DNA from: Pseudobutyrivibrio xylanivorans
GTDB lineage: Bacteria; Bacillota; Clostridia; Lachnospirales; Lachnospiraceae
Assembly (NCBI RefSeq): GCF_008935055.1
Contig: NZ_CP043028.1
Location: 2,758,501 to 2,822,500 of the forward strand
Direction of reading: 5' to 3'
DNA length: 64,000 bases
Shown here piece after piece: positions 1 to 64,000 of the stretch. Made by a program: the position numbers and the translations under genes. The first letter of the stretch is position 1, and each line of letters begins with the position of its first letter. The notes beneath the pieces are model-generated. The model ran no database searches. It saw only the letters and a program-made list of their open reading frames with translations, and was not told where the DNA came from.

Positions 1-847
1 CCATTAGCCCTAAATTCGAAAAGCCATGTAATGATATATTAGACATATCAGATTTACAGAGCTCTTTAAAATAATTGATCAGTTCCTGCTCCTCTTCCCT
101 TGAGACTTTCAAAAGGTCTACGATGATAATTCCTGAAATAGAACGAAGCCTTAGCTGAGATGCAAGCTCAGTCAAAGCCTGCTTATTCGTTTCCATTGGA
201 TTACTCTTGCCACCGCTTTTGGCAGAGTTTACATCGATAATTGTCATGGCCTCTGTTGGTTCTATGATAATATTACCGCCATTTTTAAGATGGACAATTT
301 TTGAGGTGATATTATCGATAAGCTTAGTGATGTCGTAAAGCTGCCAAAGAGAATATGTAACATCAGAGTACTCTCTAACATTTAAATCTTTACCAATGAT
401 TTCTGGTAAATCAGACACTATTTCGCATTCAATGTCTGCATAATTGTTTATAAAGAAATCTATGAAATTTCCATTTATTTTCGCGTTATCAACCGCCTCA
501 ATAAACTTGCAGGAATAAGGCTTTGTTCCTTTCCTGTCCTGAGTTATCTCAACCCAAAACTTGTCAGCCTGGCAAACCTTTTTCTTTTCAGAATGGCGTT
601 CCAGGAAATATTCTGGCTTTAGCTTTCGATTTTCTATAAAGCCTTTATCTCCTGTAGAAAGCTTTAGAATACATGCGTCAATGTCATTTAAAACTTTCTC
701 TACGGAAGCCACGCACACAGTGCCGATTTTACTAATATCAAGATTAATTACATCTAAAGGTTTATCTTTTTCATCAAAAGAAACAAGGAGCCGAAGCTCC
801 TTATCCTGATATATTCCTTTTGTAATTACGCATTTCTTAATGCTCAT
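1..847 (-). CDS. rng: Ribonuclease E/G family protein (partial, 3' end off the window)
   Basis: Only the first 282 residues are present, because the gene runs off the left edge. RNase E/G enzymes are endonucleases that cut single-stranded A/U-rich RNA during rRNA and mRNA processing. Residues about 36-120 look like the family's S1-type RNA-binding region (GTVCVASVEKVLNDIDACIL, then KGFIE). Further on are the catalytic-domain signatures EAMTIIDVNS and SGIIIVDLLKV, which carry the two Mg-binding aspartates. The start is the ATG at 847, which overlaps the preceding gene by 11 bases, so the two are probably translationally coupled. Next to the TIGR03960/TIGR03936 pair, this matches a common Firmicutes arrangement that usually continues into rplU-rpmA (known of the family, not visible here). 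Confidence 0.9.
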   Translation of the reverse strand, partial: MSIKKCVITKGIYQDKELRLLVSFDEKDKPLDVINLDISKIGTVCVASVEKVLNDIDACILKLSTGDKGFIENRKLKPEYFLERHSEKKKVCQADKFWVEITQDRKGTKPYSCKFIEAVDNAKINGNFIDFFINNYADIECEIVSDLPEIIGKDLNVREYSDVTYSLWQLYDITKLIDNITSKIVHLKNGGNIIIEPTEAMTIIDVNSAKSGGKSNPMETNKQALTELASQLRLRSISGIIIVDLLKVSREEEQELINYFKELCKSDMSNISLHGFSNLGLM

Positions 848-1553
848 CACCGATATCTCCTAGTGAAATAAGGCTGTCTGGTTCGCCTGTAAACATGTCG
901 ATTCGCTGAATATCAAGTGATAAATCATCAAATTCTGGCAAACCTATAAACTCATGAAAGGCTTTAATTACAAGTTCAGGCTTAATATTGTCAGTGCTTC
1001 CACTTGAAAGAAGAAGGTCATAAATTGGAACACCATCAACAATCTCAAGATTAAAACGATAGATGAGTGGTTTTAAATCAAGCTCTCGCTCACCCTTCTT
1101 AGTCTTTTTTACAATATTTATTTCATGAGCTTCATCAAAAAATTTCACTTTCAAATCAGCAATATTATCAATATAACATGCATCATCATTAGTGTCTTTG
1201 TAGGTTACAACGTAGCTTGCAGCTGTAACTGCGGACATACATTTTTCTGCATCATCAGGAAGATATTTGAAGCTGGTGATAGCAAGGCCTTCCACCATAT
1301 TTTCATTGAGTCGAGAAAGACCATCAACCGAAGCAACTTCGGACTTTAAATCAATGTCCATATACTCTCCCACTGAAGTAAGTCCTACACCAAGTGGAGA
1401 TGCAAATGACATTATCTGGTGAGGGTTAAATCCCTCAGAATAACGAATAGGAAGTTCTGAACGTTTTACAGCCTTCTGGAAGAAACGCATTAAATCCAAA
1501 TGACCTACATATCTCATAATTCCTGTTTTTTCAAATTTAACTCTAACGCGCAT
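837..1553 (-). CDS. TIGR03936 family radical SAM-associated protein (DUF2344)
   Basis: A 238-residue protein of the DUF2344/TIGR03936 type, recognised by its N-terminal KTGIMRYVGHLDLMRFFQKA and the following YSEGFNPHQIMSFASPLGVG. The molecular function is not established. In many bacteria it is fused to the C-terminus of the radical SAM protein encoded just upstream here, so the two probably work together. A longer frame starts at 1595, but the ATG at 1553 gives the family's usual N-terminus and an 11-base overlap with the upstream gene. The downstream RNase E/G start also overlaps its end, so all three are tightly coupled. A role in RNA modification or maturation is an inference from context only. 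Confidence 0.85.
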   Translation of the reverse strand: MRVRVKFEKTGIMRYVGHLDLMRFFQKAVKRSELPIRYSEGFNPHQIMSFASPLGVGLTSVGEYMDIDLKSEVASVDGLSRLNENMVEGLAITSFKYLPDDAEKCMSAVTAASYVVTYKDTNDDACYIDNIADLKVKFFDEAHEINIVKKTKKGERELDLKPLIYRFNLEIVDGVPIYDLLLSSGSTDNIKPELVIKAFHEFIGLPEFDDLSLDIQRIDMFTGEPDSLISLGDIGDEH

Positions 1554-3411
1554 TATGACATACCCCCGATCCGATAATTCCAGCACCGCAACCATTGCAA
1601 TTCATTTTACAGTTAGGAGTAACCTTTGCGTTCATGGCATTATTCCATTCTCTCTTAAGGAAATCCTTTGTTACATGGCAATTAATAAAATCCCATGGAA
1701 GAATTTCATCTAAGTCACGTTGACGGTATGCATAAAAATCGATAGAAATATTATTCTTTTCAAAAGCAGCAAGCCATTTGTCGAAATCAAAGAAATCACC
1801 CCAGGCATCAAAGAAACAACCATTTTTGTATGCGTCTAAAATTGCTGGGCAAAGTCTACGGTCACCACGAGCAAAAACGCCCTCAAGTACAGTGACATCT
1901 GAGTGGTGCCAATTATATTTCAAAGACTTCTGATTAAGCTGAGCTTTCATCTCATCATTAACAACCTTTGCACGGCGAAGATACTCTCCTGCTTCATACA
2001 TTGGAGCCCACTGGAAAGGTGTAAATGGCTTTGGTACAAAGAATGAAGTAGAAATTGTAATCTGGCAACGGCCCTGACGCTGCTCTTTTGGAACAGTATC
2101 ATAGTAAGCTGCAGCGATATCATTAGCAAGGCGTGGAATGGCCTGCATATCTTCATCGGTCTCTGATGGAAGTCCAAGCATAAAGTAAAGCTTTACTTTA
2201 TTCCAGCCGCCTTTAAATGCAAGTGTAGCGCCACCAATAATATCCTCAACTGTAAGACCTTTATTAATAACATTTCTCATGCGCTGAGAACCTGCCTCAG
2301 GCGCGAAGGTAATGCTTGACTTTCTAACGTCCTGAACCTTAGACATAACATCAAGAGAAAATGCGTCAATTCGTAAAGACGGTAATGAAACATTAACGCC
2401 CTCAGATAAGCAATCGTCAATGAGGAAATCCATAAGCTCACCCAAAGCATGATAATCAGATGAGGAAAGTGAACTAAGCGAAATCTCCTCATGACCTGTG
2501 GATGCAAGAAGCTCCTTTGCCTGCTCCTTTAATATATCAACAGACTTCTCACGATTAGGTCTGTAAATCATACCAGCCTGACAGAAACGACATCCTCTAA
2601 TGCAACCACGCTGAATCTCAAGGACAACTCTGTCCTGAATAGCGCGAACAAATGGAATAAGCATCTTTGTCGGATAGCTTGATGAATCCATATCCTTTAC
2701 GACCTGACGTTCAATTACAGCAGGAACATCGTCATAAATAGGCTTAAAGCTTTCGATTGTGCTATCAGATTCCTTATAAGTAACTTCATAAAGCGAAGGT
2801 ACATAAATACCAGGAATCTTTGACGCTGCACGTAAAAATGCAGCCCTGTCAAAACCGGCCTTCTTATGTTCCTTGTAAAGCTCTAAAAGCTTTGGATAGC
2901 TTGTTTCACCTTCACCAACATAAACTAAATCAACAAAGTCAGCAATTGGCTCAGGATTTGTAGCACAAGGTCCGCCTACAATAACAATCGGGTCATCATT
3001 TTTGCGCTCAGCAGTAAGTAATGAAACCTGGGCCAAGTCAAGAATCTGAAGGATATTGGTGTAGCACATTTCATACTGAAGTGTCATACCAATGAAATCG
3101 AAATCCCTGATTGCATCCTGTGATTCCAACGCAAAAAGAGGTATATTCCTCTCCTTCATCAGATTATGTAAATCTGGCCATGGCGAATATACCCTTTCAC
3201 AATATGTATCCTCACGTTTGTTAAGCATATCATAAAGAATTGCTATTCCAAGGTGAGACATACCTACCTCGTAGACATCAGGAAAGCACATGGCAAATCT
3301 GATGTCCACATCAGCAGGATTCTTTTTAACACTATTAAATTCGTTGCCGATATAACGTGCAGGCTTGTCAATCTGCATCAAAATATCGTCAGATAAAGCT
3401 AATTTCTTCAT
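1543..3411 (-). CDS. TIGR03960 family radical SAM protein with B12-binding-like domain
   Basis: A 622-residue protein of the TIGR03960 family. The N-terminal third resembles a cobalamin-binding Rossmann domain (FAMCFPDVYEVGMSHLG, IVIVGGPCATNPEP). The radical SAM core carries the CxxxCxxC motif in RGCIRGCRFCQAGMIYRP near residue 270, which binds the 4Fe-4S cluster. The C-terminus ends in a cysteine cluster (NCKMNCNGCGAGIIGSGVC) that could hold a second metal site. The substrate is unknown. The gene starts 9 bases after the hisIE stop, with a TAGGA ribosome site overlapping that junction, so transcription may continue from the his operon. It is translationally coupled to the DUF2344 gene. Confidence 0.88.
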   Translation of the reverse strand: MKKLALSDDILMQIDKPARYIGNEFNSVKKNPADVDIRFAMCFPDVYEVGMSHLGIAILYDMLNKREDTYCERVYSPWPDLHNLMKERNIPLFALESQDAIRDFDFIGMTLQYEMCYTNILQILDLAQVSLLTAERKNDDPIVIVGGPCATNPEPIADFVDLVYVGEGETSYPKLLELYKEHKKAGFDRAAFLRAASKIPGIYVPSLYEVTYKESDSTIESFKPIYDDVPAVIERQVVKDMDSSSYPTKMLIPFVRAIQDRVVLEIQRGCIRGCRFCQAGMIYRPNREKSVDILKEQAKELLASTGHEEISLSSLSSSDYHALGELMDFLIDDCLSEGVNVSLPSLRIDAFSLDVMSKVQDVRKSSITFAPEAGSQRMRNVINKGLTVEDIIGGATLAFKGGWNKVKLYFMLGLPSETDEDMQAIPRLANDIAAAYYDTVPKEQRQGRCQITISTSFFVPKPFTPFQWAPMYEAGEYLRRAKVVNDEMKAQLNQKSLKYNWHHSDVTVLEGVFARGDRRLCPAILDAYKNGCFFDAWGDFFDFDKWLAAFEKNNISIDFYAYRQRDLDEILPWDFINCHVTKDFLKREWNNAMNAKVTPNCKMNCNGCGAGIIGSGVCHNAR

Positions 3412-3420
3412 TTAATAATC

Positions 3421-4701
3421 CTATCGTTGAGCCAGCTCAGAAGTTATATCTTCCCAAGTAACTCCTTTTTCAACCATAAGAACCATCATATGATACAGGA
3501 AATCTGAAATCTCATATTTGGTTTCTTCTGAGTCAGGATTCTTAGCGGCGATAACAATTTCTGTTGCTTCTTCTCCAACCTTTTTAAGGATTTTGTCCAA
3601 GCCCTTATCAAAAAGATAATTGGTGTAAGAACCTTCCTTTGGATGTTGCTTGCGGTCTTCAATAACAGCATACACATCCTCAAATACCTTAAGAGGGTTG
3701 CGCTCAATATACTCCTTTTTAACTATCTCATTGAAGAAGCAGCTTGGCGCACCAGTGTGACATGCTACTCCAACTTGAGAAACTTTCGCCAAAATAGTAT
3801 CAAAATCACAGTCAGCAGTCAATGACTTAACAAACTGGAAGTGACCGCTAGTCTCTCCTTTAACCCAAAGCTGCTTTCTTGAACGAGAAAAATAGGTCAT
3901 CTTACCAGTACGAATAGTGGTGTTGAATGACTCTTCGTTCATGTAGGCAAGCATAAGAACTTCTCCAGTCTGGAAATCCTGTACAACAGTTGGAACAAGT
4001 CCATGTGAATTTGGCTTTAAGTCTGCCCACGCAAGCTTTGGCTCGAAGTTGTCCATCTTGATTCCATCATCAGATAAATCACTTTTCATCTGCATGATAT
4101 TAAAATTGGTATCGTTGATAAACTGACCCGAAATACCTCTAATCTTCTCTGATTTTAAGATTTTAGAAATATAATCAAAATCGTAATCATCTACCTGGAG
4201 AATGTATGGAATATTACTGATATTCTCAAGACCTTCAAGTAAAGTCTTATTCATGATTAAAAGTTCATGAATATTATCCTGTAGGAAATCCTTTGTCTTA
4301 AAAAGAAAGTCGACAGTTGCCAGACTAACAAGCATCTTTTCTGCTCCAAATCTTGCACTTGCTTCCTTAATGAGATCGATAGTCTCTGGCTTTGAACCAT
4401 TTAAAATAACCTCAACGCATCCAGCGTAAAGAAGCTTTTTAACATCCTCAAGACGCTTAATATTTCCACCGCCAGCTGTCTTAACCTGAATATTTCTATT
4501 AATCTCGCGAATAGCTAAAATATTCTTTTCGTGTTCTTCATCATCAGTAGATAAATCATAACAAATAATTTTGTCGATGCCACTGTCATCATAGACGGAG
4601 GCAAGTTCTAAAACGTCCTGCTTGTCCTCTAATTCAGTAGGACTTTTAACTGCCATTCCATCCTTAATATAAATGGTGGCAACTATATTTTTGTGCTCCA
4701 T
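3421..4701 (-). CDS. hisIE: Histidine biosynthesis HisIE with an N-terminal HisA/HisF-like domain
   Basis: A 426-residue, three-part protein. Residues about 224-325 are phosphoribosyl-AMP cyclohydrolase HisI, with [18 protein letters not shown] and the cysteine motif [11 protein letters not shown]. Residues about 338-426 are phosphoribosyl-ATP pyrophosphatase HisE, with [16 protein letters not shown]. Together they catalyse steps 2 and 3 of histidine synthesis. Residues 1 to about 205 resemble part of a HisA/HisF TIM barrel (for example [20 protein letters not shown] and GCVEVILNG), but I do not see a complete set of catalytic aspartates, so this part may be structural or degenerate. An ordinary HisIE is about 200 residues, so the protein is roughly twice the usual length. 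It is the last his gene of the operon. Confidence 0.93.
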
Positions 4702-4719
4702 AAACTCCTGCTCCTTTAG

Positions 4720-5316
4720 TTAAATTGATCCCTTTGTGCTCATGGTAGAATCTCTAAGTCTCGGATCAATAGTAGTGGCTTCATCCAAAGCCTTTGCGAA
4801 TGCCTTAAACATCGCCTCGCACATGTGATGAGAATTTCCTGGTGTTAGAACTTTGATATGTAAATTCATTCCTGTGGAATAAGAAATTGCATAGAAAAAT
4901 TCTTTAACCATTTCTGTATCCATGTAACCTATTTTTTCAGTTGGAAAATCTGCTTCAAAGGAAAGATATGGACGATTGCATAAATCAACAGCAACCAATA
5001 CCAGGGTCTCATCCATTGGAAGAATGCAACTTCCATAACGCTTGATTCCAAGCTTGCCTCCACAAGCTTTTTTGATTGCATTACCAAGGACTATTCCGGT
5101 ATCTTCTATTGTGTGATGACAGTCTACCTGAAGGTCCCCCTTTATAGATGCTGACATATCAAAGAGACCATGTCTTGTAAATGCCTCAAGCATATGATCG
5201 AAAAAACCGATTCCAGAATTAACCTGACATTCACCGGTTCCATCGATAGAAAAGTCGATTGTGATGTCTGTTTCTTTTGTTTTTCTTGCAACTTTTGCTC
5301 TGCGTTCTTCTATCAT
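4720..5316 (-). CDS. hisB: Imidazoleglycerol-phosphate dehydratase
   Basis: A 198-residue monofunctional HisB that dehydrates imidazole glycerol phosphate (step 6 of histidine synthesis) in the cytoplasm. Metal-binding histidine motifs are clear: GFFDHMLEAFTRHG near residue 37, DCHHTIEDTGIVLGNAI near 69 and NSHHMCEAMFKAFAKAL near 160. The length is normal for the family, and there is no N-terminal histidinol-phosphatase domain. It lies 18 bases upstream of hisIE and about 100 bases after hisD. That gap contains a possible internal promoter, so hisB-hisIE might also be expressed separately. Confidence 0.96.
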   Translation of the reverse strand: MIEERRAKVARKTKETDITIDFSIDGTGECQVNSGIGFFDHMLEAFTRHGLFDMSASIKGDLQVDCHHTIEDTGIVLGNAIKKACGGKLGIKRYGSCILPMDETLVLVAVDLCNRPYLSFEADFPTEKIGYMDTEMVKEFFYAISYSTGMNLHIKVLTPGNSHHMCEAMFKAFAKALDEATTIDPRLRDSTMSTKGSI

Positions 5317-5352
5317 TTTTCCCGCCCAAAAATAATTTTTTATTCAGCTATA

Positions 5353-5381
5353 ATTATACTAATATTCCTGCCCATTTTAAA
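5353..5381 (-). promoter_or_regulatory. Possible internal promoter for hisB-hisIE
   Basis: The 101-base gap between hisD and hisB contains TTTAAA (5376-5381) and TATAAT (5353-5358) spaced by 17 bases on the minus strand, about 30 bases upstream of the hisB start. The -10 is perfect, but the -35 matches the consensus at only four of six positions. The surrounding DNA is A+T-rich, so chance is a real possibility. Confidence 0.4.
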
Positions 5382-5417
5382 GAGAATGTCGATATACAAA
5401 ATAGACAGTATTGTCAT

Positions 5418-6710
5418 TTAAACTTCTTCAAATCTGACCTTAATTGAGTTTGCATGAGCAGTCAACTGCTCGTTATTTGCAAATTTAACAATGTCTGGAT
5501 AAACAGCCTCCAGTGCTTCCTTTGAGTAAGAAATTATGCTTGATTTTTTAATAAAATCATCCACAGAAAGTGGTGAGAAAAATCTTGCTGTTCCATTAGT
5601 TGGAAGCACGTGATTAGGTCCAGCAAAATAATCTCCAAGTGGCTCTGAAGAATATTGTCCCAGGAACATCGCACCAGCATTTTTTACATAAGTCATTGTC
5701 TCAAATGGATTGGCTGTGACAATTTCTAAATGCTCGGATGCAATAGCATTAACACAGTCAATTGCATCCTTCATACTGTCAGCAACAAGCAGATATCCAA
5801 AATTATCAAGTGATTTTTGGATGATATCTTGTCGTGAAAGTATCTTAACAAATCGTTCTATTTCCTTTTCGACTTCATCAGCAAGCTTCTCTGACGTGGT
5901 AACAAGAATTGCAGAAGCAAGCTCGTCATGTTCAGCCTGTGATAATAAATCTGCAGCCACATAAGTCGGGTTTGCAGTTTCATCAGCAAGCACAAGAATC
6001 TCTGAAGGACCAGCGATTGAATCAATTGAAACGTATCCAAAAACTGCTTTTTTTGCAAGGGCAACAAATATGTTTCCAGGACCTACGATTTTATCAACCT
6101 TTGCTATGGATTTTGTTCCAAAAGCAAGTGCTGCTATAGCTTGTGCACCGCCACATTTGTATATAATATCTACTCCTGCTTCATTTGCCGCAACCAATGT
6201 ACTAGGATTTACTTTTCCTTCTTTATTGCAAGGAGTACACATATAGATACATTCTACACCAGCAACCTTAGCAGGCATTACGTTCATTAGAACTGATGAA
6301 GGATATACTGCTTTACCGCCTGGAACATATACGCCTACCTTTGCTAAGGGGCTAATTTTTTGTCCAAGAATAATTCCTTCCTCTGAAGTAAACCAGCTGT
6401 TTTGCTTTTGCTTACTATGATAGCTTTCGATATTTACAAGAGCTTTTCTTATAACTTCTACAAGCTCCTGTGGTACTAAAGAATAAGCTTCCTCTATTTC
6501 CTCTTTTGAAACTACGATATTACTTTCATTAATATCAGCTCCATCGAATTGCTTCGTATATGCGAATATTGCTTCATCACCTTTTTCTCTTACCGTATTT
6601 ACGATATTGGTTACAGTAGCTTCATATTCTGTGTACTGATTAGGGCTTCTCTTCAATAGAGATTCCAAAATGTTATCAATTGTATCTGCTGTAAGCTTAA
6701 GCTTTTTCAT
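5418..6710 (-). CDS. hisD: Histidinol dehydrogenase
   Basis: A 430-residue HisD, a zinc-dependent NAD enzyme that carries out the last two oxidations, from L-histidinol to L-histidine. Family signatures include [19 protein letters not shown], the nucleotide-site region [17 protein letters not shown], the catalytic and zinc-ligand segment [13 protein letters not shown] and, near the C-terminus, [20 protein letters not shown]. The length matches typical HisD. The ATG at 6710 overlaps the end of hisG by 14 bases, indicating translational coupling within the operon. Confidence 0.97.
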
Positions 6711-7353
6711 TTTCTAATGCTCCCTTTAGCTTTTCAATTAAAGCTGTAATCCTTTCGTATTCCATTTTCATTGAAACCTGATTAACAACCATTCTGGCTG
6801 ATAATGGGCAAACCTCTTCCAATACCACAAGGCCATTTTCTCTAAGGGTAGAGCCTGTTTCAACAATATCTACTATCACCTCTGAAAGGCCTACAATTGG
6901 CGCCAGCTCTATTGAACCATTGAGTTTAATGATTTCAACGGTCTGATTCTTTTTGTTATAAAAATAATCTTTTGCAATGCGAGGATATTTGCTGGCTACT
7001 CTTATAAGCTCATGATGTTTTAGAAGTTCAGAAGCTTCTGCTGGACCACAGACACACATTCTGCATTTTCCAAAGCCAAGGTCCAAAACCTCATAAATAT
7101 TACGGTTCTCTTCAAGGATTGTGTCCTCGCCTACAACACCGATATCGGCCGCTCCGTATTCCACGTAAGTTGGAACATCCGGGCCTTTTGCAAGGAAGAA
7201 TTTTAGTTTCAATTCCTCGTTTGTGAAGATAAGTTTTCTTGTATCGGGATCCTTCATTTCTTCACAGGTTATGCCAATGCTTTCGAATAAAGCAAGGGTT
7301 TGTTTAGCAAGACGCCCTTTTCCAAGGGCGAAGGTTAAGTATCTATCACTCAT
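6697..7353 (-). CDS. hisG: ATP phosphoribosyltransferase, short form catalytic subunit
   Basis: A 218-residue HisG that condenses ATP with PRPP, the committed step of histidine synthesis. The N-terminus [20 protein letters not shown] and the segment [20 protein letters not shown] are typical. The protein lacks the C-terminal ACT-like regulatory domain of long-form HisG, so it should need HisZ, which is encoded immediately upstream with a 4-base overlap. Histidine feedback inhibition would be expected to act through the HisG-HisZ octamer (known for short forms). Confidence 0.96.
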
Positions 7354-8339
7354 GACTGTCTCTCCAATGCTAACATCAACTGGTCAACGGTAATTGCAAA
7401 TCCTATAGCTGGGGAATCCTTACCAAAATGGCTCAGAAGTGAATCATATCTTCCTCCCTTTACAAGTGGTTCGCCAACTCCATAGGAATATCCTGTAAAG
7501 ATAATTCCGGTATAATATTTATACTCAGAAATCATTCCAAGCTCAAAGGAAATGAAATCCATAACTTTGTTTTTATTCAATAGTTCATAAAGCTTAGTTA
7601 AATACTCAAGTGCATCGTAAACCTTTTTATATTTTTTAGCTTTTTCCAAATAGCTTTTCCATTCACTTGGAGAATTTAAAATCTTACCTGTTAAATCAAA
7701 TAAATCAATCAGGCTATGACCTACGCCCTCAGACTCCAAAAGCTCCTTTGCACCAAAGAAGTTCTTGTTTGAAATCAGATTAATTAGCTGTTCTTCCTTG
7801 TCCTCGGAAAGATTTGCTGCATCTATAAGACCACGCACAACATCAACATGTCCTACCCCAATTTCAAATTCCTTGAGACCAAGATACTTAAGAGCCGTTA
7901 CAACTATAGTAAGTATCTCTGCATCTGCATCAACTGAGCTGTCACCGATAAACTCACAGCCAGCCTGCGTACTTTCCTTCAATCGACCCTGAAGGCTATG
8001 ATAATTGATAAATACATTGCCCTCATAAGAAAGTTTTACAGGCTCTTCTGTATCGGAAAAATACATGGCTGCAGCCCTTGCAACAGATGGGGTAATATCA
8101 GGTCTAAGAACAAGAGTATTTCCATCTCTGTCAAAGAACTTGAACATCTCATTTGATTTGCAGGAACCAACCTCTTTTGAAAATGTATCAAAATATTCGA
8201 AGGTTGGTGTTGAAATCGGAGCGTAATTATAGGATTTAAAGCATTTGCGAAGGTTGTAAAGTACATCTAAACGTCTTTCGAATTCATTGTTATAGATGTC
8301 TCGGACACCTTCAGGAGTGTGTAGCGTTAAATTTTTCAT
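7350..8339 (-). CDS. hisZ: ATP phosphoribosyltransferase regulatory subunit
   Basis: A 329-residue paralogue of histidyl-tRNA synthetase that lacks the anticodon-binding domain, as expected for HisZ. Class II synthetase remnants are visible: [20 protein letters not shown] at the N-terminus, [17 protein letters not shown] and [12 protein letters not shown] near the end. It pairs with short HisG to make an active, histidine-regulated enzyme. I place the start at the ATG at 8339, because a possible ATG at 8351 lies inside the GAGGTG ribosome site that serves 8339. It is the first gene of the his operon, about 32 bases after a strong promoter. Confidence 0.93.
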
Positions 8340-8378
8340 ATGACACCTCATACTTTAGTCTGCTAATGTAATAAAGTG

Positions 8379-8407
8379 ATTATAACTTAATAAAGCCACA
8401 AAGTCAA
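8379..8407 (-). promoter_or_regulatory. his operon promoter
   Basis: TTGACT (8402-8407) and TATAAT (8379-8384) are separated by exactly 17 bases on the minus strand, giving a predicted leader of about 30 bases to hisZ. The -35 box abuts the recU stop codon. There is no room for a T-box or attenuator leader, so histidine control at this point would have to act by repression or through the enzyme. Confidence 0.72.
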
Positions 8408-8409
8408 AC

Positions 8410-8952
8410 CTATGGTTGTGACTCGCGGCTTTTAAGATCAATATTAATCATATCCAAATATGGAACCAGCAGATTGGGCTTGGTTGCAAAAAAGAATTCC
8501 TCTTCCAATTCTTCTATTCGAAAACTCTTTCTTCCACCCTCTACCATTCTGTCCCAGAAAGCTTTTAGCTGTGTGTATGGCAGGTAATAATAAATGTCTC
8601 TCTCGCTGAAGAAAATTAGAATGAAAGCTAGCCCATCCTGCTTTTCCCATTGGCCCATAAAATCTATTTGATGCTGATGAATGTTGGCAAGAGGAAAGGT
8701 ATCCTTGTTGCATTCCTTTGCATCAAAACAAACGGGAATACCCTGAACAGCGCCCACATAATCGACAGTAGATTTCTGATCAAAATATGCAAGAGTAATG
8801 TGTCCCTTCTTGCTATCCATTTCTATGGGAGTAATTGGCGTAGGAATCTTTTGGATTAGTGCCAATCCATTTTCAGCATAAACATCATTGGTTTTATTTA
8901 TAAATTCTTCAAATGTGGAGCCTCGAAGACCCCTTGATTTAAAGGTAGACAT
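8410..8952 (-). CDS. recU: Holliday junction resolvase RecU
   Basis: A 180-residue RecU, the Firmicutes nuclease that resolves Holliday junctions during recombination and chromosome segregation. Family marks include RGLRGSTFEEFINKTNDVY at the N-terminus, STVDYVGAVQGIPVCFDAKE (the nuclease core with acidic residues and lysine), and LANIHQHQIDFMGQWEKQDG. The length is normal. It overlaps the pseudouridine synthase gene upstream by 14 bases. In many Firmicutes recU sits beside a penicillin-binding protein gene; here it does not. Confidence 0.95.
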   Translation of the reverse strand: MSTFKSRGLRGSTFEEFINKTNDVYAENGLALIQKIPTPITPIEMDSKKGHITLAYFDQKSTVDYVGAVQGIPVCFDAKECNKDTFPLANIHQHQIDFMGQWEKQDGLAFILIFFSERDIYYYLPYTQLKAFWDRMVEGGRKSFRIEELEEEFFFATKPNLLVPYLDMINIDLKSRESQP

Positions 8953-9871
8953 TGAACTCCTTTGGAGGCTCAGCTACAAACTTACGGCCATCTTCAAACT
9001 CAATAGAATAGGCATGAAGAAGCTGACCTCTTGCTTTTAGTTTTTTATTTATTATCGTATTTCCGTATTTATTATCGCCTAAAATAGGATGTCCAATAGA
9101 AGCCAAATGAGCTCTAATTTGGTGAGTGCGTCCTGTTATAAGATGAATTTCTAAAAGTGTAAGGTTATCACTTAGTTTCTTTAAAGGACGATAGGCAGTT
9201 TTAATTGGCTTACTTTCCTTCGTTTCTTTAGAAGAAATCGTAACCTTGTTTGTAGATTCATCCTTTGAAAGGAATCCATCAATCTCCTGCTCGTAATTAA
9301 TATCCCCAAGAACGATTGCTCTATAAAGCTTTTTACAGGTTCGTTCCTTTAATGCTTCAGAAAGATATTGGGCAGTTTTTAAATTCTTTGCAAACAATAC
9401 GATACCTGAAGTGTTTCGATCCAATCTATTGCAGACACTTGGATGAAAATGCTTAAAGCTGTCTGCTGAAAGACCATTTTTAATCAAGTAGGAAATTGCC
9501 ATCTCATTGATTGAAATATCCGATGGAGAATCCTTTTGAGATTTGATTCCAGCAGGCTTATTGATGATAATCATATCTTCATTTTCGAATACTATGTTAA
9601 TGTCAGAAGGAGCCTTTGATAATTCTACAAAAAGAGGATCTTCACATGTTGCTCCAGACATTTTTTCAAAGGTCTCATCAGAAAACCAAATCTTTACAAT
9701 ATCTCCGGCATTTAGCTTTTCAGAACCATCAGCCTTCTTGTCATTTAAAGTGATATTTTTCTTTCGAAGCATTTTGTAAATAAATGAAGTAGATGCCTCC
9801 GTTAGAACTCTCTTCAAATATTTATCAAAACGCTGGTTACTATCGCTTTCGCTTATTCTTAGTTCTTTCAT
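8939..9871 (-). CDS. RluA-family RNA pseudouridine synthase
   Basis: A 310-residue enzyme that isomerises uridine to pseudouridine in rRNA or tRNA. Residues about 12-75 form an S4 RNA-binding domain ([14 protein letters not shown]). The catalytic segment [17 protein letters not shown] carries the essential aspartate, and the family's [20 protein letters not shown] follows. This is the RluC/RluD-like subgroup, but the exact target uridine cannot be told from sequence. The start at 9871 lies 32 bases inside the end of ygiQ, an unusually long same-strand overlap. Confidence 0.93.
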
Positions 9872-11804
9872 TCTTATGTTTATTATCTTTTGAATTTATA
9901 TTTTTGTTATTAGTCTTTGGTTTGTTTTTGCCGAAATCCTTAGTCTTATTATCCTTGGCTTTTGAGTCCTTTGCCTTAATATCCTTACCTTTGAATTCTC
10001 TTGCTTTAATCTTTCTAGGTGGAATCAGGCATTCCTCACCGAAACCAATTAAATCCTCTCTTCCAGCCTTCATCAGAGCCTCTTTTACAAGATCATAATT
10101 CTCCGGACGTTTATACTGAATCAAGGCACGTTGCATTGCCTTTTCATGAGGATTTTTGCAAACATAAACCGGCTTCATATCCCTAGGGTCGATTTCGGTG
10201 TAATACATAGTAGTTGAAATCGTACTTGGCGTTGGATAGAAATCCTGAACCTGTTCAGGTGATAAATGATGGTCTCGCAAATACTCAGCAAGAGCAATGG
10301 CATCATCAAGAGTTGAGCCCGGGTGAGAACTCATCAAATATGGCACCAAATATTGCTTTAGACCAAGCTCTTTATTTATCTTTGCATATTTATCGCAGAA
10401 TGCATTATAAACAGATATATCCGGTTTTCCAAGGTAAGAAAGTACGTTATTTGAAATATGCTCAGGAGCCACCTTAAGCTGACCACTGATATGATATTTG
10501 CAAAGGTCCCTTAAGAATGTATCATCCTTGTCGTACATTACATAATCAAATCGAACTCCAGAACGTACAAACACTTTCTTAACCTTAGGCAGCTTTCTAA
10601 GCTTGGTAAGGAGCTGTACATACTCCTTGTGGTCTACCTGAAGATTAGGACATTTAGTTGGAAAAAGGCACTGTCTGTTCATGCAGACGCCCTTCTCTAA
10701 CTGCTTCTTGCAGGATGGATTTCTAAAGTTGGCAGTCGGTCCTCCAACATCATGAATATATCCTTTGAAATCTGGATCCTGAGTAATAAGCTTTGCCTCT
10801 TCGACAATGGATTCCTGACTTCGAGACTGAATAATTCTTCCCTGATGAAAGGTCAACGCACAGAAGTTACATCCGCCAAAACAACCTCTATTACTAATCA
10901 ATGAAAACTTAACTTCTTTAATTGCAGGAATGCCACCATCCTTTTCATACATAGGGTGATAAGTGCGCATATATTCAATGGCGTAAACATCGTCCATCTC
11001 CTGTCTGCTCAAAGGCTTTTGTGGTGGATTTTGAACTACAAACATTGCTCCATCGTAGGTCTCAACCAGTTTCTTAGCAGTAAACGCATCCGTATTTACG
11101 TATTGAGTGTAAAAGCTTTTAGCATATTCTTTTTTGTCAGCCTTGATATCTTCATAGCTAGGAAGAATTATTGCATCCTCTGTAAAGGACTTATCTCTTG
11201 TTTTGAAGACGGTTCCATCCAAATAAGTGATATCCTTAACATCCATTCCAGAAGCAAGACAATCTGCTATTTCTACAATGGTACGCTCTCCCATTCCATA
11301 GGAGATAATATCAGCACCAGAATCCAAAAGAATAGAACGGCGAACCTTATTTGACCAATAATCGTAGTGTGCCAATCGTCTTAAGGATGCTTCAATCCCC
11401 CCAATGATAATTGGTTTGGTTTTGTATGTGTGACGAATCAAATTGCAGTAAACAATTGTTGCATAATCTGGACGAAGTCCAATTTTTCCACCTGGAGAAT
11501 AGTTATCAAAATCACGTCTATGCTTTGAAACACTGTAATGATTTACCATGGAATCCATGTTTCCAGCAGAAACAAAGAATCCATACTTTGGCTCACCAAG
11601 AATATTTATTGAATTATCATCCTTCCAATCTGGCTGGCCAATAAATCCAACAGAATACCCATGAAGCTCTAAGATACGACAGATAATAGCTGCACCAAAG
11701 GATGGATGATCAACATAAGCGTCTCCACAAACATAGACAAAATCAAGCTGATCTATGCCACGCTCCTTCATATCCTGTTTTGAAACTGGTAAAAATCTTT
11801 GCAT
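9840..11804 (-). CDS. ygiQ: YgiQ family radical SAM protein
   Basis: A 654-residue YgiQ/UPF0313 protein. It starts [20 protein letters not shown], with an AGAGG site just upstream, so I prefer 11804 to the longer frame at 11837. A B12-binding-like N-terminal region is followed by the radical SAM motif [19 protein letters not shown] near residue 310. The C-terminus from about residue 600 is a low-complexity, lysine-rich tail (repeats of KAKD and KDNK types) that may bind RNA. The cellular function is unknown. Its last 32 bases overlap the start of the pseudouridine synthase gene in another frame. A terminator for the upstream operon ends only about 10 bases before its start. Confidence 0.92.
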
Positions 11805-11814
11805 ATATACCTCT

Positions 11815-11856
11815 AAAAAAATTATGCCAACCTGCAAATACTAATAACAGGTTGGC
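11815..11856 (-). terminator. Intrinsic terminator of the yicC-coaD operon
   Basis: On the minus strand a 9-bp perfect stem (GCCAACCTG pairing with CAGGTTGGC, arms 11848-11856 and 11826-11834) is followed by ATAA and a run of seven T. It lies about 30 bases after the stop of the coiled-coil protein gene and ends just before the ygiQ ribosome site. Confidence 0.8.
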
Positions 11857-11885
11857 TAAAATTTTAAATTTACTAAATTACACAA

Positions 11886-12587
11886 TTACTCTTTGTTGAA
11901 GAATGTATCAGGAATATCAAGTGCCGGAACCTCTGGTTCCTCCTCCTGAGGTACAGACGCCGCAGCAGTCTGCTCAGAAACTGGTGTAGCCTCATTCTGA
12001 GAATCAAGACCAGCAGCTGGATCACTGTTTCCATCATTAAGAGAATCTGGAACAAGTGATGCTCTGTTTGCATCAACAGTGTCGAGATATTGCTGCATTG
12101 TTGCAAGGAATGTCTCGTTACGTGTACGTGTTGTCTCAATAGAATTTGCAAGGATTGACTGAATGTTTGCTAAAAGCTCATCTGTATATGCTATAGCACC
12201 CATACGAATATTGTTTGCATCCTCTGTTGCTCTGTCAATCTTCTCCTGAGCATTTTTCTGGGCAATAAGAATAACCTCGTTTGCCTGTGCATATGCCTGT
12301 TGCATAATCTGATGCTCTGAAACAAGCTCGTTAGTCTGAATTTGAGCCTGACTAATTATTTCCTCAGCCTTTGCTTTTGCGTCAGCAAGAATCTGCTCAC
12401 GGTTAGCAATCATACGCTGATATTTTCTGATTTCGTCTGGTGTCTTTGTACGAAGCTCTTGTAAAAGTGACTCAAGCTCATCCTTATTAACAACTATTTT
12501 ACTTGTAGAAAATGCAGATGGCTTGCAGTCATCAATGTATGCTTCAATTTCATCAATGATGTCTTCAATTTTGCTTGCGCTTGCCAT
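11886..12587 (-). CDS. Conserved coiled-coil protein, ATPase subunit H-like
   Basis: A 233-residue soluble protein with no recognised catalytic motif. Residues about 60-180 are a long, charged, alanine-rich coiled coil (for example ILADAKAKAEEIISQAQI and VILIAQKNAQEKIDRATED). An acidic, proline/alanine-rich low-complexity C-terminus from about residue 185 follows. Similar proteins beside coaD in Lachnospiraceae are often labelled vacuolar-ATPase subunit H-like or DivIVA-like, but this rests on coiled-coil similarity only. There is no signal peptide or membrane segment. It is the last gene before a terminator, 3 bases after coaD. A structural role in cell-pole or division organisation is speculation. 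Confidence 0.8.
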   Translation of the reverse strand: MASASKIEDIIDEIEAYIDDCKPSAFSTSKIVVNKDELESLLQELRTKTPDEIRKYQRMIANREQILADAKAKAEEIISQAQIQTNELVSEHQIMQQAYAQANEVILIAQKNAQEKIDRATEDANNIRMGAIAYTDELLANIQSILANSIETTRTRNETFLATMQQYLDTVDANRASLVPDSLNDGNSDPAAGLDSQNEATPVSEQTAAASVPQEEEPEVPALDIPDTFFNKE

Positions 12588-12590
12588 AAC

Positions 12591-13079
12591 TTAATTCTCC
12601 TTGTTTTTTAATTTAGCTTCAATAAGAGGAATGATTTCCGCTGGAACAAATGGACTAATATCTCCTCCGTAAGATGCAAATTCCTTTGCAACGGTAGAAC
12701 TTAAATAAGAATACTGTAAAGATGTTGTCATAAACAGTGTCTCAAGCTCTGGATATTGCACTTTATTTGACTGTGCTAACTGAATTTCATTTTCAAAATC
12801 AGTGACAGCTCTAAGACCTCTAATAATAACCTGAGCGTCTTTTTTCTTTGCAAAATCAACCAACAGACCGTCAAAGCATTCGACCTTGACATTGTCTAAA
12901 TTTTCAGTCAATTCCTTTATAATACTAACACGTTCAGGAGTAGAAAACAACGGATTTTTTTGGCTATTATTAAGAACTCCGACGATTAATTCATCACATA
13001 ATTTGCTTGCTCTTTTTATAATATCCAAATGTCCAAACGTGATTGGGTCAAAACTTCCAGGATAAATTGCTCTTTTCAT
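12591..13079 (-). CDS. coaD: Pantetheine-phosphate adenylyltransferase
   Basis: A 162-residue PPAT, which transfers AMP from ATP to 4'-phosphopantetheine in coenzyme A synthesis. The nucleotidyltransferase motif [16 protein letters not shown] (T/HxGH type) is at the N-terminus, with [19 protein letters not shown] in the middle and the family's [19 protein letters not shown] near the end. The length is normal. It follows rsmD by 1 base, a very common Firmicutes pairing. Confidence 0.97.
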
Positions 13080-13080
13080 T

Positions 13081-13632
13081 CTATGCCTTCTTTAAAAAAA
13101 TATGTTTATTGGTTTTGTAAATCTTTTCTTTAAGAATTTCAAAACCTAATTCGGGAATATAAGTAAAATCTGTTTCAAGACTTGCTTCTACAATAATCAC
13201 CGTGTCTAAGGAAACATATGCCTTATCTTTAAGACTTGTAAGAACCTGCTTTTCAATCTCCTTATTGTAAGGAGGATCCATAAAGATGAAATCAAATTCA
13301 CCATGTCCATTAAGCCGGCTAAGTGCTGATAAAACATCCTCAGAATACACCTTGCTGAAATCCTCGAATTTGGCCTTTGCAAGGTTTTTAGTGATGCATG
13401 CCAAAGCCTTCTTGTCCTTTTCTACAAATACGGCTTCACTAGCGCCTCTGCTGAGAGCTTCAATACCCATCTGTCCGCTTCCAGAAAATAAATCCAAAAA
13501 CGAACTATCAGGAATATCAAAAGCAATCATATTAAATAGTGTTTCTTTAATTCTATCAGAAGTAGGTCTTGTATCCATTCCCTCAGGAGTTTCAAGATTC
13601 ATACCTCTTTTAGAGCCTGAAATTATTCTCAA
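13081..13632 (-). CDS. rsmD: 16S rRNA guanine-N2 methyltransferase RsmD
   Basis: A 183-residue SAM-dependent methyltransferase that modifies guanine 966 (E. coli numbering) of 16S rRNA. The SAM-binding motif is [19 protein letters not shown] near residue 45, and the catalytic signature [14 protein letters not shown] is near 115. The N-terminal [18 protein letters not shown] is typical. It overlaps the end of pncC by 4 bases. Confidence 0.96.
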
Positions 13633-14114
13633 TGTAATTCCTCGTTTTTATTAATGCATTGTTCCAAAAGCTTAAAAGCCTCTTCTGTCGCAGCTTGACG
13701 AACTTCAGTCCTGCTACCCTTTAATCTGAGCTCTTTGACAATGCAATCATCATCTCCAAAGGCACAACCAATATATACCAATCCTACCGGCTTCGTAGGT
13801 GAACCGCCACCAGGACCAGCAATGCCTGTAGACGAAATGCCATAATCTGCCTTTGCTTTTTTTCTGACACCCTTTGCCATCTCAATTGCAGTTTCAAAGC
13901 TAACTGCTCCATGAGCCATCAAAGTGCCATCCTTTACGCCTAAATTTTTCATTTTGGCTTCGTTGGAATAAGTGACATATCCCTCATTAAAACAATCTGA
14001 GGCACCAGCCACATCCACTATAGAACTTGCAATCATCCCACCAGTGCAGGACTCGGCTGTAGCCACTGTCCTGCCGCTTTCGATAAGCCTTTGAAGGATT
14101 TCAGAAACCTGCAT
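13629..14114 (-). CDS. pncC: Nicotinamide-nucleotide amidohydrolase (CinA C-terminal domain)
   Basis: A 161-residue stand-alone CinA C-terminal domain that hydrolyses nicotinamide mononucleotide to nicotinate mononucleotide in NAD recycling. Signatures are VATAESCTGGMIASSIVDV and STGIAGPGGGSPTKPVGLVY. A frame open to 14195 exists, but the ATG at 14114 has a well-placed AGGAG site and shares one base with the pgsA stop codon. The N-terminal molybdopterin-like COG1058 domain of full CinA is absent. Confidence 0.92.
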   Translation of the reverse strand: MQVSEILQRLIESGRTVATAESCTGGMIASSIVDVAGASDCFNEGYVTYSNEAKMKNLGVKDGTLMAHGAVSFETAIEMAKGVRKKAKADYGISSTGIAGPGGGSPTKPVGLVYIGCAFGDDDCIVKELRLKGSRTEVRQAATEEAFKLLEQCINKNEELH

Positions 14115-14656
14115 TATTTCTGCTCCTTGAGAATATCGATATTCTGGTAAATGTAAATTACAAGTGAAAGAATTGTCATAACAAGAGCAACCCACTTAAA
14201 GATTTCTCCAAGCACCTGAAGCCATCCAAATGGAAGATTTGCTACTAGGATAACAATCATAATCATCTGTGTTGTAGTCTTAATCTTTCCGAAGATATTT
14301 GCAGCAATAACAAGACCATTCTCAGCAGCAATAAGTCTGAAACCTGAGATGATAAATTCTCTTGCGATGATAATAATTACATACCATGCAAATAGCTGCT
14401 TTGTTGAAATAAGGCAAATCATTGCAGAGCAGACGAGAAGCTTGTCTGCAAGTGGATCCATAAATTTGCCGAAGTTGGTAACAAGATTGTATTTACGTGC
14501 AATCTTGCCATCTGCCATATCGGTAAGTGATGCGACAACAAAAATGATGTCTGCAATAATTCTGAGCGCGATGCTGTCAGGATTAATTAGCATGAAAAAT
14601 ACGAAAAACGGAATTAAAATTACTCTTAGTAGTGTTAATTTGTTTGGTAAATTCAT
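14114..14656 (-). CDS. pgsA: CDP-diacylglycerol-glycerol-3-phosphate 3-phosphatidyltransferase
   Basis: A 180-residue integral membrane enzyme that makes phosphatidylglycerophosphate, the precursor of phosphatidylglycerol. The CDP-alcohol phosphotransferase motif is complete: DMADGKIARKYN followed by GKFMDPLADK (about residues 46-70). Several hydrophobic segments surround it. It starts inside the end of rimO (4-base overlap) and its stop overlaps the pncC start. Confidence 0.96.
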   Translation of the reverse strand: MNLPNKLTLLRVILIPFFVFFMLINPDSIALRIIADIIFVVASLTDMADGKIARKYNLVTNFGKFMDPLADKLLVCSAMICLISTKQLFAWYVIIIIAREFIISGFRLIAAENGLVIAANIFGKIKTTTQMIMIVILVANLPFGWLQVLGEIFKWVALVMTILSLVIYIYQNIDILKEQK

Positions 14657-15981
14657 AACTTCACATCTCCTATTAAATCATATTCATCAAAGCTATTAAC
14701 GGTAACCTCAACAAACTGTCCGCTAGTAAGCTCGGTGTCACTGTTAACAAAAATAAATCCATCAACTGATGGTGTATCTCGATATGTACGACCTACAAAA
14801 ACTCCATCCTCTGGGAGCTTGCCTTCAATGAAAACAGGAAGAGTTCTGCCGATATAATTCTGATTATTTGCCAGTGAGATTTCTTTCTGACAAAGCATAA
14901 CCTCTTCATGCCATTTTTGCTTCAAGTCCTCGTCAACCTGGTTATCCCATTTAGCAGCTACTGTGCCATCCTCTTGTGAATAAGGGAAAGCTCCGAGTCT
15001 ATCAAACTTCATATCTCTAATAAATTGGAGCAGCTCCTGATGCATCTCTTCAGTCTCACCAGGGAAACCACAAATTAAAGTAGTTCTAAGTGAGATGTCC
15101 GGCATTGCCTTGCGAAGCTTGGCAGCAATATTCATAATATCAGCCTTGTCTGTCTTGCGACCCATTTTCTTAAGGAGCTCGTCGTTACAGTGCTGAATAG
15201 GCATATCAATGTAGTGACAAATCTTTGGCTGTGAAGCCATACATTCTATAAGCTCATCAGTGATTTCTTCTGGATATGCATAGAGAATACGAATCCATCT
15301 GATACCATCGATTTCGCAAAGTTTATTCAAAAGCTCTGGAAGAGCCTTGCGACCATAAATATCAGTTCCATAGACAGTGGTTTCCTGAGCAACTAAAATA
15401 AGCTCCTTAACACCGTCCTCAGCAAGCTGCTTAGCTTCAACAAGAAGCTTTTCCATAGGAACAGAACGATAATCGCCACGAATATAAGGAATGATACAGT
15501 ATGTGCATCGCTTGTTGCAGCCCTCTGCAATCTTAAGATATGCAAAATGGCCGCCAGTGGTAAGCATACGCTTACCATCCTTCGGAAGACCTGTAAGTTC
15601 CTTTTTGTATACTGGCTTGATACCCTTATTAGCAAGAACCTCATCGATGGCAGGAATAAGCTCATCGTATGAATTTGTTCCGATAATTGCATCAACCTCA
15701 GGTAAATCTGCAAGGATTTCATCTGTAAAGCGCTGTGCAAGGCAGCCTGTCACGACAAGGGCCTTAAGCTTGCCAGATTCCTTGTAAGCACCCAAATCAA
15801 TAATGTTCTGAATGCTTTCCTCCATAGCATCAGCAATGAAAGAACAGGTATTAACAACAATAATATCTGCGTCAGCCTCGTCGTCGCAAATAGTATATCC
15901 ATGCTCCATTAAATCTCCGAGCATATGCTCAGAGTCAACAAGGTTCTTGTCGCAGCCAAGAGAAACAAATAAAACTTTCAT
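14653..15981 (-). CDS. rimO: Ribosomal protein S12 methylthiotransferase RimO
   Basis: A 442-residue radical SAM methylthiotransferase that modifies the conserved aspartate of ribosomal protein S12. It has an N-terminal UPF0004 domain (KVLFVSLGCDKNLVDSEHML, with three cluster cysteines), a radical SAM core with EGCNKRCTYCIIPYIRGDYR near residue 150, and a C-terminal TRAM domain (GRTLPVFIEG to the end). The CDKNLVDSE signature separates RimO from MiaB, which is encoded elsewhere in this window. Confidence 0.96.
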   Translation of the reverse strand: MKVLFVSLGCDKNLVDSEHMLGDLMEHGYTICDDEADADIIVVNTCSFIADAMEESIQNIIDLGAYKESGKLKALVVTGCLAQRFTDEILADLPEVDAIIGTNSYDELIPAIDEVLANKGIKPVYKKELTGLPKDGKRMLTTGGHFAYLKIAEGCNKRCTYCIIPYIRGDYRSVPMEKLLVEAKQLAEDGVKELILVAQETTVYGTDIYGRKALPELLNKLCEIDGIRWIRILYAYPEEITDELIECMASQPKICHYIDMPIQHCNDELLKKMGRKTDKADIMNIAAKLRKAMPDISLRTTLICGFPGETEEMHQELLQFIRDMKFDRLGAFPYSQEDGTVAAKWDNQVDEDLKQKWHEEVMLCQKEISLANNQNYIGRTLPVFIEGKLPEDGVFVGRTYRDTPSVDGFIFVNSDTELTSGQFVEVTVNSFDEYDLIGDVKL

Positions 15982-15984
15982 ATG

Positions 15985-16227
15985 TTAGTTGTTTGCATCC
16001 TCATTTACAATTTTGATTGCGCCTTCATTAAGCTCGTTTACAGCGATTGAAAGTGGCTTGTCGCCCTTGTGATAGTTAATAAGTGGCTCTGAACCATCGA
16101 TAATCTGACGAGCACGCTTTGCTGTAGCAGCAACGATTGTATAACGAGAGTTAACTACTGGCTCCTCTCCAACCTCTACATTTTCATTAACCTTTTCCAT
16201 AAGTTCTACATAAGATGGATGTATCAT
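15985..16227 (-). CDS. rpoZ: RNA polymerase omega subunit
   Basis: An 80-residue omega subunit, which helps assemble RNA polymerase around the beta-prime subunit. The N-terminal MIHPSYVELMEKV and the segment SRYTIVAATAKRARQIIDG are typical. It follows gmk by 2 bases, which is the standard gmk-rpoZ arrangement. Confidence 0.94.
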   Translation of the reverse strand: MIHPSYVELMEKVNENVEVGEEPVVNSRYTIVAATAKRARQIIDGSEPLINYHKGDKPLSIAVNELNEGAIKIVNEDANN

Positions 16228-16229
16228 AA

Positions 16230-16868
16230 TTAATTACTCCTTTCAAACATCTTTAATTGATTTTTCATTTCATTGATGGCTGAGGTGTTTCTATCAACCT
16301 TGAAATGCTCAGCCTGAATTATATTATGAACCTGATCAACTGCTCTTTCTAATGAGTCATTTATTATCAGGTAATCATACTTGTCCATGTACTCAGACTC
16401 CTTGCAAGAAATTGCAAGACGTTGCTTAATAACCTCAGGAGTCTCTGTCCCTCTTCCAACAAGGCGATTTTCCAATTCCTTTGCTGAAGGTGGCATTGTG
16501 AATAAAAGTAAGGCGTCAGGATACATTTCCTTAACCTGAAGAGCGCCCTGAATTTCAATTTCAAGAATAACATCCTTGCGTCGTTCAATGAGCTGCTCCA
16601 CGTAAGCCTTTGGAGTGCCATAAGAGTTGCCATTAAAGGTTGCATACTCAAGAAGCTCATTCTTCTCAATCATTTCATCAAACTCCTCACGAGTCTTGAA
16701 GAAATACTCTCTTCCGTCCTTTTCTCCTGAACGCATGCCACGTGTTGTGGCTGAAATGGAAAGATTATAATCATTTGGATGGGCTTCCAATAAATGCTTC
16801 ATAATTGTGCCTTTACCCGCTCCTGAAAAACCGGAAAGAACAATAACAAGCCCTTTATCATGCATCAT
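16230..16868 (-). CDS. gmk: Guanylate kinase
   Basis: A 212-residue kinase that phosphorylates GMP to GDP. The P-loop is VLSGFSGAGKGTIMKHLL at the N-terminus. GMP-binding residues lie in ATTRGMRSGEKDGREYFF and LLEYATFNGNSYGTPKAYVE. Two adjacent ATG codons (16868 and 16865) follow an AAGGAGG site, and I use the first. It overlaps remA by 11 bases, as in many Firmicutes where remA-gmk-rpoZ are linked. Confidence 0.96.
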   Translation of the reverse strand: MMHDKGLVIVLSGFSGAGKGTIMKHLLEAHPNDYNLSISATTRGMRSGEKDGREYFFKTREEFDEMIEKNELLEYATFNGNSYGTPKAYVEQLIERRKDVILEIEIQGALQVKEMYPDALLLFTMPPSAKELENRLVGRGTETPEVIKQRLAISCKESEYMDKYDYLIINDSLERAVDQVHNIIQAEHFKVDRNTSAINEMKNQLKMFERSN

Positions 16869-17121
16869 AATCGGATTCCTCCTTTATGGAATTTTCATTA
16901 ATTCTATTAGAAATTGTATCTGGCATAAGTGCGGATAAAACTACATGTGAATCACACACAATTACGCATCTTGTTCGACGCCCCTGTGTGGCATCGATAA
17001 TATTCCCTGCCTCCTTCGCATTTGCAATTATGCGTTTAGCAGGCGCAGAATCCGATGTTACCATAGAAACAATTTTTTTGCTATTAATAATATTACCAAA
17101 ACCTATATTTACAAAAGCCAT
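16858..17121 (-). CDS. remA: RemA/DUF370 family regulator
   Basis: An 87-residue protein of the DUF370 family. In Bacillus subtilis RemA is a DNA-binding protein that activates matrix and osmoprotection genes. Characteristic segments are VNIGFGNIINSKKIVSMVTS, APAKRIIANAKEAG and DATQGRRTRCVIVCDSHVVL. Its targets in this organism are unknown. It sits between yicC and gmk, the usual context for this family. Confidence 0.92.
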   Translation of the reverse strand: MAFVNIGFGNIINSKKIVSMVTSDSAPAKRIIANAKEAGNIIDATQGRRTRCVIVCDSHVVLSALMPDTISNRINENSIKEESDYDA

Positions 17122-17123
17122 GA

Positions 17124-18002
17124 TTATTCTATATTTTGAATTTGCTCCCTAACCTTTTCGATAAGTGTCTTCAATGTGATGCCAATATCAGCAATCTCAA
17201 CATCAGTAGACTTTGAAAGAATTGTATTTGCCTCTCGGTTAAGCTCCTGAGCAAGGAAATCAAGCTTTCTACCAACCTCTTTATCTAAATCAAAAACGCT
17301 TCTGGTTTCAGCAACATGGCTCTTTAAACGAACCATTTCCTCGTCTATGCAGATTTTATCTGCATAGAGAACAACTTCCTGAGCAATGCGATTCTCATCA
17401 ATATGATTGTCGTCTAAAAGCTCATGAACCTTTGTCAAAAGACGTGAGCGATATTCCTCTATAATCTTAGGACTACGAGCTTCCAGCTTCTCAACTAATG
17501 AGAACATTTCATCCATCTTTGACTTCAAATCAGTCTCAAGACGCTTTCCTTCTGCAATTCTTGACTGAACAAACTGCTCTATACAACCATCAAGTGCTGT
17601 TAAAACAAGCTCGCTAAGTGTATCCTCATCAGCGTCAATCTCTTCGATTTCGATAACGTCTGGAAGACGAGATATACTGCTGGCCTTCATGTCGTTATCA
17701 ATGCCGAGCTTCTCAGCCATGGCAGAAATTGATTCATAGTATTTTAAGGCAATTGCATCATTAATAGATACCTGATAGCAGGCATCAGAATGCTCATTTA
17801 GAGTAATATAAACATCAACTTTTCCCCTGAAAATACTTTCACTGATTTTGTTTCGAACTGTGCTCTCTAAGAAGTTGAGCTTCTTAGGAAGTTTAACATT
17901 AAGATCCAGATATCTGTGATTTACAGACTTCATCTCTATTGTTACTCGGGCATCCTTATTCTCAGCAACGCCCTTACCGTAACCTGTCATGCTTCGTACC
18001 AT
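17124..18002 (-). CDS. yicC: YicC family endoribonuclease
   Basis: A 292-residue YicC/YloC protein. The N-terminal domain begins MVRSMTGYGKG, and the C-terminal DUF1732 half ends in RANT-type residues (REANTILSKSTDVEIADIGI). E. coli YicC is an RNase involved in small-RNA turnover; the same activity here is inferred. It is the first gene of a ten-gene operon, with an AAGGAG ribosome site and a well-formed promoter upstream that overlaps the divergent rqcH promoter. Confidence 0.93.
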   Translation of the reverse strand: MVRSMTGYGKGVAENKDARVTIEMKSVNHRYLDLNVKLPKKLNFLESTVRNKISESIFRGKVDVYITLNEHSDACYQVSINDAIALKYYESISAMAEKLGIDNDMKASSISRLPDVIEIEEIDADEDTLSELVLTALDGCIEQFVQSRIAEGKRLETDLKSKMDEMFSLVEKLEARSPKIIEEYRSRLLTKVHELLDDNHIDENRIAQEVVLYADKICIDEEMVRLKSHVAETRSVFDLDKEVGRKLDFLAQELNREANTILSKSTDVEIADIGITLKTLIEKVREQIQNIE

Positions 18003-18052
18003 TTTAGTCTCCTTCGAGTACTACAATCGCAAACTACCCCACATTTACATAG

Positions 18053-18081
18053 TTGTTTTTAATTATAATTAAATGTATTAT
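18053..18081 (+). promoter_or_regulatory. rqcH promoter
   Basis: TTGTTT (18053-18058) and TATTAT (18076-18081) are spaced by 17 bases on the plus strand, about 55 bases before the rqcH start, which has its own AAGGAAGG ribosome site (about 18127-18134). It overlaps the oppositely directed yicC promoter almost completely. Confidence 0.6.
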
Positions 18082-18090
18082 AAGATGCAA
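18062..18090 (-). promoter_or_regulatory. yicC operon promoter
   Basis: TTGCAT (18085-18090) and TATAAT (18062-18067) are spaced by 17 bases on the minus strand, predicting a leader of about 50 bases to yicC. The two divergent promoters share about 20 bp, so polymerase bound at one should block the other. Confidence 0.7.
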
Positions 18091-18143
18091 GTGCAAAAGT
18101 CCGTAGACTTGTTGTACGCAGTCAATAAAGGAAGGTAAAAATC

Positions 18144-19895
18144 ATGGCACTCGACGGAATTTCAATACACGCATTGGTACACGAATTCAACGAAAATCTG
18201 TTGAATGGAAAAATAAATAAAATTTCTCAACCAGAACGCGAAGAGCTTTTAATCACAATTAATACCCAAAATGGGAACAAGCGGCTTTTGATATCAGCAA
18301 ACGCTTCTCTCCCCTTTATGTATATTACCGAAGATAATAAGCCTGCGCCAGCTACAGCTCCAGGCTTTTGTATGCTTCTTCGTAAGCACATTGGTGCTGG
18401 TCGAATCATCGAAATCTCTCAGTTAGGCTTAGAACGAGCTGTTCGTTTCAAAATCCAGCATCTAAACGAAATGGGTGATATAACTTTTAAATATCTTTAC
18501 GTAGAGATTATGGGAAAGCATTCAAATATTATCTTCTGCAATGAAGATAATATGATTCTTGATTCTATAAAGCACGTTCCATCCTCAGTAAGCTCTGTTC
18601 GTGAGGTTCTTCCTGGAAGGGATTATTTTATTCCCGCGCAGAAAGGAAAGGTCAATCCTCTTGAAGCAACAGAGGATTATGTAAAAAATACAGTCTTAAA
18701 GCGAAGCGATTCAGTATATAAAGCAATCATGTCTTCTTTTATCGGATTCAGCCCAACCATTGCAAATGAAATCTGTTTCAGAGCAGGAATTGATTCTGAT
18801 GCCAGCTGCGCTTCTCTCTTCGATGAGCACAAAGACAGATTCTATAATGTATTTGAAGGGCTGATGCAGTCCGTTAGAAATAACGATTACAACTACAACA
18901 TCATTGTAAATCCTGCAAAGGATGAACCTTTGGAATACGCACCTCTTACGCTTAATATGTATCAGGACATGGAATCAAGAAATTTCGAAACCATGTCAAA
19001 AGTACTTGTTGAGTTTTATGCAAAGAGAAATCAATACACCAATATTAGACAGAAATCATCAGATTTAAGAAAGATTATCTCAAATCATATAGATAGAGCG
19101 TCTAAGAAGCTTGATTTACAGACAAAACAGCTTTCTGATACTAATAAACGCGATAAGTATAAGCTTTATGGTGAACTGCTTCATACTTATGGATATGAGG
19201 CAAAGCCAAATGATAAATCAATCACTGTAATCAATTATTACAACAATGAGGAATTGACCATTCCACTTGATCCAGATTTATCAGCTTCTGAGAATGCCAA
19301 AAAATATTTTGATAAATATTCAAAGCTTAAGCGTACGGCAGAAGCTCTTGATACATTTATTGAACAGTCAAAAAATGAGCTTGATCTTTTAAAGTCTATT
19401 GAGACTGCTCTTAATATTGCTGAGACAGAATCTGATCTTACTGAAATTCGAAAAGAGCTTTCAGATTACGGGTTTATTAAAAAACACTCTGGCAATAAAA
19501 AAGAGAAATCTCAAAAGAGCAAACCACTTCACTTTATCGATGATAATGGTTTTGATATCTATGTAGGTAAGAATAACTATCAGAATGATGAGTTAACCTT
19601 TAAATTCGCAACAGGAAATGACTGGTGGTTCCACACTAAAAAGATTCACGGTTCCCATGTAATTGTCAAAACTGGCGGAAAAGAACTACCTGACAGCAGT
19701 TATGAATATGCTGCAGAAGTTGCTGCTTACTACTCTTCAGGCAGAGAGTCAGATAAGGTAGAAATTGACTACCTACAGAAAAAGAACGTAAAAAAACCTG
19801 CCAGCGCAGTAGCAGGTTTTGTAGTGTATTACACTAACTATTCACTTGTTGCGACTCCAACTTTAGAGCACGTAAAACTGATTAGCGAGAAATGA
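18144..19895 (+). CDS. rqcH: Rqc2 homologue RqcH (NFACT family)
   Basis: A 583-residue NFACT protein. RqcH binds peptidyl-tRNA on the free 50S subunit and adds alanine tails to stalled chains, marking them for degradation; this is known from B. subtilis. Older names are FbpA or fibronectin-binding protein. The NFACT-N domain starts MALDGISIHALVHEFNENL. A long coiled-coil region spans about residues 280-440. The NFACT-R domain has YVGKNNYQNDELTFKFA, NDWWFHTKKIHGSHVIVK and ends VATPTLEHVKL. It is transcribed opposite to its neighbours, and its last 33 bases overlap the 3' end of recG tail to tail. The codons for KKPASAVAGF double as the recG terminator. Confidence 0.95.
   Translation: MALDGISIHALVHEFNENLLNGKINKISQPEREELLITINTQNGNKRLLISANASLPFMYITEDNKPAPATAPGFCMLLRKHIGAGRIIEISQLGLERAVRFKIQHLNEMGDITFKYLYVEIMGKHSNIIFCNEDNMILDSIKHVPSSVSSVREVLPGRDYFIPAQKGKVNPLEATEDYVKNTVLKRSDSVYKAIMSSFIGFSPTIANEICFRAGIDSDASCASLFDEHKDRFYNVFEGLMQSVRNNDYNYNIIVNPAKDEPLEYAPLTLNMYQDMESRNFETMSKVLVEFYAKRNQYTNIRQKSSDLRKIISNHIDRASKKLDLQTKQLSDTNKRDKYKLYGELLHTYGYEAKPNDKSITVINYYNNEELTIPLDPDLSASENAKKYFDKYSKLKRTAEALDTFIEQSKNELDLLKSIETALNIAETESDLTEIRKELSDYGFIKKHSGNKKEKSQKSKPLHFIDDNGFDIYVGKNNYQNDELTFKFATGNDWWFHTKKIHGSHVIVKTGGKELPDSSYEYAAEVAAYYSSGRESDKVEIDYLQKKNVKKPASAVAGFVVYYTNYSLVATPTLEHVKLISEK
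19790..19820 (-). terminator. recG terminator embedded in the rqcH coding sequence
   Basis: Read on the minus strand, AAAACCTGC (19812-19820) pairs perfectly with GCAGGTTTT (19793-19801) around a 10-base loop, with the T-run continuing to 19790. It lies about 45 bases beyond the recG stop, wholly inside rqcH. In the plus direction the hairpin has only a short U-run. Confidence 0.65.
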
Positions 19896-21911
19896 GTTTA
19901 GAGTGGACCTTAGGGCTTGATGATTTTCAAGCTCAGGGTCCTCTTTTATTATGGAATCAACATCTGAAGATGCCATTTCAAGTTCGTCAGCATCCTGATA
20001 AATATCAGCAACCTTAAAAGCGAATTCACCACTTTGCCTGACACCAAACATATCTCCAGGACCTCTCAGCTTTAAATCCTCTTTGGCAATAAAAAATCCA
20101 TCATTTGACTTAAGCATAATATTAAGTCTCTCAGATTCCCTATCCTCAGAGCTTGAATTCATAAGGATACAATAGCTTTGCGCACTACCACGACCAACTC
20201 GTCCTCTAAGCTGATGAAGGGCTGCAAGACCAAATCTGTTAGCGTTTTCAATAAGCATAACCGTAGCATTTGGAACATTTACTCCAACCTCAACAACAGT
20301 AGTACTTACAAGAATCTGTGTAGCATGGTTAGCAAAATCTGCCATAACCTGGTTCTTTTCTGCGGGCTTCATTTTGCCATGCAAAACTCCTACCTCATAT
20401 TTATCATTAAAATACTTTTTAAGCTTCTTACTGTATTCTGTGACATTCTGTGCTTCAGTTGTCTCAGAAGCCTCTACAAGTGGGCAAATAGCGTATACCT
20501 GGTGTCCCTTTTCAATTTCATCCCGAACAAATTTTAGAGCAGATGCTCTCATGCCCTCCTTGATAACACAGGTCTTTATAGGTAATCGATTTGCAGGCAT
20601 TGTCTTAATGGTAGACACATGCATATTACCATAGAGAATCATCGCTAATGTTCTGGGAATAGGAGTTGCAGACATGACAATAATATGGGGATGCTCACCT
20701 TTTTGAGAAAGCTTATCTCGCTGCTGAACGCCAAATCTATGCTGCTCGTCTGTAATAACTAGTGCAAGATTATTAAAAGTTCTGCCATCTGAAATCAATG
20801 CATGTGTACCAATGATTAAGCATGCAGGATTTTCATCTACAGTCTTCTGCATCAGCTTTTTCTCAGATGCCTTCATGGAACCGGTAAAAAGTACAACAGG
20901 AATGTTAAGACCAGAGGCTTCAACCCATTTTGAAAAAGTCTCAAAGTGCTGCTTTGCCAAAACTTCTGTTGGGGCCATTATTGCAGACTGATAGCCAGAT
21001 AAGGCTACATCAAGCATAGCAAGAAAAGCGACGATAGTTTTACCACTGCCAACATCGCCCTGGATTAATCTTTGGGTAACATAATCTCCCGATAAATCAG
21101 ATACTATATCCGAAAGTACTTTAGACTGATCTTCAGTAAGCTTAAATTCAAGGCCATCCTTGAAAGCATCAGTTTCTGTGTGATGAGTGATATGGAAACA
21201 ATTTTCGAATGAAACGCTTTTGTTTTCCTGTAGCCTTGAATTAAGAATAAAGAAAAACATTTCCTCGTAGGCAAGTCTTCTTCTGGCCTTCACAAGCTCA
21301 TCGAAGTTTTCAGGAAAATGATAAGCATATAAAGCCTTCTCATAAGACATAAAATCATTTTTGGATTCTATATCCTCTGGAAGTCTGTTTGAAGGAATTC
21401 TGCACTTCTCAAAAGCCGCTTTCACCGATTTTAAAACAAGATTATTACTCAAGCCCTTTGTCAGGTGATATATAGGCTGAATCTGCTTTCTAATCTTATC
21501 ATATTTTTCAGGCTCAAATATAACAGGCTGGGACATCTTAAATCGGCCTTTATCGAATATTAGACGCCCATAAAATATATAAATTTTCCCTGGCTCAAAG
21601 GATGTCTTTAGATAATTTGAATTGAACCATACCAAATCAACAGGGACATCACCTGCATAAGTTGTTACAGACAAAACATCCATTTTACTTCTGGATTTAA
21701 AAACCTTTGGACTGGTTTTAAGTCTTCCCTGAATACTAATAAGTGAATTTACATTGTCCTTGTCTGGAGTGCTTGGCGCAGGATAAACTAAATATGTACG
21801 CGGAAAAAAAAGGAGTATATCCTCTATGGTATATACTCCTAACTTATTCAATAATTTAGTTGTCTTTTCGCCAACACCCTTTATAGTGTCTACTGGTGAC
21901 AACAATTCCAT
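19863..21911 (-). CDS. recG: ATP-dependent DNA helicase RecG
   Basis: A 682-residue branched-DNA helicase that remodels stalled replication forks and Holliday junctions. An N-terminal helix-hairpin-helix-like and OB 'wedge' region (TIKGVGEKTTKLLNKLGVYT) comes first. The helicase motor follows, with Walker A QGDVGSGKTIVAFLAML, the DEQH box VITDEQHRFGVQQRDKL, and the C-terminal lobe with LIENANRFGLAALHQLRGRV. I place the start at the ATG at 21911 (MELLSPVDTIKG), 4 bases past the upstream stop, rather than at the longer frame. It is the last gene of the asp23-fakA-like-recG unit and overlaps the rqcH tail by 33 bases. Confidence 0.95.
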   Translation of the reverse strand: MELLSPVDTIKGVGEKTTKLLNKLGVYTIEDILLFFPRTYLVYPAPSTPDKDNVNSLISIQGRLKTSPKVFKSRSKMDVLSVTTYAGDVPVDLVWFNSNYLKTSFEPGKIYIFYGRLIFDKGRFKMSQPVIFEPEKYDKIRKQIQPIYHLTKGLSNNLVLKSVKAAFEKCRIPSNRLPEDIESKNDFMSYEKALYAYHFPENFDELVKARRRLAYEEMFFFILNSRLQENKSVSFENCFHITHHTETDAFKDGLEFKLTEDQSKVLSDIVSDLSGDYVTQRLIQGDVGSGKTIVAFLAMLDVALSGYQSAIMAPTEVLAKQHFETFSKWVEASGLNIPVVLFTGSMKASEKKLMQKTVDENPACLIIGTHALISDGRTFNNLALVITDEQHRFGVQQRDKLSQKGEHPHIIVMSATPIPRTLAMILYGNMHVSTIKTMPANRLPIKTCVIKEGMRASALKFVRDEIEKGHQVYAICPLVEASETTEAQNVTEYSKKLKKYFNDKYEVGVLHGKMKPAEKNQVMADFANHATQILVSTTVVEVGVNVPNATVMLIENANRFGLAALHQLRGRVGRGSAQSYCILMNSSSEDRESERLNIMLKSNDGFFIAKEDLKLRGPGDMFGVRQSGEFAFKVADIYQDADELEMASSDVDSIIKEDPELENHQALRSTLNSFLANQFYVL

Positions 21912-21915
21912 AACA

Positions 21916-23436
21916 TTACTCCACTGAAACGATGTATGCGTAAACTGCCTGGCCGCCCTCAGAGATTTCAATTTCAAGGTCTGGATATTTCTCCTCTACA
22001 GCCTTTCCGAGAGCTTCAGCCTTTTCCTGGTCACTGCCTTCGCCCCAATAAATTGAAACAACAGCAGAATCCTCGGTAACCATCTGATCAATCATCTCTT
22101 TGAAAGCAACAGAAATATCAGCATTTACAGAAAGAAGTCCTGTATCTGCCATACCCATCCAGTCGCCCTTTGTGATTTCCTTATCATCGATAACTGTATC
22201 ACGAACGGCATATGTAACCTGACCAGTCTTAACATTCTTGATTTCCTCAGTCATGTTTGACTCATTGTCCTCGACGCTTGCGTCTGGATCAAAGGAAATA
22301 AGAGCTGTGATACCCTGTGGGATAGTCTTTGTAGGGATAACTACAACCTTCTTCTCCTCACAGATAGCAGCTGCCTGGTTTGCAGCAAGAATAATATTTT
22401 TATTATTAGGTAAAACAAAAACTGTCTTTGCATTAACCTTTTCAACTGCACTAAGGATATCATCAGTACTTGGGTTCATTGTCTGACCACCTGGAATCAT
22501 GTAGTCACAACCAAGCTCTGTAAAGATAGATGTAAGTCCATCACCTGTAGCAATAGAAACAAAACCCATCTCCTTCGCTGGCTCAGCTGGCTCTGCCTTT
22601 GCAGGAGCATCTTCCTTCTTTGAAGAAGATGAAGTCTCATCACCAATCTTTAAGTCAACAATATCTCCAAGTGAAAGCGCTTCTATCTTTGCTTTAAGTT
22701 CCTTAAGCTGATAAGAAGCAAGTGGCTTATCGCTTTCAATAACAAATTCAACAGTAGTCTTTGTCTTTTCAGCTGCCTTAGCAGGAGCCTCTGCAGCAAA
22801 TGCAGTATAATCAACTTCCTTGCCAACAAGTGCATCATACGCACCCTGAAGTACGCAAACAAGTCCCTGTCCGCCTGAATCTACAACACCAGCCTGCTTT
22901 AAAACAGGAAGCATATCTGGAGTTTTTGCAAGAACTGCCTCTGCCTCGGCGATAACAGCCTCTGCAAACTCAACGATATCATCAGTCTTGCCAGCCATTT
23001 CAACTGCCTTATCAGCAGCGCCGCGAGCTACAGTAAGGATTGTTCCTTCCTTTGGCTGCATAACTGCCTTGTAAGCTGTCTGGACAGCCTTCTCAAATGC
23101 CTCACTTAAAATCTCAACAGTAACCTCGTCATGCGCTCCCATGACCTTTGTAAGACCTCTGAAGAGCTGAGATAAAATAACACCAGAGTTACCTCTTGCA
23201 CCTCTAAGTGAACCAGAAGAAATTGCCTTAGCAACTGTCTTCATATCTGCATTTTCAAGCTCCGCAACAGCATTGGCTGCTGACATAATAGTCATACACA
23301 TATTTGTACCTGTATCACCATCTGGTACAGGGAATACGTTTAATTCATTAATCCATTCTTTCTTAGCCTCGAGATTCTTAGCTCCTGAAAGAAACATCTT
23401 TGCTAACAAAGACGCATCGATTGTTTGGATCTCCAC
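21916..23436 (-). CDS. DAK2 domain protein, fatty acid kinase FakA-like (YloV)
   Basis: A 506-residue YloV/FakA family protein. FakA phosphorylates fatty acids bound to FakB carrier proteins. The N-terminal DAK2 nucleotide-binding domain has NVFPVPDGDTGTNMCMTI and SLRGARGNSGVILSQLFRG. A DegV-like FakA C-terminal domain begins around residue 290 (EMGFVSIATGDGLTSIFTEL). The middle contains an Ala/Glu/Lys-rich linker. The start codon is GTG, set by an AAGGAGG site 9 bases upstream. No FakB gene is present in the window. The asp23-yloV-recG order is typical of Firmicutes. Confidence 0.92.
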   Translation of the reverse strand: MEIQTIDASLLAKMFLSGAKNLEAKKEWINELNVFPVPDGDTGTNMCMTIMSAANAVAELENADMKTVAKAISSGSLRGARGNSGVILSQLFRGLTKVMGAHDEVTVEILSEAFEKAVQTAYKAVMQPKEGTILTVARGAADKAVEMAGKTDDIVEFAEAVIAEAEAVLAKTPDMLPVLKQAGVVDSGGQGLVCVLQGAYDALVGKEVDYTAFAAEAPAKAAEKTKTTVEFVIESDKPLASYQLKELKAKIEALSLGDIVDLKIGDETSSSSKKEDAPAKAEPAEPAKEMGFVSIATGDGLTSIFTELGCDYMIPGGQTMNPSTDDILSAVEKVNAKTVFVLPNNKNIILAANQAAAICEEKKVVVIPTKTIPQGITALISFDPDASVEDNESNMTEEIKNVKTGQVTYAVRDTVIDDKEITKGDWMGMADTGLLSVNADISVAFKEMIDQMVTEDSAVVSIYWGEGSDQEKAEALGKAVEEKYPDLEIEISEGGQAVYAYIVSVE

Positions 23437-23450
23437 TTAATATTTCCTCC

Positions 23451-23810
23451 TTAGTCAATAACCCTAACGCCTTCGACGTAGATATTGATTGTATCAACAG
23501 TTAATCCAGTAAAAGACGATACCTTGTATTTTACTGTTTCTATAAGGTTTTCTGCAACAGCCTCAATGCTGACACCGTATGAAACAATAACATGAAAATC
23601 TAAAGAAATTGCATTGTTCTCATTTATATCTACACTAATACCATGATTAAGGTAGTCTTTCTTAAGTAGCTTTACTAAGCCATCCTTCATATTTACAGCT
23701 GCCATTCCAACAATGCCGAAGCATTCAACCGCAACTGATCCAGCATAGGTTGCAATAACATCTGTGTCGATAACGATTTTACCAAGTGCTGTTTCCATTT
23801 GACCTTGCAT
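23451..23810 (-). CDS. Asp23/Gls24 family envelope stress protein
   Basis: A 119-residue Asp23/Gls24 (YloU-like) protein. It has the family segment VECFGIVGMAAVNMKDGLVK and the C-terminal VDTINIYVEGVRVID. No signal peptide is present. Members associate with the inner face of the membrane or respond to envelope stress, but the molecular role is unclear. A GGAGG site lies 6 bases upstream. It is the first gene of the unit with the FakA-like protein and RecG. Confidence 0.92.
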   Translation of the reverse strand: MQGQMETALGKIVIDTDVIATYAGSVAVECFGIVGMAAVNMKDGLVKLLKKDYLNHGISVDINENNAISLDFHVIVSYGVSIEAVAENLIETVKYKVSSFTGLTVDTINIYVEGVRVID

Positions 23811-23849
23811 AACCTACCTCCAAATTCGCATATTTTTTCATGATAAAAG

Positions 23850-23878
23850 ATTATACACTAATTAGTGCAAAAATAAAA
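23850..23878 (-). promoter_or_regulatory. asp23 operon promoter with palindromic operator candidate
   Basis: A perfect TATAAT (23850-23855) lies about 40 bases before asp23. Seventeen bases further up is only a weak -35, TTTTAT (23873-23878), within the U-tract of the rpmB terminator. A perfect 12-bp palindrome, CACTAATTAGTG (23856-23867), abuts the -10, in the position of a repressor operator. No binding protein can be named from sequence. Confidence 0.5.
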
Positions 23879-23899
23879 GTCACCCTTTCGAGTGACTTT
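23869..23899 (-). terminator. rpmB terminator
   Basis: On the minus strand AAAGTCAC (23892-23899) pairs perfectly with GTGACTTT (23876-23883) around an 8-base loop, followed by TATTTTT. It lies 17 bases after the rpmB stop codon. Confidence 0.82.
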
Positions 23900-23916
23900 C
23901 ACAATATCGTGTAAGA

Positions 23917-24102
23917 TTAAGCACGCTCAACCTTGCCAGAACGTAAACAAGAAGTACATACATATAACTTCTTAGGTGTTCCATTCACATTACACTTAAC
24001 GGACTTCACATTAGACTTCCACATATGATTGGATCTTCTATGAGAATGGCTCACATTGTTACCGAAATGAGCGCCTTTTCCACAAACTGCACATTTTGCC
24101 AT
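23917..24102 (-). CDS. rpmB: 50S ribosomal protein L28
   Basis: A 61-residue L28. The N-terminal MAKCAVCGKGAHFGNNVSHS contains the two-cysteine motif of the zinc-ribbon-type form, and a second CxxC pair is near the end (VCTSCLRSGKVERA), so this is the four-cysteine zinc-binding (C+) version. It is monocistronic, with its own promoter and terminator, next to the divergent-function asp23 unit, as in many Firmicutes. Confidence 0.96.
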   Translation of the reverse strand: MAKCAVCGKGAHFGNNVSHSHRRSNHMWKSNVKSVKCNVNGTPKKLYVCTSCLRSGKVERA

Positions 24103-24162
24103 GATTGCACCTCCTTGTAAAATATTTCAAAAACCAAGTGTGCGACTTAACGCAACAAATGG

Positions 24163-24191
24163 ATTATAGCAAAGCAATTTATAAAATGCAA
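24163..24191 (-). promoter_or_regulatory. rpmB promoter
   Basis: TTGCAT (24186-24191) and TATAAT (24163-24168) are spaced by 17 bases on the minus strand, about 60 bases upstream of rpmB, which has an AAGGAGG ribosome site. A weak hairpin with 7-bp arms (24191-24197 and 24208-24214) that may end the pbp transcript touches the -35. Confidence 0.7.
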
Positions 24192-24214
24192 TGATTTTTT
24201 CTTAAATAAATCAT
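24191..24214 (-). terminator. Possible weak terminator after the pbp gene
   Basis: ATGATTT and AAATCAT arms of 7 bp with a 10-base loop lie 9 bases after the pbp stop. The stem is A+T-rich, and only TGCATTTT follows, so termination would be inefficient. Confidence 0.35.
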
Positions 24215-24222
24215 GAAATTAA

Positions 24223-25659
24223 TTATTTTTCGAAATAAGCGTTGAAAACCTTGGCTGCAAGGGGCGCCGCATACTTACTTCCATAGCCCGCTCCTTCCAT
24301 AATTACAGCAATAGCTAGCTTTTTACCATTGTTATCCGTTGCATAACCTACAAACCATGAATGGGTGAGCTTTTTGTTGTTAGAATACTCTGCTGTGCCT
24401 GTTTTGCCGTAGACCTTTAAATCTCCAAAATCGACGCTATCAGCAGTTCCATCCATGACAACAGCTTCCATATAATCATTAAGCAAATCCACTTCGCTTT
24501 GAGATATAAGCCGCCCAAAGCTAACCGGTTCCGTTTGAGATACTATTTCTCCATCCTCACTGATAATTTTGTCTGCAATATATGGTTCCATAATTATACC
24601 ATCATTTGCAATTGCTGAAACAATCATAGCCATATGAAGTGGTGAAACTGAAGTAGCTCCCTGACCAATTGCAGTCTGAGCAACAATACTTTCTTTTGTA
24701 TCACCATCAATTTTAAATGCAGATTTTTTGGTAGAGTCAAGTAAAGTAGGAAGTTCCTTGTTAAAGAGTAAATCCTCAGCTGTTTTGATAAATTTGTCTC
24801 TATCCAGATTTATACCCATGTAGGCATAGGCACTATTGCAGGAATTTGAAAAAGCTTTTAGTAAATCTTCACTTCCGTGTTTCTTATTGCTACTGCAATG
24901 TATTGTATAGTCAGAAACATCAATACTTCCCTTACAATCAAAAGAAAAACTTGGATCACCACTATGTTCTCTTAAATAGGCCAGGGTTGTTATTATTTTA
25001 AAGGTAGAACCCGGTGGATATGAGCCATTTGTAGCTCGATTTAGAAGAACCGAACTGTTATTTTCCTCATCATTAATATCATCCCAATACTCTGCAATAG
25101 TATTAGGATTATAATCAGGCTTTGAAACCATGGATATAATCTTTCCTGTATCCGGTTCAATAGCAATTACAGCTCCATCAAATAGCCCCAGACCCTCAAA
25201 AGCAGCTTTTTGGGTGTCGTAATCAAAAGTGGTATAAAGACTGTCTCCCTGACTTTTTACACCTGTAAGACTATTATTAATCTGATCCTTTAGAGTTATA
25301 TGAGATTTTAGTAAATCAAATGAGTATCTGGCTTCAAGTCCAGCCATTCCCTTGCCAACATAACCCACAGAATGACAAAACAGTCTCTCGTCAGGGTAAA
25401 CACGAACCTCTTTGCCCTCGTCATCCTTAGTGGTTTTGGCCATTACGTGCCCATCTTCTGTATAGATATTTCCTCTTGTAACATCATCTGCAAATACAGA
25501 AAATCTTGCATTATATGAATTATAAATAAATTCTTTAGAATCATTCTTCAAAAATGAAATAAGATAAAAAATCATTCCAAGAAAAACGATGGCAAAAATA
25601 CCAGCGATAACATATATTTCTTTTCTTATAGAGTTTTTATGCGAATTATTTCTAGTCAT
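24223..25659 (-). CDS. Class B penicillin-binding protein (peptidoglycan transpeptidase)
   Basis: A 478-residue monofunctional transpeptidase that cross-links peptidoglycan outside the membrane. There is one N-terminal membrane anchor (about residues 13-36). The dimerisation-domain segment RGNIYTEDGHVMAKT comes next. Catalytic motifs are SYPPGSTFKIITTLAYL (the SxxK serine), SNSCNSAYAYMG (SxN) and YGKTGTAEYSNNKK (KTG). It is shorter than PBP2 of rods and resembles PbpA-type partners of FtsW/RodA proteins. It follows the ftsW/rodA-like gene by 7 bases, so the two likely form a glycosyltransferase-transpeptidase pair. Whether it serves elongation, division or sporulation cannot be decided. Confidence 0.93.
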   Translation of the reverse strand: MTRNNSHKNSIRKEIYVIAGIFAIVFLGMIFYLISFLKNDSKEFIYNSYNARFSVFADDVTRGNIYTEDGHVMAKTTKDDEGKEVRVYPDERLFCHSVGYVGKGMAGLEARYSFDLLKSHITLKDQINNSLTGVKSQGDSLYTTFDYDTQKAAFEGLGLFDGAVIAIEPDTGKIISMVSKPDYNPNTIAEYWDDINDEENNSSVLLNRATNGSYPPGSTFKIITTLAYLREHSGDPSFSFDCKGSIDVSDYTIHCSSNKKHGSEDLLKAFSNSCNSAYAYMGINLDRDKFIKTAEDLLFNKELPTLLDSTKKSAFKIDGDTKESIVAQTAIGQGATSVSPLHMAMIVSAIANDGIIMEPYIADKIISEDGEIVSQTEPVSFGRLISQSEVDLLNDYMEAVVMDGTADSVDFGDLKVYGKTGTAEYSNNKKLTHSWFVGYATDNNGKKLAIAVIMEGAGYGSKYAAPLAAKVFNAYFEK

Positions 25660-25666
25660 TACTCCT

Positions 25667-26992
25667 CTACTTTCTACGGCGGATAACTGGCAGCTGCCAT
25701 AATTCTTCAGAGCATTCTGCTATAAGCGAACCAATAAACATTGATAACAAGGAGCTTCCACCATAGCTTATGAATGGAAGTGTTACACCGGTGGATGGTA
25801 TAAATTTGATAACACCACCAATATTCAAAATGGTTTGAATAGCAAAAATAATGGCAAATCCGCTGTTAACAAGCATATAAAAACTATAAGTGCTGTTAAA
25901 TGAAATATTAAAAATCATAATAACTGTGCACATATAAATAAGGATAAGGCATATAGCCACAACCGCACCCATTTCCTCTGAAATGGCCGCAAAAATAAAA
26001 TCTTTAACAACTACAGGTATCTTGTTTGGAAGACCGTTATTCAGTCCAGAACCAAGCCAGCTTCCTGTACCAATCGCAAATAAAGACTGAGATATCTGAT
26101 AGCCTTGATTGTCAATTACAGATAATGGATCCGACCAGGCCAAAAATCGAGTTCTGATATGTGGAAACATGCTATAGGCTAAGATTCCACCAATGGTTGC
26201 AATCCCCAACTCCATAATTAGAACAACATAATTCTTGTAGGCTATAAAAATCAAAAATACATAAGTGACAAGAAATATTAATGCTGTTCCTAAATCCTTT
26301 GAATATACAAGCACAAGAATATGAAGAGCTGCTCCGATTCCCGCTATTAAAAAGCCTCTGAAATCCTTCCAGGTAACAATGCAGCCACTGATGAAAAACA
26401 GGTAGGAAAGCTTAACAAATTCACTTGGTTGTATGCTAACAGCCCCAAATGATAAGGATAACTTTGCACCATATTCTGTTGTACCAACCAGACTGACGGC
26501 CAGCAGTGAAAGTATGCCAACAATAGCAAAAATAAGCATGTATTTATTAATGCTTGTAATTCTTCTCAAAATATAAATAACCAGACAGCCCACAGCCAGG
26601 GCGATTATCGTAAATACGAATTGCCTTATAGCTCTTGCCATCTTTAATCTTTCAAGCATTACGTAACTAAATGAAAGCATCAAAAAAATATTATTTAGCA
26701 AAGCTTTAGATGCTGGAACAGTCAAAGCATTTAGCACAATGGAGCAAACTGCAAAAAACAAAAGTTGTAACGTCAGAAGGACTAAAATGCTCGCATCATC
26801 TTTGGAATAAAACAAAACCACTGACGAGTTAACGAGAAATAAAACAATCATTACTGATTGGATGGTAGTTAAAATGCTTCCGAAAGCTTCGCCAATGCGA
26901 TGTTCAAATACCAATATGCAATCACAAATAGTAAAAATAATTATGTAAGCAAGAATTGTTATTCTTGAAAAGGATGTAATTACACTAACCAA
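25667..26992 (-). CDS. FtsW/RodA/SpoVE family peptidoglycan glycosyltransferase
   Basis: A 441-residue SEDS protein with many hydrophobic segments that polymerises lipid II into glycan strands. Conserved SEDS segments are SIQPSEFVKLSYLFFISG, YSKDLGTALIFLVTYVFL and the C-terminal LPFISYGGSSLLSMFIGS. The hydrophobic N-terminal part is longer than in RodA of model organisms. It is encoded between the U32 protein and its likely partner transpeptidase, with 1-base and 7-base gaps, so the three are almost certainly co-transcribed. Confidence 0.92.
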   Translation of the reverse strand: MVSVITSFSRITILAYIIIFTICDCILVFEHRIGEAFGSILTTIQSVMIVLFLVNSSVVLFYSKDDASILVLLTLQLLFFAVCSIVLNALTVPASKALLNNIFLMLSFSYVMLERLKMARAIRQFVFTIIALAVGCLVIYILRRITSINKYMLIFAIVGILSLLAVSLVGTTEYGAKLSLSFGAVSIQPSEFVKLSYLFFISGCIVTWKDFRGFLIAGIGAALHILVLVYSKDLGTALIFLVTYVFLIFIAYKNYVVLIMELGIATIGGILAYSMFPHIRTRFLAWSDPLSVIDNQGYQISQSLFAIGTGSWLGSGLNNGLPNKIPVVVKDFIFAAISEEMGAVVAICLILIYMCTVIMIFNISFNSTYSFYMLVNSGFAIIFAIQTILNIGGVIKFIPSTGVTLPFISYGGSSLLSMFIGSLIAECSEELWQLPVIRRRK

Positions 26993-26993
26993 T

Positions 26994-29105
26994 CTACTCT
27001 ACTCCTCGTTTTAAATGTCCTTTAGTATAATCCTCTGAAAATCTAAATGGTCTATCGCCAACAATTGACTCCTGGTATGCCTTTAAAATGTCAGATGTTT
27101 CCCTATAATCTTCTACAGTAAAATCAAGTCTGAACTCCCTGATTCCGAGAGAAAGAAGATCCTGCTTCAGTTCAAAAGCAATAAAGCGCTTGCTATTATA
27201 AATTGTGTTATAACAGTAATCACAATTGCATTGAACTATTAAATTTTCATTTTTACGATCAACAATTGTTATTCTATCGTTTTGCTTGCGACAGCCTAAG
27301 GTATTCTTTACAGTACAGTTTGCTGTTACCATCATCGGAATACGGCTATAGATAATCATTTGAGAACGGCTGTTATCTCTATGCTTAAGTTCTTTAATTG
27401 AAAGCTCATAAGGAATACAGTCCATACCAAAACTAAACCTGTTAAAGCCTTGGATACTCCTATTGTTGAAGGTATAAAGCCTGTGGTCTAAAATAATTTT
27501 TTCTGTCGGATAATTATTTGAAATAAGCCAGCCAAGCTCATCATAGGAAGCTGCAATTACACCAGCAGTCTTCGGACTAATCTTAAGCTTTGATAAATAC
27601 TCTTTTCTAAGAACTGTTGGAAGATAAATAAATAACTCTCCATCAAAAGTCTTGTCAGCTTTATCAAATAATGAGTATGGAACTGCCAGTCGCTTGACCT
27701 CATCAAAGGATATTGCTGCTTTTAATTGCTCTTCATTTGAAACAGTCACAAATAGTCCAGGTAAGCTCGAAATGTTCCCTTTAAAATTCAGCTCAGAAAA
27801 ATCCTTAATTACAACGTCTCTATCACCACTTTCAAGCTGTGCTAAAAGCTCATCGATAGCTGCTCTTCTGGCATTCTTTATTACAGAAACCGGAAGAAAA
27901 ATATTATCATCGTAGTCTATAGAAAGCTTGTTTAGTTCAAAAGGTGTATTTCCAAGTCCTGAGACGGCCTTTTCAATGTCCTCACGGGTTGTAGGTTTTT
28001 TGCTGGCAGCTTCAATAACGTTTCCCTTAGAAGTAGCAATATGACCACTCTCGTCACTAAACTGAACTTCAAACTCCTTACCAAGTATTGCACTAACTTT
28101 ACAATCCAACTTTATTTTAGCGCTTGAGGTGACAGCTGACTCTGACTCGGATTTTGTATGTGATGGAGCCTCAAAAGTAATCATTTCTGGGCCGTTATGT
28201 CTTGTCATATAAAGATCTGTAAAGCCACTGCGATTACCATAGTCTAAAAGCTTTTGAATGTCTTCTTCAGTGACGGAATAATTCTTTGCACCCCTATATA
28301 AATATTGATCAATATAATGCCTATAAACACTAACAACACCTGTTGCATAGCTAAGCTGCTTCATTCGTCCTTCAATCTTAAAAGACATCACTCCAGCTTC
28401 AATCATCTGTGGCATGTAATTTATGGTACAGAAATCCTTTGGCGAAAGAATATAACTGCCCTTTTTATTCAGATGCTTACCATTATCATCATAAGCCTCG
28501 TATGGAAGACGGCAAGGCTGCGCACAACGGCCACGATTACCAGAACGGCCACCAAGAATAGATGACATAAGGCACTGCCCTGAATAACATACGCAAAGGG
28601 CCCCGTGGATAAAGCTTTCAATCTCCAATTCAGGGCATTCCTTGTGAATAGCTGCAATTTCCTCAAAGGATATTTCTCTTGCAGTAACGATTCTTGTTGC
28701 ACCTAAATCTTCGAAGAACTTGGCTCCGTGGCCTGTACACAAACTGCACTGTGTGCTTACATGCACGTGAGTATTTGGAAAATATTCACGGATAAAGTTG
28801 AAAACTCCAAAATCCTGAACGATAAATGCATCAATACCATTTTCAACGTAAGCTCTAAGATAGTCGTACAGCTTAGATTCTATCTCAAGATTTTTAAGCA
28901 GCGTATTTACAGTAAGATATGCCTTGCGTCCATGAAGATGGGCATATCTTATTGCCTCAGCAGCCTCTTCAATAGTGAAATTCTTGGCATAGGCTCTGGC
29001 GCCAAATAAATCTCCACCAAAATAAACTGCATCTGCTCCTGCATCTACAACAGCCTTGAAGATTTGTAAATCACCTGCTGGTGATAGTAATTCTAATTGA
29101 TTCAT
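26994..29105 (-). CDS. U32 family peptidase-like protein with DUF3656 (RlhA-like)
   Basis: A 703-residue U32 protein. I start it at 29105 (MNQLELLSPAGDLQIFKAVV), where an AAGGAAG site fits, rather than at the longer frame to 29150. The TIM-barrel U32 domain occupies about residues 1-310, with the cysteine-rich segment CVCYSGQCLMSSILGGRSGN then CAQPCRLPYE. A DUF3656-type middle and a C-terminal domain with CNCDYC follow. Members of this family once called collagenases include RlhA and TrhP, which hydroxylate rRNA or tRNA; that role is likely but not shown. A terminator hairpin ends about 25 bases before the start. Confidence 0.88.
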   Translation of the reverse strand: MNQLELLSPAGDLQIFKAVVDAGADAVYFGGDLFGARAYAKNFTIEEAAEAIRYAHLHGRKAYLTVNTLLKNLEIESKLYDYLRAYVENGIDAFIVQDFGVFNFIREYFPNTHVHVSTQCSLCTGHGAKFFEDLGATRIVTAREISFEEIAAIHKECPELEIESFIHGALCVCYSGQCLMSSILGGRSGNRGRCAQPCRLPYEAYDDNGKHLNKKGSYILSPKDFCTINYMPQMIEAGVMSFKIEGRMKQLSYATGVVSVYRHYIDQYLYRGAKNYSVTEEDIQKLLDYGNRSGFTDLYMTRHNGPEMITFEAPSHTKSESESAVTSSAKIKLDCKVSAILGKEFEVQFSDESGHIATSKGNVIEAASKKPTTREDIEKAVSGLGNTPFELNKLSIDYDDNIFLPVSVIKNARRAAIDELLAQLESGDRDVVIKDFSELNFKGNISSLPGLFVTVSNEEQLKAAISFDEVKRLAVPYSLFDKADKTFDGELFIYLPTVLRKEYLSKLKISPKTAGVIAASYDELGWLISNNYPTEKIILDHRLYTFNNRSIQGFNRFSFGMDCIPYELSIKELKHRDNSRSQMIIYSRIPMMVTANCTVKNTLGCRKQNDRITIVDRKNENLIVQCNCDYCYNTIYNSKRFIAFELKQDLLSLGIREFRLDFTVEDYRETSDILKAYQESIVGDRPFRFSEDYTKGHLKRGVE

Positions 29106-29128
29106 ACTACTTCCTTTAAAAAATATTC

Positions 29129-29161
29129 TAAAAAAATAATAGAGTCCCAAACTGGGACTCT
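29129..29161 (-). terminator. Intrinsic terminator between zapA and the U32 gene
   Basis: On the minus strand a 9-bp perfect stem (arms 29153-29161 and 29141-29149, core GAGTCCCA/TGGGACTC) with a 3-base loop is followed by TATTATTTTTTT. It lies 3 bases after the zapA stop and ends about 24 bases before the U32 start. Confidence 0.85.
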
Positions 29162-29164
29162 TGA

Positions 29165-29590
29165 TTAATCATCTGATAATGAACCTAGAAGCGCATCCTC
29201 TAGGGAAGCCTCAAGTTTAGTCTTTTGAAGAAGAAGCTCTTTGTTCTCCCTCTCAAGCTTTGTAATTGTCTCTTCTAAGGTCTCTGTCTTTAACTGAGCT
29301 GAAATCAAATCATGCTTAAGATTATAAATTTCCTTATCTCTAATTTCTAAATCTGACTCAAGGGATTCAACCTGTGATTTAGCCTTGAAATAATCATCTG
29401 CAATATTCAGCTCTAGTAATGTGGCCTTAAGGTCAGCCGAAATACGCTTATAATCATCAATCGAATTAAACTCATCAAGCTTTGAATTGATGTAATTGGC
29501 TACCTTCTGAAGATATTCCTCCTCTTCGTAACCGCTTAACGTATATACTTTCCCGCCTATAAGCACCTTTGCGCTTTTTTCGGAAACCAT
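29165..29590 (-). CDS. zapA: Cell division protein ZapA
   Basis: A 141-residue ZapA, which cross-links FtsZ filaments. The globular N-terminus KSAKVLIGGKVYTLSGYEEE is followed from about residue 60 by a long coiled coil (ESLESDLEIRDKEIYNLKHD and onwards). The ATG at 29590 has a GGGAGG site 7 bases upstream, and a longer frame to 29650 looks less likely. The tail is longer than in the roughly 85-residue B. subtilis ZapA, as is common in clostridia. It follows ruvB and precedes wall-synthesis genes. Confidence 0.88.
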   Translation of the reverse strand: MVSEKSAKVLIGGKVYTLSGYEEEEYLQKVANYINSKLDEFNSIDDYKRISADLKATLLELNIADDYFKAKSQVESLESDLEIRDKEIYNLKHDLISAQLKTETLEETITKLERENKELLLQKTKLEASLEDALLGSLSDD

Positions 29591-29675
29591 AACGTATCCT
29601 CCCGTCAGAAATTCAAGTATTATTATATAGTTCTTTAGCCCTAAAAACAATAGTCACAAGGCTTAAATAACAGAA

Positions 29676-30689
29676 TTACGCAAGATTTTCTGGAACTGGC
29701 ATATTAAAATGCTCATAGGCAAGCTTTGTTGCAACTCTTCCCTTAGGAGTCCTGATAATTAGTCCGTGCTGTAATAAATATGGCTCGTAAACATCCTCGA
29801 TAGTTCCAGAATCCTCACCTACAGTTGCAGCAAGATTATCGAGACCAACTGGACCGCCATTGAAACGTTCGATAATTGCCAGTAAAATATTTCTATCGTT
29901 ATTATCAAGACCTAGAGTATCAACCTCAAGAGAATCAAGTGTAGCCGCTGCTACTTCCTTTGTGATTTCTCCTTCGAATTTAACCTCTGCATAATCACGA
30001 ACACGCTTTAAATAGCGATTTGCCAAACGCGGTGTCCCTCTGGAACGAAGTGCAATCTGGTATGCACCCTCATAATCAATAGGAGCATTAAGCTTGGCAG
30101 CTGATGCTGTGACGATTGTAGAAAGCTCCTCCGGTGTGTAATAATCCATATGGCCGATAATTCCGAAACGATCACGAAGTGGCGCAGAAAGAAGTCCTGG
30201 TCTTGTTGTTGCACCAATAAGTGTAAATCGTGGAAGCTTGGTATGAATGCTTCGTGCTGTGGTATCCTTACCCATGACAATATCTACAGCAAAATCCTCC
30301 ATAGCTGAGTAAAGTGTTTCCTCAACTGGTTTTGAAAGTCGATGAATCTCATCGATAAAGAGGATGTCACCATCCTTAAGTGTCATTAGAACAGCAACTA
30401 TTTCACCTGGAATGGTGATAGCTGGACCAGAAGTAACCTTTATATTTGAACCCATCTCTCCTGCCACAATTCCAGCAAGAGTAGTCTTTCCCAAACCTGG
30501 AGGTCCATACAAAAGAACATGGTCAAGCGCATCTCCTCGGTTCTTTGCCGCTTCAATATATATTTTCATATTCTCCTTGACCTTAGTCTGGCCGATATAG
30601 CCGTCAAAAGACTTTGGTCTAAGAGCATTATCATTAACAAGATCTTCGTGACTTGCTATTGTTGATGTGATTTGTTTGTTAGTAAGCAT
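29676..30689 (-). CDS. ruvB: Holliday junction branch migration helicase RuvB
   Basis: A 337-residue AAA+ motor that drives branch migration together with RuvA. Signatures are [20 protein letters not shown] at the N-terminus, Walker [20 protein letters not shown], Walker [11 protein letters not shown], sensor region [20 protein letters not shown] and the C-terminal winged helix with TPKGRVAT. It lies 24 bases after ruvA. Confidence 0.98.
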
Positions 30690-30713
30690 TATTATCCCTT
30701 AAAACTCCCCATT

Positions 30714-31334
30714 CTATAAGAAACTCATCTGCTTCAACGTATCAGAAAGAAGCTGTTCAGTTGTAGTAGACTCTGTAATAGTCATCTTATCAAGTGCTCG
30801 AGCTGCATTGCTTGCAGAATATCCAAGTGAAACAAGAGCTTCTAATACTTCTTCTTTAACAGTTGTAACAGGAGCAGGTTTCTTAGATCCACCAGATAAT
30901 TCGGATGTTATCTTTGCCTCAAAGGCACCTATGATATCAACCTTATCCTTTAAGTCAATAATTACTCGCTCTGCCGTCTTCTTGCCAACACCAGGTGCTG
31001 CAGCAAACGCCTTAGAATCGCCCCCAGCTACAGCAAACTGAATATCACTGACAGTCATATTACTAAGTATTGCCAAAGCTCCTTTAGGACCAATTCCACT
31101 AACAGAAAGAAGAAGCTCAAACATCTTAAGCTCCTCCTTCTCATAAAATCCATATAAAGTAAGAGAATCTTCCTTTGGAATGAGCTTTATATTAAGCTTC
31201 ACCTCGGAACCAATGGCAGGCAGCTGCCTGATTGTGTTCATAGATGAGCTTAATGCGTAGCCAATTCCATTATTCTCTAAAATAACTGTATTATCATCAA
31301 TGTCAGAAAGTGTGCCTCTAATATAAGCGAACAT
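30714..31334 (-). CDS. ruvA: Holliday junction DNA-binding protein RuvA
   Basis: A 206-residue RuvA. The N-terminal OB fold starts MFAYIRGTLSDIDDNTVILE, helix-hairpin-helix segments follow (LLSVSGIGPKGALAILSNM and AAAPGVGKKTAERVIIDLKD), and a flexible acidic linker leads to domain III (ALVSLGYSASNAARALDKM), which contacts RuvB. No ruvC lies beside it. RecU, encoded at 8410-8952, would be the resolvase, as in other Firmicutes. Confidence 0.97.
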   Translation of the reverse strand: MFAYIRGTLSDIDDNTVILENNGIGYALSSSMNTIRQLPAIGSEVKLNIKLIPKEDSLTLYGFYEKEELKMFELLLSVSGIGPKGALAILSNMTVSDIQFAVAGGDSKAFAAAPGVGKKTAERVIIDLKDKVDIIGAFEAKITSELSGGSKKPAPVTTVKEEVLEALVSLGYSASNAARALDKMTITESTTTEQLLSDTLKQMSFL

Positions 31335-31352
31335 TGATATTCTCCCTTCGCG

Positions 31353-32783
31353 TTAAACTTGTTCTCCAATAAAGTAGAACCCTTTACAACAGTTTAACCT
31401 AACATCTACAATTTTGCCAATCATAGATTTATCTCCAGGGAAATGAACTGTAACATTGTTCTCAAGCTTTCCCGAAACAAGAGAAGAATCCTGTTCGTTA
31501 ATATCTTCAACAAGAACCTTCTGAACAGTTCCCTCAAGTTCCTTAACCTTGTCATGACCGTGCTTCTGAACAAGTGCAAGAAGTCTGTCGAAACGATCCT
31601 TGATTACGTCCTCTGGGACCTGATTATCCATTGCGGCTGCAGGGGTTCCTGTACGCTTTGAATAAATAAATGTAAATGCACTGTCATAATGAACCTTGTC
31701 TACTACATCCATTGTCTCAAGGAAATCCTCTTCTGTTTCACCTGGGAAACCAACAATGATATCAGTAGTAATTGCCACATCAGGAATACGTGCTCTAAGC
31801 TTCTCAACAAGTCCAAGATAGTGCTCCTTTGTATAACGGCGGTTCATCTTCCTTAAGATTTCTGTACTACCTGACTGAAGAGGTAAATGCATATGCTTGC
31901 ATACCTTGTCGCAGCTAGCCATAGCCTCGATTAATTCATCTGATAAATCCTTTGGATGAGGAGTCATGAAACGTATTCTCTCAAGACCTTCAATATCATT
32001 AACCATCTTAAGAAGCTCTGCGAAAGTCACCTTCTCCTCAAGTCCAACACCATAAGAGTTTACATTCTGACCAAGCAGCATAACTTCAACAACGCCATCA
32101 GCTACAAGACTCTTAATTTCCTCTACGATATCCTCTGGCTTTCTGGAACGCTCACGTCCACGAACATATGGAACGATACAGTACGAGCAGAAATTATTAC
32201 ATCCAAAGCTGATATTTACACCAGATTTAAATGGATACTTACGAGAAATTGGAAGATTCTCAACAATCTTGTCGGTATCCTTCCAAATATCGATAATCAT
32301 GCCCTTCTTATTCAGAAGTGCTGTAGTGAAAAGCTCTGCAAACTTATAAAGATTGTGAGTACCAAAAATAAGGTCAACAAACTTGTAGTTAGCCTTAAGA
32401 TGCTCAATAACAGTTGGTTCCTGCATCATACAGCCACAGAGACCTATCATCATATCTTTATTCTTTTTCTTGTAGCCATGAAGAATTCCAAGATGTCCGT
32501 ATACCTTATTGTTAGCGTTTTCACGAACTGTACAAGTATTGTAAATTACAAAATCTGCATTCTCGCTTTCAGTCTCTACATAACCAATTTCCTTGAGAAC
32601 ACCAAGAAGCTTTTCAGAATCGCGGGCATTCATCTGACATCCAAATGTAGTTACACAACATGTAAGCTTACGCCCAAGCTCAGCTTCCTTCTTCTCTACT
32701 AATTTCTTTGCTTCAGCGATAAAATAATACTGACGCTCAGGCTCCTGTTCAGGAGCATTGTTTAATAAATCTGTAATACTCAT
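31353..32783 (-). CDS. miaB: tRNA-2-methylthio-N6-dimethylallyladenosine synthase MiaB
   Basis: A 476-residue radical SAM methylthiotransferase acting on position 37 of tRNAs that read UNN codons. It has the UPF0004 domain (CCVTTFGCQMNARDSEKLLG), the radical SAM motif FGCNNFCSYCIVPYVRGRER near residue 195, and a C-terminal TRAM domain. The N-terminal 35 residues before the first domain are typical of clostridial MiaB. Its paralogue RimO is encoded at 14653-15981. Confidence 0.97.
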   Translation of the reverse strand: MSITDLLNNAPEQEPERQYYFIAEAKKLVEKKEAELGRKLTCCVTTFGCQMNARDSEKLLGVLKEIGYVETESENADFVIYNTCTVRENANNKVYGHLGILHGYKKKNKDMMIGLCGCMMQEPTVIEHLKANYKFVDLIFGTHNLYKFAELFTTALLNKKGMIIDIWKDTDKIVENLPISRKYPFKSGVNISFGCNNFCSYCIVPYVRGRERSRKPEDIVEEIKSLVADGVVEVMLLGQNVNSYGVGLEEKVTFAELLKMVNDIEGLERIRFMTPHPKDLSDELIEAMASCDKVCKHMHLPLQSGSTEILRKMNRRYTKEHYLGLVEKLRARIPDVAITTDIIVGFPGETEEDFLETMDVVDKVHYDSAFTFIYSKRTGTPAAAMDNQVPEDVIKDRFDRLLALVQKHGHDKVKELEGTVQKVLVEDINEQDSSLVSGKLENNVTVHFPGDKSMIGKIVDVRLNCCKGFYFIGEQV

Positions 32784-32797
32784 TTATACTTCCTATT

Positions 32798-34042
32798 CTA
32801 ACCTCTGATTTGACCATCCCCATAGATGGTATATTTATAACTTGTAAGAGCCATAAGTCCCATTGGTCCCCTGGCATGAAGCTTCTGAGTGCTGATGCCA
32901 ATCTCTGCACCAAAACCAAACTCAAAACCATCAGTGAAACGTGTAGACGCATTCACATAGACACACGCTGCATCAATTCCATTTAAGAATTTCTCTGCAC
33001 TTGTATCATCCTTTGTGATAATAGCCTCAGAATGACCAGTGTTGTATTTATTTATATGTTCAATAGCTTCCTCTACTGAAGAAACTGTTTTGACCGAAAT
33101 AATATAATCAAGATACTCGGTGCCAAAATCCTGCTCTGTTGCTACCTCGGAGCCCTCCATAAGCTTACGAGCTTTATCGTCTGCGAATATCTGAACACCC
33201 TTTTCTCTCAAAGCTGTATTAAGCTCAGGCAGAAGCTTTGGTGCAATATCCTCATGAATAACAAGTGACTCAGCAGCATTGCAAACTCCAATTCGCTGTG
33301 TCTTCGCATTTACGATAATTGAAATCGCCATATCAATATCAGCATCGTAGTCTACGTAGATATGACAGTTACCCGAACCTGTTTCAATAACAGGTACGGA
33401 TGCATTTTCAACAACCGATTTAATCAGACCTGCACTACCTCTTGGAATAAGCACATCTATATATCCATTAAGACGCATCATTGCAGTTGCAGTCTCTCGT
33501 GAGGTATCCTCAATTAATGTGATGGCATCAACTGGATAGCCACCTAATTCCAAAGTATCTCTGATAACTTTTACAATGGCTTTGTTGGATTCAATAGCAT
33601 CACTGCCACCCTTTAAAATCACAGCATTGCCAGTCTTAAAACAAAGTCCAAAAACATCAGCTGTAACATTTGGTCTGGCCTCGTAGATTACTCCAACAAC
33701 ACCAATAGGAACTAATCGTTTCTTAATATCAAGACCATTTGGACGTTTGAATTCTTCAACAATCTGTCCAATAGGATCTTCAAGCTTAACAACTTCACGA
33801 AGGCCATCAGCCATTCCTTTAATTCTGACTTCATCAAGTTTTAATCTGTCAAGAAGTCCCTGAGATAAGCCTTTTTTTATACCATTTTCCATATCAATGG
33901 AATTAGCTGTGATAATAGAAGCAGCACGTTTCTCAAGCGCATCTGCAACTGATAGAATAGCTGCATTCTTTTCATCAGAAGAAAGCTTTGCTACCGTATA
34001 CTTTGATTCCTTGGCTTTTGTTGCTAGTTCAAGTAATGTCAT
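32798..34042 (-). CDS. proA: Gamma-glutamyl phosphate reductase
   Basis: A 414-residue NADPH-dependent reductase for the second step of proline synthesis. Signatures include [33 protein letters not shown] (with the catalytic cysteine) and [19 protein letters not shown] near the end. The length is normal. The start overlaps the end of the cyclo-ligase gene by 4 bases. It is separated from proB by two genes but on the same apparent transcript. Confidence 0.97.
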
Positions 34043-34620
34043 AGTCCACCTCGTTTAATAAGCCGATTGTCAGTCACTATATAATCTAAAGGAACATCCC
34101 ATTCCTTAGTTTCCAAATTATCAATAACCTGCTGATGGAAAGCAATTCCAATTTTTTTAATATTAGTATGTTTAGTAAAAAATCTGTCGTAAAATCCAGC
34201 ACCATAACCGCAACGATTGCAATTTTCATCAAATATTAATCCTGGGGTAATGGCGATAATATTATCGAAAGCCTCTAGCTGCGATAATGATAAATTGGGT
34301 TCCATGATACCAAAAGTACCCCTTGTAAAATCTTTGTTTAAATCTGTAATTCTATAAAAAGTAAGTTTGTGATTATCAATATTTGAAACAGGAAAATAAA
34401 GACTTTTGTTTTCTTTTAGAAGCTTATCGTAAAAAGGAATAAGATTTACTTCACTTCCAAAGGGATAAAAGCATAAAAAAATAGAAGCTCCTTTAAAATC
34501 AGATTCTAAAAGAGCTGTAAGATTTAAGACCACATTTTCTGATAATAAAATTCTTTCTTTTGCAGTTAAATTATCTCTAATTTCTTTATACTTTAATCTT
34601 AAGTCTTTATTTATTTCCAT
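34039..34620 (-). CDS. 5-formyltetrahydrofolate cyclo-ligase
   Basis: A 193-residue enzyme that converts 5-formyl-THF to 5,10-methenyl-THF using ATP. It is recognised by the N-terminal [37 protein letters not shown] and the C-terminal signature [14 protein letters not shown]. The ATG at 34620 follows a TTGGAG site and overlaps the DUF896 gene by 14 bases, and the longer frame to 34668 looks spurious. Its place between proB and proA is unusual for function but suggests simple co-transcription. Confidence 0.93.
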
Positions 34621-34822
34621 ATTTTTCTCCAAGGTTTTCAACCTTGCCATTTTCATCAACAATGTCAATATTGTTAAGCTGTGCTCTCACATTGCCCTTG
34701 ATAGCATCGATATAAGCTCTTCTAAGCTTTGCCTGCTCTTCCTTCTCGGCATCTGTAAGGCCTTCAGCCTTGCTTTTGTGATATAATTCGTTGATTCTTG
34801 CAATATCTTTCTCTGTAATCAT
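34607..34822 (-). CDS. DUF896 family protein (YnzC-like)
   Basis: A 71-residue DUF896 protein with the family segment ARINELYHKSKAEGLTDAEK, followed by EQAKLRRAYIDAIKGNVRAQ. B. subtilis YnzC/YneB-type members are small helical proteins of unclear function. It starts 1 base after proB and overlaps the cyclo-ligase gene. Confidence 0.9.
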   Translation of the reverse strand: MITEKDIARINELYHKSKAEGLTDAEKEEQAKLRRAYIDAIKGNVRAQLNNIDIVDENGKVENLGEKYGNK

Positions 34823-34823
34823 T

Positions 34824-35657
34824 TTAATCCTCTAATAAATCTATTACATGAACATCATCACGCTTGTTAGCAGTGAATAATGTACCTTTATCTTTGTTTT
34901 CAAAAATACGATGAATATTACCAATATGGGCTCCATTAGTAATAACCATATCAGCACCTGAATAAGTTGCAATCTGAGCAGCTCGAAGCTTTGCAGTCAT
35001 TCCCCCCGTTCCAACATTTGATGTACTATCCGAGCTTGCCATATCCATAACAGCTTCTATATCCTCAACAATTGGTACAAACTCAGCATCAGGATTGCTT
35101 CCTGGATCATCAGTGTAAAGACCATCAATATCTGAAAGAAGTACTAATGCATCCGCTTTTACTAAAGCAGCAACGATGGCTGAAAGTGAATCGTTGTCAC
35201 CAAACTGAATCTCGTGAGTAGCTACAGTATCATTCTCATTTACAACTGGAATAACACCCAGCTCAAAGAGCTGTTCGAAGGTATTTCTGGCATTCTCTCT
35301 CGATTCAGTGTCGGTCATGGTCTTCTTAGTCATAAGAATCTGACCTGCGCGCTGATTGTACTCTGAGAAAAGCTTCTGATAAACAGACATAAGATAAGCC
35401 TGCCCAATAGAAGCACATGCCTGCTTTGTAGCTAAATCCTTAGGACGCTCCTTTAAACCAATCGCATAGCGGCCAACAGCTATAGCACCAGAAGAAACAA
35501 GACAAACATCCTTGCCCTGAGCTCTAAGATCACACAATTGACGCACCAAGCGTTCCAGCTTTGTATAATCAATATTGCCAGTTTCATCATGAGTAATAGT
35601 TGAAGAGCCAACCTTTACAATAATTCGCTTCTTTTTAGTAAAATCATGTCCGTACAT
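34824..35657 (-). CDS. proB: Glutamate 5-kinase
   Basis: A 277-residue amino-acid kinase that phosphorylates glutamate, the first step of proline synthesis. It has RIIVKVGSSTITHDETGN, VCLVSSGAIAVGRYAIG, NENDTVATHEIQFGDNDSLS and GTGGMTAKLRAAQIA. It lacks the C-terminal PUA domain found in E. coli ProB (367 residues), so it is the short form. It is the first gene of a long run that continues through proA, miaB, ruvAB and zapA, with a well-formed promoter 30-60 bases upstream. Confidence 0.96.
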   Translation of the reverse strand: MYGHDFTKKKRIIVKVGSSTITHDETGNIDYTKLERLVRQLCDLRAQGKDVCLVSSGAIAVGRYAIGLKERPKDLATKQACASIGQAYLMSVYQKLFSEYNQRAGQILMTKKTMTDTESRENARNTFEQLFELGVIPVVNENDTVATHEIQFGDNDSLSAIVAALVKADALVLLSDIDGLYTDDPGSNPDAEFVPIVEDIEAVMDMASSDSTSNVGTGGMTAKLRAAQIATYSGADMVITNGAHIGNIHRIFENKDKGTLFTANKRDDVHVIDLLED

Positions 35658-35686
35658 AACACTTCTCCCGTATTATTATCCGCTAC

Positions 35687-35715
35687 ATCATACCAATAAA
35701 TATCATTTCGTGCAA
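35687..35715 (-). promoter_or_regulatory. proB operon promoter
   Basis: TTGCAC (35710-35715) and TATGAT (35687-35692) are spaced by 17 bases on the minus strand, predicting a leader of about 22 bases with a GGGAGAAG ribosome site. Confidence 0.7.
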
Positions 35716-35790
35716 GTGCTGACGCAAGCTCGTGTTCTCAAAAAATTCGAATCTCTTAATTGGATAAAGCTCAAAGTCTACGAATAATAC

Positions 35791-35850
35791 AAAAAAAGCG
35801 ACCTTAAAATCTAAGAAGGCGTGAGCTTCGAAAGACATCAAAGGTCGCTT
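35791..35850 (-). terminator. Terminator of the rnf operon
   Basis: On the minus strand AAGCGACCTT (35841-35850) pairs perfectly with AAGGTCGCTT (35796-35805), followed by a T-run to 35791. The 35-base interval between the arms holds a small inner hairpin (GAAG/CTTC), so the structure is branched rather than a simple loop. It begins 7 bases after the rnfB stop. Confidence 0.78.
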
Positions 35851-35856
35851 ATATTA

Positions 35857-36648
35857 TTAAAGTATTATCTTACGAGGACAAGCTTCGGCACATTTACCGC
35901 AGCTTGTGCACTTGTCTTGATCGATGTGTGCAAAGAAGCCTTCTACATGAATTGCGTCATGCTCGCAGACCTTCTCACACTTATGGCATCCAATACAACC
36001 AACCTTGCAGACAGCCATAACATCCTTACCCTTGTCATTGTTGTGGCAACGAACAGCGTGTCCAAAGTCGTAAGGAATAAGCTCGATAAGATGGTTTGGA
36101 CAAGTAGCAACACACTTGCCACAGGCCTTGCAGGCTTCCTTATCTACAAGAGCAACTCCATCTACGATGTGAATTGCATCAAATGGACAAGCCTTTACGC
36201 AGGAACCAAAACCCATACATCCATAAGAGCAAGCCTTTGGGCCGCCTCCAGGAACGAAGGCCATAGCCTTACAATCCTCAACGCCAGTGTAATCATAAAG
36301 CTGCTTTGCATTCTCGCAGGTTCCGTTACACATTACAAAGGCCACCTTTCGAACACCCTCTTCTGCGGCAACTCCCATAATCTCGGAAACCTTTGCAGCA
36401 ACAGGAGCACCACCTACAGGACACTGATTAACAGGAGCCTCGCCCTTTGCAATAGCTGCAGCCAATCCAGAACATCCAGCGTAGCCACAACCACCACAGT
36501 TATTTCCAGGAAGAACTGAAAGTACAGCTTCTTCCCTCGGGTCAACCTCTACTTTAAACTTTTCAGATGCAAAGCAAAGGAAAAATCCAATAATACAACC
36601 GGTAGCGCCAACAATAACAGCTGCCAGTAAAATTCCTGTTATACTCAT
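35857..36648 (-). CDS. rnfB: Rnf complex subunit RnfB
   Basis: A 263-residue iron-sulfur subunit of the membrane ferredoxin:NAD+ oxidoreductase. An N-terminal membrane segment (about residues 4-26) is followed by the four-cysteine motif NNCGGCGYAGCSG with a later Cys. Several ferredoxin-type clusters come next: GSCVKACPFDAIHI, CKACGKCVATCP, GCIGCHKCEKVCEHDAIHV and CTSCGKCAEACPRKI. It is thought to accept electrons from reduced ferredoxin. It is the last gene of rnfCDGEAB. Confidence 0.97.
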   Translation of the reverse strand: MSITGILLAAVIVGATGCIIGFFLCFASEKFKVEVDPREEAVLSVLPGNNCGGCGYAGCSGLAAAIAKGEAPVNQCPVGGAPVAAKVSEIMGVAAEEGVRKVAFVMCNGTCENAKQLYDYTGVEDCKAMAFVPGGGPKACSYGCMGFGSCVKACPFDAIHIVDGVALVDKEACKACGKCVATCPNHLIELIPYDFGHAVRCHNNDKGKDVMAVCKVGCIGCHKCEKVCEHDAIHVEGFFAHIDQDKCTSCGKCAEACPRKIIL

Positions 36649-36661
36649 TTGTCAGCCCTCC

Positions 36662-37246
36662 TTATATTACTCCAGAGAATCCAAGGAAAGCCATAGCCAT
36701 AAGTCCTGCTGTGATAAGAACAATAGCTGAGCCCTTGAAGGTCTCTGGGATATCGTTGTATTCGATTTTCTCTCTGATACCTGCCATGATAACGATTGCA
36801 ATTGTAAAACCAACTGCAACGCCAAAACCATTGATAACAGACTCGAGAATATCGTAGTTGTTAGTAACATTATTGATTGCAGTACCAAGAACTGCACAGT
36901 TTGTAGTAATAAGTGGAAGGTATACACCAAGTGACTTATATAATGATGGAACATTCTTCTTTAAAACCATCTCAACAAACTGAACAAGTGCTGCAATTAC
37001 AAGGATGAAAACGATTGTCTGCATGTACTCAAAACCAGTAGGCGCAAGAATAAACTTATAAATGAGCGATGCAACAAAAGATGCGATTGTAATAACGAAA
37101 ATAACCGCTCCGCCCATACCTGCAGCTGTTTCAACTCTCTTTGAAACACCAAGGAAAGGACAAAGACCAAGGAACTGAGAAAGCACAACGTTATTTACAA
37201 TTGCAGATGCTACTAATAAAAGTACTAATCCTGTAAAGTAACTCAT
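36662..37246 (-). CDS. rnfA: Rnf complex subunit RnfA
   Basis: A 194-residue integral membrane protein with about six hydrophobic helices. Segments AIVNNVVLSQFLGLCPFLGV and LPLITTNCAVLGTAINNV contain the cysteine positions conserved in RnfA/RnfE. RnfA and RnfE pack as inverted partners in the ion-translocating core. It follows rnfE with a 1-base overlap. Confidence 0.97.
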   Translation of the reverse strand: MSYFTGLVLLLVASAIVNNVVLSQFLGLCPFLGVSKRVETAAGMGGAVIFVITIASFVASLIYKFILAPTGFEYMQTIVFILVIAALVQFVEMVLKKNVPSLYKSLGVYLPLITTNCAVLGTAINNVTNNYDILESVINGFGVAVGFTIAIVIMAGIREKIEYNDIPETFKGSAIVLITAGLMAMAFLGFSGVI

Positions 37247-38109
37247 TATTTATTCTCCTCCTTTCCTGCAATATCGTTATCAGCATAAGAAGAATCAGAA
37301 CCTGATTTTTCAACATCCTCTTCATTCTTTGCGTTTGCTGTCTGCTTAACTGGGTCAGCTACTGGTGTTGGCTTTGCAACATCCTTTGGATCAACTGGTG
37401 GAACCTCAGCTACATGGTGAGTCATGGACTTACCGGTGCAGGCAGTTGAAAGTGTACAGCCTGAACAATCTCCTCCAAGGCATCCTTGAACTGCAGGAAG
37501 TGGCTTACCCTTTGCTTCCATATTCTTACGAACAACATTCATTACTGCTACAAGAGTTCCAAGAACGAAGAATGCACCAGGTGCAAGTCCAAATAATGCG
37601 ATATGGAAATCATTAAGGATAGAAATTTCAGCGCCAAATACGGAACCATTACCAAGGATTTCACGAACCATACCAATAAGTGTAAGTCCAACTGTGAAAC
37701 CAAGTCCCATACCAATACCATCGAACATAGATGGAATTACTGGATTCTTAGATGCGTAGCTCTCTGCACGACCTAAGATGATACAGTTAACAACGATAAG
37801 TGGAATGTAAATTCCAAGTGATGAATAAAGTGAAGGTGTAAAGCCTTCCATTAAAAACTGTACCATTGTAACGAAGGAAGCAACTACAACAATGAATGCA
37901 GGCATTCTTACTCTGTCAGGAATGATATTTCTAAGAGCAGAAATCATCATATTCGAAAGAACAAGAACAACTGTTGTTGAAAGTCCCATACCAATACCAT
38001 TGATTGCTGATGTGGTAACAGCAAGTGTTGGACACATACCAAGCATCAATACGAAGGTTGGATTCTCCTTCCAGAGACCATTATATAATCTTTCAATATA
38101 CTTATTCAT
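37246..38109 (-). CDS. rnfE: Rnf complex subunit RnfE with cysteine-containing C-terminal extension
   Basis: A 287-residue integral membrane subunit. The core of about 200 residues is typical, with ENPTFVLMLGMCPTLAVTTS and GIYIPLIVVNCIILGRAES. It is followed by an unusual extension of about 80 residues: a cysteine cluster CLGGDCSGCTLSTAC, then an acidic, proline/lysine-rich tail. Ordinary RnfE ends after the last membrane segment. I take the ATG at 38109, which has a TAGGAGG site, not the GTG at 38118. Codon use does not look foreign. The tail might bind a metal cluster or a partner, which is speculation. Confidence 0.93.
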   Translation of the reverse strand: MNKYIERLYNGLWKENPTFVLMLGMCPTLAVTTSAINGIGMGLSTTVVLVLSNMMISALRNIIPDRVRMPAFIVVVASFVTMVQFLMEGFTPSLYSSLGIYIPLIVVNCIILGRAESYASKNPVIPSMFDGIGMGLGFTVGLTLIGMVREILGNGSVFGAEISILNDFHIALFGLAPGAFFVLGTLVAVMNVVRKNMEAKGKPLPAVQGCLGGDCSGCTLSTACTGKSMTHHVAEVPPVDPKDVAKPTPVADPVKQTANAKNEEDVEKSGSDSSYADNDIAGKEENK

Positions 38110-38725
38110 TTGCAGCACCTCCTACTAAAGAATTAAAGTAGGTTACACATGCGTCGATGCCATTTGTCATAGCCTTTGATGTGATAGTCGCTGCAGAAAT
38201 TGCATCAACCTCTGATGAAGATGAAGCACCTGTCTTTGTGACAGTAAATATCTCAGCATTGCGGTTTACAAACTGTGAAGCAAATGAACCTTCGCCGGTA
38301 TCTGTAGCCTTCATACCAAGACCAGCTGTCTCGGAGATGCTAGTTATTGAATATCCATTGATAACACTATCATTAGTAATACCAATCGAAAATGTGATTG
38401 AGCCGCCGTAACCAGCTTTTGTTGTATCTGTGATTACATAACCAAGAACATTTCCGCTTGCATCTACAGCCTTTGCGACATTATCAATAGTATCATCTGT
38501 GTAACCAGCTGCCTGAACTATCTCAGTAGCTGCATTTGAATCAAAATCTTCGATTGGCTCAAAAGAAGCTGCGTCAGCAAAAACTGACTGGTAAGCTTCC
38601 TGCAATGCAGCAATCTTTGCATTTGCAATTGGAGTCTTTGTAATCTCATAAACAAGACCAAGAGCGAAGCCTGCAACAACTGTGATACAGGTAAGAACCA
38701 AAGCGTCTTTAACTAATTTATTCAT
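38102..38725 (-). CDS. rnfG: Rnf complex subunit RnfG
   Basis: A 207-residue subunit with one N-terminal membrane helix and an extracytoplasmic FMN-binding domain. The segment VDAISAATITSKAMTNGID contains the threonine expected to carry covalent FMN (S/T-x-AT-x-S/T type). It overlaps rnfD by 8 bases and rnfE by 8 bases. Confidence 0.95.
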   Translation of the reverse strand: MNKLVKDALVLTCITVVAGFALGLVYEITKTPIANAKIAALQEAYQSVFADAASFEPIEDFDSNAATEIVQAAGYTDDTIDNVAKAVDASGNVLGYVITDTTKAGYGGSITFSIGITNDSVINGYSITSISETAGLGMKATDTGEGSFASQFVNRNAEIFTVTKTGASSSSEVDAISAATITSKAMTNGIDACVTYFNSLVGGAANE

Positions 38726-39674
38726 TAGCCTTCACCTCCTTTGGTTTGCTTGCCTTAGGAATGCCAAAGGCTCTAGGAACTGTAACTCTCTCGATAAGAG
38801 GAACAAGAAGGTTACAGAAAATAATTGCGTAGCTTACACCCTCTGCGCTGTTACCATATAATCTGAAAAGACCGGTAAGTACACCGAGGCAGATTCCAAA
38901 TACCACCCTGCCAAGAGGAGTAACTGGAGATGTTGCGTAATCAGTAGCCATGAAAAATGCACCAAGCATAAGACCACCACCGCAAAGATGAGCAACAATG
39001 TATCCTGTATCAAAGCCATGTCCACCAAATAAAGAAATAAAGAGAACAAAGCTTAAAATATAAGTTCCAGGAATCCAAAGATTTATAACTCCAAAAAGTA
39101 TAAGAATGATTGCTCCAAGCAAAATCAAAAGAGCACTTGTTTCACCGATTGTACCACCTGTACGACCGAGAAGCATATTAAATGTGTTTACTGTCTCACC
39201 CTGCTTTAAAAGCTGAAGTGGTGTAGCGCTTGCATAACCATCATATTCAAAATGTGTCATTGTTCCAGCGAATGAAATAAGAAGAAATGCACGGCCACCA
39301 AGAGCTGGGTTCATGAAATTCTGTCCTATACCACCGAACAACATCTTAACAACAACGATTGCAAAAACTGAACCAAGTACAGCCTGCCAAACTGGAAGTG
39401 TATATGGCAGATTCAGTGCAAGGAGTAATCCTGTTACTACTGCACTCAGGTCCTTGATTGTATTTTTCTTATGTGTTGCTAATTCAAATAGGTACTCTGA
39501 AAGCACGCAAGTCAGAATACATACAAGAATTAGTAATAATGCCCTGAGGCCAAAATTGAATATACCATAGATGGTAGTTGGCATGAGGGCAATTATTACG
39601 TATAACATGATACGAGAAGTATCATCCTTCGCTCTCACATGTGGAGATGAAGATACTCTTAATAATTCGCTCAC
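38718..39674 (-). CDS. rnfD: Rnf complex subunit RnfD
   Basis: A 318-residue integral membrane subunit with about ten hydrophobic helices. FGGIGQNFMNPALGGRAFLL is typical, and DGYASATPLQLLKQGE holds the threonine that carries covalent FMN. RnfD contributes to ion translocation. It follows rnfC by 16 bases. Confidence 0.96.
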   Translation of the reverse strand: MSELLRVSSSPHVRAKDDTSRIMLYVIIALMPTTIYGIFNFGLRALLLILVCILTCVLSEYLFELATHKKNTIKDLSAVVTGLLLALNLPYTLPVWQAVLGSVFAIVVVKMLFGGIGQNFMNPALGGRAFLLISFAGTMTHFEYDGYASATPLQLLKQGETVNTFNMLLGRTGGTIGETSALLILLGAIILILFGVINLWIPGTYILSFVLFISLFGGHGFDTGYIVAHLCGGGLMLGAFFMATDYATSPVTPLGRVVFGICLGVLTGLFRLYGNSAEGVSYAIIFCNLLVPLIERVTVPRAFGIPKASKPKEVKANE

Positions 39675-39690
39675 GATAATTCCTCCATTT

Positions 39691-41013
39691 CTATTTCTTC
39701 TTTCTCTTGTCTGCTAGAATAGTCTTCTTCATGGTCTTGATCTGCTGAGCAAGCGGCTGTCTTGCAGGACATGCAAAGCTGCAGCTGCCGCACTCTATAC
39801 ACTCTAAGCCGTACCATTTCTCAAACTTTTCTTTGTCACCATGCTCAGAAAATTTAGCAAGACGACCAGGAATAAGATTTTCAGGACATGCTTCAACGCA
39901 TCTTCCGCAATTAATGCAGGCTGTAGTTTCAAACATTGAAACCTCATCCTCTGAAAGCGCTAGCAATGCACCTGTAGTCTTTGTGGTAGGAACATCAACG
40001 TCTAAAAGAGCAAATCCCATCATAGGACCGCCTGAGATAAGCTTCTTAGGCTCCTTAACATAGCCACCGGCAGCTTCAAGAAGCTCCTTGCAACTTGTAC
40101 CGATGCAAATTCTGAAGTTGCGAGGCTCCATGATAGAATCACCAGTAACTGTAAAGACTCTGTCAATAACAGGCTTACCTTCAACAATTGCATTGTAAAC
40201 TGCAATGATTGTAGCAACGTTATCAACAATACAGCCAGCATCAGCTGGAAGCATCTTTGAATTAATCTCGCGGCCAGTGCATGCATTAATAAGCTGACGC
40301 TCTCCACCCTGTGGGTATTTAGTCAAGAGAGGTACAACCTCAATTCTTGGCTCGTCAGCACAAAGCGCTGTGAGACTTTCGATAACATCACTCTTATTAT
40401 CCTCGATTCCAAGAAGACCTTTAGCCTTAGGGAAAAGCTGGAGGATAATCTTCATACCTGTAATGAGCTTATCTGGCTCTTCTACCATTGAACGGTAATC
40501 AGATGTAAGATATGGTTCACATTCTGCACAGTTTGCAATAATGAACTCGATGTTTTCAGGATTGTTTGGAGATAACTTAACATGGGTAGGGAAACCAGCG
40601 CCACCCATACCTACAATTCCAGCTTCCTGAATCTTTTTAATAATATCTTCGTTTGAAAGTTTGGTGTAATCCGAACAACCTTCAAAACCCTTTTCGATGA
40701 ACGCACCATCATTTTCAATAATGATAGAGTTCACCATATCGCCTGTGGCTACACGCCTTGGCTCAATTGCTTTTACTGTACCTGAAACAGAAGAATAAAT
40801 TGGAGCTGATACAAATCCGCCAGCTTCTGCAATCTTCTGACCTCTAAGAACAGTATCTCCCACATTCACACACGCAGTTGCAGGTGCACCGATGTGTTGC
40901 GACAATGGAAATACCAGGTCGCCTTGTGGTTTCAACTCTTTGATTGGCTTCATCTTAGACAATTCTTTGCCTTCGTATGGATGAACGCCACCCTTAAATG
41001 TTTTAAGGCTCAT
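39691..41013 (-). CDS. rnfC: Rnf complex subunit RnfC
   Basis: A 440-residue peripheral subunit that binds NADH and FMN. It begins MSLKTFKGGVHPYEGKELS. The flavin/NADH domain includes GIVGMGGAGFPTHVKLSP, and two 4Fe-4S motifs are CINCGRCVEACPENLIP and CIECGSCSFACPARQPL. An alternative ATG at 41019 sits too close to the GAGGGG site. As first gene of rnfCDGEAB, it follows a region with an extended -10 and a long inverted repeat. Confidence 0.96.
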   Translation of the reverse strand: MSLKTFKGGVHPYEGKELSKMKPIKELKPQGDLVFPLSQHIGAPATACVNVGDTVLRGQKIAEAGGFVSAPIYSSVSGTVKAIEPRRVATGDMVNSIIIENDGAFIEKGFEGCSDYTKLSNEDIIKKIQEAGIVGMGGAGFPTHVKLSPNNPENIEFIIANCAECEPYLTSDYRSMVEEPDKLITGMKIILQLFPKAKGLLGIEDNKSDVIESLTALCADEPRIEVVPLLTKYPQGGERQLINACTGREINSKMLPADAGCIVDNVATIIAVYNAIVEGKPVIDRVFTVTGDSIMEPRNFRICIGTSCKELLEAAGGYVKEPKKLISGGPMMGFALLDVDVPTTKTTGALLALSEDEVSMFETTACINCGRCVEACPENLIPGRLAKFSEHGDKEKFEKWYGLECIECGSCSFACPARQPLAQQIKTMKKTILADKRKKK

Positions 41014-41060
41014 TAGCATTACCCCTCTTTTTGGTTATTTGTTACATAATACATAAATAA

Positions 41061-41069
41061 ATTATAACA
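41061..41069 (-). promoter_or_regulatory. rnf operon promoter, extended -10
   Basis: TGTTATAAT on the minus strand is a perfect extended -10 (TGnTATAAT), about 50 bases before rnfC. No good -35 lies 17 bases up, which is tolerable for extended -10 promoters. Confidence 0.6.
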
Positions 41070-41093
41070 TTTTGCTCGATACAAAAGAGAAAA

Positions 41094-41136
41094 TTTATCA
41101 CTTATATTGTATATTTTTAAGTACCAAAGTGATAAA
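41094..41136. promoter_or_regulatory. Inverted repeat upstream of rnfC and the divergent nuclease gene
   Basis: TTTATCACTT (41094-41103) and AAGTGATAAA (41127-41136) form a perfect 10-bp inverted repeat separated by 23 A+T-rich bases in the 163-bp divergent region. It lies upstream of the rnf -10 and also upstream of a TATAAT (41162-41167) serving the plus-strand gene. It could be a pair of operator half-sites; no known regulator consensus is matched. Confidence 0.5.
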
Positions 41137-41182
41137 GTAAGGGTGCTATTTATACAACATTTATAATAGGTGACACAATATT

Positions 41183-42241
41183 ATGGAAATAATAAATAAT
41201 TGTTATGAAATTAACAACAGTAGCTATTCTCTTGAGAAATATTTCAACAGTGACACAATCTTTTTTGACATAGAATGTACCGGCCTTTCTCCAAGAAAAT
41301 CTTTCATTTATATGATTGGTTACGCGACTCGTCTAGGAAACAAAATCAATATCACACAGCTTCTGGCTAATGATGAATCTGAAGAAATAGAAATCCTTGA
41401 AGAATTTGAAAGAGTTCTTGAGAATTACGAAAAGCTTTTGGGCTTCAATTCAACCCGTTTTGATGAATCATTTATAGTAGAACGATGTAGGAAGTATAAA
41501 CTTTATACAAAAATAAAAACAAAATACCATACAGATATGTATCTCGCTTCTACCAAGGCAAAATGTCTTTTGAATTTGCCTAATTATAAGCAAAAGACAA
41601 TCGAGGAATTCTTAGGCTTACATCGTGATGATAAATATAATGGTGGCGAACTTATTCCTGTATATCAAAGATATTCATTAACTCGAGATGAAGAAGCAAA
41701 GCAGCTTATCCTTTTACATAATTTTGAAGACGTTAAGGGAATGATTTACATTGCAGATATACTTTGCTATAGTGATTTGCTCACATCGGATATACGATAT
41801 ATAAATCATGAATTTGATGAAGATAAGCTTAGAATTGAGCTTGAAACAGATATTACTCTTCCATCTTCAATTAATAAAATTCGTGAATACGGTATATATA
41901 TCATAAAAGAAAATCGTATATACGTTACTTTAAATCTATTCAAAGGAAGTCTATACACGTTTCTTCCTGATTATAAAAATTACTATTACCTGGAATCAGA
42001 AGGGATTATAATTCCTCGTTCATTAGGCGAAAGCATGGATAAATCCCTCCGCCGCCCTGCCACTCGAAGGGATTGCAAAGTTGCTTTGGATAATTCTTTT
42101 GTAGCACTGCCAAAGGGGATAGATATTGGATGCACTCGAGTATTTAAAGAAAACTACGATTCGAAAGAATCATTCATTTGCGTAAATGATATTAGAGAAG
42201 ATATTCTCGTGAAAATTACTCGCTATATGTTGAAGCATTAA
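41183..42241 (+). CDS. YprB-like ribonuclease H-fold 3'-5' exonuclease
   Basis: A 352-residue protein with an N-terminal RNase H-like exonuclease domain of the YprB type (about residues 15-205). The DEDD metal-binding pattern is visible: FFDIECTGLSP (first D and E), LGFNSTRFDESFI (third acid) and LLHNFEDVKGMIYIA (last His and Asp). The C-terminal half has no recognised domain. The substrate, DNA or RNA, is unknown. It is transcribed away from rnf and is followed after 3 bases by structured RNA copy A and then by a plus-strand terminator. Confidence 0.85.
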   Translation: MEIINNCYEINNSSYSLEKYFNSDTIFFDIECTGLSPRKSFIYMIGYATRLGNKINITQLLANDESEEIEILEEFERVLENYEKLLGFNSTRFDESFIVERCRKYKLYTKIKTKYHTDMYLASTKAKCLLNLPNYKQKTIEEFLGLHRDDKYNGGELIPVYQRYSLTRDEEAKQLILLHNFEDVKGMIYIADILCYSDLLTSDIRYINHEFDEDKLRIELETDITLPSSINKIREYGIYIIKENRIYVTLNLFKGSLYTFLPDYKNYYYLESEGIIIPRSLGESMDKSLRRPATRRDCKVALDNSFVALPKGIDIGCTRVFKENYDSKESFICVNDIREDILVKITRYMLKH

Positions 42242-42244
42242 AAA

Positions 42245-42402
42245 GAGCCCAGTAGGCATCAAGCTCTTAGGTCTCTCAGTGAGACATTTAGTCGAAATCT
42301 GACCCAAAAGGATGATTACTTCAGTAATCAACTTTTGTGGTCTAGTAAGCTTTAGCTTACATTTCCAGAGAGACTCTAAGGCTTGTAGCCGTAACTGGGC
42401 TC
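42245..42402 (+). ncRNA. Structured RNA repeat family, copy A (long form)
   Basis: A rod-like RNA closed by the 9-bp stem GAGCCCAGT/ACTGGGCTC (42245-42253 with 42394-42402). Inner helices are GGC/GCC, CAAGC/GCTTG, CTTAG/CTAAG and GTCTCTC/GAGAGAC, with a bulged T after CAAGC. The top has the small GAC/GTC hairpin shared by all copies, plus an insertion with three more hairpins: CAAAAG/CTTTTG (about 42305-42336), enclosing GATTAC/GTAATC, and GTAAGC/GCTTAC (42345-42360). It shares blocks AGCTC, GGCTTG and GTAAC with copies B and C. The plus strand is favoured because it lies between the nuclease stop and a plus-strand terminator. A T-run on the minus strand beyond the closing stem could also make it terminate cheR. 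Confidence 0.72.
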
Positions 42403-42436
42403 GTATTGTTGTTGCTGTAACCAGAGGTAATTACAT

Positions 42437-42460
42437 TAGTGGCTAGCCACTATACTTTTT
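42437..42460 (+). terminator. Plus-strand terminator after RNA copy A
   Basis: The 16-bp perfect palindrome TAGTGGCTAGCCACTA (42437-42452) is followed by TACTTTTT. It overlaps the cheR stop codon (42450-42452) on the other strand. Confidence 0.75.
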
Positions 42461-43223
42461 CATAGTAGAATGAATATCTTCTCTTATATCCCAAGTCTTT
42501 GTAGTCAATAACCTGTTCTGTAGATCCAATAAACAAAATTCCATTCTGTCTCAATGACTTACAGAACTTGCTATAAACTTCTGTCTTGGCTTCATCAGTA
42601 AAGTAAATCAATACATTTCTGCACACAATCATATCGTAATTACTAGGATAAGGATCTCTAAGAAGATTATGTTCTTTAAACTCTACACATTTCTTTACTT
42701 CATCACTAATCTGATAAGAACTTCCAACCTGTGTAAAGAATTTTTTCTTTAAATCATCAGGTACATTTGCAATACTCTTCGCACTATAAAGTCCAACCTT
42801 TGCGGTTGCAATAACCTGCTTGTCCAAATCAGTAGCAAGAATCTTGATTTTATTTAAAGGAATATGCTTAGATAGGCACATAACAAGAGAATAAGGCTCA
42901 TCGCCTGTAGAGCAGGCTGCACTCCAAATCTTAAGATTCTGACCAGATTTCTTCATAAGCTCAGGAATAAACTCCTTACTCATAAGCTCCCACTGCTCTG
43001 GATTACGATAAAACTCAGAAACATTTATCGTAAGGAAGTTTACAAACTCATCAAAAACCTCTTTATCACTCTTTAAAAGCATTACATAATCATGATATTC
43101 CTTACATTTATGCTTAGCAACCAGTGAGTCGATACGACGACGCATCTGTTTCTCCTTGTAAGAGCTTAAATCAATTTTAGTAAGATTGTGAACTTCTTTC
43201 TTAAAGTTTTCGTAATTATCCAT
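42450..43223 (-). CDS. cheR: Chemotaxis protein methyltransferase CheR
   Basis: A 257-residue CheR that methylates glutamates of chemoreceptors using SAM. The N-terminal helical domain has EKQMRRRIDSLVAKHK. The catalytic domain shows NVSEFYRNPEQWELM, KIWSAACSTGDEPYSLVMCL (SAM site), DMIVCRNVLIYFTDEAK and the family's LFIGSTEQV. No other chemotaxis gene is nearby. It appears monocistronic, and no convincing promoter was found in the 100 bases upstream apart from a TATAAT near 43280. Confidence 0.95.
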   Translation of the reverse strand: MDNYENFKKEVHNLTKIDLSSYKEKQMRRRIDSLVAKHKCKEYHDYVMLLKSDKEVFDEFVNFLTINVSEFYRNPEQWELMSKEFIPELMKKSGQNLKIWSAACSTGDEPYSLVMCLSKHIPLNKIKILATDLDKQVIATAKVGLYSAKSIANVPDDLKKKFFTQVGSSYQISDEVKKCVEFKEHNLLRDPYPSNYDMIVCRNVLIYFTDEAKTEVYSKFCKSLRQNGILFIGSTEQVIDYKDLGYKRRYSFYYEKV

Positions 43224-43323
43224 ATTCTACTCCTATCCCTAAACGTAGAGTTATGCCATCCGATATAAAATTCATTATATATAAAAGATGTGTATTATTT
43301 GTTACTTTTTTGAGAATAAATAG

Positions 43324-43356
43324 AAAAGGGTTCGAATGCAAAACGCATCCGAACCC
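43324..43356 (-). terminator. Terminator of the rpiR-cmk-ispH-rpsA operon
   Basis: On the minus strand a 12-bp stem (arms 43345-43356 and 43328-43339, core GGGTTCG with one G-T pair) with a 5-base loop is followed by TTTTC. It begins 15 bases after the rpsA stop. Confidence 0.82.
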
Positions 43357-43371
43357 TCTATAAATCAAATA

Positions 43372-44496
43372 TTACTCCTCAGAAGCAGCAACTTCCTCGA
43401 TATTTACGTCAGCAACCTCTGCCTCATCAGCTTCAGCTGTCTCTGGCTCAAGAAGTGCCTTCATTGAAAGGCTAATCTTCTTCTCATCATCGTTGAACTC
43501 AACAACCTTTGCCTCGATATCCTGTCCGATAGAAAGAACATCAGATGGTTTCTCAATACGGTCCTTAGAAATCTGAGAAACGTGAAGGAGTGCATCGATA
43601 CCAGGAGCAAGCTCTACGAAGGCACCAAAATCCTTCATACGAACAACCTTACCCTTTACAACTGTGCCAACAGCATACTTGTCAGCAGCACCGTTCCATG
43701 GGTTCTCGTTGTCGAACTTGCAAGAAAGTGCAATCTTGCCGTCCTTGATTTCCTTAACAAATACCTTGATTGTATCGCCAACGTTAAGAGTCTTTGTAGG
43801 ATTCTCAACACGGCCCCAGCTCATCTCTGAGATGTGAAGAAGACCATCAGCACCACCTAAATCGATGAATGCGCCAAAGTCCTTAACATTCTTAACTGTT
43901 CCTTCGAATTCCTGACCAACAGCGATCTTAGCCATAAGCTCTTCCTGAGCCTTTGCTCTATCTGCAACAAGAAGAGTCTTTCTGTTACCGATAATTCTAC
44001 GACGCTTTGGATCGAATTCTGTAATAACAAAGCTGATTTCCTGACCCTGGTACTTTCCAAGATCCTTCTCATAAACATCTGAAACAAATGAAGCAGGAAT
44101 AAATACTCTAGCCTCATCAACAACAACTGTAAGGCCACCCTTAAGTACCTTATCAACTGTAGCTGTAAGAACTTCACCGTTCTCAAATGCTTCAGCTAAT
44201 CTCTCGTTACCCTTTTCCTGTGCAAGTCTCTTGTAAGATAAGAGAACCTGACCTTCGCCATCATTTACCTTTACGACAATAGCAGAAAGCTGGTCGCCTT
44301 CTTTAACAACAGTAGTAAGATCAACATTAGACTCGTTAGTGTACTCAGAACGTGTAATGATTCCGTCTGACTTGTAACCAATGTTTAATACGATTTCATC
44401 AGGCTTAACACTGATAACAGTACCGTCTACTACCTCTCCATTGTGTATAGTTTTGAAGGATTCCTCCAACATTTGTTCAAAGCTCATTTCTGACAT
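43372..44496 (-). CDS. rpsA: Ribosomal protein S1 homologue
   Basis: A 374-residue protein made of four S1 RNA-binding repeats: about residues 16-85 (VVDGTVISVKPDEIVLNIGY), 100-170, 190-260 (FEGTVKNVKDFGAFIDLGG) and 275-350 (VKGKVVRMKDFGAFVELAPG). An acidic C-terminal tail follows. It is shorter than the six-repeat S1 of E. coli, as usual for Firmicutes. The start overlaps ispH by 13 bases; in some clostridia the two are fused into one protein. Confidence 0.94.
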   Translation of the reverse strand: MSEMSFEQMLEESFKTIHNGEVVDGTVISVKPDEIVLNIGYKSDGIITRSEYTNESNVDLTTVVKEGDQLSAIVVKVNDGEGQVLLSYKRLAQEKGNERLAEAFENGEVLTATVDKVLKGGLTVVVDEARVFIPASFVSDVYEKDLGKYQGQEISFVITEFDPKRRRIIGNRKTLLVADRAKAQEELMAKIAVGQEFEGTVKNVKDFGAFIDLGGADGLLHISEMSWGRVENPTKTLNVGDTIKVFVKEIKDGKIALSCKFDNENPWNGAADKYAVGTVVKGKVVRMKDFGAFVELAPGIDALLHVSQISKDRIEKPSDVLSIGQDIEAKVVEFNDDEKKISLSMKALLEPETAEADEAEVADVNIEEVAASEE

Positions 44497-45329
44497 TTCT
44501 TTTGAACCTCCTCGATAATATTGTTTGGGGTGGATGCCCCTGCGGTAATACCTACACTTTCAATGGAACTAAGGTCAGAAGGCTTCATGTCATCAGCCGT
44601 CTGTATATAGTAAGTATTGTTGCATTTTGTTTTGCATATCTCATACAACTTCTGCGTATTGGAAGAGTTCTTGCTTCCAATTACTAACATAGCATCAACC
44701 TTGGCTGCTATTTCAGCGGCTTCAACCTGCCTCTTGTTAGTCGCATCGCATATTGTATTCAAAACAATAATATGATAACCTTTTTGGTTTATAATTTCAA
44801 CTAATTCTTGAAATTTATTATGATTAAAGGTGGTTTGAGACACAATACAAATAGGCACGTGAGTATTTACTGAAAAATCCACAGCTGCTTGTTCATCGGG
44901 TATAACTGTGTAATCATTTCCATTAATCCAGCCAACAATTCCACGAACCTCAGGATGCTCTGGGTTACCAATAATCACAATGTGCTCCCCCGCTTTTGAA
45001 TGTTCATCAACTGCACGATGAATCTTTTTAACAAATGGGCAGGTAGCATCGATAATATTATGTCCTTTAGACTTAAGGGCCTCTTCAACTGCGCGGGTCA
45101 CACCATGTGAACGAATAATAACAGTGCCTGCAGGATAGTCCTCAGAGGAGTTCTCTTCCATAACCTTTACACCATTTGATTCAAACTCACGAACAACTTC
45201 TTCATTATGAATGATTGGACCATAAGTATATAGAGGCTTTGTCCCCTCTGATATTTGTTTGTTTACCACATCCACTGCTCTTTGTACACCAAAGCAAAAG
45301 CCAGCAGATTCAGCTAAAGTAACTTTCAT
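44484..45329 (-). CDS. ispH: 4-hydroxy-3-methylbut-2-enyl diphosphate reductase
   Basis: A 281-residue iron-sulfur enzyme for the last step of the MEP isoprenoid pathway. Cluster cysteines are in AESAGFCFGVQRAVDVV, DATCPFVKKIHRAVDEH and LNTICDATNKRQVEA. I start at the ATG at 45329, with a GAAGG site; an upstream TTG in frame contains that ribosome site. It begins 1 base after cmk. Confidence 0.96.
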   Translation of the reverse strand: MKVTLAESAGFCFGVQRAVDVVNKQISEGTKPLYTYGPIIHNEEVVREFESNGVKVMEENSSEDYPAGTVIIRSHGVTRAVEEALKSKGHNIIDATCPFVKKIHRAVDEHSKAGEHIVIIGNPEHPEVRGIVGWINGNDYTVIPDEQAAVDFSVNTHVPICIVSQTTFNHNKFQELVEIINQKGYHIIVLNTICDATNKRQVEAAEIAAKVDAMLVIGSKNSSNTQKLYEICKTKCNNTYYIQTADDMKPSDLSSIESVGITAGASTPNNIIEEVQKKCQK

Positions 45330-45330
45330 A

Positions 45331-45993
45331 TTATTTACCTTCAATATAAGAAATAATAGTATCTACAACTTCATCGATAGTCATATTTGAGCTGTCCACA
45401 AGAGTTGCATCCTCAGCCTGTCTAAGAGGGCTGATTTCTCGGTGAGAATCTCTGTAATCTCTTTCCTCAATATCCTTAGCAATCTTAGCAAAGTCTGCAT
45501 CCTGTCCCTTTGCAACAAGCTCGTCATAACGTCTTTTTGCACGGCACTCTACAGATGCTGTAAGGAAAATCTTTACATCAGCATTTGGAAGCACAACCGT
45601 ACCGATATCACGACCATCCATAATAACATCAGTTGTCTTAGCAAGCTCCTGCTGTAATGCAACAAGCTTTGTTCGAACTGGCCCGTATACTGAAGTGGCA
45701 CTTGCCATATTTCCAACTTCCTCAGTACGAATGAGGCCTGTAACATCCTCGCCATTAAGGATAACGTGCTGAGCACCATCCTCATATTTTATTGAAACAG
45801 TAATATCATCAACTACAGATGAGATCTTTGTCTCATCATCCTTTGATATGTTTGAACGCAAAAAATATAAAGCCATTGCACGATACATTGCTCCAGTGTC
45901 AACGTAAACATATCCCATCTTTGCTGCAATAGCCTTTGCTATTGTAGATTTACCTGCACCAGCAGGTCCATCGATTGCTACATTCATTGCCAT
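45331..45993 (-). CDS. cmk: Cytidylate kinase
   Basis: A 220-residue kinase that phosphorylates CMP and dCMP. The P-loop is AIDGPAGAGKSTIAKAIA, followed by VYVDTGAMYRAMALYFL, MDGRDIGTVVLPNADVKIFL and ERDYRDSHREISPL. The ATG at 45993 has a GGAGG site 8 bases upstream, and the upstream TTG in the open frame is rejected because it overlaps that site. The cmk-ispH-rpsA order is common in clostridia. Confidence 0.96.
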   Translation of the reverse strand: MAMNVAIDGPAGAGKSTIAKAIAAKMGYVYVDTGAMYRAMALYFLRSNISKDDETKISSVVDDITVSIKYEDGAQHVILNGEDVTGLIRTEEVGNMASATSVYGPVRTKLVALQQELAKTTDVIMDGRDIGTVVLPNADVKIFLTASVECRAKRRYDELVAKGQDADFAKIAKDIEERDYRDSHREISPLRQAEDATLVDSSNMTIDEVVDTIISYIEGK

Positions 45994-46010
45994 ATTAACA
46001 TCCTCCAAAA

Positions 46011-47240
46011 CTAAATTGATAATCCGGCCAAATATCCAGTTGACCAGGCAATTTGTAAATTAAATCCTCCAGTATAGGCATCTAAATCAAGCACCTCTCC
46101 AACAAATGAAAGGCCTTCAATAGTTTTACACTTTAAGGTGGATGGGTCAATCTCTTTTACAGATACTCCACCCTGAGTGACGATTGCTTCATTATAATCA
46201 CGAAGTCCTGTAATCGTAAAAGGAAATGCCTTAAGCAAAGATACAAGCTCTGCTCTTTCCTCTTTTGTGACAGAATTGATTTGACGACTGTCATCATAAT
46301 CCATAATCTCGATAATCACAGGAACCATTGAACTAGGAAGTAGTCCTCTGATAACTGAACTTAGGTGCTTGTTCATGTTATCATTAAAATCACGAAGAAT
46401 TCTAGCATCCAATTCATCATTTGATAATGCAGGCTTCAAATCAATAAATGCCTTTAGCTTACCCTTTTTCTGCAAAATCTTTCCGATAATTGAGCTGGCA
46501 GAAAGAACAAGCGGACCACTCACTCCAAAGTGAGTGAATAACATCTCTCCGAAGCTGTCATAAAGCTTTTTCTTTTCATCGAAAATAGTAAGATTGACAT
46601 TTTTGAGAGCCAGTCCCTGCATTGAAGGAATATAGCTTTCGGCAGTGTTAAGCGGAACTAAAGCAGGCCGTGTATCTGAAATTGCAAGTCCTGCTGACTT
46701 GGCCCATTTAATTCCATCACCTGTCGAACCAGTAGTACGATAAGATAAACCACCAGTTGCAACAACTACATGATCACATGTCAGATTCTTGCCATTTTTT
46801 AAGCTAACCCCAGTAACCTTTCCAGCTTCAATATGAAGTGATTCAACCTCTGTGTGAAGAAGGACTTCCACACCAACCTCTTTCAAAGCCTTGTCCAAAG
46901 CCTTAGTGATATCTGAGGCGTGGTCAGAAACAGGAAAAGCGCGATTACCTCTTTCAACTTTTGTAGGTGTGCCATGAATCTCGATAAAATCAATCATCGA
47001 CTCTGGTCCAAAGGTATACATGGCAGAATATAAAAATTTAGGATTAGAAACAACATTCTTAAAGAAATCTTCTATATCACAGGCATTGGTAAAATTGCAA
47101 CGTCCCTTGCCAGTAATATAAATCTTTTTTCCAAGCTTCTCATTTTTTTCAAGAAGCTTTACGGAATGTCCACACATCCCTGCAGCGTAAGCAGCCATCA
47201 TTCCAGCAGCGCCGCCACCAATAACTAAAACATTTGACAT
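46011..47240 (-). CDS. HI0933/BaiN-like flavoprotein
   Basis: A 409-residue FAD-dependent oxidoreductase of the HI0933 (YhiN/BaiN) family. The N-terminal dinucleotide motif is VLVIGGGAAGMMAAYAAGM. Family segments are LEKNEKLGKKIYITGKGRCN, VVVATGGLSYRTTGSTGDGI and the C-terminal YTGGFNLQIAWSTGYLAG, which closes the FAD site. The physiological substrate is unknown. It shares 1 base with rpiR and precedes cmk by 17 bases. Confidence 0.92.
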   Translation of the reverse strand: MSNVLVIGGGAAGMMAAYAAGMCGHSVKLLEKNEKLGKKIYITGKGRCNFTNACDIEDFFKNVVSNPKFLYSAMYTFGPESMIDFIEIHGTPTKVERGNRAFPVSDHASDITKALDKALKEVGVEVLLHTEVESLHIEAGKVTGVSLKNGKNLTCDHVVVATGGLSYRTTGSTGDGIKWAKSAGLAISDTRPALVPLNTAESYIPSMQGLALKNVNLTIFDEKKKLYDSFGEMLFTHFGVSGPLVLSASSIIGKILQKKGKLKAFIDLKPALSNDELDARILRDFNDNMNKHLSSVIRGLLPSSMVPVIIEIMDYDDSRQINSVTKEERAELVSLLKAFPFTITGLRDYNEAIVTQGGVSVKEIDPSTLKCKTIEGLSFVGEVLDLDAYTGGFNLQIAWSTGYLAGLSI

Positions 47241-48154
47241 TAAAACTCTCCTGGATAAGACATTCTGATGGAATCATCAACCATATCTATCTCATCATTT
47301 TCATAAAACTGATACTCAGACCAAACATTTTCAATCATATCCAAAGTCTGGGCAACATCCTTCTGTCTGCGATTGCAAAGCTCAACAATTAAAGCATTAA
47401 TAACAGAAAGTGGTGCCACCAATGAATCAACAACAGAATGCATATCGCTTTCAGCAATAAGATTGCAGGAACTATAAAGATTCATAGGTGAATGAATTGA
47501 ATCGGTAATTGTAATAACATGGGCCTGTCGATTGTTTGCAAACTCCAGAGCCTTTAGTGTGCGCATTGAATATCTAGGGAAAGAAATACCTATAATACAA
47601 TCACTGTCATCTATGTGAATCATCTGCTCAAACAACTCTGATGCAGAGGAAGTTTGAAGATTTACCACATTATCAAAAATCATATTCAGATAAAATGCAA
47701 GAAAGGATGCAAGCGGTGAGCAGGTACGTATACCTACAATATATATACGTCTGGCATTAAGAATTGCCTCCACGGCATTTGAAAATGCAGCCTCGTCGAT
47801 ATTTTCCATGGTGTTCTTGATTTTGATAGCGTCAGAAGAAAGTACCTCTCGAAGAACTCCATTCTGTTCAATACCACCATTAGTTATCTCGACTCGGTCT
47901 GTAGTGTTAAGCTTTGAGCGAACCATTGTCTCCAAAGCCTGCTGAAATTCTGGATAACCACTATATCCAATGTATGAAGCAAATCGAACAACAGTAGACT
48001 CTGAAACTCCGATAATATCTCCAAGCTTTGCAGCCGTTAAGAAAACAGCCTTATCGTAATTATCAATAATATAATTAGCTAGGAGCTTCTGTCCTTTTGA
48101 CATCTTTCCATATTTTTCGTTTATCTTTGAAATTAAGTCAGTTGTAGTTGCCAT
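47240..48154 (-). CDS. RpiR/MurR family transcriptional regulator
   Basis: A 304-residue regulator. The N-terminal helix-turn-helix domain (about residues 1-77) contains DIIGVSESTVVRFASYIGYS. A SIS sugar-phosphate-binding domain (about residues 120-255) has RRIYIVGIRTCSPLASFLA and IGISFPRYSMRTLKALEFA. Such proteins sense phosphosugars or amino sugars. No sugar gene is adjacent, so its targets are unclear, and self-regulation of this operon is possible. It is the first gene of the operon through rpsA, with a GGAGG ribosome site and a strong promoter. Confidence 0.92.
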   Translation of the reverse strand: MATTTDLISKINEKYGKMSKGQKLLANYIIDNYDKAVFLTAAKLGDIIGVSESTVVRFASYIGYSGYPEFQQALETMVRSKLNTTDRVEITNGGIEQNGVLREVLSSDAIKIKNTMENIDEAAFSNAVEAILNARRIYIVGIRTCSPLASFLAFYLNMIFDNVVNLQTSSASELFEQMIHIDDSDCIIGISFPRYSMRTLKALEFANNRQAHVITITDSIHSPMNLYSSCNLIAESDMHSVVDSLVAPLSVINALIVELCNRRQKDVAQTLDMIENVWSEYQFYENDEIDMVDDSIRMSYPGEF

Positions 48155-48179
48155 TAAAAGCTCCTCCTCTCAGATTTTC

Positions 48180-48208
48180 ATTATAGACAAAAATATAGGG
48201 CAATGCAA
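48180..48208 (-). promoter_or_regulatory. rpiR operon promoter
   Basis: TTGCAT (48203-48208) and TATAAT (48180-48185) are spaced by 17 bases on the minus strand, about 25 bases before rpiR. The -35 lies within the hairpin of the preceding operon's terminator. Confidence 0.72.
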
Positions 48209-48225
48209 GAAATCCTGCATTGCCC
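48189..48225 (-). terminator. Terminator of the decarboxylase operon
   Basis: On the minus strand a 10-bp perfect stem (GGGCAATGCA/TGCATTGCCC, arms 48216-48225 and 48198-48207) with an 8-base loop is followed by TATATTTTT. It begins 14 bases after the oadA-like stop. Confidence 0.85.
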
Positions 48226-48239
48226 GAATATTCAAATAA

Positions 48240-49658
48240 TTAAACTGGATAAGCCTTGTTTTCCTTGTCAGCCTTAGCTGGATCAACCTTTGTCTGCTGA
48301 GCCTCACGATATTCGAAGAACTCTGTAGCAACCTTTGGGAACAATGCGTATGTGAGAACATCCTCATCCTGCTGCTTCCATCTAGCGCACTCTTCTTCAA
48401 ACTTCTTAAGACCTGGCTCAATAAGGTCTGCTGGACGACATGTGATTGCCTTATCCTTATCTGCACCAAGTGCCTTCTCAACAACCTCTGGATTGAAAGG
48501 CTTTACAGTCTGACCATACTTACCAAGTAAGATGTCCTTAGTCTGCTCTGTAACAACCTTGTATCTTTCACCCATAAGTACGTTGAATACAGCCTGTGTA
48601 CCAACAATCTGAGATGAAGGAGTTACAAGTGGTGGCTCACCAAGGTCCTTACGCACACGAGGTACTTCCTCAAGAACCTCACGAAGCTTATCTTCCTTAC
48701 CCTGCTCCTTTAACTGGCTGATAAGGTTTGAAAGCATACCACCTGGGACCTGATAACGAAGTGTATTGATGTTAACACCAAGTACCTTTGTAGACATAAG
48801 ACCGCTCTCGATGCACTCTTCTCTGTATGGACGGAAGTAATCAGCGATTTCTGAAAGAAGCTCCTGATCAAATCCTGTATCATATGGAGTACCTTCGAAT
48901 GCAGCAGCCATAACTTCTGTAGCAGGCTGTGATGTACCAAGTGCAAATGGTGACATAGCACAGTCAATAATATCAGCACCAGCTTCAACTGCCTTCATAT
49001 AAGTCATTGAAGCTACACCAGATGTGTAATGTGTGTGCATTTCGATAGGAAGCTTTGTAGATTCCTTTAATGCTGAAACAAGCTCGTAAGCCTTTGCTGG
49101 AACAAGAAGACCAGCCATATCCTTGATACAGATTGAATCAGCACCCATATCTTCGATTCTCTTTGCGATATCTTTCCAATAATCAAGAGTGTAAGCCTCA
49201 CCAAGAGTATAAGAAAGAGCTACCTGAGCATGTCCCTTTTCCTTATTAGTAGCCTTTACAGCTGTCTGAAGATTTCTGATATCGTTGAGACAGTCAAAGA
49301 TACGAATGATATCAATACCATTTGCAATTGACTTCTGAACGAAGTACTCAACAACATCATCTGGATACTGGCTGTATCCTAAGATATTCTGACCTCTAAA
49401 AAGCATCTGAAGCTTTGTATTCTTGAAGCCATCACGAAGTTTTCTAAGTCTTTCCCATGGATCTTCCTTGAGGAAACGAAGTGAAGCATCGAATGTAGCA
49501 CCACCCCAGCACTCTACTGCATTGTAACCAACCTTATCCATCTTATCTACGATAGGAAGCATCATAGAGGTTGGCATACGAGTTGCAATAAGAGACTGAT
49601 GGGCATCTCTAAGTATTGTCTCAGTTATTTTAACTGGCTTTGGACTAATATCTGCCAT
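48240..49658 (-). CDS. oadA: Oxaloacetate decarboxylase alpha / pyruvate carboxyltransferase subunit
   Basis: A 472-residue biotin-dependent carboxyltransferase of the OadA/5S type. The N-terminal HMGL-like TIM barrel (about residues 10-280) has ITETILRDAHQSLIATRM, GGATFDASLRFLKEDPWERL and CIKDMAGLLVPAKAYELVS (metal-site region). The conserved carboxylase domain follows (VRKDLGEPPLVTPSSQIVGT). The C-terminal biotin domain of E. coli or Klebsiella OadA is absent; the carrier is encoded separately in this operon. It moves CO2 between biotin and pyruvate/oxaloacetate, and is the last gene before a terminator. Confidence 0.93.
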   Translation of the reverse strand: MADISPKPVKITETILRDAHQSLIATRMPTSMMLPIVDKMDKVGYNAVECWGGATFDASLRFLKEDPWERLRKLRDGFKNTKLQMLFRGQNILGYSQYPDDVVEYFVQKSIANGIDIIRIFDCLNDIRNLQTAVKATNKEKGHAQVALSYTLGEAYTLDYWKDIAKRIEDMGADSICIKDMAGLLVPAKAYELVSALKESTKLPIEMHTHYTSGVASMTYMKAVEAGADIIDCAMSPFALGTSQPATEVMAAAFEGTPYDTGFDQELLSEIADYFRPYREECIESGLMSTKVLGVNINTLRYQVPGGMLSNLISQLKEQGKEDKLREVLEEVPRVRKDLGEPPLVTPSSQIVGTQAVFNVLMGERYKVVTEQTKDILLGKYGQTVKPFNPEVVEKALGADKDKAITCRPADLIEPGLKKFEEECARWKQQDEDVLTYALFPKVATEFFEYREAQQTKVDPAKADKENKAYPV

Positions 49659-49693
49659 TTATTTTATCCTCCTAAATATTGATGAAGTATTTA

Positions 49694-50842
49694 CTATACC
49701 CCGAAAATAGCCATAAATACACCGGCTGCAACGGCAGTTCCGATAACACCAGCTACGTTAGGTCCCATAGCATGCATAAGGAGGAAGTTTGTTGGGTCCT
49801 CTTCTGCACCAACCTTTTGAGATACACGTGCTGCCATAGGAACAGCAGAAACACCAGCTGAACCGATAAGTGGATTAATCTTACCACCAGTAATGTGGCA
49901 AAGAAGCTTTCCAAATAATACACCGGCCGCTGTACCGAAAACGAAAGCAACAAGACCAAGAACTACGATCTTGATTGTAGCTGCGTTCAAGAATGCCTCT
50001 GCAGATGTTGAAGCACCAACTGATGTACCAAGAAGAATAACTACGATGTACATCAAAGCGTTTGATGCAGTCTCAGTAAGCTGATTTACAACACCTGACT
50101 CTTTGAATAAGTTACCAAGCATCAGCATACCAACAAGTGGAGCTGTTGTAGGTAAGATAAGACAAACGATAATAGTAACAACGATTGGGAAGAGAATCTT
50201 CTCAAGCTTTGATACTGGACGAAGCTGAGCCATCTTTATTGAACGCTCTTCCTTTGTAGTGAGAGCCTTCATGATAGGTGGCTGAATGATTGGAACCAGT
50301 GACATATATGAATATGCTGCAACAGCAATAGGTCCCATTAATGCTGACTGGCCTAACTTACCAGCAAGGAAAATAGATGTAGGTCCATCTGCACCACCGA
50401 TGATTGAAACGGCAGCAGCTGCCTGATCCGAGAATCCAAGGAAGATTGCAAGGATGTAAGCTGTAAAAATACCAATCTGAGCAGCAGCACCAAGCCAGAA
50501 GCTGATTGGATTTGCAATAAGTGGACCGAAATCTGTCATAGCTCCTACACCCATGAAAATAAGTGAAGGAAGAATTGAATACTCATCAAGAGTATAGAAA
50601 TAGTAAAGCAAGCCGCCTACTCCGTTGGAGGTTTCCTCAGGAGATGCAATGATATCAGGATAAATATTTACCAAAAGCATACCGAATGCGATAGGTAATA
50701 AAAGAAGTGGTTCATATCCCTTTTTAATTGCAAGGTAAAGGAAAACACAGGCAACCGCTATCATGACAAAGTTACCCCAGGTCAGATTGAAAAATGCAGT
50801 CTGATGGGCGAGGTTTAACAATGTCTCTCCAACGTAACTCAT
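49694..50842 (-). CDS. oadB: Na+-translocating decarboxylase beta subunit
   Basis: A 382-residue integral membrane protein of the OadB/MmdB/GcdB family, which decarboxylates carboxybiotin and pumps Na+ outward. Conserved segments are FMGVGAMTDFGPLIANP, SIIGGADGPTSIFLAGKL (with the functionally important aspartate) and NPLIGSAGVSAVPMAARVSQ. About nine or more hydrophobic helices are present. It lies between the biotin carrier and the OadA-like gene. Confidence 0.95.
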   Translation of the reverse strand: MSYVGETLLNLAHQTAFFNLTWGNFVMIAVACVFLYLAIKKGYEPLLLLPIAFGMLLVNIYPDIIASPEETSNGVGGLLYYFYTLDEYSILPSLIFMGVGAMTDFGPLIANPISFWLGAAAQIGIFTAYILAIFLGFSDQAAAAVSIIGGADGPTSIFLAGKLGQSALMGPIAVAAYSYMSLVPIIQPPIMKALTTKEERSIKMAQLRPVSKLEKILFPIVVTIIVCLILPTTAPLVGMLMLGNLFKESGVVNQLTETASNALMYIVVILLGTSVGASTSAEAFLNAATIKIVVLGLVAFVFGTAAGVLFGKLLCHITGGKINPLIGSAGVSAVPMAARVSQKVGAEEDPTNFLLMHAMGPNVAGVIGTAVAAGVFMAIFGV

Positions 50843-50856
50843 GTGTAATCCTCCTA

Positions 50857-51213
50857 TTAGTTCATAGTTGCAAGAAGTGCGCCTGCGTCAACCTGCTGAC
50901 CTTCATTACAATTGATAGATGCAACTGTTCCGTCCTGTGGAGCAACAACTGGTGTTTCCATCTTCATTACTTCAAGAACAACAACAGGATCACCCTTCTT
51001 TACAGCAGTACCAGCTGCAGCAGCAATCTTAACTACCTTACCAGCTGCACCAGCCTCAATCTTAACACCACCAGCAGCGCCAGTAGCTACAGGAGCAGCA
51101 GGAGCTGCCTTTGGAGCTGCTACAGGAGTAACTGGAGATACACCTGAGCCTCCCTTATCTTCTACAGTAACGTCATATACTGTTCCATTAACAGTGATTG
51201 TATAATTTTTCAT
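50857..51213 (-). CDS. Biotin carboxyl carrier protein of the Na+ decarboxylase
   Basis: A 118-residue carrier. The N-terminal part NYTITVNGTVYDVTVEDKGG is followed by a flexible proline/alanine linker (about residues 28-50) and a biotinyl domain with VVLEVMKMETPVVAPQDG, whose lysine in EVMKMET is the biotin site. The carrier shuttles CO2 from the carboxyltransferases to the beta subunit. It corresponds to GcdC/MmdC or the 1.3S subunit of transcarboxylase. Confidence 0.94.
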   Translation of the reverse strand: MKNYTITVNGTVYDVTVEDKGGSGVSPVTPVAAPKAAPAAPVATGAAGGVKIEAGAAGKVVKIAAAAGTAVKKGDPVVVLEVMKMETPVVAPQDGTVASINCNEGQQVDAGALLATMN

Positions 51214-51225
51214 GGATAAATCCTC

Positions 51226-52020
51226 CTAAAATCTTTTCTTGATGGAACGTACTACAAATGAATCTGTAGAAGCTCCTGTGCTTGCAGCAATTGCTGCAGC
51301 GATGACAGCTACAAGCTGTAAATCATCAGTTTCATTCTTTGCAGCTGCAGCAACTGGTGCAGCAACTGGCTTAACAACACCCTGTGGCTCTTCCTTCTTT
51401 TCCTTTGCTCTCTTCTCAAGCTTAGGAATGATTTCAAAGCATTTGATAACACCTGACATGATAACCAGCATAAAGAATACAATAAGAATTCCCATTACTG
51501 TATTAAGTGCTGCCTTCTTCATGATTTCAGATAATGTGTAAACTGGCTCAACATTAACTGCTGTAGGACCAGCGTCAACATCATTTGCCTTATAAACAAA
51601 TGTTGTCTTTAAGTTTCTTACTGAGTAGTCAGTAATGAGTGTAGCTGTGATTGTCTTTCCAGACTTCTCAACAGTTACGTCTTCGAATTTTTCAAATTCG
51701 CCTACCTCAACGTCCTTAATTTCCTTATAGCTTTCAAGGAGCTGATCAAAACCAACGAAGCTCTTTGATAAGAATGATGGCAAGCCTGCCTGTGCAACTG
51801 CATCACCATACTCTCCTAAGCCGTTTGCCATGAAGTAATCTGTAGCCTCCTGGTATTGAGACTCATCAAGGCTTAAAGCGTAATTCATGTAAAGCTTAGC
51901 AACTGTATCGTAGGTCTCTGTGCTATATCCGCCATAAGTATCATCCTTCTTGCCACCACAGGCAACAAGGCTAAGAGCAAGGATTAAGGTAGTGAAAACT
52001 ACTATTATTCTTTTCTTCAT
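51226..52020 (-). CDS. OadG-like gamma subunit fused to an N-terminal lipoprotein domain
   Basis: A 264-residue protein in two parts. The N-terminus is a lipoprotein signal (hydrophobic helix ending LSLVAC, cysteine near residue 21) followed by an extracytoplasmic domain of about 145 residues of unknown function. Residues about 165-200 are a membrane helix (NTVMGILIVFFMLVIMSGVI), then an Ala/Pro linker and a C-terminal segment LVAVIAAAIAASTGA typical of OadG/MmdD tails. Gamma subunits usually anchor and assemble the pump and are only about 80-130 residues. The added outer domain is unusual. Confidence 0.85.
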   Translation of the reverse strand: MKKRIIVVFTTLILALSLVACGGKKDDTYGGYSTETYDTVAKLYMNYALSLDESQYQEATDYFMANGLGEYGDAVAQAGLPSFLSKSFVGFDQLLESYKEIKDVEVGEFEKFEDVTVEKSGKTITATLITDYSVRNLKTTFVYKANDVDAGPTAVNVEPVYTLSEIMKKAALNTVMGILIVFFMLVIMSGVIKCFEIIPKLEKRAKEKKEEPQGVVKPVAAPVAAAAKNETDDLQLVAVIAAAIAASTGASTDSFVVRSIKKRF

Positions 52021-52038
52021 AAATTCACCTTCCTGCTC

Positions 52039-53373
52039 TTAAAAGAACATCTCAAATCCTGCAATAATGTATTTTCTAGCATCTGCATAAGAAACGATTC
52101 TATCGATGTGTCCATGTGCAGCTGCTGTAAGTGCACTATCCTGAAGCTGAGCATAATCCTTCTCGATTGCTGCAGCATCTGTGCCATTCTCACTAAGGAT
52201 TCTAGCAGCCTTAGCAGCTTCCATAGCACCAACTGAAACATTCTCGAAAGAATATACTAAATCAGCACCAAGTGACTTTGAATTCATAAGAACATAAGCT
52301 GAACCATAAGCCTGCTTTGTAATAAGGTTAATCTTTGGAATGCTTGCATCAACGAAACGCTGTGTCAACTGTGAAAGAGCTCTAGGAAGTCTCTTCTCCT
52401 GACATGTGCATGACTTAAATGCAGCAACATTTGTAAGAGAAAGAACAGGAATTTCGTACATATCACAAAGATCTACGAAATCAGCAGCCTTCTCGCAGCC
52501 TGCAGCTGAAAGGAAAGCTTCTCCGTCAACTTCTCTATTACCAACAACGCCGATTGTAACGCCGTCAAGCTTCATGAGACCTGTAACCATTTCCTTTGCA
52601 AAACCAGCCTTGAGCTCGATGAACTCGCGATTATCAGCAAGCTCTGTAGCAACAGCTGCAGCATCAGAAACCTTAGCCTCAAGTCCCTCAGATGCTCTGT
52701 TAAGATCATCTGTAGCTTCTACGATATCGTTAGGAATCATAGAAATAACCTGTCTCATTGAAGCAACAACTTCATCAAGAGAACCGTACATATCAACTGT
52801 ACCAGCCTCTTCGAACTGGAACTTAGCAGATGATGTATCACACTCATCAGAACGATTTCCAGTAATTGTATCAGGTGAGTTAATGAAAAGAGATGCTCCA
52901 TCAACCATAAATGTGAAATCTGCAAGTGCAGGAAGAACCGAAAGTCCACCGCCGCACTGACCAGCAACACAAATAAGCTGAGGAATAACACCCTTAACAT
53001 CAGCAGCTCTCTCAATTACAGAGCCAAGTGCCTCAAGAGCATCAAAAGACTCCTGAAGACGTACGCCACCGCAATCGATAAAACCGATGACTGGAGCACC
53101 AACCTTAAGTGCCATTTCATAAACCGACAGAATCTTCTTCGCATGCATCTCACCAATTGTACCGCCTAATACTTCGGCATTCTGGCTGAAGACAAACACT
53201 AATGTGCCGTCAATAAGACCATGTCCAATAATTACTCCGTCTGATGGTTCTTTCTTTGCATCAAGGTTAAAATCAGTGTTGCGTGACACTACTAATGACT
53301 GAAGCTCAACAAAGCTGTTGTCATCCAGTAATGCGTTAATTCTAGCCTGAGCTTGATTTAAATCATTACCCAT
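52039..53373 (-). CDS. Acyl-CoA carboxyltransferase subunit (MmdA-like)
   Basis: A 444-residue carboxyltransferase of the MmdA/GcdA/PccB (12S) family, with crotonase-like N- and C-terminal halves. Segments are DGVIIGHGLIDGTLVFVFSQ, GFIDCGGVRLQESFDALEAL, CVAGQCGGGLSVLPALADFT, and the second half KINLITKQAYGSAYVLMNSK. It is shorter than the usual 510-520 residues. It should exchange CO2 between an acyl-CoA (methylmalonyl-CoA or similar) and biotin, but the exact acyl group is not readable. It is the first gene of the operon, with a GGAGG site. Confidence 0.9.
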   Translation of the reverse strand: MGNDLNQAQARINALLDDNSFVELQSLVVSRNTDFNLDAKKEPSDGVIIGHGLIDGTLVFVFSQNAEVLGGTIGEMHAKKILSVYEMALKVGAPVIGFIDCGGVRLQESFDALEALGSVIERAADVKGVIPQLICVAGQCGGGLSVLPALADFTFMVDGASLFINSPDTITGNRSDECDTSSAKFQFEEAGTVDMYGSLDEVVASMRQVISMIPNDIVEATDDLNRASEGLEAKVSDAAAVATELADNREFIELKAGFAKEMVTGLMKLDGVTIGVVGNREVDGEAFLSAAGCEKAADFVDLCDMYEIPVLSLTNVAAFKSCTCQEKRLPRALSQLTQRFVDASIPKINLITKQAYGSAYVLMNSKSLGADLVYSFENVSVGAMEAAKAARILSENGTDAAAIEKDYAQLQDSALTAAAHGHIDRIVSYADARKYIIAGFEMFF

Positions 53374-53420
53374 CTTGTACCTCCATTTATATAAAATATT
53401 TCAAATTTCTCGCAAGTTTA

Positions 53421-53449
53421 ATGATATCGTTTTTTATGCCCCAAATCAA
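53421..53449 (-). promoter_or_regulatory. Decarboxylase operon promoter
   Basis: TTGATT (53444-53449) and TATCAT (53421-53426) are spaced by 17 bases on the minus strand, about 50 bases before the carboxyltransferase gene. Confidence 0.62.
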
Positions 53450-53456
53450 TGTACTT

Positions 53457-53512
53457 TTGTTAAAAAATTGTCACAATATTGTGTTTTGTATATTGTCTAA
53501 ATTTTTTAACAA
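53457..53512. promoter_or_regulatory. Nested inverted repeats upstream of the decarboxylase promoter
   Basis: TTGTTAAAAAATT (53457-53469) and AATTTTTTAACAA (53500-53512) form a perfect 13-bp inverted repeat with a 30-base spacer. Inside it is the perfect 12-bp palindrome CACAATATTGTG (53472-53483). The array ends 7 bases upstream of the -35, the expected place for an activator or a redox/metabolite regulator. TTGTTAA and TTAACAA resemble Rex half-sites, but the spacing does not fit a Rex operator. Confidence 0.5.
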
Positions 53513-53530
53513 AAAATATTGACAAAAAAA

Positions 53531-53620
53531 CCACCCTGTTACTGTCTCAAGCCTTGGTATTACTCTGTTCAACAAAATGTTTCACTGAGTAACACCAAGA
53601 GCTCGATATTTACAAGGTGG
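53531..53620 (-). ncRNA. Structured RNA repeat family, copy C (followed by a U-tract)
   Basis: On the minus strand this begins 8 bases after the scpB stop. The closing stem CCACCTTGT/ACAGGGTGG (53612-53620 with 53531-53539, one G-U pair) is followed by seven T (53524-53530), so it doubles as the scpB terminator. Inside are CGAGC/GCTTG (one G-U pair), the bulged T, and a continuous 13-bp helix from CTTGGT/ACCAAG through GTTACTC/GAGTAAT. An apical AAC-N5-GTT hairpin is flanked by GA on both sides. The helices correspond to those of copies A and B, but many pairs are changed on both strands. The inner GGC/GCC helix of the other copies is not formed here. Confidence 0.7.
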
Positions 53621-53628
53621 TCTAAAAT

Positions 53629-54201
53629 TTATATAGTAACTTCTACATTGTTTGCCTCATTTTCTGCTTCGATTTTGAATTCCTCAATTTGGGACTGAGA
53701 AAGCTCTGGAAGCTCTTCAATCGAACTAACACCAAAGGAACGAAGGAATTCTTCAGTGGTACCAAAAAGCATTGGTCTGCCTGGCGCATCTAATCTTCCA
53801 AGCTCTGCACAAAGTCCAAACTCAACAAGCTTAGAAACAGCAAAGTCAGAGGAAACGCCTCTAATCTTTTCGATTTCAGATTTTGTGATTGGCTGCTTAT
53901 AGGCGATAATTGAAAGAGTTTCAAGAAGAACATCTGTAAGAACGTACTTCTTAGGCTGCTTTGCAATTCGAATCAGATACTCATAGATATCAGGGCTTGT
54001 ACACATCTGGTAAGCTCCATCAATCTCAGTGATTGTAATACCTCTTTTATCCTTCTCATAAGAAGCCTTCAAAGAATTAACGGCTTCAACTACCTGCTTA
54101 TCTTCGATTTCAAGAGCTTTTGCTATTTTGGATGGTTCAACTGTACCACCCATGGCAAATAAAATGCCCTCCACTATATTTTCAATTTCTTTTATATTCA
54201 T
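53629..54201 (-). CDS. scpB: Segregation and condensation protein B
   Basis: A 190-residue ScpB, a paired winged-helix protein that binds ScpA in the SMC condensin complex. Characteristic segments are IENIVEGILFAMGGTVEPSK, TDVLLETLSIIAYKQPITKS, IRGVSSDFAVSKLVEFGL and GRPMLFGTTEEFLRSFGV. It lies 21 bases after scpA. Confidence 0.96.
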   Translation of the reverse strand: MNIKEIENIVEGILFAMGGTVEPSKIAKALEIEDKQVVEAVNSLKASYEKDKRGITITEIDGAYQMCTSPDIYEYLIRIAKQPKKYVLTDVLLETLSIIAYKQPITKSEIEKIRGVSSDFAVSKLVEFGLCAELGRLDAPGRPMLFGTTEEFLRSFGVSSIEELPELSQSQIEEFKIEAENEANNVEVTI

Positions 54202-54222
54202 AATTATTTAACTCCAAACATT

Positions 54223-54978
54223 TTAGGCAGCAATCTTAGACTCAATGACGATATCCTTAAAGGTATCCTCCTGAGTGATGTTAATCTGTCCAGCCTTCAT
54301 CATCTCTAAGATACAAAGGAATGTTACGATTACCTCTGTCTTTGAGTGAGCTGCCTCCAAAAGATGTCTAAAGCTGAAAGTATTATGAGCTCTGGCAAAA
54401 GCAATTGTCCACTCCATCTTCTGCTCAAGCGAAACCTCTTCCTTCTTAATTTTTCCGAAGGTAGAACGAATAGGATCTCGTCTATTATCCTGTCTCTTAA
54501 GAACCTGCTGAAAAATATCATTAAGCTTATTTAAAGTCAAATCACTCATAAGCTCTTCCAAATCAACAGGCTGCTCGAACTTCAAAACCTCCTCAGGAAT
54601 GGTTGGTTCCTTATAAAAAACAAGACTTGCATCCATCTGGCGATCACGTAGCTGGTAAGAAATAGTCTTGTACATCTTATACTCAAGCAACTGCTGAACA
54701 AGCTCTGCACGAGGATCTTCCTGCTCTTCGCCCTCCTCTTCCTTTTCCTCTCGTGGGAGAAGCATACGACTCTTGATGTCAAGAAGTGTGGTTGCCATAA
54801 GAAGAAACTCTGACATAACATCCAGGTCGCTGTTATCCATAGCTCGAACATACTCCATATATTGGTCAGTAATCTCAACAATAGGAATGTCGTAAATATC
54901 TACTTTATTCTTATCAATCAAATGTAACAACAAATCCAGAGGACCCTCAAAAACTTGAAGCTTTACATTCATCTCCAT
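54223..54978 (-). CDS. scpA: Segregation and condensation protein A
   Basis: A 251-residue kleisin that bridges the SMC ATPases. The N-terminal VKLQVFEGPLDLLLHLIDKN is diagnostic, an acidic stretch (EEKEEEGEEQEDPRAELVQQ) is in the middle, and the C-terminal winged helix includes FSFRHLLEAAHSKTEVIVTF. The ATG at 54978 follows AAGGGAG; a second ATG six bases on is possible. Its leader carries structured RNA copy B, which ends about 8 bases before the ribosome site. Confidence 0.96.
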   Translation of the reverse strand: MEMNVKLQVFEGPLDLLLHLIDKNKVDIYDIPIVEITDQYMEYVRAMDNSDLDVMSEFLLMATTLLDIKSRMLLPREEKEEEGEEQEDPRAELVQQLLEYKMYKTISYQLRDRQMDASLVFYKEPTIPEEVLKFEQPVDLEELMSDLTLNKLNDIFQQVLKRQDNRRDPIRSTFGKIKKEEVSLEQKMEWTIAFARAHNTFSFRHLLEAAHSKTEVIVTFLCILEMMKAGQINITQEDTFKDIVIESKIAA

Positions 54979-55001
54979 AAATTATTCTCTCCCTTAGATC
55001 C

Positions 55002-55086
55002 GCCTGTTACGGCCACAAGCCATAGTAATTCTCCGCTCGACTACCACGTCTCGCTTGAGAATTCTATGAGCTTGATGCCTACAGGC
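55002..55086 (-). ncRNA. Structured RNA repeat family, copy B (scpA leader)
   Basis: Minus-strand element in the 5' leader of scpA. The closing helix is GCCTGT/ACAGGC (55081-55086 with 55002-55007). Inner helices are GGC/GCC, CAAGC/GCTTG, CATAG/CTATG and AATTCTC/GAGAATT, with the same bulged T after CAAGC as in the other copies. The apical GAC-N6-GTC hairpin is flanked by GA. An alternative hairpin ATGAGC/GCTCAT at 55065-55090 competes with the long-range fold. It should be transcribed from the promoter at 55132-55160 and ends about 8 bases before the scpA ribosome site, which would suit cis-regulation. Confidence 0.72.
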
Positions 55087-55099
55087 TCATAAAAGACGT

Positions 55100-55131
55100 A
55101 AAAAAGTCCCATACGCCTTATGTATGAGACT
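55100..55131 (-). terminator. icd terminator, interlocked with the scpA promoter
   Basis: On the minus strand AGTCTCATAC (55122-55131) pairs with GTATGGGACT (55105-55114; one G-T pair) around a 7-base loop, followed by six T. Its 5' arm directly abuts the -10 of the scpA promoter, so the predicted start point of that promoter falls inside this arm. Confidence 0.82.
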
Positions 55132-55160
55132 ATTATAATAGACCATATTGTGTGAGTCAA
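55132..55160 (-). promoter_or_regulatory. scpA (RNA copy B) promoter
   Basis: TTGACT (55155-55160) and TATAAT (55132-55137) are spaced by exactly 17 bases on the minus strand, 35 bases after the icd stop. This is one of the two closest matches to consensus in the window. Confidence 0.78.
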
Positions 55161-55194
55161 TACGAATAACCACTAGATTTAGTAGTCAGACAAT

Positions 55195-56400
55195 TTAAAG
55201 AGACTCGAGAGTTTTACGAATTTCGATGATGAAATCCCTTGAATTAAGGACTTTTGGGTTCTCGATTGAAGTGATTAACGCGAGATCCTTTGTCATCTTT
55301 CCATCCTCGATTGTCTTGATGCAAGCCTTCTCCAGCTTATCTGCAAAAGCTGAAAGCTCTGGGATGTTATCAAGCTCACCACGCTTTCTAAGAGCTCCTG
55401 TCCACGCAAAGATTGTAGCTACAGAGTTTGTAGATGTTTCCTCGCCCTTAAGGTGCTTGTAGTAATGACGCTGAACAGTGCCGTGAGCTGCTTCGTACTC
55501 ATAGTATCCCTGTGGGCTAACAAGAACAGAGGTCATCATCGCAAGTGAACCAAAAGCTGATGAAATCATATCGGACATAACGTCGCCGTCATAGTTCTTA
55601 CAAGCCCAGATGAATCCACCCTCTGACTTCATTACACGGGCAACTGCATCATCAATAAGTGTATAGAAATATTCGATGCCAGCCTTGTCAAAGGCATCTT
55701 TATATTCCTTATCAAAGATTTCCTGGAATACATCCTTGAATGTATGATCATACTTCTTTGAAATAGTATCCTTTGTAGCAAACCATAAATCCTGCTTTGT
55801 ATCCAAAGCATATTTAAAGCAGCTATGAGCAAAACTTTCGATAGAATCGTTAAGATTGTGCTGGCCCTGTACAACGCCTGGACCATTAAATGTATGAACA
55901 AGTGCTCTCTCTTCTGTTCCATCCTCAGCTGTGTAAACAAGCTCTACCTTGCCAGCTGCAGGAATAACCATCTCTGTATTCTTGTAAACATCACCGTATG
56001 CGTGACGGGCAATTGTAATAGGCTTTTTCCAAGACTTAACATTTGGATCAATTCCCTTTACAACAATTGGTGCTCTAAAAACAGTACCATCAAGGATTGC
56101 GCGGATAGTTCCATTAGGACTCTTCCACATTTCCTTAAGGTTGTACTCAGTCATGCGGGCTGCATTAGGAGTAATTGTAGCGCATTTGACAGCAACACCA
56201 TATCTCTTGGTAGCCTCTGCAGACTCTACGGTTACCTTGTCATCTGTCTCGTTTCTGTGCTCAAGACCAAGGTCATAGTACTCAGTCTTTAAATCAATAA
56301 ATGGAAGAAGAAGCTCATCCTTAATCATCTGCCAGAGAATGCGTGTCATCTCATCTCCGTCCATCTCCACAAGTGGTGTCGTCATCTGAATCTTGCTCAT
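55195..56400 (-). CDS. icd: NADP-dependent isocitrate dehydrogenase
   Basis: A 401-residue enzyme of the eukaryote-like (type II) family, converting isocitrate to 2-oxoglutarate. Segments [57 protein letters not shown] and [19 protein letters not shown] (cofactor region) are typical. The ATG at 56400 follows TAGGAG, and the open frame continues upstream to 56466 only by chance through a GC-rich element. In anaerobes this enzyme mainly supplies 2-oxoglutarate for glutamate. It has its own terminator and a structured region upstream. Confidence 0.95.
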
Positions 56401-56419
56401 AACATATCTCCTATAATCC

Positions 56420-56555
56420 GTAAAATGCTCCAACGCATTCTTGCTCCCGCAGGGCACCCTCCGCACCTTTGCGAGGGTCCTCCCGCCGGCGTAGGTCCTC
56501 CCTCGCTCGGCACGGTATCCCCTGCTCGCGCTTGCCTAGATTGAGTGCATTTTAC
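56420..56555 (-). ncRNA. GC-rich rod-like structured element between leuS and icd
   Basis: The 168-base leuS-icd gap holds a block (about 56440-56535) that is strikingly G+C-rich for this genome. On the minus strand it is closed by GTAAAATGC/GCATTTTAC (56547-56555 with 56420-56428). Inside, GCAGGG/CCCTGC, then CCGTGCC/GGTGCGG (two G-U pairs), then GCGAGGG/CCCTCGC stack into a long rod, with GGGAGGACC occurring twice near the tip. It ends about 20 bases before the icd start. I cannot assign it to a known RNA class; it could be an icd leader, a small RNA or a dispersed repeat. Confidence 0.45.
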
Positions 56556-56568
56556 TCATCTAAACAAT

Positions 56569-58974
56569 TTATTTAACAACTAAATTTACAATTTTATTAG
56601 GTACGTAGATTTCCTTAACGAGATTCTTTCCTTCGATTGCGCCAGCAACTGAAGCATCAGCCTTTGCAATTGAAAGAGCCTCGTCCTTCTCGCATCCGTT
56701 AGGAATCTTGATTGTAGCCTTAAGCTTACCATTTACCTGAACAGCGATTTCAATTGTAGACTCTACAATCTTTGCTGGATCAAACTCAGGCCAAGCTGAA
56801 AGTGATACATATCCCTCTCCGCCAAGCTCCGCATACATCTCTTCGCAAAGATGTGGAGCAAATGGAGCTAAAATCTTAACAAGAAGTACAAGATTATCCT
56901 TAGTAATATGTCCCTCTGCAATGACATCGTTAAGAAGTCCCATCATAGCTGCAATAGCTGTGTTGTACTTCATAGCCTCGATATCCTCAGAAACCTTTTT
57001 AATTGTCTTATGAATTCCTGTCTCGATAGACTCGCTGTTAGCCTCATCAGTAACAATATCTGTAAGACCTGCAAATCTTTCAAGGAATCTCTTACATCCA
57101 CGAACAGAAGCATCTGACCAAGGAGCAGCTGCGCCGTAATCACCCATGAATAACACGTATGTACGAAGTGTATCTGCACCATAAGCATCAACAATATCAA
57201 GCGGATCGATTACGTTTCCACGAGACTTAGACATCTTCTGTCCATCCTCACCAAGGATCATACCCTGAGCACTTCTCTTTTTGTATGGCTCTGGAGTATT
57301 TACTACACCAAGGTCATAAAGGAAGTGATGCCAGAAACGTGAATAAATTAAGTGACGTGTAACATGCTCCATACCACCGTTATACCAATCTACAGGCATC
57401 CAGTAATTGAGCTTGTCCATAGCTGCAAACTCGTTATCATTGTGTGGATCAATGTAACGAAGGAAATACCAAGAAGAACCAGCCCACTGTGGCATAGTAT
57501 CTGTCTCACGCTTTGCTGCAGCACCGCACTTAGGGCACTTGCAGTTTACGAAGCTGTCAATCTTAGCAAGTGGTGACTCTCCGTCTGTACCTGGCTCGAA
57601 GTTCTCGAGTACAGGAAGCTTAAGTGGAAGCTCCTCAAATGGAACTGCTACATCACCACATGTTGGACAATGAACGATTGGAATAGGCTCTCCCCAATAA
57701 CGCTGTCTGTTGAATGCCCAGTCCTTCATCTTGAACTGAACACCAGCCTTACCACAACCAAGCTTCTCTAATTCCTGAATCATTCTATCGATTGAGTCCT
57801 TTTTGTTGTTAAGACCATTAAGGAACTCAGAATTAATCATGTTACCTTCGCCTGTGTAAGCTTCCTTTGTAACATCGCCACCCTCGATTACAGGGATAAT
57901 ATCTATACCGAACTTTGTAGCAAAATCCCAGTCACGCTGATCATGAGCAGGAACAGCCATAATAGCACCTGTACCATAACCCATCATTACATAATCAGAA
58001 ATGAATACTGGAATCTTCTTTCCTGTGATTGGGTTGATTGCATCAAAGCCCTCCACACGAACACCAGTCTTATCCTTAGAAACAAGCTGTGTACGCTCGA
58101 ACTCAGACTTCTTCTGGCACTCAGCTCTGTAAGCTAAAATAGCATCCATATTAGAAATCTTGTCTGCATACTCATCGATATATGGATGCTCTGGAGCAAT
58201 AACCATAAATGTAACACCACAAAGAGTATCTGGTCTTGTAGTGTAAATCTCAAGCTTTTTATCTATACCATCAAGTGTGAAATTAACGAAAGCACCCTTT
58301 GACTTACCAATCCAGTTTACCTGCTGCTGCTTAATATTCTCAGGAAAATCTACATCATCAAGACCCTGAAGAAGCTTATCAGCATATTCTGTAATACGAA
58401 GATACCAAACGTCCTTCTCCTTCTGGATTACATCGCTGTCACAGATATCGCACTTACCCCCCTGTGAATCCTCGTTTGAAAGTACTACCTTACAATGTGG
58501 GCAGTAGTTAACAAGAGTCTTATCTCTGAATACAAGACCCTTCTCAAACATCTTAAGGAAAATCCACTGTGTCCACTTGTAGTAATCCTCCTGAGTAGTG
58601 TCGATTGTACGACTATAATCAAAAGAAAAACCTACAGACTTAAGCTGTGTAGTGAACTTCTTGATATTGTCATCTGTGATTTTACGTGGATGTGTGTTTG
58701 TCTTAATAGCGTAATTCTCGGTAGGAAGACCAAATGCATCGAAACCGATTGGGAATAATACATTGTATCCCTGCATACGGCGCTTTCTTGAAACTACCTC
58801 TACTGAAGAATAAGCCTTAATATGACCAACGTGCATTCCTGCTCCTGATGGATAAGGGAACTCAACAAGACCATAGAACTTTGGCTTATCAGAACCGTCA
58901 ACAGCCTTGAAAATATCGTCCTTTTCCCAGGCTGCCTGCCATTTTTTCTCAATTGCTTTGAAATTATGTTTCAT
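56569..58974 (-). CDS. leuS: Leucyl-tRNA synthetase
   Basis: An 801-residue class I synthetase. The HIGH motif is in PYPSGAGMHVGHIKAYSSVE and the KMSKS loop in EDGQKMSKSRGNVIDPLD. A zinc-type insertion near residue 160 has YCPHCKVVLSNED then CDICDSD. The CP1 editing domain occupies about residues 220-420 (TTRPDTLCGVTFMVIAPEHP). The length is normal. The leader is only about 35 bases, so there is no T-box. The promoter is embedded in the terminator of the upstream gene. Confidence 0.97.
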   Translation of the reverse strand: MKHNFKAIEKKWQAAWEKDDIFKAVDGSDKPKFYGLVEFPYPSGAGMHVGHIKAYSSVEVVSRKRRMQGYNVLFPIGFDAFGLPTENYAIKTNTHPRKITDDNIKKFTTQLKSVGFSFDYSRTIDTTQEDYYKWTQWIFLKMFEKGLVFRDKTLVNYCPHCKVVLSNEDSQGGKCDICDSDVIQKEKDVWYLRITEYADKLLQGLDDVDFPENIKQQQVNWIGKSKGAFVNFTLDGIDKKLEIYTTRPDTLCGVTFMVIAPEHPYIDEYADKISNMDAILAYRAECQKKSEFERTQLVSKDKTGVRVEGFDAINPITGKKIPVFISDYVMMGYGTGAIMAVPAHDQRDWDFATKFGIDIIPVIEGGDVTKEAYTGEGNMINSEFLNGLNNKKDSIDRMIQELEKLGCGKAGVQFKMKDWAFNRQRYWGEPIPIVHCPTCGDVAVPFEELPLKLPVLENFEPGTDGESPLAKIDSFVNCKCPKCGAAAKRETDTMPQWAGSSWYFLRYIDPHNDNEFAAMDKLNYWMPVDWYNGGMEHVTRHLIYSRFWHHFLYDLGVVNTPEPYKKRSAQGMILGEDGQKMSKSRGNVIDPLDIVDAYGADTLRTYVLFMGDYGAAAPWSDASVRGCKRFLERFAGLTDIVTDEANSESIETGIHKTIKKVSEDIEAMKYNTAIAAMMGLLNDVIAEGHITKDNLVLLVKILAPFAPHLCEEMYAELGGEGYVSLSAWPEFDPAKIVESTIEIAVQVNGKLKATIKIPNGCEKDEALSIAKADASVAGAIEGKNLVKEIYVPNKIVNLVVK

Positions 58975-59009
58975 CTATCTCACCTCGTACTTTAACTAAC
59001 TAAATAAAG

Positions 59010-59038
59010 AGTATAATAAAAGCCGTGGCAATTTGCAA
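59010..59038 (-). promoter_or_regulatory. leuS promoter
   Basis: TTGCAA (59033-59038) and TATACT (59010-59015) are spaced by 17 bases on the minus strand. The -35 sits at the loop and 3' arm of the EF-G terminator hairpin. Confidence 0.6.
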
Positions 59039-59049
59039 TTGCCACGGCT
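59015..59049 (-). terminator. Terminator of the EF-G paralogue gene
   Basis: On the minus strand a 13-bp perfect stem (arms 59037-59049 and 59021-59033, AGCCGTGGCAATT and its complement) with a 3-base loop is followed by TTTATT. It begins 14 bases after the stop codon. Confidence 0.85.
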
Positions 59050-59063
59050 ATATTTATTAGATT

Positions 59064-61160
59064 TTATTCTTCATCAACGTCTTTAATCTTATTAGCTCTT
59101 CTTTCAACCTCTTTAGCCTGAACATCTGAAGGAACCTGCTCGTAACGAGCTAATTCATAAGAGAATGTTCCATAGCCACCAGTCATTGAACGAAGTGTTG
59201 TGTCATAGCCATAAAGCTCAGCCATAGGAACTTCAGCCATAACCTCTGTCTTTCCACCAGTTTCTGTAGGATTCATTCCAAGAACACGACCACGTCTCTT
59301 GTTCAAGTCACCCATTACATCGCCAGTATAAGAATCAGGAACAACAACCTTAAGTGTCTCGATAGGCTCAAGAAGAATTGGATTAGCCTTCATGATGCCA
59401 TCCTTGAAAGCACCCTTTGCTGCAACCTTGAAAGCCATTTCAGAAGAGTCTACTGGATGATAGCTTCCATCGTAAAGATTAGCGTGAACACCAACAACTG
59501 GATAAGCTGCAAGTGGTCCAGCAAGAACTGCTTCCTGTAAGCCCTTCTCAACAGCTGGAAAATAGTTCTTAGGAACAGCTCCACCAACTACAGATTCTGT
59601 AAAGTTGTAGTGCTCTTCCATATTTCCAGATGGTTCAAAGGTCATCTTAACGTGACCATACTGACCATGACCACCAGTCTGCTTCTTATACTTGTATTCA
59701 ACATCTGCCTTACCTCTGATTGTCTCCTTGAAAGCAATCTTTGGCTGGCTAAGCTCAATGTCAACCTTGTACTTTTCATTAAGCTTCTGAACAAGCATAT
59801 CGATGTGTCTGTCACCAATTCCATAAAGAAGTGACTGGCTGTTTTCACCATCGTTTACAGCTTTGATTGTTAAATCTTCAGCACAAAGCTTTGCGAGAGC
59901 CTGAGCAATCTTATCTTCATCACCCTTATTCTTTGCCTTATAACGCTTGTATGTATAAGGAACTGAAAGAGGTGTTCTGATGTAAAGAATTGGATTAGCC
60001 TTTGTAGAAAGTGAATCTGTAGTAGAAACCTTCTGAAGCTTTGAAAGTGCGCAAATATCACCAGCGTGAACCTCTGGAACTTCCTCAGCTTTGCTACCTG
60101 TTAAGATGTAAAGCTTTCCAATCTTCTCCTCAGATTCTTTATGCTTGTTATAAAGTAAATCATCTGTCTTAAGGACACCAGAGTTAACCTTAACAAGAGA
60201 ATACTTTCCAACAAATGGATCGACAATTGTCTTGAAAACATATGCTGACTTTGGTTTAGAGAAGTCATAATTTGCCTCGTAAACCTCATTCGTATTTGCA
60301 TTAATTCCTGTGATTGTGCAATCAGCTGGACTTGGAAGATATTTAACAATATCTGTAAGCATCGTATACTGACCTCGGTTTGTAAGGTTAGAGCCCATCA
60401 TTACAGGAACGATATCGCCTGTAGCAACATTTACGCGAAGTGCCTGACGAATCTCATCCTCAGAGAACTCTTCGCCACCGAAATATCTATCCATGAATTC
60501 CTCTGAGGTCTCAGCAACTGATTCCATCAAAGCTTCACGATATTTCTCCAAATATTCCTGATTGTAATCAGGAACATCACTATGCTCAACTGTGCCATCT
60601 GCCTTCCAGCGCTTTCCAATCTGCTGGATAACATTTACATAGCCAACGAATTCTCCATTCTCTCTGATAGGAAGATGGAATGGAGCAATCTTCTTGCCAT
60701 AGAGGCTCTGAAGCTCCTCAACAATTTCTCTATAGCTGGCATCATCTATATCCATGTCAGTTACAAACACCATCCTAGGAATGTTGAACTTATCGCATAA
60801 TTCCCAGGCTCTCTTTGTACCAACTTCAATTCCGCTTTTACCTGAAATTACAATAATAGCCGCATCAGCTGCACTTACAGCCTCCTCAGCTTCGCCTATA
60901 AAATCGAAATATCCTGGTGTGTCTAGGAAATTAATCTTAGTGTCGCCCCAAATAATTGGAACTAAAGAAGTGTAAATAGAAAATTTGTTTTTGATTTCGA
61001 GCTTGTCGTAGTCACTTATGGTATTACCAGCCTCTACAGTGCCTGGCTTGCCGATTTGGCCAGCTAGAAAAGCCATAGATTCGATGAGACTGGTTTTGCC
61101 CGCCCCGCTGTGACCAAGTAACACAATGTTTCTGATTTTGTCCGTAGTAAATACCTTCAT
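59064..61160 (-). CDS. Elongation factor G-like GTPase (paralogue)
   Basis: A 698-residue translational GTPase with all EF-G domains. G1 is LLGHSGAGKTSLIESMAFLA and G3 is NFLDTPGYFDFIGEAEEA. Domain IV starts with the GGHGQYGHVKMTF segment, and domain V has GGYGTFSYELARYEQVPSD. Two motifs differ from canonical EF-G: the RGITI switch sequence is missing, replaced by KNKFSIYTSL, and the NKMD guanine motif reads VTDMD. It is therefore probably one of the secondary EF-G-like proteins rather than the main factor, which normally sits in the str operon. Its exact role is unknown. Confidence 0.88.
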   Translation of the reverse strand: MKVFTTDKIRNIVLLGHSGAGKTSLIESMAFLAGQIGKPGTVEAGNTISDYDKLEIKNKFSIYTSLVPIIWGDTKINFLDTPGYFDFIGEAEEAVSAADAAIIVISGKSGIEVGTKRAWELCDKFNIPRMVFVTDMDIDDASYREIVEELQSLYGKKIAPFHLPIRENGEFVGYVNVIQQIGKRWKADGTVEHSDVPDYNQEYLEKYREALMESVAETSEEFMDRYFGGEEFSEDEIRQALRVNVATGDIVPVMMGSNLTNRGQYTMLTDIVKYLPSPADCTITGINANTNEVYEANYDFSKPKSAYVFKTIVDPFVGKYSLVKVNSGVLKTDDLLYNKHKESEEKIGKLYILTGSKAEEVPEVHAGDICALSKLQKVSTTDSLSTKANPILYIRTPLSVPYTYKRYKAKNKGDEDKIAQALAKLCAEDLTIKAVNDGENSQSLLYGIGDRHIDMLVQKLNEKYKVDIELSQPKIAFKETIRGKADVEYKYKKQTGGHGQYGHVKMTFEPSGNMEEHYNFTESVVGGAVPKNYFPAVEKGLQEAVLAGPLAAYPVVGVHANLYDGSYHPVDSSEMAFKVAAKGAFKDGIMKANPILLEPIETLKVVVPDSYTGDVMGDLNKRRGRVLGMNPTETGGKTEVMAEVPMAELYGYDTTLRSMTGGYGTFSYELARYEQVPSDVQAKEVERRANKIKDVDEE

Positions 61161-61231
61161 GTGTCTTACCTCCCAATAAGTTATTCGACGCCTTAACCCC
61201 GCCGCGCCATGTTGTCTTAAAACTTATATTT

Positions 61232-61260
61232 ATTATATTTAATATTCGCACTATTTACAA
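61232..61260 (-). promoter_or_regulatory. EF-G paralogue promoter
   Basis: TTGTAA (61255-61260) and TATAAT (61232-61237) are spaced by 17 bases on the minus strand. The leader of about 65 bases contains a short GC-rich patch (about 61190-61210) before the GGGAGG ribosome site. Confidence 0.62.
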
Positions 61261-61282
61261 CGGATAAATGTGATATTATATA
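61254..61282 (+). promoter_or_regulatory. tyrA-aroA promoter
   Basis: TTTACA (61254-61259) and TATATA (61277-61282) are spaced by 17 bases on the plus strand, about 45 bases before tyrA, which has a CAGGAG site. Its -35 occupies the same bases as the -35 of the divergent promoter. Confidence 0.6.
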
Positions 61283-61330
61283 AATATGTTTTCACTTTAA
61301 AGTATTAAAGCATCAGGAGAATAATTTACT

Positions 61331-62437
61331 ATGGCATTAAAGACAAAAACAATTGGATTTGTTGGACTTGGACTAATTGGGGGAAGCATTGCAAAGGCAA
61401 TCTTAAAAATATATCCAAACACAAGAATACTGGCCACAGCATCCAGAGAATCTACAATCGAGGCGGCTTTTGAGGAAAGGTTAATTGACAATAATGGAAA
61501 GCTGAAAATCCATCAATTCGGTCAGTGCGATATTATCTTTCTATGCAGTCCTGTAAAGGTAAACTGTGATTATCTTCGTCAGCTGAAGGATGTTGTTAAG
61601 CCTGACTGTATAATCACTGATGTAGGTTCTGTAAAAGGTGATATTACTGCTGTTGCCAGGGAGCTTGGCATTACAAATCAGTTCATTGGAGGTCATCCAA
61701 TGACAGGTTCTGAGCTTACCGGTCTTGAGCACTCTTCTGCTCACCTTCTTGAAAATGCATACTATATTCTTACCGCAGATTCTGATATGAGTAAGCAAAC
61801 CTACGATGACTTTTCATCATATATTGAAAGCATTGGAGCAATTCCAATCAAGCTTTCACCAGAGGAACATGACGAAGCAACTGCCACAGTTTCTCATCTT
61901 CCACATGTAGTTGCAGCTGCTCTTGTAAATCTTGTACAGGATACCGATGATGAGCGTGCCATAAAAAAGACAATAGCCGCAGGTGGATTTAAGGATATTA
62001 CAAGAATTGCCTCCGGCTCTCCTACAATGTGGCAACATATTTTCCTAAGTAACAAAGATGCAGTTTTAAAATTGATAGATGATTATCAAGCTGAACTAAA
62101 TAAATTTAGGGATGCAATTGCTGATGCTAATGCAGATGATATTCTTTCTCTTTGGACAAAGGCCAAAGATTATCGTGACTCCATCACCATTCCAGGCAAT
62201 GCTTTGATTCGTATTTACGAATTATACTGCGATATCGATGATAGACCTGGTACTTTGGTTGGAGTTCTTCAGCTACTGGCAAATGCAGACATCAGTGTTA
62301 AAAATATCGATATTATTCATAACAGAGAATTTGAGCCAGGTGTTCTTCGAATCGAATTTTACACAGATGAAGCCATGAAAAAGGCTCAGACTGTTTTAAC
62401 ACACAATAATTACTACGTAAGACAAAGAACAAATTAA
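61331..62437 (+). CDS. tyrA: Prephenate dehydrogenase with ACT domain
   Basis: A 368-residue enzyme that oxidatively decarboxylates prephenate to 4-hydroxyphenylpyruvate for tyrosine. The Rossmann motif is [18 protein letters not shown]. Active-site segments are [37 protein letters not shown] and [18 protein letters not shown]-terminal ACT domain (about residues 295-366, [20 protein letters not shown]) suggests feedback control by an amino acid, probably tyrosine. It is followed by aroA after 15 bases. Confidence 0.95.
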
Positions 62438-62452
62438 AAGGATTTATGAGTT

Positions 62453-63733
62453 ATGACTATTACTAAGGTTAAAAGCCTAAAGGGCGAAATAACTGTTCCA
62501 GGAGATAAATCAATTAGCCACCGTGGCGTTATGTTTGGCGCTATTTCTGAAGGTATAACAGAGCTTACCGGGTTTTTGGATGGTGCAGATTGCAGGTCTA
62601 CCATCGCATGCTTTAGAGACATGGGGATTGATATAAAGCAAGAGTCGGACCATGTTGTAATTCACGGTAAAGGATTGCATGGTCTTACTGCGCCTAAGCA
62701 AATGCTTGATGTTGGAAACAGCGGAACCACTACCAGACTTATTTCCGGAATTTTAGCTGGACAGCCATTTGTAAGCTCCTTAAATGGTGATGAATCTATA
62801 CAGAAGAGGCCTATGGGAAGAATTATCACCCCTCTTTCACAAATGGGTGCTCATATTCGCTCAATCAAAAACAACAACTGCGCTCCTCTTGAAATTGGCG
62901 GTAGTCCTTTAAAAGCTATCCATTATGACTCTCCTGTTGCTTCTGCTCAGGTAAAATCCTGTGTGCTTTTGGCTGGACTTTATGCTGATGGTATTACTTC
63001 TGTGACCGAGCCTGTAATATCTCGTAATCACTCTGAGCTTATGCTTTCAGGATTTGGCGCTGATATAAAGTCCGAAGGTTTGACAGCATCAATAGTTGGA
63101 AATCCAAAACTGGTTGGTCAAAAAATCGAAGTACCTGGCGATATTTCTTCAGCTGCATACTTTATTGTTGCAGGTCTTATATGCCCTAATGCTGATTTAT
63201 TAATTAAAAACGTAAATACGAATCCTACACGTGCAGGAATCATTAAAGTAGCCCAGGCCATGGGTGGAAATATAGAATTATTAAATGAACGAGTTGTAAG
63301 TGGTGAACCAGTAGCTGATATCCATGTAACTACAAGTGAGCTCCACGGATGCGAAGTTTCAGGTGAAATAATACCAGCCCTTATAGACGAAATCCCTGTA
63401 ATTGCAGTTATGGCTGCCTGTGCAACAGGTACTACTGTAATAAAGGATGCAGCAGAATTAAAAGTAAAAGAAAGCGACCGTATCGCTACAGTCACAGAGA
63501 ACCTCAAAAATATGGGTTGTGATATGACTCCTACTGATGACGGAATGATTATAAACGGTGGCAAGGTACTCCACGGCACTACCGTAAATACGTATATAGA
63601 TCACCGCATTGCCATGGCCTTTGCAATAGCAGGACTTGTAGCTGATGGAGAAACAACTTTTGACAACGAAGATTGTTGTTGTATTTCATATCCAGATTTC
63701 TTTAAAACATTAAATAACCTCACTAACCAATAA
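62453..63733 (+). CDS. aroA: 3-phosphoshikimate 1-carboxyvinyltransferase (EPSP synthase)
   Basis: A 426-residue EPSP synthase, the shikimate-pathway step that joins shikimate-3-phosphate and phosphoenolpyruvate. Signatures are [76 protein letters not shown] and [13 protein letters not shown]. The length is normal. The codons for its last residues form the 5' arm of the terminator. Confidence 0.97.
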
Positions 63734-63752
63734 AGTTAGTGAGGTACTTTTT
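63718..63752 (+). terminator. tyrA-aroA terminator
   Basis: CCTCACTAAC (63718-63727) pairs perfectly with GTTAGTGAGG (63735-63744) around a 7-base loop, followed by TAC and a run of T. The 5' arm is inside the end of aroA, and the T-run overlaps the stop codon of the converging minus-strand gene. Confidence 0.85.
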
Positions 63753-64000
63753 TACCAATGAGTCTTATGCTCATCAATTATTTTATTCGTCTCAAGATTA
63801 ATAAGATAAAAACCTTTAAGGCTTGCCTCTGTCTGACCCAAAGAATTTCCATTTTCATCGAGAGGCTCTGCCTCAAGTACAAGCTCTAAGCAGTCATTTC
63901 CATTCTCATCCTGCTTTAAGCCATTATCGTAGAGATTGTATTCATAGCTTTCATCCCTATAAACTGTTCCTCTAACATTTCCTTTTGCAGTATAGCTTAA
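63752..64000 (-). CDS. Hypothetical protein, C-terminal part (partial)
   Basis: The last 82 residues of a minus-strand gene whose start lies beyond the right edge. The visible part is hydrophilic and acidic, with two similar turns (LKQDENGNDCLELVLEAEPL and LDENGNSLGQTEASLKG) that hint at a beta-rich repeat, and it ends in IIDEHKTHW. I do not recognise the family. It converges on aroA, and its stop codon lies within the aroA terminator T-run. Confidence 0.7.
   Translation of the reverse strand, partial: LSYTAKGNVRGTVYRDESYEYNLYDNGLKQDENGNDCLELVLEAEPLDENGNSLGQTEASLKGFYLINLETNKIIDEHKTHW

What the first reader, a model, noticed from the sequence alone, without database searches (positions are those of the whole stretch)
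42245..55086. Three-copy structured RNA family with compensatory changes, no class recognised
Elements at 42245-42402 (+), 53531-53620 (-) and 55002-55086 (-) align along their whole length when read in one orientation. All keep AGCTC with a bulged T on the 5' side, GGCTTG and GTAAC on the 3' side, and an apical GA-RAC-N5/6-GTY-GA loop. The helices change on both strands together: CTTAG/CTAAG, CATAG/CTATG, CTTGG/CCAAG; then GTCTCTC/GAGAGAC, AATTCTC/GAGAATT, GTTACTC/GAGTAAT; and apical GAC/GTC versus AAC/GTT. That is what selection on RNA structure produces. In each case the orientation follows the nearby gene's strand. I compared it from memory with common riboswitch, 6S, SRP, T-box and ribozyme consensus features and found no match.
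Basis: seen in the sequence. Interest (0 to 1): 0.88.

Follow-up and report, generated by a model that had tools for sequence, protein, structure and literature searches.

The report
Hundred-copy modular RNA rods between genes
One genus of rumen bacteria carries up to about a hundred copies or more per genome of a newly recognised folded RNA element, placed between genes and at gene ends, kept in shape by matched mutations and built of modules that nest inside one another.

Summary
Confirmed, and far larger than three copies. A covariance model from the three copies finds at least 109 distinct places in the stretches I held of this genome and matches in 28 of 29 genomes of its genus, Pseudobutyrivibrio; draws from 248, 128 and 214 other genera gave none (few candidates scored per genome). 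No Rfam match. Helices covary strongly, also among copies at one orthologous site. Copies are intergenic: enriched at convergent gene ends, depleted at divergent ones, mostly sense between tandem genes. Some fill gaps between cistrons right up to the ribosome-binding site; at one gene end the element sits on a terminator-like stem. It is modular: it nests in itself, once around a second unlisted family F2, and shares outer frame and apical insert with F2. Best reading: a dispersed RNA punctuation element that works like REP/BOX repeats (mRNA end protection, processing, cistron spacing) without meeting REP membership. Selfish mobile DNA is the main rival. Function is inferred, not shown.

The parts
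42245..42402 (+). copy c1, long form: P1 GAGCCCAGT/ACTGGGCTC is a terminator-like stem after the yprB-like exonuclease gene
42296..42364 (+). apical module M2 inside c1 (two extra hairpins; ends GTCTAGTAAGC-TTTA-GCTTACAT), very similar in 13 other long copies of this genome and related to the apex of some F2 elements
53531..53620 (-). copy c2, after scpB; outer stem CCACCTTGT/ACAGGGTGG followed by TTTTTTT (terminator form)
53524..53530 (-). T-run directly after c2
54999..55088 (-). copy c3 in the 5' leader of scpA, directly before its ribosome-binding site (GA-frame form: TATGAGCC...GGCGGATCTA)
54223..54978 (-). scpA, downstream of c3; used to find the orthologous site in the genus (gene name recalled, no family search made)
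53629..54201 (-). scpB, upstream of c2 (gene name recalled)
41183..42241 (+). yprB-like exonuclease-domain gene, upstream of c1; used to find the orthologous site in the genus (gene name recalled)
56394..56580 (-). copy of the second dispersed family F2 in the leader of the isocitrate dehydrogenase gene (gene name recalled), in the outer frame TTTAGATGAG...CGGATTA also seen round leader copies of this element

Best explanation
The three copies are members of a Pseudobutyrivibrio-specific family of dispersed RNA rods (called R1 here). Shown by sequence: a conserved core (GUA - P2 - NN - CAAGC, bulged U, P4, P5, tandem-GA apical hairpin, back through GGCUUG - NN - P2' - GUAAC) sits on a site-specific outer stem. 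Near start codons the outer part tends to be a GA-frame (UUARRUGAG...CGGAYUA) followed at once by the ribosome-binding site; at the yprB and scpB ends it is a terminator-like stem. Inferred: the rod is transcribed and punctuates mRNAs as REP and BOX repeats are thought to do. At 3' ends it turns the terminator hairpin into a long barrier against 3' exonucleases. Between cistrons it separates or processes the messages and leaves the next ribosome-binding site just outside the rod. The constant internal loops probably bind a common factor (RNase, RNA-binding protein or ribosome-associated protein). Spread and nesting occurred by an unidentified route.
For: Covariation in 108 own copies: 93.5% of cells paired against 73.3 shuffled and 28-39 slid; score 0.543 against 0.166; 24 of 31 pairs with changes on both sides (this one measure is weak: shuffled mean 20.8, 5 of 500 reach it). 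Similar in 107 copies from other genomes and in 10 copies of which 9 are from the scpA leader of different genomes. Loop letters are nearly constant in the own copies: A 108 of 108, bulged U 104, GUA 106/107/105 of 108. At the yprB site G008 and G004/G288 have quite different but paired outer stems. G-U over A-C 80:15 and 52:10. 208 of 216 copies intergenic; in own-genome loci occupied gaps are 64 tandem, 27 convergent, 2 divergent against 109, 10, 33 free gaps (p=7e-6 divergent, 4e-6 convergent); tandem copies 106 sense, 39 antisense. GA-ends in 34 of 58 copies within 30 nt of a start codon, 26 of 146 elsewhere, p=4e-8. 40 of 216 fill operon-like gaps. Sites are shared between species.
Against: No transcript, stability or binding data; the function is by analogy. 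39 of 145 tandem copies are antisense to both genes. T- or A-runs flank only 53 of 146 copies away from start codons and 10 of 58 near them. G-U pairs are only about 3% of cells, fewer than is usual for RNA under structure selection (general knowledge). G-U:A-C is only 14:6 in antisense copies. The scpA and yprB sites are without the element in most congeners seen, so no single copy is essential. 30 of 108 own copies have a near-identical other copy. The 107 outside copies come from loci chosen with a sequence pattern (80 of 95 stretches used), so their constant letters are partly my selection; the covarying stem letters are not. Gene calls are from my own simple caller.
Confidence: 0.48

Rival explanations
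1. Selfish non-autonomous mobile palindrome (MITE- or REPIN-like) moved in trans; avoidance of promoters and genes alone gives its distribution, and the hairpin is kept because the transposition machinery needs it as single-stranded DNA or as ends.
For: Patchy occupancy of orthologous sites (6 changes for the scpA leader in 27 genomes, 4 for the yprB end in 26 with the site in view); c2 site without a match in the other scpA loci held, one of them cut short; 30 of 108 own copies have a copy at least 90% identical; enrichment at convergent and depletion at divergent gaps, read in the BOX paper PMC3049150 as a sign of parasitic elements (passages); TA-rich borders (TTARRT|GAG...GGA|YTA); copies nested in copies, 9 of 216.
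Against: Outer ends differ with location, not expected for transposase-recognised ends. No autonomous relative found, though only one transposase family was searched. Y1 transposase matches in 10 of 29 genomes although 28 of 29 have the element, and no element within 1.5 kb of the three in the own genome. Covariation among copies at the same scpA site. One strict exact pattern found nothing in viral contigs. Target duplications were not demonstrated.
Confidence: 0.34
2. A regulon mark: all copies bind one genus-specific regulator or ligand that changes expression of the adjacent genes (riboswitch- or CsrA-like).
For: Nearly constant internal loops and apical tandem-GA hairpin, leader copies directly before ribosome-binding sites.
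Against: The genes behind 29 leader copies look unrelated by eye (not run through a family library); many copies lie at 3' ends or between convergent genes; in the one leader copy folded together with its start region the rod did not take in the ribosome-binding site (L030).
Confidence: 0.12
3. A DNA-level element (gyrase or nucleoid site) whose palindrome is kept perfect by replication template switching; the RNA is incidental.
For: Mostly Watson-Crick stems with few G-U pairs; long palindromes can be corrected by template switching (general knowledge); weaker G-U excess in antisense copies.
Against: Template switching would also erase the one-sided internal loops (A against GUA, bulged U), which are nearly invariant; G-U exceeds A-C on one strand; sense bias.
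Confidence: 0.06

Closest known systems
REP / BIME / REPIN repeats (GTAG-tagged REPs)
   Same: Many dispersed intergenic palindromes, mostly between unidirectional and convergent genes, likely transcribed; singletons and dimers (PMC3733652, passages read).
   Different: GTAG-REP stems are 5-13 bp and were reported from Proteobacteria, Cyanobacteria, Chloroflexi and the PVC group (same passages). R1 is an ~88 nt rod with about 31 pairs and fixed internal loops, most host genomes searched show no Y1 transposase match, it nests in itself, and its outer ends vary with location.
BOX, RUP and SPRITE repeats of pneumococcus
   Same: Narrow host range, modular composition (boxA-B-C), intergenic, predicted to fold when transcribed, few clear links with function of neighbouring genes (PMC3049150, passages read).
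   Different: Sequence relation not tested; R1 modules are concentric hairpin segments, not linear modules; R1 is depleted at divergent gaps, BOX slightly enriched there.
ERIC and Correia elements
   Same: Dispersed folded elements in transcripts that can trigger RNase E or RNase III cleavage (as stated inside PMC3049150).
   Different: Other hosts; no sequence comparison made here; cleavage of R1 not tested.
Intrinsic (Rho-independent) terminator
   Same: c2 and some 3' copies are hairpins followed by a T-run; at the yprB end several other species have an ordinary terminator hairpin at the same place.
   Different: The loop is replaced by the conserved R1 core.

Membership tests
Any Rfam 15 family | covariance model match | tested here: not met
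   Whole window at E<=1: one chance microRNA hit elsewhere; 8 further loci with R1, M2, F2 or other inserts: tRNA genes and weak hits in L043 only, none at the elements; 4 loci with F2: one weak hit outside the elements.
GTAG-REP / RAYT system | short GTAG-tagged palindrome with 5-13 bp stem | tested here: not met
   R1 has a GTAG at the core border but about 31 pairs and internal loops.
GTAG-REP / RAYT system | Y1 tyrosine transposase gene, typically flanked by the repeat | tested here: not met
   PF01797 matches, fragments included, in 10 of 29 genomes while R1 is in 28 of 29; covariance model R2 finds no R1 at E<=1 in the three G000 loci with the gene and 1.5 kb on each side. Flanks in other genomes were not examined.
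MITE | terminal inverted repeats and target-site duplication at filled versus empty sites | tested here: inconclusive
   Borders are TA-rich and sites without the element exist in congeners, but the congeners compared are too diverged to prove a duplication.
MITE | related autonomous transposon | not tested
   Only the Y1 family was searched; other transposases with matching ends were not.
BOX repeat | boxA/boxB/boxC sequence | not tested
   No BOX sequence was fetched; host and layout differ.
Riboswitch / regulon leader | consistently related downstream genes | tested here: not met
   29 downstream genes of leader copies look unrelated (judged by eye from protein starts; not run through a family library).
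Structured RNA under selection | covarying pairs beyond shuffled and slid controls | tested here: met
   R-scape itself was not available, and shuffles do not keep the relatedness of copies; the slid controls do.

The most novel reading that the evidence does not exclude
Pseudobutyrivibrio has a combinatorial RNA architecture: independent rod modules (R1 core, F2 core, M2 apex) inserted into one another's hairpin tips, into a common leader frame and into terminator loops, spread by a hairpin-targeted process not yet known and kept by selection as genome-wide operon punctuation.
Probability: 0.3. Interest if true: 0.88.

Novelty: new variant of a known kind. Interest (0 to 1): 0.72.

Why it matters
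Small interspersed repeats are common in bacteria, but whether they are parasites or serve the transcript is seldom testable. Here more than 200 copies with dense compensatory change, in a genus with cultured rumen strains, allow a direct test. The nesting of modules, and location-dependent outer stems around a constant core, point to a way of spreading or a binding factor that did not turn up in the listings I searched.

Tried and rejected
Riboswitch-like single regulon: rejected as leading idea because the genes behind leader copies look unrelated. REP/RAYT membership: rejected. Phage cargo: one strict exact pattern absent from viral contigs. A wider host range: covariance searches drew 249, 129 and 215 genera and matched one genus each time, with only 12-14 candidates scored per genome, so rare or weak copies could be missed. 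The frame TTARRTGAG...CGGAYTA sought by regular expression gave 35 R1, 6 F2 and 74 other bodies against 62 for the reversed motif (control not deduplicated), so most 'other' bodies are probably chance or truncated R1; two looked like further cores (L047 716-, L112 3982-) and were not pursued. T/A-run association is only moderate. Papers: the listings (no paper) showed no title describing this element; I opened none of the papers in those listings except passages of PMC2887815. Subscription journals and preprints are not held, so this is weak evidence of absence.
Full report
WHAT IS THERE. I wrote the common structure by hand from the three copies (31 pairs) and built a covariance model R1. In the window it finds the three copies plus the opposite-strand echo of c2, which is nearly palindromic. 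In the own genome it finds 102 matches at E<=1, only 150 of 367 candidates having been scored. I fetched stretches round them. The 68 sources hold 122 matches; after dropping 11 opposite-strand echoes and 2 duplicates, 109 places remain. On the 108 aligned copies median pairwise identity is 0.60; 30 of 108 have another copy at least 90% identical, the closest 98.9%. A few copies are shortened at the apex (for example L070 13003, L049 2039).

WHO HAS IT. Among 29 genomes of the genus, 28 have matches, 1 to 136 per genome at E<=1e-4 (150 candidates scored per genome; the numbers may include some opposite-strand echoes; the one without a match is 83% complete). A strict pattern scan of one genome for each of 84,980 species gave 95 stretches, 94 titled Pseudobutyrivibrio and one Butyrivibrio fibrisolvens 16/4, whose contig length 3164379 is that of congener G009. 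Contig lengths 891515 and 287553 likewise tie G013 and G279 to Pseudobutyrivibrio sp. YE44 and P. ruminis DSM 9787. So the genus of the window is Pseudobutyrivibrio by inference. Draws from the family (250 genomes, 249 genera), order (295, 129 genera) and phylum (299, 215 genera) had matches in this genus only, with 12-14 candidates scored per genome.

STRUCTURE. On 108 copies of the own genome 93.5% of cells are paired (shuffled 73.3%, slid 28-39%), 678 cells have changes on both sides (shuffled 198), 24 of 31 pairs have such a change (shuffled 20.8; 5 of 500 shuffles reach it), covariation score 0.543 against 0.166. On 107 copies from 80 of the 95 pattern stretches the figures are 94.2%, 675 cells, 28 of 31 pairs and 0.540. 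Loop letters are nearly constant in the own copies: the A facing GUA in 108 of 108, the bulged U in 104, G, U, A in 106, 107, 105. On inner pairs G-U exceeds A-C 80 to 15 and 52 to 10, so one strand seems selected. By context the ratio is 78:18 in sense tandem, 29:4 in convergent and 14:6 in antisense copies.

WHERE IT SITS. By a simple gene caller of my own, 208 of 216 copies are intergenic. In own-genome loci occupied gaps are 64 tandem, 27 convergent and 2 divergent; free gaps of 20 nt or more in the same loci are 109, 10 and 33. Between tandem genes 106 are sense and 39 antisense to both (own genome 55:13, others 51:26). Copies within 30 nt of a start codon, in sense, have GAG...GGA-type ends in 34 of 58 cases against 26 of 146 elsewhere (p=4e-8), and the ribosome-binding site often follows at once. 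Forty of 216 fill gaps in operon-like pairs. Flanking T- or A-runs are commoner away from start codons (53 of 146 against 10 of 58, p=0.0075). Genes behind 29 leader copies of the own genome show no common theme by eye.

ORTHOLOGOUS SITES. ScpA was found in all 29 genomes. Of 30 loci held, 9 have R1 in the scpA leader, same orientation; one locus (G005) ends before the leader. On the 27-genome tree it is 8 of 27 and needs 6 changes (the ninth copy is a second scpA locus of G284). The yprB end is occupied in 7 of 26 genomes of the tree with the site in view (G287 is cut there), 4 changes. At the c2 site only the own genome has a match; one other locus (G282) is cut short there. At the yprB end, species without R1 have an ordinary hairpin, nothing obvious, or an F2 element (G015); those with R1 mostly have it on a terminator-like stem whose letters differ between relatives while pairing is kept. 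In the scpA leader other species have a plain gap, an F2 element (G007, G014, G015, G018) or another insert (G010). Copies in the scpA leader covary among themselves (10 rows, one of them c2: 18 of 31 pairs with double changes, shuffled 9.5, none of 500 reach it).

MODULARITY. Nine of 216 copies are double-deckers by a motif search, an R1 core inside another R1 core. Fifteen of 109 copies of the own genome are longer than 140 nt and 14 of them share the apical module M2; the outside copies could not be long because the search pattern limited their length. A module like M2 also caps some members of a second dispersed family, F2. F2 (AGCGCGAG...CGGGAGCA) is in 25 of 29 genomes by exact pattern with no hits of the reversed control, has no Rfam match in the loci tried, and in 6 of 36 copies held it sits in the same GA-frame as R1, one of them in this window before the isocitrate dehydrogenase gene. 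One of the 36 sits inside an R1 core (L254).

HOW IT MOST LIKELY WORKS. Shown by sequence: structure, constancy of loops, intergenic placement, location-dependent outer stems, sharing and turnover of sites. Inferred: transcription, protection of 3' ends, separation or processing of cistrons, a common binding factor. Comparison with REP (PMC3733652, passages) and BOX (PMC3049150, passages) suggests the same kind of role; the defining REP features tested are not met. Selfish mobility remains the main rival: target duplications could not be tested with such diverged congeners, 39 copies are antisense, and some copies are nearly identical.

SCORES. Structure and family: near certain. Function: about even odds for transcript punctuation. 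Novelty: new variant of small interspersed structured repeats; the combinatorial nesting is the most surprising part.

Noticed in passing
window 56394-56580 (-); also L073, L076, L240, L256, L257 and others: Second dispersed structured family F2 (AGCGCGAG-N50-80-CGGGAGCA), 25 of 29 congeners by exact pattern, no Rfam match in the loci tried; the long stems look covarying by eye but were not counted.
   Followed up: partly
G007:C2:308247-308477, G007:C2:310132-310344, G011:C1:367138-367374, G015:C98:47122-47320, G281:C2:48828-49046, G016:C23:58888-59127, G005:C305:6820-7050: F2 and R1 matches repeatedly lie 5' end to 5' end in opposite orientation, less than 60 nt apart.
   Followed up: no
window about 55098-55160 (-): Leader of scpA: a promoter-like TTGACT-N17-TATAAT followed at once by a hairpin and T-run, seen by eye in many congeners with or without the element; its role at the very start of the transcript is unexplained.
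   Followed up: no
L196 upstream of scpA (G010): A further, different hairpin-rich insert at the same scpA leader site.
   Followed up: no
L047 716 (-), L112 3982 (-): The GA-frame TTARRTGAG...CGGAYTA may hold still other cores (many such matches are chance).
   Followed up: no
L042 11338/11433, L044 220/319, L050 2150/2254: Pairs of R1 elements 5' end to 5' end, 6-10 nt apart, recalling REP dimers.
   Followed up: no
L245-L247: Three equally scoring Y1 transposase genes (IS200-type by recall) in the own genome, without R1 within 1.5 kb.
   Followed up: yes
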